Both the position numbers and the translations under genes were made by a program. Source: a virus. Taken from it: a stretch of DNA of 38,338 nt. The DNA is taken from IMG/VR virus record IMGVR_UViG_3300048927_000415, positions 1 to 38,338 of that record; one strand, written 5' to 3'. A model generated the notes under the pieces. It was not told where the DNA came from. It searched no databases and saw only the letters and a list, made by a program, of their open reading frames with translations. This document shows positions 1 through 38,338 of this stretch, piece after piece (the first letter of the stretch is position 1; every line of letters starts with the position of its first letter).

Positions 1-37
1 TGACACTGCCGATGAGCGCCCCGTTACGGTTCACCAT
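1..37 (-). CDS. possible 5' end of a host gene (partial)
   Basis: A leftward reading frame could start at ATG 37-35 and run off the window edge; it would begin MVNRNGALIGSV. A purine-rich stretch (GGGGGAGGGG) lies just upstream, close for a ribosome binding site. Twelve codons are too few to identify a product. The region from 38 to 235 is host intergenic DNA before the tRNA, and I see no convincing gene in it. Confidence 0.25.
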   Translation of the reverse strand, partial: MVNRNGALIGSV

Positions 38-235
38 ATCCCCTCCCCCGTGCACGCCATCATACCGACGATGGAAGACGTGCCGACAGAATGGTGGAGA
101 AATGTTTCTAATGTGCAAACATGGGATTCGGCTACCCGCGCCGTTTGCCCGATAAGCCGTTGGGTAGTCCCAAGCCTCACCAACTCGGTTACACGGCCAT
201 GATGGGCCGCGCCTTTGGCTGAATAGGGAAATAGG

Positions 236-312
236 TGGTGCACCCAACAGGATTCGAACCTGTGGCCTTCGGATTAGGAATCCGACGCTCTATCCTGCTG
301 AGCTATGGGCGC
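236..312 (-). tRNA. tRNA-Arg(CCU), left chimera at attL, with a G3:U70 pair
   Basis: A full 77-nt cloverleaf with encoded CCA (TGG at 236-238 on the + strand). The acceptor is GCGCCCA against TGGGTGC, the anticodon stem TCGGA/TCCGA with loop TTCCTAA (anticodon CCU), and the T stem ACAGG/CCTGT. The 3' half lies in host DNA and the 5' half inside the prophage, so this is one of two recombinant products of integration. The third acceptor pair is G3:U70. The original host gene, rebuilt from the right 5' half and left 3' half, would have A3:U70 and a perfect seven-pair acceptor. A73, A20, C35 and U36 are present. Expression would depend on a phage-side promoter. Confidence 0.93.
272..309. repeat. 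attL core (38-bp direct repeat, left copy)
   Basis: Identical to 38227-38264. It covers tRNA positions from acceptor nucleotide 4 to the 3' side of the anticodon stem. The flanking bases differ (g271 versus a38226, c310 versus t38265), which sets the limits of identity. Crossover in this core exchanges the 3' half of the tRNA and also changes acceptor position 3. Confidence 0.93.
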
Positions 313-315
313 ACG

Positions 316-372
316 CCAGAAAGACCAAGCTTTCTGGGGGTTTTCGTTAGTGATCTTGGCCGTCGCCGTCAA
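316..372 (-). promoter_or_regulatory. candidate phage-side promoter and leader hairpin for the left tRNA
   Basis: Reading leftward, TTGACG (372-367) is followed after 17 bp by TAACGA (349-344), a good -35 with a weak -10. Transcription would start near 337, about 25 nt before the tRNA. The leader would contain a perfect 8-bp hairpin, CCAGAAAG/CTTTCTGG (316-323 and 330-337). If active, it would express the G3:U70 tRNA from phage DNA. Promoter strength cannot be judged by eye. Confidence 0.35.
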
Positions 373-421
373 CTGACCCCGGAACGAAGCGGCAACCTGC
401 GGCACATCGCGGCACAATATC

Positions 422-442
422 GTCACAATCGAAGTCACAGTT
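422..442. promoter_or_regulatory. candidate integrase arm-type sites, left arm
   Basis: Two direct copies, GTCACAATC at 422 and GTCACAGTT at 434, lie 12 bp apart and 113 bp from the att core. A matching pair, GTCACAATC twice with the same 12-bp spacing and orientation, lies 106 bp on the other side of the core inside the end of the integrase gene (38105 and 38117). P2 integrase uses directly repeated arm-site pairs on both sides of its core, so this geometry fits arm sites. The assignment is inferred. Confidence 0.5.
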
Positions 443-786
443 TCGATCGTCCGGCGATCTGAGCGCGCATTCCGCTGCCAATGGCGAACGCGAAAGGGTT
501 TTCGGTTTAGGTTGAGGGGGGCATGCGGGAAAAGCGTTACCTCCGTTACATCGGCAGAAATCCGCCATTTTTGGCGTCACTTTTCTGTTACTTTTCTGTC
601 ACCGGGTAACGCCTCTCTAGCGTTATAAATTGAGAACATAATATTGTTATAAATCAATGAGGTAACAAAACGGGAGATGGGATGTGACAGGAAGTGACGG
701 CTTCGCTGTCACAATTATGTCTATCTAAAACAACGGTTTATGGCTGATCTTGGGGAAAAGTGACGGAGGTAACGCTTTTCCCGCAT
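422..786. repeat. non-coding left arm: GTNAC cluster, 24-bp inverted repeat, AT-rich island
   Basis: No gene is supported between 313 and 1159. GTNAC pentamers start at 422, 434, 536, 545, 576, 587, 598, 606, 662, 684, 694, 708, 760 and 769: fourteen in about 350 bp, several spaced 10-12 bp, including an 11-bp tandem GTYACTTTTCT. A perfect 24-bp inverted repeat occupies 523-546 and 763-786. Between its arms is an AT-rich island with GTTATAAAT twice (622 and 646, 24 bp apart). Possible roles are replication origin, excisionase/integrase binding, or a site for the early proteins. From 787 to 1159 I see only GC-rich DNA with scattered CGATCG. Confidence 0.6.
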
Positions 787-1159
787 GACCCCCATCGCAA
801 CAGACGCAAACCCGCAGAAATCAGCCGATCGAGCACCGTGCCAACGCTGAAAAATCCGCATCGCGCTGGTCTTAACTCTCGATCGCTGTGAAACCGCCGG
901 AACATCGCACCGAGGGAGCCGCATCGCAGCGGCCTGATGTGCAAAATTTCGATCGAAAGAAGGAGCGGGCGGGGCGTGGGGGCAAGCGCGGCGCGCGGGG
1001 TCGAGGACCCGCCCTCCCGGCGCTGGGCCGCCCTGCCCCGGCCTGCCTCCTCGCTGCCTGCGAGCGAGGCTCTGCGGGGCGGCCGCCGGCCCGCAGGGCG
1101 ATCTACTGTTGACCGACTCGACGAACGTTCACCATATGTTCCGTTCTGGAGGCAGGAAC

Positions 1160-1354
1160 ATGGTTGAAGGTCGGATTGAGCAGGTCCGCGCGGCGGTGGC
1201 GGCGCACCTGGAGGCGCGGGGCATTGGCGACCGCGCGTTCTATGAGGAAATACGAGAGGGCAAGCGCGATGCCGGGCCGTTCATGGTCGGCGCGCTTGCG
1301 TGGGAACAGCGCCTGGCCGGGGCTGGCAAGGGTGATGGCGCGCTACAGCAATGA
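1160..1354 (+). CDS. small hypothetical protein (64 aa)
   Basis: The start at 1160 is chosen because GGAGG lies seven bases upstream; in-frame ATG 1136 and TTG 1109 lack such a site. The protein is acidic to neutral, probably helical (MVEGRIEQVRAAV at the N-terminus), with no family I recognise. Its stop overlaps the start region of the next gene by 20 bp, suggesting translational coupling. In the circular phage genome it would follow the integrase and attP. It may be an early or regulatory gene, but its function is unknown. Confidence 0.6.
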   Translation: MVEGRIEQVRAAVAAHLEARGIGDRAFYEEIREGKRDAGPFMVGALAWEQRLAGAGKGDGALQQ

Positions 1355-1667
1355 CGGTCTGAGGATCGCCACATGCCTGTTCGAGGCGGCTGCCTGGCAT
1401 TACGCCGTCAAGGTTAGCTGCCGGTGCGGCCACAGCGCCGCCTTCGATCCCCATGGGCTATGGTGGCTGTTCCATCGCAAGGGATGGGCCGACGATCTGC
1501 GGAGCGCGCGGGCGAAGATGTGGTGCAAGCGATGTCGGCAGTCCACCGGCGCGAAGGTGCGGCCGCGCCGCATCGACCTAGTGAAACCCTACCCGTCGAG
1601 GACGATCACGCTTCCACTACCCGAAGAACGGGAGTGGAAGCGCATCGTGAACCGCTTTCGCGGCTGA
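1335..1667 (+). CDS. zinc-ribbon hypothetical protein
   Basis: ATG 1335 sits inside the end of the preceding gene, with AAGGG just upstream, and gives 110 aa. The visible feature is a cysteine pattern: CRCG at about residues 31-34 and CKRC at about 68-71, compatible with a structural zinc ribbon. The intervening stretch is tryptophan-rich and the C-terminus basic, suggesting nucleic-acid binding. It converges on the portal gene, whose stop is 13 bp away. Cos-adjacent packaging helper or transcription factor are possibilities; neither is shown. Confidence 0.65.
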   Translation: MARYSNDGLRIATCLFEAAAWHYAVKVSCRCGHSAAFDPHGLWWLFHRKGWADDLRSARAKMWCKRCRQSTGAKVRPRRIDLVKPYPSRTITLPLPEEREWKRIVNRFRG

Positions 1668-1679
1668 TGCCGGGGGAGG

Positions 1680-2726
1680 CTAGGCTGTGATCGGCGCGGG
1701 CAGCGCGTTGCGCAACTGGCCATCGTCGGCGCGAGGCTCAAATGCGACGGCTTCCTGCCCCAGCCACTCGTTGACCTCCATCAACCGCATCATGATCGGC
1801 ACGATCTCCAGATTGTAGAAGGTCCGCGCCGCATCGATCACATTGCCGAAGCCCCCGGTATTCTTCGGGACGACGCCGAGCAGCTGCGGCGGCACGCGGT
1901 GCGCGGCAAGCACATCGTCGCGCGTCACGTCCTTGATATTCAGGAACTCGTCTTTCGCGCCGACCTCGGCCACCGGCAGCAGCTGCACGCCGTCCTTCTT
2001 GCCCTTGGGAATATGCAGGTAGAGGTTGCGGAAATTGCCCGGCCCCTTGGCGTCACGCATCGCCTTGCGGATCGCGTTGCTGTCGTCGTTCGTCAGCCCC
2101 TCTTCCGACACATAGAGGATGAACCCGGCATGCGACCCGTTCTTGTAATAGCGACGACGGAACAGCGTGGCCGCCTCATTCAGCAGGCCGGATTGCAGCG
2201 CGGAGAGATATTCGGGCAAGCCATAGATTTCCTGCAACGGGTCCGGCTCGATCATGTGATGGATGGTGCCCGGCCTGAATTCATGCGCGCCCGACCAGGC
2301 ATTCAGCTGCCCGCGGACGAACCAGAAGCTGTCCGGCTTGATTCCCACGCGCGTATAGGCCGCGGGCGACGGCTTCAGGGTCATGGGTCGGTTCGCGATA
2401 TTGTCGATGCGCTCCAGATAGGCATTGCCGAAAATCAGCCAGTCCAGCACCCAGCGCGAGAAGTCGGCACGGCTCAGCCAGCGCGACGGCTTGAAGCTGC
2501 CGACCAGCAGGTTCCGCTTGAGGATGATGGCGCTCTGATGATGGCTGACCATGCGATAGGTCTTGCCCAGCATCGTCATCGGCACCGCCGGTTCGAACCA
2601 GCGGCCATTGTGCGCGACCTCGAACAGGTCGAATAGCTCGCGCCGGTCCAGCACGCTTTCCGGCTCGCCGAAGCTGTAAACCATAGGCTCAGCGGGCTTG
2701 CTCCCCTGTTCCACGACTTCCTGCAT
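1680..2726 (-). CDS. Q: portal protein (P2 gpQ family)
   Basis: A 348-aa portal subunit; in P2 twelve gpQ copies form the connector through which DNA enters the head. ATG 2726 is chosen because it overlaps the terminase stop by one base (TAATG) and gives the usual gpQ length; an upstream extension in the same frame is only terminase antisense-frame sequence. The sequence MVYSFGEPESVLDRRE and the segment around FRRRYYKNGSHAGFI are typical of this family. It forms a leftward two-gene operon with the terminase, divergent from the capsid operon, exactly as in P2. Confidence 0.95.
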   Translation of the reverse strand: MQEVVEQGSKPAEPMVYSFGEPESVLDRRELFDLFEVAHNGRWFEPAVPMTMLGKTYRMVSHHQSAIILKRNLLVGSFKPSRWLSRADFSRWVLDWLIFGNAYLERIDNIANRPMTLKPSPAAYTRVGIKPDSFWFVRGQLNAWSGAHEFRPGTIHHMIEPDPLQEIYGLPEYLSALQSGLLNEAATLFRRRYYKNGSHAGFILYVSEEGLTNDDSNAIRKAMRDAKGPGNFRNLYLHIPKGKKDGVQLLPVAEVGAKDEFLNIKDVTRDDVLAAHRVPPQLLGVVPKNTGGFGNVIDAARTFYNLEIVPIMMRLMEVNEWLGQEAVAFEPRADDGQLRNALPAPITA

Positions 2727-4564
2727 TACATGATCTCCACGGTTGAGCCGCCGCCGACTGGTTCGCTGATGTCGAGCGGTTCGAAGAAAAGGGCGTGCAT
2801 GATCGCCCAGGCCAGATCGGCATGGCCCGCGCCGCCAGCGCGGCTCGCCACATAGGTGACCTGCGTTCCGCCCTTCGTGATCTCGGGCCGGATCGCCATG
2901 AACGCCTGCACCACGTCGAGCCACCCGGCATCGAACTGCAGGCGCCCGCTGGTGATGACGTTCTTGGCCTTCAACACCAGCGCCGTCTTGGTCTGGACGG
3001 AATAGTTATAGGCCTCGGCCATCGGGAAGAAGTTGCACACCAGCTGATAGACCGCCTTGCCGACGCCCGTGGTGTCGATGCCGATCTTGGTGACGTTATA
3101 CTTGCCGCACCATTCCTTGATCGCGGCGGCCTGCCCGGCGAAGTCCAGTCCCTTAAGGCGCTTCTTTTCCAGCACGCGGAACTTGCCGCCCATCTTTCGC
3201 GGCGGAGCGACCGCGACCAGCGCGGCGTCGTCGCCGGTGCCGCTCTCGCTCGCGTTGGGATCATAGCCAAGCCAGACCTCGCCCATGCCGAACGGCCGCA
3301 GGTCATAGGGTTTCAGGTCGCGCCAATCGTCCCAGCTGTCCACCAAACATCGCCGCATGGCGGCGAAGGGGAACATGGACTGGCTGTCGTCCATGAAGAT
3401 GCAGCGGAACAGCTGGTCGAATTCATCGACCGAATATTGCATCGCCAGCTGATCGCGATTGGCGAGGTTGAACCCGCCGTCGATCGCGTCGTCCAGCGTG
3501 ACGATCTGCCGCCAGATGCCGTCCGGCCCCAGCACGCCCATCCTGAGCGCGTCATGGCTGATGTCGATGCGGACCCGCTCCGCCTTGGGCCGGCCCCGGT
3601 TGAAGCGGTCGCCGCACCACATCGGATAGGCTTCATGGGCGAGCGTGCTGGGCGTGGAAAACAGGGTGACGGAATAGCGTTCGTGGGTCGCCATCGCCGA
3701 TGCGACCTTGAACAGTTCCTCGAACCCGTAAATCCAGAAACATTCGTCAATGATGACATCGCCCGGGTAGCTCTGGGCGGTGCGGTAGTTCGTCCCGAGG
3801 AAATGCAGTTCGAAGGGATCGAGCAGTTCGCCGTTTTCGTCGCTGCGCTGGACGACGATCGGGTCGCCTTTAAGCGTGACGCCGCAGACCTTCTGCACCC
3901 ATTGGACGATGTAGTTGCGGAAGACGTGCGCCTGCGCGCGGCTCGCCGAGATGAACAGCTGGTTGTTGCCGGTTTCCAGCCCCCGGAGGAACCGCTCCCG
4001 CGCAAAATAGTAGGTCGCGCCGATCTGCCGCGATTTCAGGATCATGCGCGTGCGCAGGTGCGTCGTGGACAGCCAGAAGGCCTGGTGCCCGAACATCTCG
4101 CCGCGCATATGTTCGCGCAGCTGCTCGGCCATCTCGAAGGTGATCAGGTTCTTGGCCTGCGCCTTCTTCTCCAGCACATGCGGCGCGTTGCGGTTGCCGA
4201 CCTTCGGGTTCAGATCGGCCTCATTGCCGCCGCCGAGATATTTCCGGACCCGCGCCAGCTTCTCGATCTGTCGCCCCAACAGGTCGATTTCCTTGAAGTC
4301 CGTTCCGGTCTTCTTCTCCTTTTCGATCAGCGACAGGTAACGGACCGTCACGCCATCTTCACAGCGATCGACCGGCGCGGCCTTGTCCCACTTGTGCCGG
4401 CGCTTCCACGCGCTCAATGTCGGGATCGGGATGCCCAGTTCTTCGCTGATCTGGGTCAGGGTCCAGCAGCGCCAGTATAGCCCACGTGCGGCGAGGCGCT
4501 GCGGCTCGCCCCAAGGTGCGACCGCCGCCTCTGCCTGCTCGATGTCTGGCGGGGCCGTGTCCAT
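2726..4564 (-). CDS. P: terminase large (ATPase) subunit (P2 gpP family)
   Basis: 612 aa, close to P2 gpP. It powers DNA packaging at the portal. An N-terminal helix-turn-helix covers about residues 33-58 (LTQISEELGIPIPTL). The Walker A variant SRQIGAT is at 178-184 and the Walker B VIIDE at 270-274. A C-terminal RNase-H-like nuclease shows acidic positions in LGYDPNASESG and IGIDTTGVGK. ATG 4564 lacks a good ribosome binding site and lies 57 bp from the centre of the first Ogr-like palindrome, so the mRNA may be leaderless or nearly so. Confidence 0.95.
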   Translation of the reverse strand: MDTAPPDIEQAEAAVAPWGEPQRLAARGLYWRCWTLTQISEELGIPIPTLSAWKRRHKWDKAAPVDRCEDGVTVRYLSLIEKEKKTGTDFKEIDLLGRQIEKLARVRKYLGGGNEADLNPKVGNRNAPHVLEKKAQAKNLITFEMAEQLREHMRGEMFGHQAFWLSTTHLRTRMILKSRQIGATYYFARERFLRGLETGNNQLFISASRAQAHVFRNYIVQWVQKVCGVTLKGDPIVVQRSDENGELLDPFELHFLGTNYRTAQSYPGDVIIDECFWIYGFEELFKVASAMATHERYSVTLFSTPSTLAHEAYPMWCGDRFNRGRPKAERVRIDISHDALRMGVLGPDGIWRQIVTLDDAIDGGFNLANRDQLAMQYSVDEFDQLFRCIFMDDSQSMFPFAAMRRCLVDSWDDWRDLKPYDLRPFGMGEVWLGYDPNASESGTGDDAALVAVAPPRKMGGKFRVLEKKRLKGLDFAGQAAAIKEWCGKYNVTKIGIDTTGVGKAVYQLVCNFFPMAEAYNYSVQTKTALVLKAKNVITSGRLQFDAGWLDVVQAFMAIRPEITKGGTQVTYVASRAGGAGHADLAWAIMHALFFEPLDISEPVGGGSTVEIM

Positions 4565-4604
4565 GACCCCACGCTATGACGCCTGCCCCGCAAAGCCGAA
4601 CCGC

Positions 4605-4637
4605 CCCGCGTTGTAAGCTCCGACCCTACAACGCGGG
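4605..4637. promoter_or_regulatory. Ogr-like late activator site 1 (P/Q and O operons)
   Basis: A perfect 11-bp inverted repeat, CCCGCGTTGTA (4605-4615) and TACAACGCGGG (4627-4637), with an 11-bp spacer. The core is TGT-N13-ACA, close to the TGT-N12-ACA pattern known for P2 Ogr. It lies between the divergent terminase/portal and capsid operons. Its centre (4621) is 57 bp from the terminase start and 119 bp from the O start. In P2, Ogr sites are centred near -55. Confidence 0.75.
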
Positions 4638-4739
4638 CGCGTTGCGAATATGTCGAAATCACAGTCCTTTGACCGTCATCAGATCGGTCATCCTGTCCCG
4701 CCTTCGGGGTGCCGCCACACCAGCAGGACGGAGCTATCA

Positions 4740-5615
4740 ATGCCCAAATCTCGTTTTTTCCGGGTCGCGGTCGAAGGGGCCACCACTGACGGGCGGACCA
4801 TCGAAGCCAACTGGCTGGAGGAAATGGCGGCCAGCTACAATCCGGCCACCTATGCCGCGCGGGTCAATCTGGAGCATATCCGCGGCGTCACGGCCGAACC
4901 GCCCTTCCAGTCGCTTGGCGATGTGCTGTCGCTCAAGACCGAAAAGGTCGATCTGGCGATTGGCGGCAAGACCGAGAAGCGCACCGCCCTATTCGCCGAG
5001 ATCGAGGCGCTCGAACCGCTGGTCGCCATGAACGCCGCGCGCCAGAAGCTGTTTACCTCGATCGAGATCAACCCGAATTTCGCCAACACCGGCAAGGCCT
5101 ATCTGGTCGGCCTCGCCGTCACGGACAGCCCCGCATCGCTCGGCACCGAAATGCTCCAGTTCTGCGCGAGCCAGGGTGACAAGTCGCCGCTTGCCGCACG
5201 CAAGCAGGATGCTGGCAACCTGTTCAGCGAGGCGGCGGAAACCGTGATCGAAATGGCCGATGCGCCCAAGGGCAACGACGCCAGCGGCCTGTTCGCTGCG
5301 ATCAAGGGGCTGGTCGAAAAACTGACGCCCAGCGCGCCGCCGCAGCAGGTGAACGCCTCCATCACGCCGCCGCAGGGCGGAAGTGGCGGTCAGGGCGAGC
5401 AGGCACCGGAAAGCGGCCTCGTGGCGCTGAGCGCCATCGTCGGCCAGCTGGCGGGCGCGGTTGAGAATTTTACTAAGACCGCCACCCAGCAGCATGCCGC
5501 GCTTGAGCAGCAGGTGACGAAGCTGGCGGGCGACATCGAGAATGCCCCGAGCCGCAGCTTCACCCAGCGTCCGCTCGCCAGCGGCGGAGAGGGCAACGCC
5601 CGCACCGACTGCTGA
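4740..5615 (+). CDS. O: capsid scaffolding protein / protease (P2 gpO family)
   Basis: 291 aa. It scaffolds the procapsid and cleaves capsid proteins during maturation. The protease half carries Asp17 (TTDGRT), His46 (NLEHIRG) and Ser107 (LFTSIEI), matching the D19/H48/S107 triad described for P2 gpO. The C-terminal half is rich in Ala, Gln and Glu, as expected of a helical scaffold. ATG 4740 follows GGAG with good spacing; an upstream in-frame extension is intergenic. First gene of the rightward head operon. Confidence 0.93.
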   Translation: MPKSRFFRVAVEGATTDGRTIEANWLEEMAASYNPATYAARVNLEHIRGVTAEPPFQSLGDVLSLKTEKVDLAIGGKTEKRTALFAEIEALEPLVAMNAARQKLFTSIEINPNFANTGKAYLVGLAVTDSPASLGTEMLQFCASQGDKSPLAARKQDAGNLFSEAAETVIEMADAPKGNDASGLFAAIKGLVEKLTPSAPPQQVNASITPPQGGSGGQGEQAPESGLVALSAIVGQLAGAVENFTKTATQQHAALEQQVTKLAGDIENAPSRSFTQRPLASGGEGNARTDC

Positions 5616-5667
5616 CCCCCGCCCGTCCCGCGCCAACCCACAAGACCCCTAATCTGAGGACGTAACC

Positions 5668-6699
5668 ATGAAGAACGCCACCCGGCTCCTGTTCACCGCC
5701 TTCGTGTCGCAACTGGCGCTGCTCAACTCGGTCGATGCCGCAGTCGTCACCACCTCCAAGTTCACGGTCGATCCATCGGTCCAGCAGACGCTGGAAACCC
5801 GCATGCAGGAATCGAGCGAGTTCCTGAACCAGATCAACATCGTCCCCGTCGATGAGATGAAGGGCGAGAAGCTAGGCCTTGGCGTCAGCGGCACCATTGC
5901 GGGCCGGACCAACACCGCCGCGGGCAACCGTCGCGTCGGCGTCGATCCTACGGCGCTCGACAGCCACGGCTATGAGTGCAAGCAGACCAACTTCGACACG
6001 GCCCTGCGCTATGCCAAGCTGGACATGTGGGCGAAGTTTTCGGATTTCGAGACGAAAATCCGCGACGTGATCCTGCGCCGCCAGGCACTGGACCGCATTC
6101 TGATCGGCTTCAACGGCACGTCGGCTGCCGCCGCGACCGACCGGGTCGCCAACCCGCTGCTGCAGGACGTGAACATTGGCTGGCTCCAGAAGATGCGGGT
6201 GGAGAATGCTGCGCGCGTCATGGACGAAGGGGCGGACGTGGCCGGCAAGGTGACTTACGGCACCCATGCCAGCGCCGACTATGTCACGCTCGACGCGCTG
6301 GTCTGGGACGCGCATCAGACGCTGCTTGCCGAATGGGCGAAGGACGACACCGAACTGGTGGCGATCGTCGGCAGCGACCTGCTGCATGACAAATATTTCC
6401 CCATGATCAACAAGTCGGAAGACCCGACCGAGCAGATCGCCCGCGACATCATCATGTCGACCAAGCGCCTCGGCGGCCTGCGGGCGGTTCGCGTCCCCGG
6501 CTTCCCGGCGGGCAAGGTCTTCATCACCCGGCTCGATAATCTGTCCATCTACTACCAGGACGGCAAGCGCCGCCGGATGGTGAAGGATGAGCCGGAACTG
6601 GATCAGATCACCGACTACCAGTCCTCGAACGAGGCCTATGTGATCGAGGATTTGGAGGGCGCCTGCCTGATCGAAAACATCCAGGAACATAACGCTTAA
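5668..6699 (+). CDS. N: major capsid protein (P2 gpN family)
   Basis: 343 aa, near the length of P2 gpN (357). The N-terminus (MKNATRLLF) and the segment MQESSEFLNQINIVPVDE match the HK97-fold P2 capsid family. GAGG lies upstream of ATG 5668. The N-terminus is probably removed by gpO. The C-terminal region with NLSIYYQDGKRRRM is typical. It is followed by a strong hairpin before gene M. Confidence 0.95.
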   Translation: MKNATRLLFTAFVSQLALLNSVDAAVVTTSKFTVDPSVQQTLETRMQESSEFLNQINIVPVDEMKGEKLGLGVSGTIAGRTNTAAGNRRVGVDPTALDSHGYECKQTNFDTALRYAKLDMWAKFSDFETKIRDVILRRQALDRILIGFNGTSAAAATDRVANPLLQDVNIGWLQKMRVENAARVMDEGADVAGKVTYGTHASADYVTLDALVWDAHQTLLAEWAKDDTELVAIVGSDLLHDKYFPMINKSEDPTEQIARDIIMSTKRLGGLRAVRVPGFPAGKVFITRLDNLSIYYQDGKRRRMVKDEPELDQITDYQSSNEAYVIEDLEGACLIENIQEHNA

Positions 6700-6732
6700 C
6701 GACCGTCCCACGCCCAGAGCGACGGGTCGCAT

Positions 6733-6760
6733 CCCCTCCCGGTAGCGATGCCGGGAGGGG
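6733..6760 (+). other. strong hairpin downstream of the capsid gene
   Basis: A perfect 10-bp stem, CCCCTCCCGG (6733-6742) and CCGGGAGGGG (6751-6760), with an 8-nt loop, lies between N and M. No T-tract follows, so it is a poor intrinsic terminator. It could stabilise the 3' end of capsid mRNA or partly attenuate downstream genes. A comparable hairpin follows the tail-tube gene. Confidence 0.6.
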
Positions 6761-6785
6761 AAACACCCAGCCAGGAGCCAGCCTC

Positions 6786-7526
6786 ATGAATTCACCTGCC
6801 CGCGCCAGCATGCAACGCAAGCTCGCCGCCCTCGCCAATGGCGAAGGCATCGCGTCGAGCGCCGCTGCCATGCCCACCGATGGCCCCGTCGCAACCGAAT
6901 ATGCGCTGCTGCTCGCCGCGCTCTCTGCCGACTTCACCACCCTGTCCAACACCGAATCGACGGAACGGAAGATCGAAGCCAAGCGAGGCATGATCGACCG
7001 CTATCGCCCCTGGCTGGAAGGCGCGATGCAGGCGCAGGACCCTGTGCAGGACGAAATCGTCGGCACCATGGCGGTCTGGTCGATCGACATTGGCGACTGG
7101 CCCCTGGCATACGACCTTGCGGCCCATATCCTGACCCACGGTATCGCGCTACCGGAACGCTACCGGCGCAAGCCTGCCACCCTGATCGCCGAGGAAGTCG
7201 CGCAGGCCGGCCTCACGACGCCGCCGACGATCGATTATGAATGGCTGGCCGGCTTCGACAAGCTGACCGCCGATTGCGACATGCACGATCAGGTGCGGGC
7301 GAAGCTGAAAAAGGCGATGGGCCTTGCCCTGGTAGCCCGCGCCGACGCCTTCGACCCTACCGCCGAGAACCAGCGCGCTGGGGGCAAGATCGCCCTGATC
7401 GACGCCGCGCTGGACAACCTCAATCGCGCGAAGGCGCTGAATGAGGGCGTCGGCGTCAAGAAGCTGATCGAGCGTCTGGAAAGTGACCGGCGCAAGCTGG
7501 CCGAAGCCCCGCCGCCCCAGTCTTAA
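6786..7526 (+). CDS. M: terminase small subunit / endonuclease (P2 gpM family)
   Basis: 246 aa, P2 gpM length. It recognises and cuts cos with the large subunit. The N-terminus MNSPARASMQRKL and the central region (RGMIDRYRPWLEG, WSIDIGDWPLAYDLA, LPERYRRKPATLIAEE) are characteristic. AGGAG lies upstream of ATG 6786. Position between N and L is as in P2. Confidence 0.92.
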   Translation: MNSPARASMQRKLAALANGEGIASSAAAMPTDGPVATEYALLLAALSADFTTLSNTESTERKIEAKRGMIDRYRPWLEGAMQAQDPVQDEIVGTMAVWSIDIGDWPLAYDLAAHILTHGIALPERYRRKPATLIAEEVAQAGLTTPPTIDYEWLAGFDKLTADCDMHDQVRAKLKKAMGLALVARADAFDPTAENQRAGGKIALIDAALDNLNRAKALNEGVGVKKLIERLESDRRKLAEAPPPQS

Positions 7527-7615
7527 CAGTTGCGCCACCCGCGCCGGGGGGCGGGCCGGGCCAAGGAACGCAAGTCCCGAAGGCCCGAACCCTCACCCCC
7601 CACTTACTCCGGGAA

Positions 7616-8101
7616 ATGTCGATGTCGTCGCCCTTGATCTCCGTTCCGCCCACACCGGCATCGCCGCAGGACAGCAAGGTCGCTGTCGATGGCTGGTATC
7701 CGGAGATCGACTGCAACGCGATGCGCGATGCCCTGCGCGTGGGCGAGATCGTCACCCATGCGCGCCTGCTGGAGGCTGTTCGATCCGGCATCATCACCGT
7801 CACGGGCGAATTGCGCAGCTGGCGCGCCCAGCAGGAAGCCGCCGGGCACGCGACCCTCGCCGATGTATCAGGCGACGACAAGATCGACGATGTGGCCCGC
7901 CTCGAACTGCTGTTCACCCGCGCGGTGCGCATGATGGCGGCCGCAGAACTGGTGGAGCTTCACCGGGACATCTCCGCCACCAATGACGGCGTTGGGCGCG
8001 ACGAAAGCCAGTTGCAGACCGCCGCCGACTATCGCCGGATGGGCATCTGGGCAATCCGCGACATGCTCGGCACCACGCGCGTTGCGGTGGAGCTGATCTG
8101 A
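7616..8101 (+). CDS. L: head completion/stabilisation protein (P2 gpL family)
   Basis: 161 aa; gpL closes the portal after packaging. Family features include VDGWYPEIDCNAMRDALR near the N-terminus and SQLQTAADYRRMGIWAIRDMLG near the C-terminus. ATG 7616 is used, and ATG 7622 is an equally possible start because the upstream ribosome site is weak. The stop shares one base with the next start. About 90 bp of GC-rich non-coding DNA separate it from M. Confidence 0.92.
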   Translation: MSMSSPLISVPPTPASPQDSKVAVDGWYPEIDCNAMRDALRVGEIVTHARLLEAVRSGIITVTGELRSWRAQQEAAGHATLADVSGDDKIDDVARLELLFTRAVRMMAAAELVELHRDISATNDGVGRDESQLQTAADYRRMGIWAIRDMLGTTRVAVELI

Positions 8102-8310
8102 TGCGCGTGTCGGCGCTCCAGGGCGACACGCTCGATCTCATCTGCTGGCGCGAACTCGGCACCACCGTTGATGTCGTCGAGCAGGCCTATGACCTCAATC
8201 CTAGCCTCGCCGACGCGGGGCCGATCCTTGCCGAAGGAACGATCGTCACCCTTCCCGACGTGCTGCCGGCGTCCACCCTCACCCGCGAAACCATCAATCT
8301 CTGGGACTGA
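8101..8310 (+). CDS. X: tail protein X (P2 gpX family, LysM-like)
   Basis: 69 aa. gpX is a small tail protein with a LysM-like fold. The signature is visible in GDTLDLICWRELGTT, AYDLNPSLAD and GTIVTLPD. ATG 8101 overlaps the gpL stop by one base. It sits between L and the lysis/tail completion genes as in P2. Confidence 0.93.
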   Translation: MRVSALQGDTLDLICWRELGTTVDVVEQAYDLNPSLADAGPILAEGTIVTLPDVLPASTLTRETINLWD

Positions 8311-8311
8311 C

Positions 8312-8698
8312 ATGCACGATAATCTGAACGATTGGCGGGATTTCCTCTTCTGGTGGTGCGCCTCCCTGTTCGCCGGGACCATGGTCGTGGTCGCCCGCCT
8401 CGGCATCAAGCTGTTCGGCACCGCCATTGATCCGCCGGATGATGCGACGATGGCGCTTCACTGGGCGCGCCGGCGGCGCTGGCTGGCCATTTCGGAAGTG
8501 TCGGCGCTCCCCGCCTTCGCCACCGTGTCTTGCGTCTTGGTCGCCTACTACCGGCTCAACCCGATCGCGGCGGTGTTGATCGCAATCGCGCAGGGATTTG
8601 TCGGCTTTCCGCTGTTGCTTGACGGGGCATCATGGCTGTTTCGCCAGCGCCTCGGCATGCAGGGGGTGAGCCCCGGAAAGGTCGCGACCGATGAATGA
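8312..8698 (+). CDS. putative holin (membrane protein)
   Basis: 128 aa with two or three hydrophobic segments: about residues 11-32 (WWCASLFAGTMVVVARLGI), 62-78 (LPAFATVSCVLVAYY) and 84-105 (PIAAVLIAIAQGFVGFPLLL). It occupies the slot of P2 holin Y, right after X. The holin role rests on topology and position; no family motif is decisive. The endolysin is not adjacent but 5 kb downstream in a leftward operon, which is unlike P2. Confidence 0.6.
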   Translation: MHDNLNDWRDFLFWWCASLFAGTMVVVARLGIKLFGTAIDPPDDATMALHWARRRRWLAISEVSALPAFATVSCVLVAYYRLNPIAAVLIAIAQGFVGFPLLLDGASWLFRQRLGMQGVSPGKVATDE

Positions 8699-8816
8699 TC
8701 CGATCCTGATCGTCAGCCTGGTGAGTGCGGGGGCCGCCGTCGCCGCATGGGGCCGGTCCATTTGGCATCGCTGCCGCTTCGAGTGGCACAGCACCCAGCA
8801 TGACGGCCGCCGCTGA
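8691..8816 (+). CDS. small membrane protein of unknown function (41 aa)
   Basis: ATG 8691 overlaps the end of the holin-like gene by 8 bp, and its stop overlaps the gpR start by one base, so it fits a tightly packed operon. The protein begins MNDPILIVSLVSAGAAVAAW, one transmembrane helix, followed by a basic, His/Arg-rich tail. It could assist the holin or be an antiholin; this is inference from position and size. Confidence 0.55.
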   Translation: MNDPILIVSLVSAGAAVAAWGRSIWHRCRFEWHSTQHDGRR

Positions 8817-9301
8817 TGCAGAAGCCCGACAGCCTGCGCGAAGCCCTGACGCTCGCCGATCCCGAACTGGGGCGCGATCCTGACCGGCTGCTGATGTGGG
8901 TCGAAAAGGGCCGCATCCGCGCGCCCATGACGGAAAGCCGCAGCTTCGGGTATGAATATACGCTTCATGTGGTGATCGTGAGTTTTGAGGGGCACCCTTC
9001 GGTCCTGTTCCTCGCCATCAACAACTGGCTGCGCGCCAATCAGCCCGACCTTCTTGCCGCCGGCGGCGCGGGCGCAGGGCGCGGCTATTCGTTCGATGCC
9101 GACATCATGGACAATCGGAAGGTCGATCTGGAACTGCAGCTGGAGTTGACCGAGCAGGTCGCGCTTCATCTGCGCGAAGATGGCGGGTGGAATCTGGAGC
9201 ATCTGGCCGAGCCGCCCATGTTCCCTGACGATGAACCTTTGTCCGATCCGCCCGCGCCGCTGCGACAGGTCTGGTGGAAAGACGAACTGCTGGTGCCCTG
9301 A
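8816..9301 (+). CDS. R: tail completion protein (P2 gpR family)
   Basis: 161 aa, matching P2 gpR (155). gpR finishes the head-proximal end of the tail. The start MQKPDSLREAL and the segment FGYEYTLHVVIVSFEGHP are family hallmarks. The start overlaps the preceding stop (TGATG). Followed after two bases by S. Confidence 0.93.
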   Translation: MQKPDSLREALTLADPELGRDPDRLLMWVEKGRIRAPMTESRSFGYEYTLHVVIVSFEGHPSVLFLAINNWLRANQPDLLAAGGAGAGRGYSFDADIMDNRKVDLELQLELTEQVALHLREDGGWNLEHLAEPPMFPDDEPLSDPPAPLRQVWWKDELLVP

Positions 9302-9303
9302 CG

Positions 9304-9765
9304 ATGGCTGATGACCTGACCGCGATCGAACCATGGCTGGATGGGATCATGGCCCGCCTCTCGCAGGGGGAGCGGGTAAAGGTCGCGCGCCGGATCGGCC
9401 AGCTGCTCCGCCGGCGCAACGCCGAGCGCATCCGAGCGAATGTTCAGCCTGATGGAACGCCCATGGAGCCGCGCAAGGTGACGCGCGACAAGCGGGGACG
9501 GATCAGGGGTCGGCGCGGCAAGATGTTCCCCAAGACCAGCCTGTCAAAGAACATGCAGGTGCGCGCCGACGCCGACGAGGTGGAGGTGAGCTTCAAGCAA
9601 TCCGTCGCGGGCGCGGCGAAGGTCCACCATTACGGCCTGGTCGATCGGGTGTCGCCGACACCCGGCGCGCCGCGCGTCCGCTATCCCATCCGCCGTCTGT
9701 TGGGAATCAATGACGAGGACCGGGACATGATCCTCGCCGAAGTCAGCAAGATGCTGGAGGGCTGA
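9304..9765 (+). CDS. S: tail completion/virion morphogenesis protein (P2 gpS family)
   Basis: 153 aa, about the length of P2 gpS. gpS acts with gpR in tail completion. Visible family features are the basic stretch RIGQLLRRRNAERIRANVQPDG and the C-terminal HHYGLVDRVSP and PIRRLLGINDEDRDMI. ATG 9304 is two bases after the R stop. This is the last head-module gene; transcription then meets the CBASS insertion instead of V and W, which come next in P2. Confidence 0.92.
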   Translation: MADDLTAIEPWLDGIMARLSQGERVKVARRIGQLLRRRNAERIRANVQPDGTPMEPRKVTRDKRGRIRGRRGKMFPKTSLSKNMQVRADADEVEVSFKQSVAGAAKVHHYGLVDRVSPTPGAPRVRYPIRRLLGINDEDRDMILAEVSKMLEG

Positions 9766-9862
9766 CGCCGGCGTATTCGACAGTCTAACAGGAATGAGCA
9801 AACCGCTCTATTCTTGAGACAAAAAGAAGGATAATCCCTCGCCGGTTTCGCAGGGGGACAAT

Positions 9863-10837
9863 GTGGCTCAGCCTTTGACTTGGATTGCAGAAGCGGCAGC
9901 AGCTGAAAAGCGCAGCCGCTATTCTTGGAACGAGCGAATCACTCACTGGGAGCGTCCGCCAAGCGATCATGAGGAATCGAAAATCCAGCGGGCAGCGGTG
10001 ATCGCCACGAACTTGGTGAAAGGCAATGCGAGGCTCGTTGAAGAAAGCGTGGAAATACTTCCGCAAGGTAGCTATTATAATAATACCAATGTCCGGCTAG
10101 AGGCCGACATGGATTTGCGTGTGCAGCTGCCAGTTCTCATGGTGCGGTATGCAAGTGGCATTCCCCAAGAGGAAGCAGATCGGTCGCTTCACTATATTTC
10201 TACTGGGCGCAGCCTTCCTCAGATAGCTCGTGAGGTTCGCGATTCGCTTGCCGCAGATTGTCGGAGAACTTTTGGAGCATCGAATGTCTCAGTCGGCAAT
10301 AAGGCAGTGTCGGTGGACGGCCTCGACGGATCGCATGCGGACGTTGACCTCGTCCCGGCGTTTCACCTCCATTATGTCTTTCGCGATGCGGATGGAGCCT
10401 ATCGCACCATTGAAGGCGTGGGCATCTCCGGCGCGGATGGCAGCGAAACTTGGAATTTCCCCGAGCAGCATCATGCAAATGGTATCGCGAAGCGCGCGAA
10501 CACAGCGCACCGTTTTAAGAAGGTCGTTCGCGCGTTGAAGCGCCTAAACTATGAATTGTGCGATCTAGGCGCGATTAACCGCCGTATGCCCTCTTTCATG
10601 GTGGAATGCCTTGTGTATCTCGCCGAAGATCGGTTCTTCTTGGTTGACGAGGACGACCGCTACGGTCGCTTGCTGCGCGTGGTGCTTCGGATCAGCGAGC
10701 TCCTGAGTGACGACAAATTCGCTGAGCAGGCGCACGAAATCAACGATGTGAAGTATCTATTCCACCATGAACAAGCATGGACCCTTAGTGATGCTCGCAA
10801 CTTCCTGAGCGCGGCTATCGCGCGCTTGGTCGCATAG
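9863..10837 (+). CDS. CBASS CD-NTase (cGAS/DncV-like nucleotidyltransferase)
   Basis: 324 aa. After phage sensing it should make a cyclic oligonucleotide that activates the next gene product. The nucleotidyltransferase signature is complete: QGS at 68-70, the metal-binding D82-x-D84, and the third acidic site in ADVDLVPA (D160/D162). The form GSYYNNTNVR-x3-DMDLRV suggests the CdnE-like clade; the clade and product nucleotides cannot be fixed by eye. GTG 9863 is the start, with AGGGGG six bases upstream; ATG 9861 in another frame stops at once. A GATAAT lies at 9830, but no convincing -35. Base composition is visibly less GC-rich than the neighbours, suggesting recent acquisition. Confidence 0.9.
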   Translation: MAQPLTWIAEAAAAEKRSRYSWNERITHWERPPSDHEESKIQRAAVIATNLVKGNARLVEESVEILPQGSYYNNTNVRLEADMDLRVQLPVLMVRYASGIPQEEADRSLHYISTGRSLPQIAREVRDSLAADCRRTFGASNVSVGNKAVSVDGLDGSHADVDLVPAFHLHYVFRDADGAYRTIEGVGISGADGSETWNFPEQHHANGIAKRANTAHRFKKVVRALKRLNYELCDLGAINRRMPSFMVECLVYLAEDRFFLVDEDDRYGRLLRVVLRISELLSDDKFAEQAHEINDVKYLFHHEQAWTLSDARNFLSAAIARLVA

Positions 10838-10838
10838 G

Positions 10839-11456
10839 ATGTGGTCCCTTCTCGCGCGTCGAACACAGGTGATCATACTTGTTGTTCTGACGACCGTTTT
10901 GCTGCTGGGTTTGCAAGCGGCATCTGAGTGGTGGACCGGCGCAACGCCTTCTCTTCTGAAGTTCATATCTTTGGTGGCAACGCTTATCAGCACCGTCGCG
11001 GTGCTGGCGGCTAACTGGACATGGCGCGCAATCTGGCGAAAGCTCCCTTTCCTCAACCGCGTCTTCTTTCCGGACCTCAACGGCGTGTGGGAGGGCTGGC
11101 TTCAGACCACTTGGGAAGACCCCGAAACAAAGCAAGTTCCGGGGCCTATCCCGTCCAGAGTGACGATCCGACAAGGTGTTCTTGCGATCAATGTCCGGCA
11201 GAAGACGGGGGAAAGCGCCTCCTGGTCCACTCGGGTAATCCCGGAGGCCGATCCTGATGCCGATCGTTACCGCCTTTGGTATTCCTATTCGAACAAACCT
11301 AATGCGGCTGTCTCTCACCGATCATGCGACCACGACGGCATCGCCTGGCTGGAGCTTTCGCTGGGTGATAGCCCTGACGAGTTGCGCGGCCAGTATTTCA
11401 CCAGTCGCCGGACCACAGGCGACATAATGCTGCGTCGCGTCAGCACCCAACCCTAG
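10839..11456 (+). CDS. cap15: Cap15-like CBASS membrane effector
   Basis: 205 aa, one base after the CD-NTase stop. Two transmembrane helices lie at about 9-30 (QVIILVVLTTVLLLGL) and 39-60 (LLKFISLVATLISTVAVLAA), followed by a soluble domain beginning FPDLNGVWEGW and ending in LRGQYFTSRRTTGDIMLRR. This matches the Cap15 layout, two helices plus a small beta-barrel that binds the cyclic nucleotide; Cap15 is known to oligomerise and disrupt the inner membrane. The pair forms a minimal type I CBASS operon without Cap2/Cap3 accessory genes. Ligand unknown. Confidence 0.85.
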   Translation: MWSLLARRTQVIILVVLTTVLLLGLQAASEWWTGATPSLLKFISLVATLISTVAVLAANWTWRAIWRKLPFLNRVFFPDLNGVWEGWLQTTWEDPETKQVPGPIPSRVTIRQGVLAINVRQKTGESASWSTRVIPEADPDADRYRLWYSYSNKPNAAVSHRSCDHDGIAWLELSLGDSPDELRGQYFTSRRTTGDIMLRRVSTQP

Positions 11457-11470
11457 TGACCAAGCCGCTT

Positions 11471-12295
11471 CTAAGGCGAAGGCGGCGGTGAGGATGGAGG
11501 GGTGATGATCAACTCCCGCGCCGCCGTGGTCTTTCCGCTCACGCGATAATTCAGCCCGACCGGCTCGATTGTCGCCCAGGAGAAGATTTCACGGATCTGC
11601 GGTACGTCATTGATCGACAGGATGAAGCGCCCCTGCGCGGCCCGCAGAAGATCGCTCAGCCGGTGGAAATCGGCGTCCGAGAAGACGTTGCGGCCATAAT
11701 CGTCCGTGCAGCCCCAATAGGGCGGATCGAGGTAGAACAGCGTGTGAGGGCGGTCATAGCGCGGGATCAGCCTGTCGAACGGCAGGCGCTCGATCGCGAC
11801 CGACGCGAGCCGCTCGTGAACCTCCTCCAGCATCGGCACCAGCTTGGTCAAGTCGAAGCGCGCGGGGCCGGTGGTGGCTGTGCCGAACGTCCGCCCCATG
11901 ACCTTGCCGCCAAAGGCGAGCCGCTGGATGAACAGGAATCGCGCCGCCCTTTCCAGATCGGTGAGTGTATCCGGATCGACCCGCAACAGCCGCTCGAAAT
12001 CGGCCCTGCTGGTCACTTGCCATTTCAGCACATCGAGCAGCTGCTGATAGTGGCGCTGGAGCAGGCGGAACAGCGTGGTCACATCGGCGGAGATGTCGTT
12101 GATGACCTCCGCTTTCGGCCGCCGATCACGGCGAAAGAAGATGCCGCCCATGCCGACGAACGGTTCCACATAGCAGTCATGCGGGATAGTGCCGATCATC
12201 GGCACCAGCCTGGTCGAAAGCGCGCGCTTGCCGCCGATATAGCCAGCCAGCGTCCGAACCGGCGCAACAGGCGCCAGCGTTTCCAAATCCTTCAT
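11471..12295 (-). CDS. dam: Dam-type DNA adenine methyltransferase (D12 class)
   Basis: 274 aa. It should transfer a methyl group from SAM to adenine N6, probably in a short palindrome; GATC is typical of the family but not proven here. Motif X-like GYIGGKRAL is at 18-26, motif I EPFVGMGG at 44-51 and motif IV DPPYWG at 190-195. The C-terminus is a short Ser/Pro tail. It is the last gene of the leftward lysis operon, separated from the spanin gene by about 150 bp with small hairpins, so it is probably expressed late and could protect progeny DNA from restriction. Confidence 0.9.
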   Translation of the reverse strand: MKDLETLAPVAPVRTLAGYIGGKRALSTRLVPMIGTIPHDCYVEPFVGMGGIFFRRDRRPKAEVINDISADVTTLFRLLQRHYQQLLDVLKWQVTSRADFERLLRVDPDTLTDLERAARFLFIQRLAFGGKVMGRTFGTATTGPARFDLTKLVPMLEEVHERLASVAIERLPFDRLIPRYDRPHTLFYLDPPYWGCTDDYGRNVFSDADFHRLSDLLRAAQGRFILSINDVPQIREIFSWATIEPVGLNYRVSGKTTAARELIITPPSSPPPSP

Positions 12296-12390
12296 CTTTG
12301 CATCCCAAAAGCCCGACCGCCGGGGTGCCCGGTGGCGGAGATCGACTGTGCCTGATCAGCACTGAGATGCAGGAGCGTAGCCTGCGGTTG

Positions 12391-12410
12391 AGGGGTGTTA
12401 GCGCACCCCT
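12391..12410 (-). other. hairpin between spanin and Dam genes
   Basis: AGGGGTG (12391-12397) pairs with CACCCCT (12404-12410) around a 6-nt loop. It is followed by a second small hairpin, CCGCC/GGCGG, nearer the spanin stop. No T-run follows on either strand, so this may tune expression between the lysis genes and Dam more than end transcription. Confidence 0.4.
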
Positions 12411-12443
12411 TGCCCTCCGCCTGATCTGGCGGATGGGCGAAAG

Positions 12444-13103
12444 TCATTCAGCGGTCGGAAGGTCCGGCGTGTTCACGTCCACGCTGGCCGCGCCGTCCCA
12501 TGCTTCGATCAGCTTCTGGAGGCGCAGGCTGTTCGCGGTGCAGATCATCGCGTCGGCCTCATCCACGATGGCAAGTCCACCGGCGCGCAAAGCTCCCCCG
12601 GCCCGGTCCGACAAGTCGGAAAGGACGGGCACGTCCGCCGCGCCGCCGTCACCTTCACATCGGACGCTCGCTCCACCCGCGCTTCCGTCGCCGCGCAGCC
12701 TGCTGCGCAGGTCAGCAAGAGCAGCGGCGTGATCCTTCTGCAAATCATGGGTGATCCTTTCCAACTGGGCGGCCTGCTCGCGCTTGACGCGGGCGACGTT
12801 CTCGCGATCGAGGCGGGCTGCTTCCTGATATTTGGCGCTCAGGATGGCGGGAATTTTCCGCATCTCTTCCCGCTGATCGACGAACTTGATCTTCCAGTGC
12901 TGCGCCAGCTGCTGTTGCTGCCGGCCCCACTTCACGGCCCCATCCCAACCATGCCACGCCCATGCAAAGGCCAGCAGCGCGGCGACGGCGAGCGCCTGCC
13001 ATGGGTGCCGCCACAGCCATTTCGCCGCGGCGAGCAGGATGTGCCCGATCCCATTGAGCAGCTTGAGCGGCCAGCGCAGATACCAGGGCAAAAGGTCGGC
13101 CAT
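12444..13103 (-). CDS. Rz-like inner-membrane spanin
   Basis: 219 aa. The protein has an N-terminal membrane segment at about 36-50 (QALAVAALLAFAWAW), then a periplasmic coiled-coil region rich in Gln, Lys and Glu (about 58-135), as in i-spanins that help fuse inner and outer membranes at lysis. The long N-terminal part before the helix (MADLLPWYLRWPLKLLNG) is amphipathic. It starts five bases after the endolysin stop. A lipoprotein frame is embedded within it. Assignment rests on topology, position and the embedded partner. Confidence 0.75.
   Translation of the reverse strand: MADLLPWYLRWPLKLLNGIGHILLAAAKWLWRHPWQALAVAALLAFAWAWHGWDGAVKWGRQQQQLAQHWKIKFVDQREEMRKIPAILSAKYQEAARLDRENVARVKREQAAQLERITHDLQKDHAAALADLRSRLRGDGSAGGASVRCEGDGGAADVPVLSDLSDRAGGALRAGGLAIVDEADAMICTANSLRLQKLIEAWDGAASVDVNTPDLPTAE
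12545..12748 (-). CDS. embedded Rz1-like outer-membrane spanin lipoprotein
   Basis: 67 aa in a different frame entirely inside the Rz-like gene. The N-terminus MICRRITPLLLLTCAAGC is a lipoprotein signal with lipobox AAGC and lipidated Cys18, followed by a short periplasmic chain with several Pro residues. Embedded or overlapping Rz1 genes are known in lambda and P2-like phages. The lipobox plus location inside an i-spanin gene supports it, although Rz1 proteins are usually more proline-rich. Confidence 0.75.
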   Translation of the reverse strand: MICRRITPLLLLTCAAGCAATEARVERASDVKVTAARRTCPSFPTCRTGPGELCAPVDLPSWMRPTR

Positions 13104-13108
13104 GACGA

Positions 13109-13657
13109 TCAGGCCTCATTCGTCGACAGCGCGCCGCCGCGCGCGACGATGCGCCGCTGCACGCTGGGAGGCTGGGCGTTGTAGATCGGGCGGCGCACGG
13201 CGATGCAGCGGCTCTTGGCGATGCGGGTGATCGTTACAGCGTTGCTCTGGTTGCCGCCCAGCACATGATAGGCGATGTCGTCCTCGGCGACGTATAAGGC
13301 GACGTGACCGCCCCCGCCGGGCCGTTCGAAGACCAACACGTCGCCCAGTGCCGCCGAAGCCGCCTTCGTGCCGAACTTGGCCCAGTTGCGCGCCCATAAC
13401 GGATTGGCGACGACATCCTTGCCCGCGCGGTGCGCGACGATCGCGGCGAACAGGCCGCACCATGCGACGTCGTCGTCGCTATAGCCGCTGATCGCCACCC
13501 CGGCAGCGTTCAGTTCATCGCGCCAGGACAGGATCGTCCGGTTCGACCCTTTGCCGACGACTTCGGTAACGCCCAGCAGCTTGAGCGCTTCGCCGATCGT
13601 GCGCGGCGGCACGGTGACACGGGCCAGCCAATCATAGGCGGCGGGCAGCTTGGGCAT
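13109..13657 (-). CDS. endolysin (CHAP/NlpC-like amidase, TIGR02594-type)
   Basis: 182 aa. It should cleave peptidoglycan at lysis. The likely catalytic Cys67 (DDVAWCGLFAA), His118 (GGGGHVALYV) and Asn136 (LGGNQSN) fit a Cys-His papain-like peptidase, and the N-terminal TIGEALKLLGVTE resembles TIGR02594 proteins. There is no signal peptide, so it probably needs the holin. AGGGAG lies six bases before ATG 13657. First gene of the leftward lysis operon, divergent from J, sharing the second Ogr-like site. Confidence 0.85.
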   Translation of the reverse strand: MPKLPAAYDWLARVTVPPRTIGEALKLLGVTEVVGKGSNRTILSWRDELNAAGVAISGYSDDDVAWCGLFAAIVAHRAGKDVVANPLWARNWAKFGTKAASAALGDVLVFERPGGGGHVALYVAEDDIAYHVLGGNQSNAVTITRIAKSRCIAVRRPIYNAQPPSVQRRIVARGGALSTNEA

Positions 13658-13720
13658 GCAAATCTCCCTGAAAGAACAGGGGGATTGTCGGTCCCGCGCG
13701 CGTGCTGCTCAACGCGGGGG

Positions 13721-13745
13721 CGTTGTAGAGCAAGGCCTAACAACG
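13721..13745. promoter_or_regulatory. Ogr-like late activator site 2 (lysis operon and J operon)
   Basis: CGTTGT (13721-13726) and ACAACG (13740-13745) frame the same TGT-N13-ACA core as site 1. It lies between the divergent lysis and baseplate operons. Its centre (13733) is 57 bp from the J start and 76 bp from the endolysin start. Inferred target of the Ogr-like protein. Confidence 0.7.
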
Positions 13746-13789
13746 GCGCGTGATTGAAGGAGCGCGCCACCCTGCCCGATGGTCGGTCA

Positions 13790-14692
13790 ATGGCCATTGC
13801 ATCCGACAGTTTTACCGGCGTCGATCTCTCACGCCTGCCCGCGCCCACGGTGATTGAGCCGCTGAGCTTCGAGATCATCTATGCCGAGGCGCTGGCGCAG
13901 TTTCAGACCTTTTTCCCGGAATTTGATGCCACAGTTGAAAGCGATCCCGTGGTTAAGCTGTTGCAGCTGTTCGCATATCGCGAACTGGTCCTGCGCCAGC
14001 GGGTCAACGATGCGGCGCGCGCCGTGATGCCGGCCTATGCGGTGGGTGCCGATCTGGACGCGCTGGCGGCGATCGTGGGCGTGGAGCGCTTCGTCCTTGA
14101 TCCGGGCGACCCTGAAAATCAGGTGTCGCCTACGCTGGAAAGCGACGATGATCTCCGCCGGCGCATGGTGCTGGCTCCCGAAGGCTTTTCCGTGGCCGGG
14201 CCAGAAGGTGCCTATATCTTCCACGCCCTTTCCGCCGATGGCGACGTGCTGGACGCGTCGGCCGTCAGCCCATCACCTGGCGAAGTGGTGGTGACGGTCC
14301 TGTCCCGCACAGGCGACGGCACGCCATCGGCTGACGTGCTTGCCGCCGTGGAAAACAAGCTGACCGATCGTTCGATCCGGCCCCTGACCGATGCAGTCAC
14401 CGTGCAGGGTGCGGATATCGAGCCGTTCGCCATCAACGCCACTTTGACCTTCCTGTCCGGCCCCGACCGATCGCTGGTGCTCGCCGAAGCGCAGGCCCGG
14501 CTCAACAGCCATCTTGCAGCCACGCTGCGACTGGGGCGCGATGTGACCCGCGCCGGCATCATCGCCGCCCTGCATCCCGAAGGTGTCCAGAACATTGCCC
14601 TTGCCTCGCCCGCGGCGGACATCGTGCTGACGCGCCAGCAGGCCGGCTATTGCACCGGCATCACGCTGCTCGATGCGGGCGTGGGCGAATGA
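13790..14692 (+). CDS. J: baseplate assembly protein J (P2 gpJ family)
   Basis: 300 aa; gpJ forms the baseplate wedge. Strong similarity to P2 gpJ is visible: VDLSRLPAPTVIEPLSFE, LQLFAYRELVLRQRVNDAARAVM, EGFSVAGPEGAYIFHALSADG and LHPEGVQNIALASPAADIVL. ATG 13790 is chosen because it gives a P2-like N-terminus, although there is no clear ribosome site. An in-frame TTG at 13754 is possible. In P2, V and W precede J; here J opens the operon. Confidence 0.93.
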   Translation: MAIASDSFTGVDLSRLPAPTVIEPLSFEIIYAEALAQFQTFFPEFDATVESDPVVKLLQLFAYRELVLRQRVNDAARAVMPAYAVGADLDALAAIVGVERFVLDPGDPENQVSPTLESDDDLRRRMVLAPEGFSVAGPEGAYIFHALSADGDVLDASAVSPSPGEVVVTVLSRTGDGTPSADVLAAVENKLTDRSIRPLTDAVTVQGADIEPFAINATLTFLSGPDRSLVLAEAQARLNSHLAATLRLGRDVTRAGIIAALHPEGVQNIALASPAADIVLTRQQAGYCTGITLLDAGVGE

Positions 14693-15234
14693 CCTCGCTG
14701 CTGCCGCCCAACACGTCGGCGCTCGAAAAGGCGCTGGAACGTCTCACCGTGGAGCGGATCGGCGACATCAGCGTCCCGCTCCGTGATCTGTGGTCGGCGG
14801 AAAATTGCCCGGAAGCCTTGCTGCCTTGGCTCGCATGGGCGCTGTCGGTCGATCAATGGTCCGCTGACTGGCCGCTGCACATCCGCCGCGCCCGTGTCGC
14901 CGCCGCCATCGCCATCCAGCGGATCAAGGGCACCGCTCAATCGGTGATCGATGTCGTCGCCAGCTTCGGCGGCAATGTCGTCGTTCGGGAATGGTTCGAG
15001 ACGACGCCCCCTGGCGATCCTCACACCTTTGACCTGACCGTCACCCTCGGCGGACAGGGGCAGGCCGCGCCCACAGCCGAGTTCATCGACGCGGTGATCG
15101 CCGAGGTCGCCCGCACCAAGCCAGTCCGCTCTCATTTTGAGTTCACCGTGGCGACCGCCATGCAGGCCCGCATTGGCCGCCGCGCGGTCGCCCGCCCCGT
15201 CATCGCCAATCGCCTCTGGTGCAGCGCCGTATGA
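14689..15234 (+). CDS. I: tail protein I (P2 gpI family)
   Basis: 181 aa, P2 gpI length (176). It joins the tail fibre to the baseplate. Family signatures: LPPNTSALEKALERLT, LWSAENCPEALLPWLAWALSVDQWSADW and RIKGTAQSVIDV. ATG 14689 overlaps the J stop (ATGA). Confidence 0.93.
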   Translation: MTSLLPPNTSALEKALERLTVERIGDISVPLRDLWSAENCPEALLPWLAWALSVDQWSADWPLHIRRARVAAAIAIQRIKGTAQSVIDVVASFGGNVVVREWFETTPPGDPHTFDLTVTLGGQGQAAPTAEFIDAVIAEVARTKPVRSHFEFTVATAMQARIGRRAVARPVIANRLWCSAV

Positions 15235-15269
15235 GCGCCGCCGCCCCCTCTGCCAACGGAGCCTGACCG

Positions 15270-17195
15270 ATGCCTGCCCCTCTCGAAATCATCGTCACGA
15301 ACGCTGGGCGCGCCGCCATCGTCAATGCGCAGAACACCGGCACGGCTCCGGTGACGATCACGCAGATCGGACTTTCGGGAACAGCTGTGACGCCGCTGCC
15401 AACATCCGCGGCTCTCACCGGCGAGTTCAAGCGTGTCGCGGCCATCGCAGGTGAAGTGGTGGCCGACGACACGATCCATGTCACTCTCACCGACACCAGC
15501 GGCGATGCTTACAGCCTGCGGTCGATCGGGCTTTATCTCGCAGATGGCACATTGTTCGCCATCTATGGGCAGGTGGCACCCGTGCTGGAAAAGACGGCCC
15601 AGTCTATCGCTGCCCTGTCGATCGACGTGATCTTTGCAGACATTGCCGCAGCCGCGCTCACGTTCGGGGATGCCACTTTCACCAATCCGCCAGCGACAAC
15701 GGAACGACAGGGCGTGGTGGAGCTGGCGACCGTGGCAGAAGCCCAAGCGGGAATCGACGCGTTACGCGCTCTGACAGCCTCTGCCGCCAAAGCCGCCATC
15801 CTTGGCTGGCTGCTATCGCAGGATGGCTCCGGCAGCGGCTTGGACGCCGATCTGCTCGACGGCCAGGACGGGAGCTATTATTCGAACATCATCGCGCGGC
15901 TCGGCTATACCCCCGCAAACAGGGCGGGCGACACCTTCAGCGGTCCGATCCGACGCGACGGCGCGTTCTATTTTGATTTCAGCGCCAGCAATCCGCTCAT
16001 CAACTTCGACGCTGCGGATTATTTCGTATTCGATAGGGCGGGCAACAGCCTCTATCTGACCATTGGGGGCGTCACCCGCGCGACGTTCACCAGTGATGGC
16101 TGGCTGGGCATGCAGTCCGGCTTCTCGGTAAACGGCAACTTGGTCTGGCATGCTGGCAATGATGGCGCTGGCTCCGGTCTGGACGCCGATCTGCTCGATG
16201 GTCAGGACAGCAGCTATTATGTGAACATCCCGGCCCGGCTCGGCTACACGCCCGCGAATAAGGCGGGCGACACCTTCAGCGGCCCGATCCGCCGTGACGC
16301 GGGATATTATCTCGATTTCCAGAGCAGCAACCCGATCCTGAATTTCGATGCGTTCGACTATTTCGCCTATGATCGGACCGCAAATAGCTTGTCGCTCTAC
16401 ATCAACGGCACGGCGCGCGCGACGTTCACGAACGACGGATGGCTGTGGACGCAGACCGGCTTTTCGGTAAACGGTAACCTGGTCTGGCACGCGGGTAATG
16501 ATGGCGCGGGCTCCGGATCGGACGCCGATCTCCTTGATGGGCAGCACGGCAGCTATTATTCAAATATTCCGGCGCGCCTTGGCTACAACCCAGCGAACGC
16601 GGCAGGGCAGACGTTCAGCGGACCCATCGGGCGAGACAGTGCTTTCTACCTCGATTTCGTGAGCGGCGGTCCGCTCATAAACTTCGATGCGAACGACTAC
16701 CTCAACTATGATCGCGTCAATAATGCGCTTCAGATAGTCCTTGGCGGCCAAGCGCGCATGATCCAGCGGGCATCCGGCGCGCTCGATTTCTACGGCACCA
16801 GCAGCGTGTATTTCAATGGCGTGAATGTCTGGCATGCTGGCAATGATGGTTCGGGTTCCGGCCTAGATGCTGATCTGCTTGACGGCTTCCACGCATCCGA
16901 CTTGCTGCGGGTGATCTCTGAATCGAAGGCGGGCAGCGGTTACATGCAGCTGTCCAATGGCCTGCTCTTGCAATGGGGGCGCTGGACATCTTCCCCGACC
17001 CCCGGCGCGGCACTGAATATCAACTTCCCCGTCGCCTTCTCGGCCGAGCCCTTCACGCTGGTGACGATGCCCGTCGTCACCACGTCATCAGGCGCTACCA
17101 CCTGGTCGAGCGACGGCATCACCGGATCAGCTTTCCCGGCCCGTTGCAGCATCGCGAGCATCGGGTGCCGTTACTTCGCGATTGGACCTGTCTGA
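15270..17195 (+). CDS. H: tail fibre protein (P2 gpH position) with three internal repeats
   Basis: 641 aa. It should bind the host receptor. The N-terminal 150 residues resemble P2-type fibre attachment domains (MPAPLEIIVTNAGRAA, RSIGLYLADGTLFAIYGQ). The middle holds three copies of a 113-residue unit, each with DADLLDG, SYY, ARLGY, FSGPI, NFDA, FSVNGNLVWHAGNDG-like segments, ending in a fourth DADLLDG. The C-terminus (LSNGLLLQWGRW, FPVAFSAEPFTLVTMP) is the common fibre-tip domain. Repeat expansion is probably how fibre length changes. Confidence 0.9.
   Translation: MPAPLEIIVTNAGRAAIVNAQNTGTAPVTITQIGLSGTAVTPLPTSAALTGEFKRVAAIAGEVVADDTIHVTLTDTSGDAYSLRSIGLYLADGTLFAIYGQVAPVLEKTAQSIAALSIDVIFADIAAAALTFGDATFTNPPATTERQGVVELATVAEAQAGIDALRALTASAAKAAILGWLLSQDGSGSGLDADLLDGQDGSYYSNIIARLGYTPANRAGDTFSGPIRRDGAFYFDFSASNPLINFDAADYFVFDRAGNSLYLTIGGVTRATFTSDGWLGMQSGFSVNGNLVWHAGNDGAGSGLDADLLDGQDSSYYVNIPARLGYTPANKAGDTFSGPIRRDAGYYLDFQSSNPILNFDAFDYFAYDRTANSLSLYINGTARATFTNDGWLWTQTGFSVNGNLVWHAGNDGAGSGSDADLLDGQHGSYYSNIPARLGYNPANAAGQTFSGPIGRDSAFYLDFVSGGPLINFDANDYLNYDRVNNALQIVLGGQARMIQRASGALDFYGTSSVYFNGVNVWHAGNDGSGSGLDADLLDGFHASDLLRVISESKAGSGYMQLSNGLLLQWGRWTSSPTPGAALNINFPVAFSAEPFTLVTMPVVTTSSGATTWSSDGITGSAFPARCSIASIGCRYFAIGPV
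15843..16865 (+). repeat. 339-bp tandem repeats in the tail-fibre gene
   Basis: The GACGCCGATCT-type motif recurs at 15843, 16182, 16521 and, diverged, 16866: spacings of 339, 339 and 345 bp, all multiples of three. Copies one and two are the most alike at DNA level. In-frame unit gain or loss would shorten or lengthen the fibre shaft by 113 residues. Confidence 0.85.
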
Positions 17196-17197
17196 CC

Positions 17198-17758
17198 ATG
17201 ATCTATTTCAGCGCCGAAGCTCTCGCCTTTTACGACAGCGAAATCCATGCCTCGATACCTGACGACGCCCGCGCGATCTCGGCGGAGCAACACGCTTCGC
17301 TGCTTTACGCGCAGGAGATGGGCAAGTGCATAGTGGCGGATAACGATGGCAATCCGATCACTGCGGACCCCCACTCGCTGCTCAACCTGGACGAACTCAA
17401 GAATGCTCGCTGGCTGGACGTAAAGCAGCTGCGCGACCAGCACATCGACGGGGGGTGCGACGTGCCTGCCATCGGCCGCTTCGATACCGATGTGCTGAGC
17501 CGATCGAACATCAATGGCGCGGTAACAGGCGCATTCATGGCGAAAGTGGCAGCTGCCCCGTTCGCCGTGCAATGGAAGCTGGCAGACAACAGTCTTGTCG
17601 AACTCGATGCCGATCAGATGATCCACGCGGGCCAGACCGTGCTTGCCCATGTTTCGACCTGCCATGGCCGCAGCCAGGCGCTTGGCCTCCTGATTGCCGC
17701 CGCCGCCACAAAGGCGGATTTGGAAGCGATCGACATTGAAGAAGGCTGGCCCGCATGA
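17198..17758 (+). CDS. tail fibre assembly protein (DUF4376-like)
   Basis: 186 aa directly after the fibre gene, the position of P2 gpG. The N-terminus (MIYFSAEALAFYDSEIHASIPDDA, then ADNDGNPI) resembles fibre chaperones, and the C-terminal half (FDTDVLSRSNINGAVTGAF, VQWKLADNS) resembles DUF4376. It is expected to assist fibre trimerisation. The stop overlaps the next start (ATGA). Confidence 0.8.
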   Translation: MIYFSAEALAFYDSEIHASIPDDARAISAEQHASLLYAQEMGKCIVADNDGNPITADPHSLLNLDELKNARWLDVKQLRDQHIDGGCDVPAIGRFDTDVLSRSNINGAVTGAFMAKVAAAPFAVQWKLADNSLVELDADQMIHAGQTVLAHVSTCHGRSQALGLLIAAAATKADLEAIDIEEGWPA

Positions 17759-18030
17759 TCCGTCGCGCGGGCCATTGCATCTTGCCGCTGATGCGGTCGA
17801 TCGACATCCTTGCCTGCACGATCTGGCTCAGCTGCCTTTATCCCTTCCGCCTCGCCGCGCGGCCAACAGGCCGGGAGATGATCAGCAGCTATGTCGGGGA
17901 GGCGCAATTCAACGGCCAACGCTGGGCGATGCGCACGGCCGCCGTGATCGACTGGTGCGCCATGCGGCTCGGTGACAAGCCGGACCACTGTCTGCGCGCC
18001 TTCCACCACTACCAGTTTCTCGACGATTGA
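17755..18030 (+). CDS. hypothetical protein, 91 aa
   Basis: ATG 17755 overlaps the previous stop by four bases, so it is co-translated. The N-terminal half has a hydrophobic stretch (LPLMRSIDILACTIWLSCLY) that could be one membrane helix, followed by a soluble Trp/Arg/His-containing tail. No recognisable family. It lies in the fibre region, where fibre-linked accessory genes are common. Confidence 0.6.
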   Translation: MIRRAGHCILPLMRSIDILACTIWLSCLYPFRLAARPTGREMISSYVGEAQFNGQRWAMRTAAVIDWCAMRLGDKPDHCLRAFHHYQFLDD

Positions 18031-18041
18031 AGGAGATCAGC

Positions 18042-18284
18042 ATGGAATTTCGTATCGGCAAATTCGACGCCAGCGCCCGCACCGTTCCCGTGACCTTCGA
18101 GCATGCCGGAGTGACGCACAAGCGCGACGTTAACGCCTGCCTCACCGACGCGGGCAGCTATGACAAGAAGGCCACTACCGCGCGAGTTGAGGAAGTCGCC
18201 CAAGGGGTGGCGCACAAGATCGAACTGGGTGTCATCACCAATCCGCCGCCCGAGCCGGAAGCTCCCGAAGCTTCGGCCGAATAA
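18042..18284 (+). CDS. hypothetical protein, 80 aa
   Basis: ATG 18042 follows AAGGAG at ideal spacing; the in-frame TTG 18027 is less likely. The sequence is mostly beta (MEFRIGKFDASARTVPVTFE) with a Pro/Glu-rich tail (PPPEPEAPEASAE). I do not recognise it. It is the last gene before the third Ogr-like site, so it closes the J-I-H transcript. Confidence 0.65.
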   Translation: MEFRIGKFDASARTVPVTFEHAGVTHKRDVNACLTDAGSYDKKATTARVEEVAQGVAHKIELGVITNPPPEPEAPEASAE

Positions 18285-18315
18285 GGGCGTTGTAAGAGGA
18301 AACCAAACAACGCCC
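18285..18315 (+). promoter_or_regulatory. Ogr-like late activator site 3 (V operon)
   Basis: A perfect 9-bp inverted repeat, GGGCGTTGT (18285-18293) and ACAACGCCC (18307-18315), again TGT-N13-ACA. It lies in the gap before V. The centre (18300) is 56 bp from ATG 18356, the same distance as for P and J. It would give the V-W-FI-FII-E-T-U-D genes their own late promoter. Confidence 0.75.
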
Positions 18316-18338
18316 GCCGCTGGCTTGTTCGGCGGGCG
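18311..18338 (+). terminator. terminator-like hairpin between the H and V operons
   Basis: CGCCCGCC (18311-18318) and GGCGGGCG (18331-18338) form a perfect 8-bp stem with a 12-nt loop, followed by TTGGCATTG. It could end the J-I-H transcript just upstream of the V promoter. It overlaps the right arm of the Ogr-like site. The T-tract is poor, so termination is tentative. Confidence 0.45.
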
Positions 18339-18355
18339 TTGGCATTGTGGGCTGC

Positions 18356-18913
18356 ATGCGCACGCCCGAAGATAGTGAAACCGACGCGGACAATCTGGTC
18401 CGCCTTGGCACCGTCGCGTCAGTCGATCTTGCGGCCGCCCGCTGCACCGTATCCCTTGCCGATGGCGTGGACACGCCGCCCGTTCGCTGGATGGAAAGCC
18501 GCATGGGCGCAGTGCGCATCTGGTCACCACCAAGCGTAGGCGAGCAGGTGATGTTGATCTGCCCTGCCGGTGAGATCAGCAGCGGCATCGCCCTGCGCGG
18601 CATCCCGTCTGATGCCTTCCCGGTGCCGACCAACGCGCCAGATGTCACCCATATCGAATTCCCTGACGGTGCGGCCATCAGCTATGACCATGCTGCCCAC
18701 GCGCTGCTGGTGACGCTTCCCGAAGGCGGCACGGCCACGCTGAACGTCCCCAGCGGCGTATTCATCAACGGCCCGGTCGAGGTGAACGGCGATGTCATGA
18801 TCACCGGCACCGCGACGGCCAGCGAAGATGTGATCGGCGGCGGCAAGAGCCTCAAGAGCCACAAGCACAGCGGCGTGCAGGCGGGCGGCGCGCAGACAGG
18901 CGGGCCGGTATGA
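18356..18913 (+). CDS. V: baseplate spike protein V (P2 gpV family)
   Basis: 185 aa; gpV is the membrane-piercing tail spike. Family signatures: VASVDLAAARCTVSL, WWAP-like IWSPPSVGEQVMLICPAGE, and the C-terminal SHKHSGVQAGGAQTGGPV that builds the HxH metal-binding tip (residues His-Lys-His visible). ATG 18356 is preferred over GTG 18347; neither has a clear ribosome site. In P2, V precedes J; here it follows the fibre genes. Confidence 0.92.
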   Translation: MRTPEDSETDADNLVRLGTVASVDLAAARCTVSLADGVDTPPVRWMESRMGAVRIWSPPSVGEQVMLICPAGEISSGIALRGIPSDAFPVPTNAPDVTHIEFPDGAAISYDHAAHALLVTLPEGGTATLNVPSGVFINGPVEVNGDVMITGTATASEDVIGGGKSLKSHKHSGVQAGGAQTGGPV

Positions 18914-19257
18914 TGGGCATGTCCGCAGCCACCGGCAAAAGGCTGGAGGGCGACGATCACCTGGCGCAGTCGGTCGGCGACATCCTGACCACGCCGCTCG
19001 GCACCCGCCCGATGCGCCGGGATTATGGATCGCTGCTGCCCGAACTGATCGACCGCCCCCTGAACGCAGCCACGCGCCTGCTGTGCGCGATGGCAACGGC
19101 AATCGCGATCGCGCGCTGGGAACCGCGGCTGTCCGTCCGCAAGGTGCAGCTGGAAGGTTCCTTTGCCGGCGGAGAGGCCACCATCATCGTCACCGGCGTC
19201 CGAACCGACCAGCCCGACCCCAACGCCCTCACCCGCCTGACCATCCCGATCCGTTAA
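18910..19257 (+). CDS. W: baseplate protein W (P2 gpW, gp25-like lysozyme fold)
   Basis: 115 aa, P2 gpW length. Signatures: SVGDILTTPLGTRPMRRDYGSLLPELID and IARWEPRLSVRKVQL, shared with the gp25 family that starts sheath assembly. ATG 18910 overlaps the V stop (ATGA); ATG 18913 and 18919 are alternatives. Confidence 0.93.
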   Translation: MMGMSAATGKRLEGDDHLAQSVGDILTTPLGTRPMRRDYGSLLPELIDRPLNAATRLLCAMATAIAIARWEPRLSVRKVQLEGSFAGGEATIIVTGVRTDQPDPNALTRLTIPIR

Positions 19258-19269
19258 CAGGAGCCAGCC

Positions 19270-20397
19270 ATGCACGGCATCAAGACCAACGTCCTCACTG
19301 TCGGCACCCGCGCCATCATGCCGGTTGCAACTGCCATCATCGGCGTCGTCTGCACGTCCACCGACGCAGATGCCGATGCCTTCCCGCTCAACAAACCCGT
19401 GCTGGTCACGAACATTCGCGCCGCGATCAGCGATGCCGGCGTGCTGGGCACGCTCAAGCCGACGCTGGAGGCGATCAGCGACCAGGCCGATGCCGTGGCG
19501 ATCGTCGTGCGCGTGGACACCGACGCCGACCCCGCCGACCAGGACGATCTTGTCGTCGGCACCGCCACCGGGGGCGCCTTCACCGGATTGCAGGCTCTAC
19601 TGGCGGCAGAGGCGCAGACGGGCGTCCGCCCGCGCATCCTTGGCGCTCCGGGCCTCGACACGCAGGAAGTGACGGCCGCGCTTGTCGTCGTCGCCAAAAA
19701 GCTGCGTGCCTTCGCCTACGCCGCAGGCATCGGCGCGGACATTGCTGCCGTCTCGACCTATGGCGAGAATTTCGGCGACAAGGAACTGATGCTGATCTGG
19801 CCAAACTGGAACAGCAGCTTCGCCGGCGATGGCGTGGCGCGAGCGATCGGCCTGCGCGCTGCGATCGATGAAGAGCAGGGCTGGCAGAAGACGATCTCCA
19901 ACGTGCCGGTGGGCGGCGTCACCGGGGTCAGCAAGGACATCCACTTCGACATTCAGGATGATTCCACCGACGCCGGCACTCTCAACGCAGCCCAGATCAC
20001 CACCCTCATCCGCTCCAGCGGCTTCCGCTACTGGGGCAACCGCACCCGGTCGGAAGAACCGCTCTGGGCCTTCGAAACTTCCGTGCGCACGTCGCAGGCG
20101 CTCCAGGATGAAATTGCCGAGGGCATCCGGTGGGCGATCGACAAGCCGCTCACCAAGATGCTGATCAAGGACATCCTCGACACCATCAATGCCCGCTTCC
20201 GCGCGCTGACGGCGCAGGGGCGCATCATCGGCGGCTCGGCCTGGTATGACCCGGCCTTGAACAGCCAGGCCGATCTGGCGGGCGGCAAGCTGACAATCGA
20301 CTATGATTTCACACCTTGCGCCCCGCTCGAAAGCCTGACGCTCAATCAGCGCCTGACCGATCGCTACTATGCGGACTTCGCTTCGCTGACGGCCTGA
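19270..20397 (+). CDS. FI: tail sheath protein (P2 gpFI family)
   Basis: 375 aa, close to P2 gpFI (396); it forms the contractile sheath. Recognisable by the early VGTRAIMPVATAIIGVVCTS, the central GASTYGENF-like VSTYGENFGDKELMLIWP, and the C-terminal ALTAQGRIIGGSAWYDP and LTLNQRLTDRYY. AGGAG lies before ATG 19270. Confidence 0.95.
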   Translation: MHGIKTNVLTVGTRAIMPVATAIIGVVCTSTDADADAFPLNKPVLVTNIRAAISDAGVLGTLKPTLEAISDQADAVAIVVRVDTDADPADQDDLVVGTATGGAFTGLQALLAAEAQTGVRPRILGAPGLDTQEVTAALVVVAKKLRAFAYAAGIGADIAAVSTYGENFGDKELMLIWPNWNSSFAGDGVARAIGLRAAIDEEQGWQKTISNVPVGGVTGVSKDIHFDIQDDSTDAGTLNAAQITTLIRSSGFRYWGNRTRSEEPLWAFETSVRTSQALQDEIAEGIRWAIDKPLTKMLIKDILDTINARFRALTAQGRIIGGSAWYDPALNSQADLAGGKLTIDYDFTPCAPLESLTLNQRLTDRYYADFASLTA

Positions 20398-20427
20398 TCC
20401 CTTCCCTGAACTTCCGGAGATTTCATC

Positions 20428-20937
20428 ATGGGCATGCCCTCCAAGCTCAAGAACATGAACACCTATCTGGATGGCGTCGGCCATCTGGGCATCATCGCAT
20501 CCTTCACCGTGCCCAAGCTGGCACTCAAGATGGAGGAATGGCGCGGCGGCGGCATGCTCGGCCCGATCATGGTTGATCAGGGTCTGGACAAGATCGAGGC
20601 CGAATTCACCATGGGCGGCCTTGTCGTGCTGGCGCTCCGTCAGTTCGGGGCCACCCAGCACGACGCGGCCCTGCTGCGCTTCGCCGGCGCCTACCAGGAC
20701 GACGGTACCGGCGCGGTGAAGGCCGCCGAATTCACCATGCGCGGCCGCTATTCCGAACTGGACTGGGGCGATGCCAAGCCCGGCGACGACACGGAGCATA
20801 AGTCGAAGATGGCCTGCTCCTATCTGCGCATCGACATCGACGGTCGCAACGAACTGGAAGTCGATCTGCTCGCCGGCGTCTTCATCGTCAATGGCATCGA
20901 CCGTTACGCGGAAATCCGCGCCGCCATCGGGGGCTGA
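20428..20937 (+). CDS. FII: tail tube protein (P2 gpFII family)
   Basis: 169 aa, P2 gpFII length (172). The inner tube polymerises inside the sheath. Visible: MGMPSKLKNMNTYLDG at the start, KMEEWRGGGMLGPI, and the end LEVDLLAGVFIVNGIDRYAEIRAAIG. CCGGAG lies upstream. A strong hairpin follows. Confidence 0.95.
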   Translation: MGMPSKLKNMNTYLDGVGHLGIIASFTVPKLALKMEEWRGGGMLGPIMVDQGLDKIEAEFTMGGLVVLALRQFGATQHDAALLRFAGAYQDDGTGAVKAAEFTMRGRYSELDWGDAKPGDDTEHKSKMACSYLRIDIDGRNELEVDLLAGVFIVNGIDRYAEIRAAIGG

Positions 20938-20951
20938 CCCCGCACCAGCTT

Positions 20952-20985
20952 CGCCCCGGCGTGAATAAGCGGGCACGCCGGGGCG
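20952..20985 (+). other. strong hairpin downstream of the tail-tube gene
   Basis: A perfect 12-bp stem: CGCCCCGGCGTG (20952-20963) and CACGCCGGGGCG (20974-20985), 10-nt loop, no T-tract. It separates the abundant sheath/tube mRNAs from the low-copy E, T, U and D genes and may act as an RNA stabiliser or partial attenuator, like the hairpin after the capsid gene. Confidence 0.65.
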
Positions 20986-21021
20986 GGGACCTGTCCGCCC
21001 GCCCGATCATAAGGAACCCGC

Positions 21022-21363
21022 ATGTCCGAACCCAGCCAGCCCAAGGCGGCCACTGTCGCCAAGATCACGCTGCTCGAACCGATCGAGCGCGAGAGCGGCC
21101 CCGTGAAAGAATTGACGCTGCGCAAGCCCCGTGCGGGTGAGATGCGCGGCCTTTCGATCAAGGACCTGATGAACGCCGAAACCAGCGCCGTCATCACGCT
21201 GACGCCGCGCATCTGCGATCCGTTCATCACCGATCAGGAAGCCGCCATGCTCTCCGCCGAAGATTTCGCCGAAGTCGCGGGAACCATCGTCGGTTTTTTT
21301 ATGAGCCCGGCCCAGAAGGCGATCTTGCAGGCGATGGCCGGGGGCGCTCCGTCGACGAACTAA
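21022..21363 (+). CDS. E: tail assembly protein E (P2 gpE family), carries frameshift site
   Basis: 113 aa. In P2, E and the frameshift product E+E' chaperone the tape measure. Signatures: TLRKPRAGEMRGLSIKDLM and ITDQEAAMLSAEDFAE. A seven-T run at 21294-21300 lies as T TTT TTT in the zero frame (codons Phe92-Phe93), ideal for -1 slippage; the -1 frame stays open through E'. Confidence 0.93.
   Translation: MSEPSQPKAATVAKITLLEPIERESGPVKELTLRKPRAGEMRGLSIKDLMNAETSAVITLTPRICDPFITDQEAAMLSAEDFAEVAGTIVGFFMSPAQKAILQAMAGGAPSTN
21294..21300 (+). promoter_or_regulatory. -1 translational frameshift site (T7) for the E+E' fusion
   Basis: T TTT TTT is a classic X XXY YYZ heptamer. After a -1 slip, translation reads 21 codons beginning YEPGPEGDLAG and continues in frame into MADIAAIFQW of E' with no stop, giving a product of about 155 aa (93 + 21 + 41). 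P2 uses a T6G slippery run at the same place in its E gene. Confidence 0.8.
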
Positions 21364-21488
21364 TGGCGGACATAGCGGCCATCTTCCAATGGCCGCTGTC
21401 CGAGATGGTGGGAATGGACCTCACTGAACTGATCCGCTGGCGTGAATTGGCCGTGGAACGCTGGAACCGCATGCAGGGGCAGGAATAA
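21363..21488 (+). CDS. E': tail protein E' (P2 GpE family), 41-aa frame
   Basis: ATG 21363 overlaps the E stop (TAATG), and its own TAA overlaps the T start by one base. The sequence MADIAAIFQWPLSEM and LTELIRWRELAVERW are the GpE family signature. In P2 this frame is made mainly as the C-terminal part of E+E' after -1 frameshifting, so independent initiation at this ATG may be minor. Confidence 0.88.
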   Translation: MADIAAIFQWPLSEMVGMDLTELIRWRELAVERWNRMQGQE

Positions 21489-23686
21489 TGGCCGACAACA
21501 AGCTCAACCTGCTGGTGCAATTCTCGCCGCTCGACAAGCTGTCGGGCGCGATGCGCAACATCATCGGGCTGGGCAGGTCCGGAGGCCAGGTGCTGGGGCA
21601 GATGCGCCGCACCGCCCGCGATCTGGACGGCGAACTAAAGGAAGTGCGCCGGCAGATGGCCCGCTCCACCGGCAACATCACCCAGCTGGTCGATCGCGAA
21701 CGCGATCTGGAGGCTCAGGTTGCGCAGGCAAACCGCCAGCTGGAGCGGCAGAAGTCACTTCTGGCCTTTCAGGGGAGGGTTGGCCGCATCAGCGCGCGTG
21801 GCGAGCAGATGCGCAGCGACGGCCAGTCCAATGTCGGCACCGGAACCGCAGGGATGCTGGCGATCGGCGTGGCGCTGAAAGGCGGGGTGGAATTTGATGG
21901 AGTGATGGCCGACATCGGCATCAAGCTGGGGATCAATGAGCGCCTGACTGCCACGCTCGCCCAGCAAATCCTCACCGCCGCCAAGAACAGCAACCAGCTG
22001 CCGTCGACCATGCAGGCCGCCGCCGACACGCTCGCGTCAGTCGGGCTGACGGCCAAGGAAATCCCGGCGATGCTGGGCGACATCGGCAAGGTCGCCACGG
22101 CCTATAACGCCCTGCCCGAAGACTTGGCGGGCGCAGCATCGGCGTCGATCAAGAATTTGGGCGTGGAAGCGAACCAGACCGGAAAGGCGCTGGCGTTGAT
22201 GGCCGTGGCGGGCAAGGCAGGCAAGTTCGAGATCAAGGATATGGCTGCCCAGTTCCCGCAGCTGGCGGCGACGGCAGCGAGCCTCGGCCAGAAGGGCTTG
22301 GGCGCGGTCGCCGACCTGTCCGCCGCATCACAGTTCGTCGCCGAAGGCGTGGGCGGCGACATGTCCACCGCCGCGAACAACCTCAACAACCTGCTGGCCA
22401 AGATCAACACCGAGGATGTGCGCAAGAACTTCAAGGAGATGGGAATCGACCTGCCGGCGGCGATGAAGGCGGCCTATGCGCAGGGCAAGACGCCGATTGA
22501 GGCTATCGCCGAACTGACGAAGAAGGCGCTGGGCGGGAACATGGAAAATCTCGCGCTGCTGTTCGGCGACATGCAGGCGCAGGACGCCCTCAAGCAGCTG
22601 GTGCCCAAGCTCGACGCCTACCGCGCGTTGAGGGCCGACATCCAGAAACAGACCGGGCAGGTCGAGGATGATTTCGCGCGCAAGTCCGCGACGGCGCAAG
22701 CCGGACTGCTCGCGCTGATGGGGGACGCGCAGGCCATCGGTGTGACGATCGGCAGCACGGTCCTGCCCAACCTGGTCGAATTCACCGGCTACCTGCGCAC
22801 GGGGGCCGACTGGCTTAACCGCTTCGCCCAGCAGCACCCCTTGCTTGTCAAATATCTGGTGATGGGTGCCGCTGCGACGGCCACGTTCAAGATCGGGCTG
22901 GGCGTTCTCCAGTTCGGCTTCGGCGGCATGCTGGGCATGTTTTCCAAGGCGCTCCCGCTGTTGAACGTCGCTCGCATCGCCTTCCTCTTCCTCGGTCGCG
23001 GCGTGATGCAGGCCGGCATGATGATGCTGGCGAACCCGCTGGTGCTGGCGATCGTGGCGATCGGCGCGGCCGTGGGCACGCTTGCTTATCTCGTCTATGC
23101 GAATTGGGGGAAAATCAGCGGCGCATTCACCACCGGCTTCAACTATGTGAAGGGTCTGCTTGCTGCTGCGCCCGCATGGATGCGCTCGCTCGGCTCGATG
23201 ATGATGCAAGGGCTTCTCGCCGCCCTCAATCCCATGCTTCTCGCCAACCGGCTGCTGTCGATCGCTCGCACGGGAATCACGGCTTTCAAGCAGTTCTTCG
23301 GCATCAAGTCGCCATCCCGCCTGTTCATGGAGATGGGCGGCCACATGACCAGCGGGCTTGCCATCGGCGTCGATCGAGGCGGGAAGCAGCCTCTGCGGGC
23401 GATGAATAACCTCACGGGGCAGCTGGCGGCATCCGGCAACGGCGCGAAAGGTCCGACGCGCCTTGCCGAGCCATCGCCCAATCCTATCACGGCTCCCGGA
23501 CGGACCATGGCACGGGGAGCCTCGGCGCGGCGGGAACCGGGGGCGGGCATGTCCGCCGCGCCGATCACCATCCAGATTTACCAGCAGCCCGGCGAAAGCG
23601 CCGACACGCTGGCAAATCGCGTGATGCAGATGCTGGAGGCGAAACAGCGCACGGCGCGCCTGTCCAGCTATCGCGATGACTTCTGA
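21488..23686 (+). CDS. T: tail tape measure protein (P2 gpT family)
   Basis: 732 aa, shorter than P2 gpT (815), implying a slightly shorter tail. An N-terminal coiled coil covers about 40-90 (RRTARDLDGELKEVRRQM, RERDLEAQVAQANRQLERQ). A hydrophobic central region (about 455-540) contains FLFLGRGVMQAGMMMLANPL, and the conserved IKSPSRLFMEMGGHM is near residue 615. ATG 21488 overlaps the E' stop. Confidence 0.95.
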   Translation: MADNKLNLLVQFSPLDKLSGAMRNIIGLGRSGGQVLGQMRRTARDLDGELKEVRRQMARSTGNITQLVDRERDLEAQVAQANRQLERQKSLLAFQGRVGRISARGEQMRSDGQSNVGTGTAGMLAIGVALKGGVEFDGVMADIGIKLGINERLTATLAQQILTAAKNSNQLPSTMQAAADTLASVGLTAKEIPAMLGDIGKVATAYNALPEDLAGAASASIKNLGVEANQTGKALALMAVAGKAGKFEIKDMAAQFPQLAATAASLGQKGLGAVADLSAASQFVAEGVGGDMSTAANNLNNLLAKINTEDVRKNFKEMGIDLPAAMKAAYAQGKTPIEAIAELTKKALGGNMENLALLFGDMQAQDALKQLVPKLDAYRALRADIQKQTGQVEDDFARKSATAQAGLLALMGDAQAIGVTIGSTVLPNLVEFTGYLRTGADWLNRFAQQHPLLVKYLVMGAAATATFKIGLGVLQFGFGGMLGMFSKALPLLNVARIAFLFLGRGVMQAGMMMLANPLVLAIVAIGAAVGTLAYLVYANWGKISGAFTTGFNYVKGLLAAAPAWMRSLGSMMMQGLLAALNPMLLANRLLSIARTGITAFKQFFGIKSPSRLFMEMGGHMTSGLAIGVDRGGKQPLRAMNNLTGQLAASGNGAKGPTRLAEPSPNPITAPGRTMARGASARREPGAGMSAAPITIQIYQQPGESADTLANRVMQMLEAKQRTARLSSYRDDF

Positions 23687-23701
23687 CGGAGGACCTGGCT
23701 G

Positions 23702-24076
23702 ATGCTCGCCGCTCTGGGCATGTTCATTTTCGACACCGACAGCGCGCTGTTCGATGAACTGTCGCGCCGCAGGTCATGGCGGCACGGCCGAACGGAGCGT
23801 TTCGGCGCGCGGGCGGCGAGCCAGTTCCTCGGGCCGGGACAGGATCAGGTCACGCTTTCGGGCAAGTTGATCCCCGAACTGGCCGGCTCCTATTCGTCGA
23901 TCGAAAAGCTGGTGGAGATGGCAGACACCGGCGAGGCCTACCCGCTGGCAGATGGACTGGGCAACATCCTCGGCTCATTCACCATCGAAACGATCGACGA
24001 ACAGCACAGCAACCTCATCGACACGGGGCGCGCGCGGACGATCGACTTCAGCATCGATCTGGAACGGGTGGATTGA
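23702..24076 (+). CDS. U: tail terminator-type protein U (P2 gpU family)
   Basis: 124 aa. Signatures: MLAALGMFIFDTDSALFDELSRRRSWRH, GPGQDQVTLSGKLIPEL and SFTIETIDEQHSNLID. GGAGG lies upstream of ATG 23702. The stop overlaps the D start (TGATG). Confidence 0.93.
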   Translation: MLAALGMFIFDTDSALFDELSRRRSWRHGRTERFGARAASQFLGPGQDQVTLSGKLIPELAGSYSSIEKLVEMADTGEAYPLADGLGNILGSFTIETIDEQHSNLIDTGRARTIDFSIDLERVD

Positions 24077-25113
24077 TGGCGACGGCGAACGGAAGGAAGG
24101 GCGATCAGGCCTATGTGCAGCCGCGCGCCGCATGGTCGGCCGTGCTGGATGGAAAGGACCTTGCCGACAAGCTGGCACCGCGGCTCATCAGCCTGCGATT
24201 GACGGAGAAGCGGGGGGAAAGCAGCGACGAACTGGAGATCGTGCTGCATGACCATGACGGCAAGCTGGCGCTGCCGAAGGAAGGGGCACGCCTGACCATC
24301 GCGCTAGGGTGGGAACGCGGGAGCGGCGTCACCGTAGGGCTGGTCGGCAAGGGCAGCTTTGTCGTGGATGAACTCAGCTGGGAGGGACCGCCGGACAAGG
24401 TGACGATCCGCGCGCGCTCCGCCGACCTCCAGCAGGGCTACCGCACCCGCAAGAGCCGCGTCTGGAACGGAAAAACCATCGGGCAGATCATCGACCAGGT
24501 GGCTGCCGATAATGGCCTGACGCCGCGTTGCCATGCGGACCTGCGCAGCAAGGTGGTCACGGCAATCGAGCAGTCCAACAAATCCGACATGTCGTTCGTC
24601 CGCGATCTGGGGCGGCGCTATGACGCGGTCGCCACGGTGAAGGACAAATGCCTGATCTTCTCTCCCGTCGATGCCGACACCACGGCGACCGGCAAGGCCA
24701 TCCCCTCGATCGAGATCACGCGCGGCAAGGGGGACAGCTACAGCTATCGCCGCGCCGAGCGCGACCGTGGCAACGACGGCGCGGAGGCCGACTGGTATGA
24801 TCAGGGGCAGGCGAAGCGGAAGACCGCCAGCCATGGCGGTTCGCGGCGCAAGAAGCTGAAACGTGTCTATGCCAGCGAGAGCGATGCCAAGGCGGCGTCG
24901 AAGGCGGAATCAAACCGCATCGCTCGCGCGGCCGCCACACTCCAGATGAACCTTGCCTACGGCATCGCCGATCTCGCGCCTGGCATGCGCGCGACGGCCA
25001 AAGGGTTCAAGACCGAGATCGACGCGCGCAAATGGCGCGTGGCGTCGGTCGATCACACCATGGACGGCGACGGCGGGTTCCGCACCCAGATGGAGATGGA
25101 GGCAGCGCCCTAA
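24076..25113 (+). CDS. D: tail protein D (P2 gpD family, baseplate hub)
   Basis: 345 aa. gpD forms the hub between spike and tube. Signatures: LISLRLTEKRGESSDELEI, LGWERGSGVTVGLVGKGSFVVDE, RTRKSRVWNGKTIGQIIDQVA and the C-terminal RKWRVASVDHTMDGDGGFRT. Last tail gene. It converges on a leftward operon with the two stop codons overlapping, leaving no room for a terminator. Confidence 0.93.
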   Translation: MATANGRKGDQAYVQPRAAWSAVLDGKDLADKLAPRLISLRLTEKRGESSDELEIVLHDHDGKLALPKEGARLTIALGWERGSGVTVGLVGKGSFVVDELSWEGPPDKVTIRARSADLQQGYRTRKSRVWNGKTIGQIIDQVAADNGLTPRCHADLRSKVVTAIEQSNKSDMSFVRDLGRRYDAVATVKDKCLIFSPVDADTTATGKAIPSIEITRGKGDSYSYRRAERDRGNDGAEADWYDQGQAKRKTASHGGSRRKKLKRVYASESDAKAASKAESNRIARAAATLQMNLAYGIADLAPGMRATAKGFKTEIDARKWRVASVDHTMDGDGGFRTQMEMEAAP

Positions 25114-25643
25114 GCGGCTACTTTTGGCGCGGGCGGCAGCTTTTCCCAGATGACGCCATCTTTGAACATGACGTGTAACTCCAGTCGGAGTTGTTCAAAG
25201 TCTGGATGATCTTTGCCTACACCTTGAGCAACAAGGCCTTTGCAAAGGGCGATATGCGCATGAGCCTCATGCTTATTGCCAGCTTGATCGCATTCGCATT
25301 CATCCACGACGCTGAGTGCGCGCTCCGACCCTATTTTCATAGCACGCAGGTCGCGTGCGGCTATGGCGCATAAGGCGAAGAGGGACTGTCCAGGAATTAC
25401 GTCTAAGCGAGATATGAGCCGGTCACAGGAAATTCCCTCCGGCTCAATACGCCAAACTGAAAAATTTCCGGATAGCAAATCAGGCTTGGGGATGATCGCG
25501 GATTTGACGAGGCGTGTCCGCGCATTACCGCTTCGCGGGTCAAAAGCCCCACGAACAATCGTTTCGTCATCGTCTATGACGCCCAGCGAAATTGGGTCTT
25601 GCTGCACCAATTCTCGCGGGCAGCCTGCGCTGCACCCCGTCAC
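25110..25643 (-). CDS. third gene of unknown operon (177 aa)
   Basis: GTG 25643 overlaps the preceding stop (GTGA), so it is co-translated. Visible parts: an acidic N-terminal region VIDDDETIVRGAF, a central FSVWRIE strand, and CECDQAGNKHEAHAHIAL near residue 115-135 with clustered Cys and His. No family is named with confidence. It lies in the P2 position after D, a common site for lysogenic-conversion cargo. Confidence 0.7.
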   Translation of the reverse strand: MTGCSAGCPRELVQQDPISLGVIDDDETIVRGAFDPRSGNARTRLVKSAIIPKPDLLSGNFSVWRIEPEGISCDRLISRLDVIPGQSLFALCAIAARDLRAMKIGSERALSVVDECECDQAGNKHEAHAHIALCKGLVAQGVGKDHPDFEQLRLELHVMFKDGVIWEKLPPAPKVAA

Positions 25644-26362
25644 GCTATCGAGCTTTTAACTTCGTCAATCGAGAGCAGCTCGCTAAGCTTGTTCGCGTCT
25701 CTAATCGCCAATTCACAGGGGAAGCTTGCCGAGCGCGGAACCATGGTGCCGATCACTCGGCCATTGCCATTGATGGTCAAAGCAACGACACGCTGATCGC
25801 CTTCCCACCGCAAGGCGATCGAACCATCATCATCGACCTCGACTTCAGGCTGGCGCACACTCGCGCTGAATGACTGAGCTAAAATCTGGAGGTCGTTCTT
25901 CACATACGCGTTCGGAGCCTGCGACCCCTCACCGTTCCATCCGTCTTCGAGATCAGCGATTTCACGAAGAATTTGGGCGAAATGTGCCGGGGCGGTGACA
26001 CCCAAGCGGTCCCCGCTAGCCCACGCAGCAACCCAGTTCGATAGACCGCTCATGTCCTCCGAAGACCCGACACTGACCAAATCCACAACTGGCTGTTCAA
26101 ACAGATCGTAGGCGAAATAGGTTGTATGTTCGTTAACAAACGGATGATCAAATGCCGAGGTGGCGGACGCAGGCGCGCCATAGGCCAACGTAGCGGCGAG
26201 CAAGGGCATGCGCTTCCAGATGCGAGCCATCTTGGGCCGATTCAATTCGAGATTCGTCTTGGCGGCTTCGACGGCCAAGGCAGCCGAATTCACCGCGTTG
26301 GCCGCCGCAGATGGCAGCGCAGGGACAACTGAACTGATGCAATTAGGCTGCAACATAGTCAT
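25640..26362 (-). CDS. second gene of unknown operon (240 aa, GWNG-type domain)
   Basis: ATG 26362 (or 26356) is chosen because it overlaps the end of the first gene by about 20 bp; an upstream ATG at 26398 is less likely. A moderately hydrophobic segment lies at about 50-70 (MPLLAATLAYGAPASATSA). The C-terminal half contains LEDGWNGEGSQAPN, then VEVDDDGSIALRWEGDQRVVALTI, a pattern I have seen in small hypothetical proteins that precede a partner gene like the next one. Function unknown. Confidence 0.7.
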   Translation of the reverse strand: MTMLQPNCISSVVPALPSAAANAVNSAALAVEAAKTNLELNRPKMARIWKRMPLLAATLAYGAPASATSAFDHPFVNEHTTYFAYDLFEQPVVDLVSVGSSEDMSGLSNWVAAWASGDRLGVTAPAHFAQILREIADLEDGWNGEGSQAPNAYVKNDLQILAQSFSASVRQPEVEVDDDGSIALRWEGDQRVVALTINGNGRVIGTMVPRSASFPCELAIRDANKLSELLSIDEVKSSIA

Positions 26363-27080
26363 AGCCACCAGACATAATCTGCTCAACCTCGGCTGCAAGG
26401 GCGTTTACGATGTTCGTCGCCTTATTCTGCTCGAAATCGACAACAGCCGGGGCCGTATTGACGTCGATCATAACGCCCATCGCATGCGAGGTTTGGACCA
26501 ACGGACTGCCCTGGCCGGTCGATGCGTCCAGATGGAGCGTAACCATCTGCAAGAGCTGAGTTTGCCAGCGACATAGCCTGTTGATCTGATGGCCGATTGC
26601 AGCATCGATTTTGGGGACGTTCACTTGCAGGGCGAGGTCCGTCCCGCCGTTCGGCACATTGATCCCGCCCGCCAGCTCCTTGAAGCGCTTGACCGCAGCA
26701 TCCTGATCAGCAGCTTCCTCGATCAGATTTGCTACAATCGCAAGTCGCTGGGCTGGCTGAAATGCCAAGAATTGATGCGCGTAGGCCACCAGCGTGCGTA
26801 AGGCCGCCTGGACGTCACCAATCAAAGGGGGGGTGTTGGACGGCGCGTCGGATGACGTGAGGATCACGTCGAAGCGACCAGGCATCGCTCCGACCATGAC
26901 ATTGAAATTCCCGATCATTGCCGACGCATTAGACTGCACCTGCGGCGCCCCAGCGGGAGCTTGCTGATAATTCTGCGGGCTGGAATTGAACAGCTTCAAC
27001 CACGGCTGCAGCGCGTCGGGCTGACCTGGCTTAGGTGCCGTAAACAGCACAAACTGCAGCGACTGCGCAGACCAAGTCAT
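26343..27080 (-). CDS. first gene of unknown operon (245 aa)
   Basis: ATG 27080 follows a G-rich ribosome site (GGGGGAATGG). The protein begins MTWSAQSLQFVLFTAPKPG and later has RLAIVANLIEEAADQDAAVKRF, GTDLALQVNVP and INRLCRWQTQLLQM, giving the look of a mixed alpha/beta cytosolic protein that may resemble TIGR04255-type proteins (uncertain). The three-gene operon has its own upstream gap (27081-27204) and visibly lower GC than the tail genes, suggesting transferred cargo. Confidence 0.7.
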   Translation of the reverse strand: MTWSAQSLQFVLFTAPKPGQPDALQPWLKLFNSSPQNYQQAPAGAPQVQSNASAMIGNFNVMVGAMPGRFDVILTSSDAPSNTPPLIGDVQAALRTLVAYAHQFLAFQPAQRLAIVANLIEEAADQDAAVKRFKELAGGINVPNGGTDLALQVNVPKIDAAIGHQINRLCRWQTQLLQMVTLHLDASTGQGSPLVQTSHAMGVMIDVNTAPAVVDFEQNKATNIVNALAAEVEQIMSGGYDYVAA

Positions 27081-27174
27081 TCCATTCCCCCATGATTCGG
27101 CTGTCCCATACTCACCTTATCACCAAATTACCATAAACCTCAGCTGAGCCGCTTCCAGAAGCGCCCGTTGTCCG

Positions 27175-27195
27175 GCAACTGCTGAAAGCAGCTGC
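27175..27195 (-). terminator. terminator-like hairpin after the PH-domain gene
   Basis: GCAACTGCT (27175-27183) pairs with AGCAGCTGC (27187-27195) with one wobble and a GAA loop, ten bases after the stop of the leftward PH gene. No T-run follows, so it would need help to terminate. The rest of 27081-27204 holds the upstream region of the three-gene operon. Confidence 0.4.
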
Positions 27196-27204
27196 TTCCG
27201 GCGG

Positions 27205-27591
27205 TTAAGCGAAGACCTTTTCATTCATATAGTTCAGCACCCTCTTTACGTCAGTGCCCTTCGTGAACATCACCTCGCAGACTCCCCAGCCTGAACCGCA
27301 AATCTTGAATTCTGCGTCGAGGTCAAATGTGCCTGAATTTTCAACGCTGAAGGCTGTGATGGCCTTCCAAGGAAACGAGGCAATCTCGACCTTCTTTCCC
27401 ATCAGCCCCTGCTTGTTATAGACCATCAGCCTGCGGTCGGTGAAAATCGCCCCGTCACGGAGACCTTTGAATTCCATTTCGATTTGCTCGCCTGCCATGA
27501 CGACAGGCCCATAGACATCGCGCGCCGTCCCGATGCTGACCGGATTGCCGACCAACACCTTGCCCATGAAAGCGTGATTTTCCTGCGCCAT
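27205..27591 (-). CDS. bacterial PH-domain protein
   Basis: 128 aa from ATG 27591 (GGGGG upstream). The pattern GEQIEMEFKGLRDGAIFTDRR followed by LMVYNKQGLMGKKVEIASFPWKAI and later FTKGTDVKRVLNYM is typical of small bacterial PH-like proteins. The role is unknown; such domains usually mediate protein or membrane contacts. Third gene of the repressor operon, so probably made in the lysogen. Confidence 0.75.
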   Translation of the reverse strand: MAQENHAFMGKVLVGNPVSIGTARDVYGPVVMAGEQIEMEFKGLRDGAIFTDRRLMVYNKQGLMGKKVEIASFPWKAITAFSVENSGTFDLDAEFKICGSGWGVCEVMFTKGTDVKRVLNYMNEKVFA

Positions 27592-27616
27592 CGTTCCCCC
27601 TTCAATAAACCTCAAT

Positions 27617-27976
27617 TTACCGGCACTCGCGCGCCAAGCGCCCGCCGTCATCCCATCGTCCAACATAGACCGCGCGCCCGCGCGCCAGCTGCGCGCAAGC
27701 GAGATTAATGCCACCGGCATAGATCTGCGCCACGACGCGGCCATAATGGTCGAATTTGACCGGCTCGACGCGCATTTGCCCCGTCATGAGTGAGGCAAGG
27801 CTGCGCTGCGAGGCGCGGCCGTCGCCCTGAACGCACCGACGGTGCGGAGGGCAGCCGTGTAACTCAGGCGCGTCGATCCCCAACAGCCTATAGCGCTGGC
27901 TGCCGCACCTGATCGTGTCTCCGTCGCTCGCATGGCAGGCGCTCGCCGCAATGGCGAGTATCACAGACAGGATCAT
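27617..27976 (-). CDS. secreted thermonuclease-like (SNase) nuclease
   Basis: 119 aa with a signal peptide at 1-16 (MILSVILAIAASACHA). The nuclease core shows DGDTIR (18-23), RLLGIDAPE (30-38; catalytic-type R30, D35 and E38) and DHYGR (77-80 with R80), matching the SNase active site. It starts three bases after the repressor stop, so lysogens should express it. A periplasmic nuclease could degrade incoming phage or plasmid DNA (superinfection exclusion) or be a general conversion trait. Confidence 0.85.
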   Translation of the reverse strand: MILSVILAIAASACHASDGDTIRCGSQRYRLLGIDAPELHGCPPHRRCVQGDGRASQRSLASLMTGQMRVEPVKFDHYGRVVAQIYAGGINLACAQLARGRAVYVGRWDDGGRLARECR

Positions 27977-27979
27977 AGA

Positions 27980-28642
27980 TCAGGTGCGCCGGATCACGCC
28001 GACGACGCGGCCGAACACGAACATCTCGCCGTCATGGGCAGTTTCTTCGCGCACGTTGGGATTGTCAGCCATGAGCTTGTAGCTGCCATCAGGCATCGCA
28101 CGAACGCGCTTGATGGTCCCCAAGCCGCCATAGGACAGCGCCCATATCGCCTCTTGCTCATCAATAGCTCGGCGGGACCGATCTATGATGATGATGTCCC
28201 GATCATTGATCGTCGGATACATGGAATCGCCGCGAGGACGCGCAATGGTTAGATGTGAGACAGGGGCTGCCGTGAACTGGCGTACCCACTCCTCTGGCAT
28301 CCAACGTGCAATCGTGTTGACGGGAGCCTCGTCGAGATAGGCTGCGCCCATGCCTATGCCCAAATCGATCTCTTCGAGCCGGATCAAGCCCATCTGCTCG
28401 GCTATGTCCTCAGGCGTCGGGGGAATGAACGCTCCCGCATCCGGATCATCAGTTCCGCCGGTCAAATACGCCGGAGTGGTCCGCAAAAACTGAGCAATAA
28501 CGTGGAGGTGCGATGAGGACGTCGATTCCCCCCGCGCCAGCTTCCCGATGGTCTGCGGACTGACGCCAACCTTCCGGGCAAGGCTTGATTGGCTTTCCCC
28601 GACCGCCTCCATCCGGGAAATAAGACGCTCAGGGATGATCAT
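27980..28642 (-). CDS. phage repressor, HTH + S24 peptidase (CI/LexA-like)
   Basis: 220 aa. Maintains lysogeny by binding operators between itself and the Cro-like gene. HTH at about 18-40 (SQSSLARKVGVSPQTIGKL); S24 domain with Ser140 (RGDSMYPT) and Lys178 (GTIKRVR), the LexA-type dyad. An Ala-Gly pair at 69-70 in the linker is a possible cleavage site, so RecA-dependent induction is plausible. This differs from the small non-cleaved P2 C repressor. ATG 28642 is 10 bp from operator 1. Confidence 0.92.
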   Translation of the reverse strand: MIIPERLISRMEAVGESQSSLARKVGVSPQTIGKLARGESTSSSHLHVIAQFLRTTPAYLTGGTDDPDAGAFIPPTPEDIAEQMGLIRLEEIDLGIGMGAAYLDEAPVNTIARWMPEEWVRQFTAAPVSHLTIARPRGDSMYPTINDRDIIIIDRSRRAIDEQEAIWALSYGGLGTIKRVRAMPDGSYKLMADNPNVREETAHDGEMFVFGRVVGVIRRT

Positions 28643-28651
28643 GCGCGCACC

Positions 28652-28717
28652 CTACATCCATGGTTGTAGATATCCATGGAATTATTCTTCTTGACCATCT
28701 TGGAACTTTGGTTGTAG
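28652..28717. promoter_or_regulatory. repressor/Cro operator region with divergent promoters
   Basis: Operator 1, 28652-28669, is CTACA-N8-TGTAG (CTACATCCATGGTTGTAG). The half-site TGGTTGTAG recurs at 28709-28717, 48 bp away, overlapping the likely -10 of the early promoter whose -35 is TTGACC at 28691. TCCATGG also repeats at 28657 and 28672. This arrangement fits a repressor blocking the early operon and controlling its own gene. Further operators may exist. Confidence 0.7.
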
Positions 28718-28726
28718 CTAAGCTGC

Positions 28727-29068
28727 ATGGAACAGGAAATTACCCCATATCAGGCGCTTGTTTCTGCAACTGAAGTTGCAGGCTCCCAGTCCGCGATGGC
28801 ACGTATCTGCGAAGTTACGCAGACCGCTGTCTGGAAATGGTTGCAGTCTTCCAAGCGCCTGCCCGCCGAATATGTCCTTCGCGTCGAAGCAGCGACGGGC
28901 GTTCCCCGTCACCTGCTCCGTCCCGACATCTACCCGCTCGATCTTCCCCCAATTCCTGCCTCCGCCATTGCGGAACCAACCCCGCTCTGTGGCCCGATCT
29001 TATCCGGGCACATGGTGGACCGACAGGGTAAAGCGCAGCGGCTTTTGGACAAAAGGGCTGCGCAATGA
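28727..29068 (+). CDS. Cro-like regulator (YdaS-type HTH)
   Basis: 113 aa, first early gene. HTH in about 16-42 (VAGSQSAMARICEVTQTAVW) followed by KWLQSSKRLPAEYVLRVEAATG, the YdaS/Cro pattern of starting at the lysis-lysogeny switch. It should repress the CI-like operon and allow lytic growth. The C-terminus is Pro-rich, then basic. Its stop overlaps the next start (ATGA). Confidence 0.85.
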   Translation: MEQEITPYQALVSATEVAGSQSAMARICEVTQTAVWKWLQSSKRLPAEYVLRVEAATGVPRHLLRPDIYPLDLPPIPASAIAEPTPLCGPILSGHMVDRQGKAQRLLDKRAAQ

Positions 29069-29217
29069 ACGGCTTGGCTCTCACCATGAACATGATCTTC
29101 CGGCGCGCCATCGCCTCGCTGGCGGACGACGCCCAGTTCTCCAAAAGCGAAACGGCTTGGCTTCTGATGCCTTTCGCTGGCTGGATCGCCCTGATTATCG
29201 TGGGAGCGCCGCAGTGA
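29065..29217 (+). CDS. small membrane protein, 50 aa
   Basis: ATG 29065 overlaps the Cro-like stop, and its TGA overlaps the next GTG start, so it is firmly inside the operon. The protein has one membrane helix near the C-terminus (AWLLMPFAGWIALIIVG) preceded by SKSETAWL. Function unknown; superinfection exclusion or control of the switch is possible. Confidence 0.65.
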   Translation: MNGLALTMNMIFRRAIASLADDAQFSKSETAWLLMPFAGWIALIIVGAPQ

Positions 29218-29657
29218 AGCCGCGCCGCGCCCTCACCCCTTATCGCGCTCTGCATGAAATCGCGGACCTGCTCGGTTGGGACGGCTGCGCCTCAGTTCTG
29301 GGCAAGTCCGAAAGCCTGGTGCGCAAATGGGCCGATCCCGACACCGAGCGGGAGATCAGCTATCAGGCCGCCATCCGGCTCGACGCCGCTTACATGCGCG
29401 CTGGCGGCAAGAGCGCGCCGTTGTTCGAGTGTTACGCCGCGCGGCTCGACCTGTCGGCCGATGAAGACGAGGACCATGCCGGCACCATGGAGGCCGTCAG
29501 CGCCGCCGCAAAAGAGGCGGGCGAAGCCGTCGCAGCTGCGATCGATTGCCTCGGACGCACCAATGATCTGGCAGCCCGCAATCGTGCCGTGATCGAGACT
29601 GAGGAAAGCATAGGCGCGCTGCAACGGCTGCGGCAGCGCCTGAAACGGAGCGGTTGA
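29214..29657 (+). CDS. CII-like phage regulator (CP76-type)
   Basis: 147 aa from GTG 29214, overlapping the preceding stop. An N-terminal HTH-like region (YRALHEIADLLGWDGCASVL then KSESLVRKWADPD) matches phage CP76/CII-type regulators of P2-like phages, with a C-terminal helical, Ala/Glu-rich half. It probably takes part in the lysis-lysogeny decision or early gene control. Role from family resemblance. Confidence 0.75.
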   Translation: MKPRRALTPYRALHEIADLLGWDGCASVLGKSESLVRKWADPDTEREISYQAAIRLDAAYMRAGGKSAPLFECYAARLDLSADEDEDHAGTMEAVSAAAKEAGEAVAAAIDCLGRTNDLAARNRAVIETEESIGALQRLRQRLKRSG

Positions 29658-29661
29658 ACGA

Positions 29662-30012
29662 GTGACAGACGCGGGGGCGGGAAACATGGGATATGAAACG
29701 AAATTTCCTGATCAGGACGGCAAGCGCAGCCTTGGCTTGCGCTGCCCACATTGTCAGGCGCCGGCGACCTGCCGCACCAGCAAGGGCGTCACGTCGATCT
29801 TCCGCGAGCTTTTCTACATCTGCAGCAATGTCATGTGCGGACACACGTTCAAGGCATCGCTGACCTACGAATATGGGCTGTCGCCAAGCGCCTGCCCTGA
29901 TCCGACCCTGAACCTGCCGATGCGTCCGGTCGATCGCGCCGTCGCCATTGCGCAGGCCACCCAGCAACCAGGCGCAGGCCCGCCCAGCAAACAGCCCGGC
30001 CTCTTCGACTGA
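29662..30012 (+). CDS. ogr: Ogr/Delta-like late transcription activator
   Basis: 116 aa from GTG 29662 (ATG 29686 also possible). Zinc-binding cysteines C28-x2-C31 and C54-x4-C59 with RTSKGVT between and YICSNVMCGHTF around the second pair match the P2 Ogr/P4 Delta family, which recruits RNA polymerase to late promoters through the alpha subunit. P2 has ogr after D; here it sits in the early operon. The three GTTGT-N13-ACAAC sites are its probable targets. Confidence 0.88.
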   Translation: MTDAGAGNMGYETKFPDQDGKRSLGLRCPHCQAPATCRTSKGVTSIFRELFYICSNVMCGHTFKASLTYEYGLSPSACPDPTLNLPMRPVDRAVAIAQATQQPGAGPPSKQPGLFD

Positions 30013-30083
30013 TCCCGCTCACATTGCCGTTTTGCGCGCTCGATTTCGAGCCACGCCCTCTTTTTGCCTGAAAGACCTGACCC

Positions 30084-32753
30084 TTGCCTATTCGCGACGA
30101 CATCAGAAACGAGGTTATCAAGCGCGTGACGGCCGAATTCGGCTTCATGGGCAAGGGTGACTGGCTGCAAAAGGGCAAGTGCCCCCAATGCGGCAAGAAG
30201 GAGCTTTTCACCCGCTCCGATAATCCGATCATTCTTCGGTGCGGTCGTGAGAACCGCTGCGGTTGGGAAGGCGCGACCAAGGATCTGTATCCCGACATTT
30301 TCGATGTCTGGTCGAAGCGATTCCAGCCCACGGAAACGAACCCGACCGCATCGGCGGACGCCTATCTCAGCCACGCGCGCGGCCTCGATCTGGCCGGCAT
30401 GCGCGGCTGCTACACGCAGGAAAACTTCATCGACCGCAGCAGCGGCCACAACAGCGCAACGGTCCGCTTCTCTCTGCCCGGCGGCTCATGGTGGGAACGG
30501 CTGATCGACCAGCCCGGCAGGTTCGAGAAGAAAGCCAATTTCGCGTGGGGCAAGCCGTGGCGCGGTCAGCTGTGGACGGCACCCGACCAGACGCTGGAGG
30601 CCATCGCCCGCGCCGATCGGCTGTTCATCGCAGAAGGCATCTTCGACGCATGGTCGCTTCGACAGGCCGGCCATTTCGCCGGATCGGCCATGTCGTCCAA
30701 CAATTACCCGGAAATCTTCCTGGCCGAATTGCGGCGGGTGATGGCCGCGCAGGAAATCGCGGCAGGGCCGGAACTGGTCTTCGCCTTCGATGTGGGCCGC
30801 GCCGGCACCGAATATAGCCGCAAGTTCGTGAAGCGTGCCCGGCAGGAAGGCTGGCGCGCTACCGCCGCCCAGCCCCGACCCGAGGGGGAGAGCGAGAAGC
30901 TCGACTGGAACGACCTGCTGCAACGCGAACGGCTCGAACTGCAGCATATCGTCGAATATTTGTGGAACGGCGAAGTGCTGCTCGCCGACAGCGCGGCGGA
31001 AAAGGCCTTCCTGCTCTATGACCGCAAGGGCTGGCCCAGCTTCTCCTTCGTCTATGACAATCGCACCTGGTGGGCGCATTTCAACGAAGCGAAGATCGCC
31101 GAAACGATGGCGGCGGACGGCATCACCCGCAAAGCCGCCGCCAAGCTGTGCGCGGACATCAGCGAAATCGCCAACTGCGCCTTCCGCGTCCTGTATTTCC
31201 AGCGCGACGACACGATCGACGAAAGCCAATATTATCTGCGCGTCGATACCCCGAGCGACCGCCCGCCGGCCAAGGCCGCCTTCTCGCCCGCTTCGCTGTC
31301 TGCCAGCGCCGAATTCAAGAAGCGGCTGCTGGGCGTTGCCCCCGGCGCGCAATTTACCGGCACCACCGGCCAGTTGGACAAGCTGATCGCGCTCCAGACG
31401 AGCGGCATCAAGACCGTCGAAACGCTGGATTTCACCGGCTACAGCATCGACCACGGCGCATATGTCCTGGGTGAGATCGCCGTAAAGGGCGGTCGGGTCG
31501 AGCGGGTCAACGACGAAGACTATTTCGACTTTGGCAAGATGTCGCTCAAGCTGCGCTCGCGCGAGCGCATCCTGTCGATCAGCTACGACGCCGACCAGCT
31601 GGACACTTCATGGGTCGCCGACATTTGGACGGCCTACGGCCCTAACGGCATCGTGACGCTAACATTCTGGTTCCTGTCGCTGTTCGCCGAGCAGGTCCGC
31701 AAATCGCAGGGTTCGCTCTTCTTCCTCGAAATGACCGGCGACCCCGGCACCGGCAAATCCACCCTAATCGAGTTCATGTGGCGGACCCTCGGCCGCGACG
31801 GATATGAAGGGTTCGACCCTCAGAAATCGACCAGCGCGGGCATCGCGCGCAACCTGTCGAAGGTTGGCAACCTGCCCATCGTCCTGATCGAGGGCGACCG
31901 GCAGGACGATGGCAAGGGCAGCCACGCCAAGCGCTTCGAGTGGGAGGAACTAAAAACCGCCTTCAACGGCCGCTCGCCCCGCACACGCGGCGTCAAGTCC
32001 GGCGGCAATGAAACCTACGAGCCGCCGATGCGCGGCGCGGTCGCCATATCGCAGAACGCGCCCGTCAACGCCTCTGCGGCGGTGCTGGAGCGTATCGTCC
32101 AGCTGACCTTCGACAAATCCTACTTCGGCGCGCCAGGCAAGGCGGCAGCGGAGCGCATCAAAGCCCGGAAGGTCGATGTGCTGTCCGGCTTCATCATCCA
32201 CGCGATCCGCCGCGAAGACGCCTTCCTCAAGACCTTCTTCGCCAAATTCCGCGAGCATGAAGCCCGGATGATCAAACAGGGTCAGGTCGGCAACGACCGT
32301 CTGATCCTCAACCATTGCCAGCTGCTCGGCGCGCTGGAGGCGCTGCACGAATGGCTCCAGCTTCCCGGCTCAGTTTACCATGAGACGGTGGATTTCATCT
32401 ACCGCGCGGCGGTCAAGCGGCGCGAGGCGCTGTCGGCCGATCATGTCCACGTCCAGCGCTTCTGGGAACTGGTCGATTATCTGGAATCGGCGGAAACGAA
32501 CCTCACGGAAAACCCGATCAACCGGCACCGGAAGGACGACGCCTTCTATGCGATCTCGCTCCCCCATTTCGAAGAACGCTGCCGCGCTCGTGGCCTGACG
32601 CACCCGCCGATCGACGATCTCAAGCGCGTCCTGCCCACGTCCCGGAGCCGCCGTTTCGTCGGCAACAAGCCAATCAACGGCGTCGGCGACAAGCATGTCC
32701 GCTGCTGGGTCTTCGAAAAGCCCGACCACCCCCGCCAACAGGAAAGGCACTGA
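30084..32753 (+). CDS. TOPRIM primase-helicase
   Basis: 889 aa, TTG start 30084. It should open and prime the phage origin. N-terminal zinc ribbon C33, C36, C53, C59; TOPRIM region about 175-250 with E184 (FIAEGIFDA) and FDVG at 235-238, where a DxD would be normal; helicase domain with Walker A GDPGTGKS (552-559) and Walker B-like VLIEGD near 600, then AVAISQNAPVNASAAVLERI. This resembles P4-alpha-type replication proteins, not the rolling-circle A protein of P2, so replication is probably theta. Confidence 0.88.
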   Translation: MPIRDDIRNEVIKRVTAEFGFMGKGDWLQKGKCPQCGKKELFTRSDNPIILRCGRENRCGWEGATKDLYPDIFDVWSKRFQPTETNPTASADAYLSHARGLDLAGMRGCYTQENFIDRSSGHNSATVRFSLPGGSWWERLIDQPGRFEKKANFAWGKPWRGQLWTAPDQTLEAIARADRLFIAEGIFDAWSLRQAGHFAGSAMSSNNYPEIFLAELRRVMAAQEIAAGPELVFAFDVGRAGTEYSRKFVKRARQEGWRATAAQPRPEGESEKLDWNDLLQRERLELQHIVEYLWNGEVLLADSAAEKAFLLYDRKGWPSFSFVYDNRTWWAHFNEAKIAETMAADGITRKAAAKLCADISEIANCAFRVLYFQRDDTIDESQYYLRVDTPSDRPPAKAAFSPASLSASAEFKKRLLGVAPGAQFTGTTGQLDKLIALQTSGIKTVETLDFTGYSIDHGAYVLGEIAVKGGRVERVNDEDYFDFGKMSLKLRSRERILSISYDADQLDTSWVADIWTAYGPNGIVTLTFWFLSLFAEQVRKSQGSLFFLEMTGDPGTGKSTLIEFMWRTLGRDGYEGFDPQKSTSAGIARNLSKVGNLPIVLIEGDRQDDGKGSHAKRFEWEELKTAFNGRSPRTRGVKSGGNETYEPPMRGAVAISQNAPVNASAAVLERIVQLTFDKSYFGAPGKAAAERIKARKVDVLSGFIIHAIRREDAFLKTFFAKFREHEARMIKQGQVGNDRLILNHCQLLGALEALHEWLQLPGSVYHETVDFIYRAAVKRREALSADHVHVQRFWELVDYLESAETNLTENPINRHRKDDAFYAISLPHFEERCRARGLTHPPIDDLKRVLPTSRSRRFVGNKPINGVGDKHVRCWVFEKPDHPRQQERH

Positions 32754-32754
32754 A

Positions 32755-32904
32755 ATGCCCACCCCTTCGACGCGCCTGCACACCATCGCCTGCACCTGTG
32801 ATCGGTGCCGCCCGCTCACCCCGCGCCAGCAGATGCTGGTTCGCGCCTCGCTGGGCGCGATCGGCATGCTGACCGGCGCTCTCATTCCCTTTTTCTTCGG
32901 TTGA
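32755..32904 (+). CDS. small CxCxxC membrane protein, 49 aa
   Basis: ATG 32755 just after the primase stop, with AGGAAAG upstream. CTCDRC near residues 13-18 may bind a metal; the C-terminus is one membrane helix (SLGAIGMLTGALIPFFFG). No family recognised. Confidence 0.6.
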   Translation: MPTPSTRLHTIACTCDRCRPLTPRQQMLVRASLGAIGMLTGALIPFFFG

Positions 32905-32914
32905 AAGGCCTCTC

Positions 32915-33400
32915 ATGACCGCCACGAACTCAATGACGGGCACCCAGCCCTACACCTTTATCTGCGGCGCATGCTGCCGCGAAGAGAACAGCCCGACAGA
33001 TAACATGCCGGGGGGATGGACCGTCATCGCCATGGACTGTTCGGGTGCGCCCTATGTCCGGTGCCCTGACTGCGGCGACCGCCTCCAGCGCGATTTCGAT
33101 GCCCGCATGGATGATTTCCATGGCCTGCCCGGACAAGGGGCAGCAGCTGCCGCGCACGTAGAAAAGATGTTCAGGATCACGGCCCCGAAGCCGCCGGCGT
33201 TCAGCGTCTTTCTCGAAAAGCAGGATGGAGGTGATTTTCGCGTGGCGCTGCTGCCCGAAGCCGTGCTGATGCGCTGGCTGCCGCTAGGCTTCTTCCTCAC
33301 CCCCGCCGAGGCGCGCGCGACCGCGCGCGACCTGATGCACTATGCCGCCCAGGTGGAACGCCCCGGCAAGCTGGTCGAGCAGGGGAGCGCAGCCGCATGA
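32915..33400 (+). CDS. zinc-finger hypothetical protein, 161 aa
   Basis: CGAC at 17-20 and CPDC at 50-53 form a likely zinc ribbon in the first third; the rest is mixed with AEARATARDLMHYAAQ near the C-terminus. AGGCC precedes ATG 32915. The stop overlaps the next start. Probably a nucleic-acid-linked early protein; specific function unknown. Confidence 0.7.
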   Translation: MTATNSMTGTQPYTFICGACCREENSPTDNMPGGWTVIAMDCSGAPYVRCPDCGDRLQRDFDARMDDFHGLPGQGAAAAAHVEKMFRITAPKPPAFSVFLEKQDGGDFRVALLPEAVLMRWLPLGFFLTPAEARATARDLMHYAAQVERPGKLVEQGSAAA

Positions 33401-33609
33401 GGATGAAGCACGACGCCCTGCTCGCGCGCAGCAGCGACCTGCAATTCCAGAAGCGCCGGCGGTCCTTGACGGCCAGCGAAGCCGCGGAACTCGACAATCT
33501 GGAATATCGCTACGAACTACGCATCCGCCGCGTGACGGATCAGATCGCGGCATGCCGCGCCAAGCTGGACCGGCTCTGCGCAATCCGTGACGGGAGGGCA
33601 GCTGCATGA
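33397..33609 (+). CDS. small coiled-coil protein, 70 aa
   Basis: ATG 33397 overlaps the previous stop (ATGA). The sequence is highly charged and predicted helical (LTASEAAELDNLEYRYELRIRRV), suited to a coiled coil, with two Cys near the end. Its stop region overlaps the GapR-like gene. Function unknown. Confidence 0.65.
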   Translation: MRMKHDALLARSSDLQFQKRRRSLTASEAAELDNLEYRYELRIRRVTDQIAACRAKLDRLCAIRDGRAAA

Positions 33610-33995
33610 TCAGCTGCGGTCGCTGCGATACAGGCGCATTGCCAGCGCCTGGGCAGAACCTGCCCGAAGGCTGGCAGATGCACGCGCTCAGCCGAGGAAA
33701 GGGCAGCTATGCTGTCTGCGCGACCTGCCTTCCGAAGATGAGCGACAGCACGCGCGCGACCGGGAACGCCGCCGCTGATCAGCTGCGACTTCTGATCGAG
33801 CGCTGGGAACGGCTCCAGGAGGAGAAAAAGGGCATCGCCGACGATCAGAAAGACGTGATGCTGGAGGCGAAATCCTGCGGTTACGACACCAAAGGCATGA
33901 TGGAGATCATCAAGCTCCGCGCGATGTCCCCGCACGATCGCGCCGAGCGGGACGCCATCATCGAAACCTACCGCGCCTCGCTGGGGATGGACTGA
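33606..33995 (+). CDS. zinc-ribbon/GapR (DUF2312) fusion protein
   Basis: 129 aa. Residues 1-45 carry C4-x2-C7 and C38-x2-C41, a zinc ribbon. Residues about 55-127 match GapR: DQLRLLIERWERLQEEKKG, then GYDTKGMMEIIKLR and ERDAIIETYRASLG. GapR is an alphaproteobacterial nucleoid protein that clamps overtwisted DNA and aids topoisomerases. Host GapR lacks the zinc part, so this is a phage-specific fusion. It may help replication of the phage genome near the primase-helicase. ATG overlaps the preceding gene by four bases. Confidence 0.85.
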   Translation: MISCGRCDTGALPAPGQNLPEGWQMHALSRGKGSYAVCATCLPKMSDSTRATGNAAADQLRLLIERWERLQEEKKGIADDQKDVMLEAKSCGYDTKGMMEIIKLRAMSPHDRAERDAIIETYRASLGMD

Positions 33996-35074
33996 TGGGA
34001 CAGGCGCACACACACCACCTGCTGTCATTTTCGGGAGGCAAGGACTCGCTGGCCTCGCTTTGCAAGGCGGTCGAGCGGCGTGATCGCACGGGACAGGATT
34101 TCCGGGTGTTGGTCGCCAACACCAAAAACGAGAACCCGATCACAGAAGATTATTGGACCAAGATTGAAGCCTTGCTCGGCATATCCTTCGAATATGTCGA
34201 GGCGAATTTCTCAGCAGAGTTCGCGTTCCGCCGCCGGCAGATAGACGTGGAGTGGTCCAAGGAAAAGCGGCGAAAAAAGCACAGCACCGAGTGTAACGAC
34301 CGGCGGGAACAGTTGGGTTTCGTGAAGGCTTGGCGCGAGCGTTGTGACTGCCCGGTGCGGATTTCCTTGCCGGTTCACCCAGACATAATTGGCAGGGCCA
34401 AGGAACTCCTGGCTCCCACCGGCAACGCGTTCCTTGACCTATGCATGCTCAAGGGGCGCTTCCCGTCTCGCATGGCGCAGTTTTGCACCGAGCGGCTCAA
34501 GCTGGAGCCAATCAACAAGGTCGTCCACCCGCTACTTGATGCCGGCGACAATGTGGTTTCTTGGATCGGCGAGCGCGCGGAAGAGAGCGACAGGCGCGCA
34601 AAAAAACCGCCGATCGAGCGCATCCGTTGGCCATCCGGTTCGTCGCTGACCCTCTATCGTCCACTGTTTTATTGGACGGCTGCCGAGTGTTTCGCCATCG
34701 CCAAGCGTCACGGGATTCCACCTAATCCGCTCTATATGATGGGCTTCTCGCGCGTCGGCTGCATGCCCTGCATCAATGAGGATAAGGAAGGGATTGCCCA
34801 GATCGTGGCGCGCTTCCCTGAGATCATCGATCGCATCCGCGAGTGGGAAATAATCGTCGCGCTAGTGAGCCGGCGCGGTGAAGCAACATTCTTCCCGGCC
34901 CCGAGTGTTCTCGGCGATCCTGAGGACTACACCCGCGCCCAGATCGACAAGGTCGTTGCATGGTCGAAGACAACCCGCGGCGGACGACAATTTGACCTTA
35001 TGCAAGCGCTGTGGCGCACCCAAGCCGAGCAAGACGGCCTCATCTGTGAATCTCGATATGGGTTGTGCGAATGA
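33995..35074 (+). CDS. PAPS-reductase-like PP-loop protein
   Basis: 359 aa. The PP-loop SGGKDS is at 13-18, so it should bind ATP and activate a substrate by adenylation or sulfur chemistry. C164 (QFCTERLK) with C256-x2-C259 (GCMPC) could hold an iron-sulfur cluster, as in CysH/DndC relatives. The whole sequence is phage-type PAPS-reductase family. No Dnd B/D/E or sulfate genes are adjacent, so assimilatory sulfur or phosphorothioate roles are unproven; its neighbours suggest nucleic-acid modification. Confidence 0.8.
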   Translation: MGQAHTHHLLSFSGGKDSLASLCKAVERRDRTGQDFRVLVANTKNENPITEDYWTKIEALLGISFEYVEANFSAEFAFRRRQIDVEWSKEKRRKKHSTECNDRREQLGFVKAWRERCDCPVRISLPVHPDIIGRAKELLAPTGNAFLDLCMLKGRFPSRMAQFCTERLKLEPINKVVHPLLDAGDNVVSWIGERAEESDRRAKKPPIERIRWPSGSSLTLYRPLFYWTAAECFAIAKRHGIPPNPLYMMGFSRVGCMPCINEDKEGIAQIVARFPEIIDRIREWEIIVALVSRRGEATFFPAPSVLGDPEDYTRAQIDKVVAWSKTTRGGRQFDLMQALWRTQAEQDGLICESRYGLCE

Positions 35075-35499
35075 CGCATTATCTTCCCGAATCTTGGGAC
35101 GCGATTGTCGCAGAGTGCGAGAGGCGCGAGGCAGGCTGGGCCAAAGCCATGGCGGAAGCAGGCCACGGCGACGAACGCTGGCGTCTATCGGAAAAGCGCG
35201 AAGCCGACATCGCGAAGTGGCATGTCATCGCCGTCCGGATCGCGCGCACTAGCGGCGTCCCCGGCCTAGTCATGGAAGACCTGATCGGCGTCGGCCGCCC
35301 GCCCCAGCCCGAAACCGCGCAGCAGTGGCTTGACCTGCTCGCCATGGTCCGCCGCGCCGTCGATCGCGAAGCCGCGAACGGCGACACCGACGCCTACCGC
35401 AACCTCTACGCCATTTGGCGCTGGTTCCACATCTACGTCCATGTCTGGCGGCTTCCCGCGATCGAGGCGGCCGCCTGCCTGCACGGGAACGCCGCATGA
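35071..35499 (+). CDS. hypothetical protein, 142 aa
   Basis: ATG 35071 overlaps the preceding stop (ATGA), and its stop overlaps the methylase start. The N-terminal half is helical and charged (ESWDAIVAECERREAGWAKA); the C-terminal half has many aromatics (LYAIWRWFHIYVHVWRL). No family recognised. Co-translation with the PP-loop and methylase genes suggests a linked role. Confidence 0.7.
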   Translation: MTHYLPESWDAIVAECERREAGWAKAMAEAGHGDERWRLSEKREADIAKWHVIAVRIARTSGVPGLVMEDLIGVGRPPQPETAQQWLDLLAMVRRAVDREAANGDTDAYRNLYAIWRWFHIYVHVWRLPAIEAAACLHGNAA

Positions 35500-36182
35500 C
35501 CGCCATCACAATCGGCAACGCCACCCTGTTTCAGGGTGACAGCTACAAAATCCTGCCGACGCTTGGCTGGATCGACAATCTCGTCACCGACCCTCCCTAT
35601 GAGTTCCGAGCCGAGGGCGGCGGCATGTATCGGGCCGAGCGGAAGGGCATGGACGATATTCTTGCCGAAGGGCTGGCGGACGGCTTTGATCACAGCATCA
35701 TCAACCCGCTGCTATGCGGCTCCGTCATCGTCTTCTGCCACAACGACCAACTGCCCAGGCTGCTGCCATATCTGGACGGCAGCTTCGAGCGGCAATGCGT
35801 GTGCATCTGGCGGAAAAAGAACCCGCAGCCGGTGGCGAACAAACATTATCGGCCGGTGATGGAGTTCTATATCCATGCGTGGAACCGCGGCTTTCACCCA
35901 CGCGGCTATCTCCAAGACCTCGATCGTATGATCGTCGCGATGTCGCCGCGGGGTGAGGCCAAGTTCGGCCATCCCACGGTGAAGCCTGACGAGGTGATGA
36001 ACAAGATCATCACGAACGTCGCGCCTGGCGTGATCTGCGATCCCTTCATGGGCACCGGCTCCACAGGCGTTGCCGCCATAAAGGCCGGCAGGAAGTTTAT
36101 CGGGATCGAGAAAAACCCCTCCTTTTTCCAAACCGCGCTGGCACGCATCAATGCTGCTGTCACAGCACTGGAGGCCGCATGA
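35496..36182 (+). CDS. DNA methyltransferase (beta-class, N4/N6)
   Basis: 228 aa. Motif IV TDPPY at 31-35 precedes motif I DPFMGTGST at 182-190, the beta order; HPTVKP at 159-164 is the usual motif before it. It methylates adenine N6 or cytosine N4 in DNA with SAM, target site unknown. No restriction enzyme gene is nearby, so it is a solitary methylase for protection or regulation. Confidence 0.9.
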   Translation: MTAITIGNATLFQGDSYKILPTLGWIDNLVTDPPYEFRAEGGGMYRAERKGMDDILAEGLADGFDHSIINPLLCGSVIVFCHNDQLPRLLPYLDGSFERQCVCIWRKKNPQPVANKHYRPVMEFYIHAWNRGFHPRGYLQDLDRMIVAMSPRGEAKFGHPTVKPDEVMNKIITNVAPGVICDPFMGTGSTGVAAIKAGRKFIGIEKNPSFFQTALARINAAVTALEAA

Positions 36183-36868
36183 TCGCCTACGCCTCCAGAA
36201 CGAACACTCGCCGGAATGTAGCTGAGATCAAAGCTGTGAACTGGAGAGGGATGGTTTCGCCGTTCGACCGTGGCGGTCCTATTCTAGAAGGTCTGCCTCA
36301 TGCTGTGGACTGCGGTGCTTGGGCCACCTTCCAAGCGTTCACGCGAGGAGAGAGGTCAACTCCGCTTCCCGATCTGCGCCGGTTCACCGCGACAGTGCAG
36401 CGCTATGGTCGAGACGCCGATTTCATCGTGATCCCAGACATCGTCATGGGAGGAGAACTCAGCTGGCATCTCTCTCAGGCTTGGCTTCGAAAGTTGCGTC
36501 GCTGGCCTCTGATTAAGCGCGTCCGTTTGATGATCGCGGTTCAGAACGGCTTCGATCCGGCCTTGATTGAACCATTCCTTTCACCACGCGTCGGCGTGTT
36601 CGTCGGCGGCGACACCGATTGGAAGCTTTCTACGATGGCCGATTGGGCCTCGATCGCACATCGCAAGGGCGGTCAGTGTCATGTCGGCCGCGTGAATACC
36701 GCTCGCCGAATCGCGCTGTGCGGCAAGGCAGGAATAGACAGCTTTGACGGCACATCAGCCACGAAGTTCGCTGTGACGACCAAGCCGCTGGAGCGCGCTC
36801 GCTATGCGGCGGTGCTGGAGCGGTGCCAGATCGACATCGAACAATATCTACGCGGAGTTGCCGCATGA
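36179..36868 (+). CDS. TGT/DpdA-like transglycosylase candidate
   Basis: 229 aa. The pattern resembles the TGT barrel: AVDCGAW (D44), IPDIV (D87), VQNGF (121-125), VGGDTDW (142-148), HVGRVNT (168-174) and GIDSFDGT (185-192; D187 and D190), the last recalling the catalytic GIDxFDC of TGT. Phage DpdA proteins of this type exchange guanine for a 7-deazaguanine in DNA. No preQ0 synthesis genes are in the window, so the base would come from the host queuosine pathway. Assigned by motif resemblance; other TIM-barrel roles are possible. ATG overlaps the methylase stop. Confidence 0.6.
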   Translation: MIAYASRTNTRRNVAEIKAVNWRGMVSPFDRGGPILEGLPHAVDCGAWATFQAFTRGERSTPLPDLRRFTATVQRYGRDADFIVIPDIVMGGELSWHLSQAWLRKLRRWPLIKRVRLMIAVQNGFDPALIEPFLSPRVGVFVGGDTDWKLSTMADWASIAHRKGGQCHVGRVNTARRIALCGKAGIDSFDGTSATKFAVTTKPLERARYAAVLERCQIDIEQYLRGVAA

Positions 36869-37158
36869 CGGCGACCGATGCCACCGGGCTGCTTAAAGAG
36901 GCTGATGCGGCCAAATGGCTCGGCATCAGTCCTCGGACCTTGCGCAAGCTGCGCCATGACGGCCAGCTTCATTATATCTTGATCCGCACCGCGATACGCT
37001 ACAGCCTTTCAGATCTGCAATCCTACGTCGAGCGCGCCCGCCAATGTCCGTCTATCAAAGAGAAGGCTCCCCCTACTGGTGGTATAGCATCACCCTCCCC
37101 GACGGTCGCCGACTTCGAGGCAGCACGAAGAAGACGGCAAAGCGGGAAGCCAGGCTAG
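36865..37158 (+). CDS. excisionase/HTH protein (MerR-like)
   Basis: 97 aa. LLKEADAAKWLGISPRTLRKL then IRTAIRYSLSDLQSYVER is the HTH_17/excisionase motif. Likely the Cox/Xis equivalent controlling integrase direction. ATG 36865 overlaps the previous stop, and the last 115 bp overlap the integrase start in another frame, an arrangement that couples the two. Confidence 0.8.
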   Translation: MTATDATGLLKEADAAKWLGISPRTLRKLRHDGQLHYILIRTAIRYSLSDLQSYVERARQCPSIKEKAPPTGGIASPSPTVADFEAARRRRQSGKPG

Positions 37159-38156
37159 TCGCCCTTGAAAAGGAGCAAACGGCTCTCGCCGCGCCGCGGC
37201 GCGATCAGGCGTGGCGGTTGCGGGAAGTGCTGGGCACCTATTGGACCGATCACGCGCAAAATCTGCAAACCGCGTCCGTCATGTTCTTCCACTATGAGTT
37301 GCTGTCGGAATTCCTTGGCCCTGATCTCCCGATCGCCGATCTGACTTCATCCCTGTTGCTCGACTATCGGGCGGCGCGGCGCGGCGGCAGCATAAAGGCT
37401 ACCGCCGACATGCTCGATCGCAGCAGCCCGTGGCGCAAACGCGCGCTCGACGACAAGGGGTTCGTCCGCGCCGTGTCGCCGCAAACGGTGAACCGTGATT
37501 TCGCTCACCTGCAGGCGGCGATGAACTGGGCGAAGGACATGCACGGCAAACAGATGCCGTCGATCAACTGGAGGGGGTTGAAGGCGAAGGAAGCGCCGTT
37601 CCGAAATCGCTTTGCGAGCGGCGATGAATTCGCAACCTTGCTGACGACCGCTCACCCGGCAATGCGCGACATCATCTTGTGCGCGGTCACAACCGGCCTG
37701 CGGCGCGGCAACATCTTCTCGATGGAGTGGCACCAGGTCAACCTGCGGGCCTCCACCATCACCTTGCCCAAGCTGAAAGGCGGCAAGCCCCACACGGTGC
37801 AGATCGCGCCTGCTCTGCGCGCCGCGCTGGCGCGAACGAAGCCTGATCAGCGCAAAGGGCCGGTCTTCGACACGACGAACTATAAGAGACGGTGGCATGC
37901 GGCCGTGAAGGCCGCTGGCCTGGTCGATTTCAAATTCCATGACCTTCGCCATACCTTCGCCAGCTGGGCGCGGATCAATGGCGCGGACCTCCTCGACATC
38001 TGCGAGGCGCTTGCCCACTCCAGCGTGTCGGTCACGCAACGCTATGCGCACGTTAAGCCAGAGAGCAAAATGACGGCCTTCGACCGCGTTGCTGAAGCCT
38101 TCGCGTCACAATCCGCGTCACAATCCGCCAGACTGCGGAAGAAAAAGACGGCATAG
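37044..38156 (+). CDS. int: tyrosine integrase
   Basis: 370 aa. Catalyses recombination between attP and the tRNA-Arg attB. Catalytic residues are all visible: R220 (TGLRRGNI), K245, H299-x2-R302 (HDLRHT), H325 (LAHSS) and Y334 (TQRYAHV). An N-terminal arm-binding domain begins with YQREGSPYWWYSITLPDGRR. It ends 70 bp from the attR core, and its last codons (SQSASQSA) contain the right arm-type sites. Confidence 0.95.
   Translation: MSVYQREGSPYWWYSITLPDGRRLRGSTKKTAKREARLVALEKEQTALAAPRRDQAWRLREVLGTYWTDHAQNLQTASVMFFHYELLSEFLGPDLPIADLTSSLLLDYRAARRGGSIKATADMLDRSSPWRKRALDDKGFVRAVSPQTVNRDFAHLQAAMNWAKDMHGKQMPSINWRGLKAKEAPFRNRFASGDEFATLLTTAHPAMRDIILCAVTTGLRRGNIFSMEWHQVNLRASTITLPKLKGGKPHTVQIAPALRAALARTKPDQRKGPVFDTTNYKRRWHAAVKAAGLVDFKFHDLRHTFASWARINGADLLDICEALAHSSVSVTQRYAHVKPESKMTAFDRVAEAFASQSASQSARLRKKKTA
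38105..38125. promoter_or_regulatory. candidate integrase arm-type sites, right arm
   Basis: GTCACAATC at 38105 and 38117, 12 bp apart, inside the integrase C-terminal codons and 101 bp from the att core. They match the left-arm pair at 422/434 in sequence, spacing and orientation. Inferred. Confidence 0.5.
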
Positions 38157-38168
38157 GCCGCGATTTTT

Positions 38169-38185
38169 CGCCTGTTTTCAAGGCG
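38169..38185 (+). terminator. terminator-like hairpin after integrase
   Basis: CGCCT (38169-38173) and AGGCG (38181-38185) with a 7-nt loop, then TTCTG. A weak intrinsic terminator for the early operon placed just before the opposing tRNA. Confidence 0.4.
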
Positions 38186-38190
38186 TTCTG

Positions 38191-38267
38191 TGGTGCACCC
38201 GGCGCGATTCGAACGCGCGACCTCCAGATTAGGAATCCGACGCTCTATCCTGCTGAGCTATGGGTGC
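38191..38267 (-). tRNA. tRNA-Arg(CCU), right chimera (host 5' half, phage 3' half)
   Basis: 77 nt with encoded CCA. Acceptor GCACCCA/CGGGTGC has A3:U70 but an A7-C66 mismatch; the anticodon stem TCGGA/TCTGG contains two wobble pairs (U27:G43 and G29:U41); the T stem GCGCG/CGCGC is perfect. This copy keeps the host promoter and is the phage-restored gene. It is slightly weaker in predicted pairing than the rebuilt original. Confidence 0.92.
38227..38264. repeat. attR core (38-bp direct repeat, right copy)
   Basis: Identical to 272-309; see attL. Host DNA continues to the right of it. Confidence 0.93.
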
Positions 38268-38276
38268 CCGGTGACG

Positions 38277-38305
38277 GCTCTATGCTGCGTCGGCGGCGGG
38301 GTCAA
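38277..38305 (-). promoter_or_regulatory. host promoter of the tRNA-Arg gene
   Basis: Reading leftward, TTGACC (38305-38300) and, after 17 bp, TAGAGC (38282-38277), ten bases before the tRNA 5' end. It lies outside the prophage, so the right-hand tRNA keeps the native promoter. Confidence 0.45.
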
Positions 38306-38338
38306 TTCTTCACTTCGGGGGGGATCACCGGAAAGGGA

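Follow-up and report, generated by a model that had tools for sequence, protein, structure and literature searches.

PDC-M32 is an unpublished phage-defence candidate in PADLOC, and in one paper PADLOC lists the PDC-M32A/B pair in a Sinorhizobium meliloti prophage (PMC12429752). CmdTAC is a proven three-part toxin-antitoxin-chaperone defence module with an ADP-ribosyltransferase (ART) toxin (PMC11618068). For P2-like phages, the published cargo hotspot is the old-tin locus between gpA and gpQ (PMC9122126). TIGR04255 is an NCBIfam family with no assigned function, and no paper on it was found in a literature coverage lying mostly outside subscription journals.

The three-gene operon A-B-C, found here in a P2-like prophage, resembles each of these systems in part. 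PDC-M32A ends in a GWNG-type domain like that of protein B, and B matches it in PADLOC with an E of 3.1e-7, covering only profile positions 257-337 of 375. However, the first 250 positions of M32A are matched by neither A nor B, so that neither is an M32A-type protein over most of the 375 positions, and C has no match to M32B. Since the PDC entries are unpublished candidates (PMC11811056), the shared GWNG domain serves only as a hint towards defence. Gene A of the related cassettes L016 and L009 belongs to TIGR04255 (E 4e-11 and 1e-9, over the NCBIfam cut-off), but A of the prophage studied here does not. The likeness to CmdTAC lies in the three genes and in the possible ART-like fold of C; family searches detected no SecB-like chaperone (no Pfam family for A, only families below the cut-off for B) and no CmdT relative in the operon. 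The two systems are alike only in the logic proposed for them. Like the old-tin locus, the operon occupies a small locus for exchangeable cargo that is flanked by conserved P2-type genes. The initial annotation had stated that P2-like phages carry conversion or defence cargo at such module borders. A cargo site does lie at this border, whereas the hotspot in print is gpA/gpQ (PMC9122126) and this cargo sits after gene D, before nuclease and repressor genes.

The window, the whole stretch of DNA analysed (38,338 nt), is a complete P2-like prophage, as judged from gene recognition and from attachment cores at both ends. The genes recognised encode terminase, portal, sheath, tail fibre, gene D, an S24 repressor, a Toprim primase and a tyrosine integrase. 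Table 1 gives the features that frame the operon.

Table 1. Positions of the operon, its cargo site and the prophage landmarks in the window
Feature	Position	Strand	Remarks
Attachment core, left copy (38 bp)	272..309		in tRNA-Arg(CCT)
Gene D, tail/baseplate hub; left border of cargo site	24073..25113	+	PF05954, E 5e-12
Gene C, proposed effector	25110..25643	-	177 aa, GTG start
Gene B, GWNG-domain protein	25640..26362	-	240 aa from ATG; start codon uncertain
Gene A (window type A')	26343..27080	-	245 aa, ATG start
Exchanged segment	25114..27614		missing from L002, with L002:9041-10028 in place; blastn blocks
Bacterial PH-domain gene in exchanged segment	27205..27591	-	PF08000, E 2.5e-30
SNase-like gene; right border of cargo site	27617..27976	-	PF00565, E 1e-7
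S24/HTH repressor	27980..28642	-	PF00717, E 7e-14; PF01381
Tyrosine integrase	37044..38156	+	PF00589, E 1e-23
Attachment core, right copy (38 bp)	38227..38264		in tRNA-Arg(CCT); identical to left copy

The ORF calls confirm what the initial annotation had described, three leftward frames with overlaps of 20 bp (A/B) and 4 bp (B/C) that converge on gene D, the stop of C overlapping that of D. The start of B may be the ATG at 26362 or an upstream TTG at 26398. The operon is also less GC-rich than its neighbours, as had been noticed. The GC content is 57.6% for A, 56.3% for B and 54.5% for C versus 62.5% for the window, which places the operon about 6 points below its surroundings, and the GC3 of the three genes is 54-68% versus 83% for gene D. 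A promoter scan found none, with 1.3 expected in shuffles. Profiles were built without the window proteins and run on the 446 stop-to-stop frames of at least 50 aa in the window. The B profile found window B (E 1.5e-10) and no other frame, the C profile found window C (E 8.2e-7; next frame 0.91), and a single-sequence HMM of the A' protein of L019 found window A (E 6.7e-14; next frame 0.14). Since profiles from other records alone pick exactly these frames of the 446, A, B and C are not chance ORFs.

The content of the cargo site differs in a near-identical phage, L002, which was found by a scan with gene D as query. L002 matches the window by blastn at 94.3% over 18117-25112 and at 91.6% over 27615-33985, and its gene D is 97% identical. 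Where the window has the operon, L002 carries a single unrelated gene, which lies on the other strand (L002:9093-9905). Therefore the operon is cargo. Since the same gene order occurs in several other viruses and the near-identical phage has different content, A-B-C looks like an exchangeable accessory module of temperate phages. The PH-domain gene (GC 52.7%) is missing from L002 as well and is taken as a separate cargo gene, because it was not seen beside other A-B-C cassettes. The 270-aa product of the L002 gene has no Pfam or PADLOC match; it carries an RNEFAHN segment, which presumably recalls HEPN-type proteins.

Relatives of the cassette were collected by scanning IMG/VR with a degenerate DNA pattern for GW[ND]G[ED][GDE][SA]xAP. 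The scan returned 10 records, which collapse to 8 lineages at 60% identity and are all virus records, the collection being viral. C adjoins B in 10 of 10 (ORF reading and profile check), in agreement with the arrangement given in the initial annotation, a GWNG protein preceding a small partner gene, which holds for this subfamily of B. A gene of 238-289 aa precedes B in all eight records that extend beyond B; the records of L023 and L024 end at B, and the upstream gene of L018 is cut by the record start. The three genes proposed as a unit thus do co-occur, with A or A' before the constant B-C core. As a control, a broader GWDG pattern was used, and the 35 loci that it alone returned were searched. 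A B-type domain was present at E below 1e-6 in 7 of them, and neither C nor A was found in any of the 35. The absence of C from these loci indicates that C belongs to the GWNG subfamily of B and not to the domain at large, so the linkage of B and C is specific as far as the compared records go. Further GWDG-domain proteins of phages, accompanied by neither C nor A, were seen in L037, L031, L044, L042, L046, L052 and L034, and the GWDG-domain proteins appear to form a wider family with no assigned function.

In all 11 cases (the window and 10 relatives) the cassette has a lower GC content than the surrounding sequence in the record, by 6.3 to 13.7 points. An integrase lies beside the cassette in six of the 10 records, directly in five and with one gene between in L021. 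The integrase passes the Pfam cut-off in L018, L025 and L027 and is below it in L021, L023 and L026. The cassette comes after the tape-measure gene in L020, and in several records A reaches the record end. Cytosine-DNA-methyltransferase-like genes occur near the cassette in four of the 10 records (L021:6716-8542, L023:5004-6821, L026:7760-9133 and L027:5157-6071); the two that were scanned both match. An enrichment of the cassette in defence islands, which the initial annotation had offered as a check, was not borne out in the virus records: when 10 proteins from neighbouring genes or from the same site were compared with PADLOC, eight matched nothing, and the other two were those cytosine-methyltransferase-like proteins.

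Single-protein scans of IMG/VR with A, B and C returned no relatives. A scan of the genome collection found neither A nor gene D. By tblastn A, B and C were absent from plasmids, and A and C from phage records. Searches of the plasmids with L013 C, L014 C and L019 A', and of the phage records with L016 A, had no match either. Nothing in print on the cassette was found in literature on TIGR04255 and PDC-M32 or among the papers listed for the GWDG/GWNG motif, within a coverage that mostly leaves aside subscription journals. A-B-C is therefore a real, recurrent and apparently undescribed prophage cassette.

Two types of first gene were found. In seven of the eight records the upstream genes are of one family; L019 is the exception, its upstream gene (L019:6386-7126) being a homologue of window A along the full length (blastp E 3e-12). 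A scan of four of the seven matched TIGR04255 each time, twice over the cut-off and twice weakly (E 0.005 and 0.0015). Window A had 0 families in NCBIfam and so no TIGR04255 match, it has no family in Pfam or PHROGs and no PADLOC match, and a profile of the seven TIGR04255-type A proteins had no match among the 446 window frames. A homology between A' and TIGR04255 was considered and dropped, since the hhalign E is 0.29 and the order of elements is similar by eye only. The TIGR04255-type gene is therefore not constant in the cassette. Since seven records carry it and the window and L019 carry the unrelated-looking A', the first gene appears exchangeable, and A and A' are two unrelated or unrecognisably diverged genes.

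Protein B has the GWNG motif noticed earlier at residues 141-144. It aligns with seven IMG/VR B proteins at an hhalign E of 2.2e-9. No credible family was found for B in Pfam, NCBIfam or PHROGs, the weak hits being below the Pfam cut-off. The model of B has a pLDDT of 66, with the GWNG domain mostly above 88. Its fold matches (longin, profilin, EagT6/SciW and beta-lactamase) were set aside as tied common arrangements at Z 5 to 6. A match of B to 5zza (E 0.046) was judged to be chance, since 5zza has no counterpart of the GWNG motif where the two align. When the profiles of the A, B, C and A' alignments were scanned against PDB sequences, no match rose above chance level.

Protein C aligns with seven other C proteins at an hhalign E of 1.5e-5 and with L013 C at a blastp E of 3e-7. 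Six residues (E27, R31, P36, S62, R65 and H128) are invariant among 11 C proteins. The His/Cys-rich segment that had been pointed out is present. Of this stretch only H128 is invariant and the cysteines are not conserved, so there is no conserved metal site, and this idea was dropped. C has no family in Pfam, NCBIfam or PHROGs, and PADLOC had no match for window C (E up to 5) or for the eight of the 10 other C proteins that were scanned. An AlphaFold2 model of C, made on 11 sequences, has a mean pLDDT of 81 and a pTM of 0.75. The top rows of a VIA comparison of this model are 9ldi (Z 6.3 over 93 residues at 3.0 A, a value in the range that the tool flags as a common arrangement), 9ld4 (Z 6.1) and 2cb6 (Z 3.4), followed by 2.4. 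The match at Z 6.3 is to KptA and that at Z 3.4 to an ART toxin domain, and we take all three entries to share the ART fold. Foldseek found no match (best E 0.62 in the PDB and 0.40 in BFVD), and the C profile aligns with eight KptA proteins at an hhalign E of 0.21, no better than with unrelated alignments. R31 is located in the first strand of the model, presumably where many ART enzymes put the catalytic arginine. The model suggests that C weakly resembles ART-fold proteins, without sequence support.

As a rule, cargo of this type in a prophage benefits the lysogen, and P2-like phages are known for loci that carry it. Our preferred explanation, a tentative one, is that A-B-C is a mobile prophage cassette that protects the lysogen, with C as the effector. 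In the window the cassette lies between gene D, a late gene, and the genes for nuclease and repressor. It would be expressed in the lysogen and act there against superinfection, perhaps with the architecture of a toxin-antitoxin module. C is likely the enzymatic effector, possibly with an ART-like fold, because of its conserved polar residues, its place as last gene and the fold comparison. B may hold or deliver C as an obligate partner, and A, which differs between subtypes, is likely a sensor or control subunit. Defence is the most likely, though putative, role of the cassette. A more far-reaching version seems unlikely to us: a family of three-part immune cassettes, previously undescribed and carried by prophages, in which the core of GWNG adaptor (B) and new ART-like, NAD-using effector (C) is constant and the first gene, either TIGR04255 or the unrelated A', can be exchanged and sets the infection signal that is sensed. 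The recurrence places the GWNG domain and the TIGR04255 family in one shared setting, with C as a definite partner gene, and makes the PADLOC candidate PDC-M32 part of a wider set. If C is an ART-like effector, the three small genes could serve to test a new class of prophage immunity.

The same compact overlapping operon with a putative enzyme last could instead be an addiction module (toxin-antitoxin or toxin-antitoxin-chaperone) that stabilises the prophage without anti-phage action, with C as the toxin and B and/or A as the antitoxin. The possible, weakly ART-like fold of C fits this, and CmdTAC is an example that a three-gene ART module of such logic exists (PMC11618068). A and B, however, have no antitoxin-like or SecB-like family match, and this alternative is rather unlikely. 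Lysogenic-conversion genes acting at the cell envelope, by surface exclusion or fitness, with B exported, are less probable again. Some B proteins begin with hydrophobic stretches (equalled by 24 of 500 shuffles for L018 B and 50 of 500 for L013 B), and in window B a stretch near residues 45-70, rich in Ala and positively charged, runs up to AxA-like residues and by eye could be a signal peptide. However, the best hydrophobic stretch of window B is matched by 235 of 500 shuffles and is likewise unremarkable in most B proteins, and B extends upstream of the putative signal.

The operon adjoins gene D and lies within the phage, which could point to a core function in tail assembly or late regulation. 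This is largely refuted and scarcely credible, since L002, 94% identical there, has an unrelated gene in its place; the low GC and the strand opposite to the tail genes also argue against it. Cargo that has degenerated and lost its present function would agree with the high divergence, window B and C having 14-29% identity to their relatives. But the window and the relatives alike have A, B and C as intact frames, with the conserved residues present, so this too is very improbable.

Elsewhere in the window, a second GC dip (54-57%) at 9500-11500 contains ORFs 9863-10837 and 10839-11456 and is possibly another cargo site. The region around the left tRNA-Arg (1-1160) has a GC content of 55% and no ORF of at least 90 aa. 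In the tail-fibre gene (16143-16885) several short segments match more than once between the window phage and L002, which suggests internal repeats.
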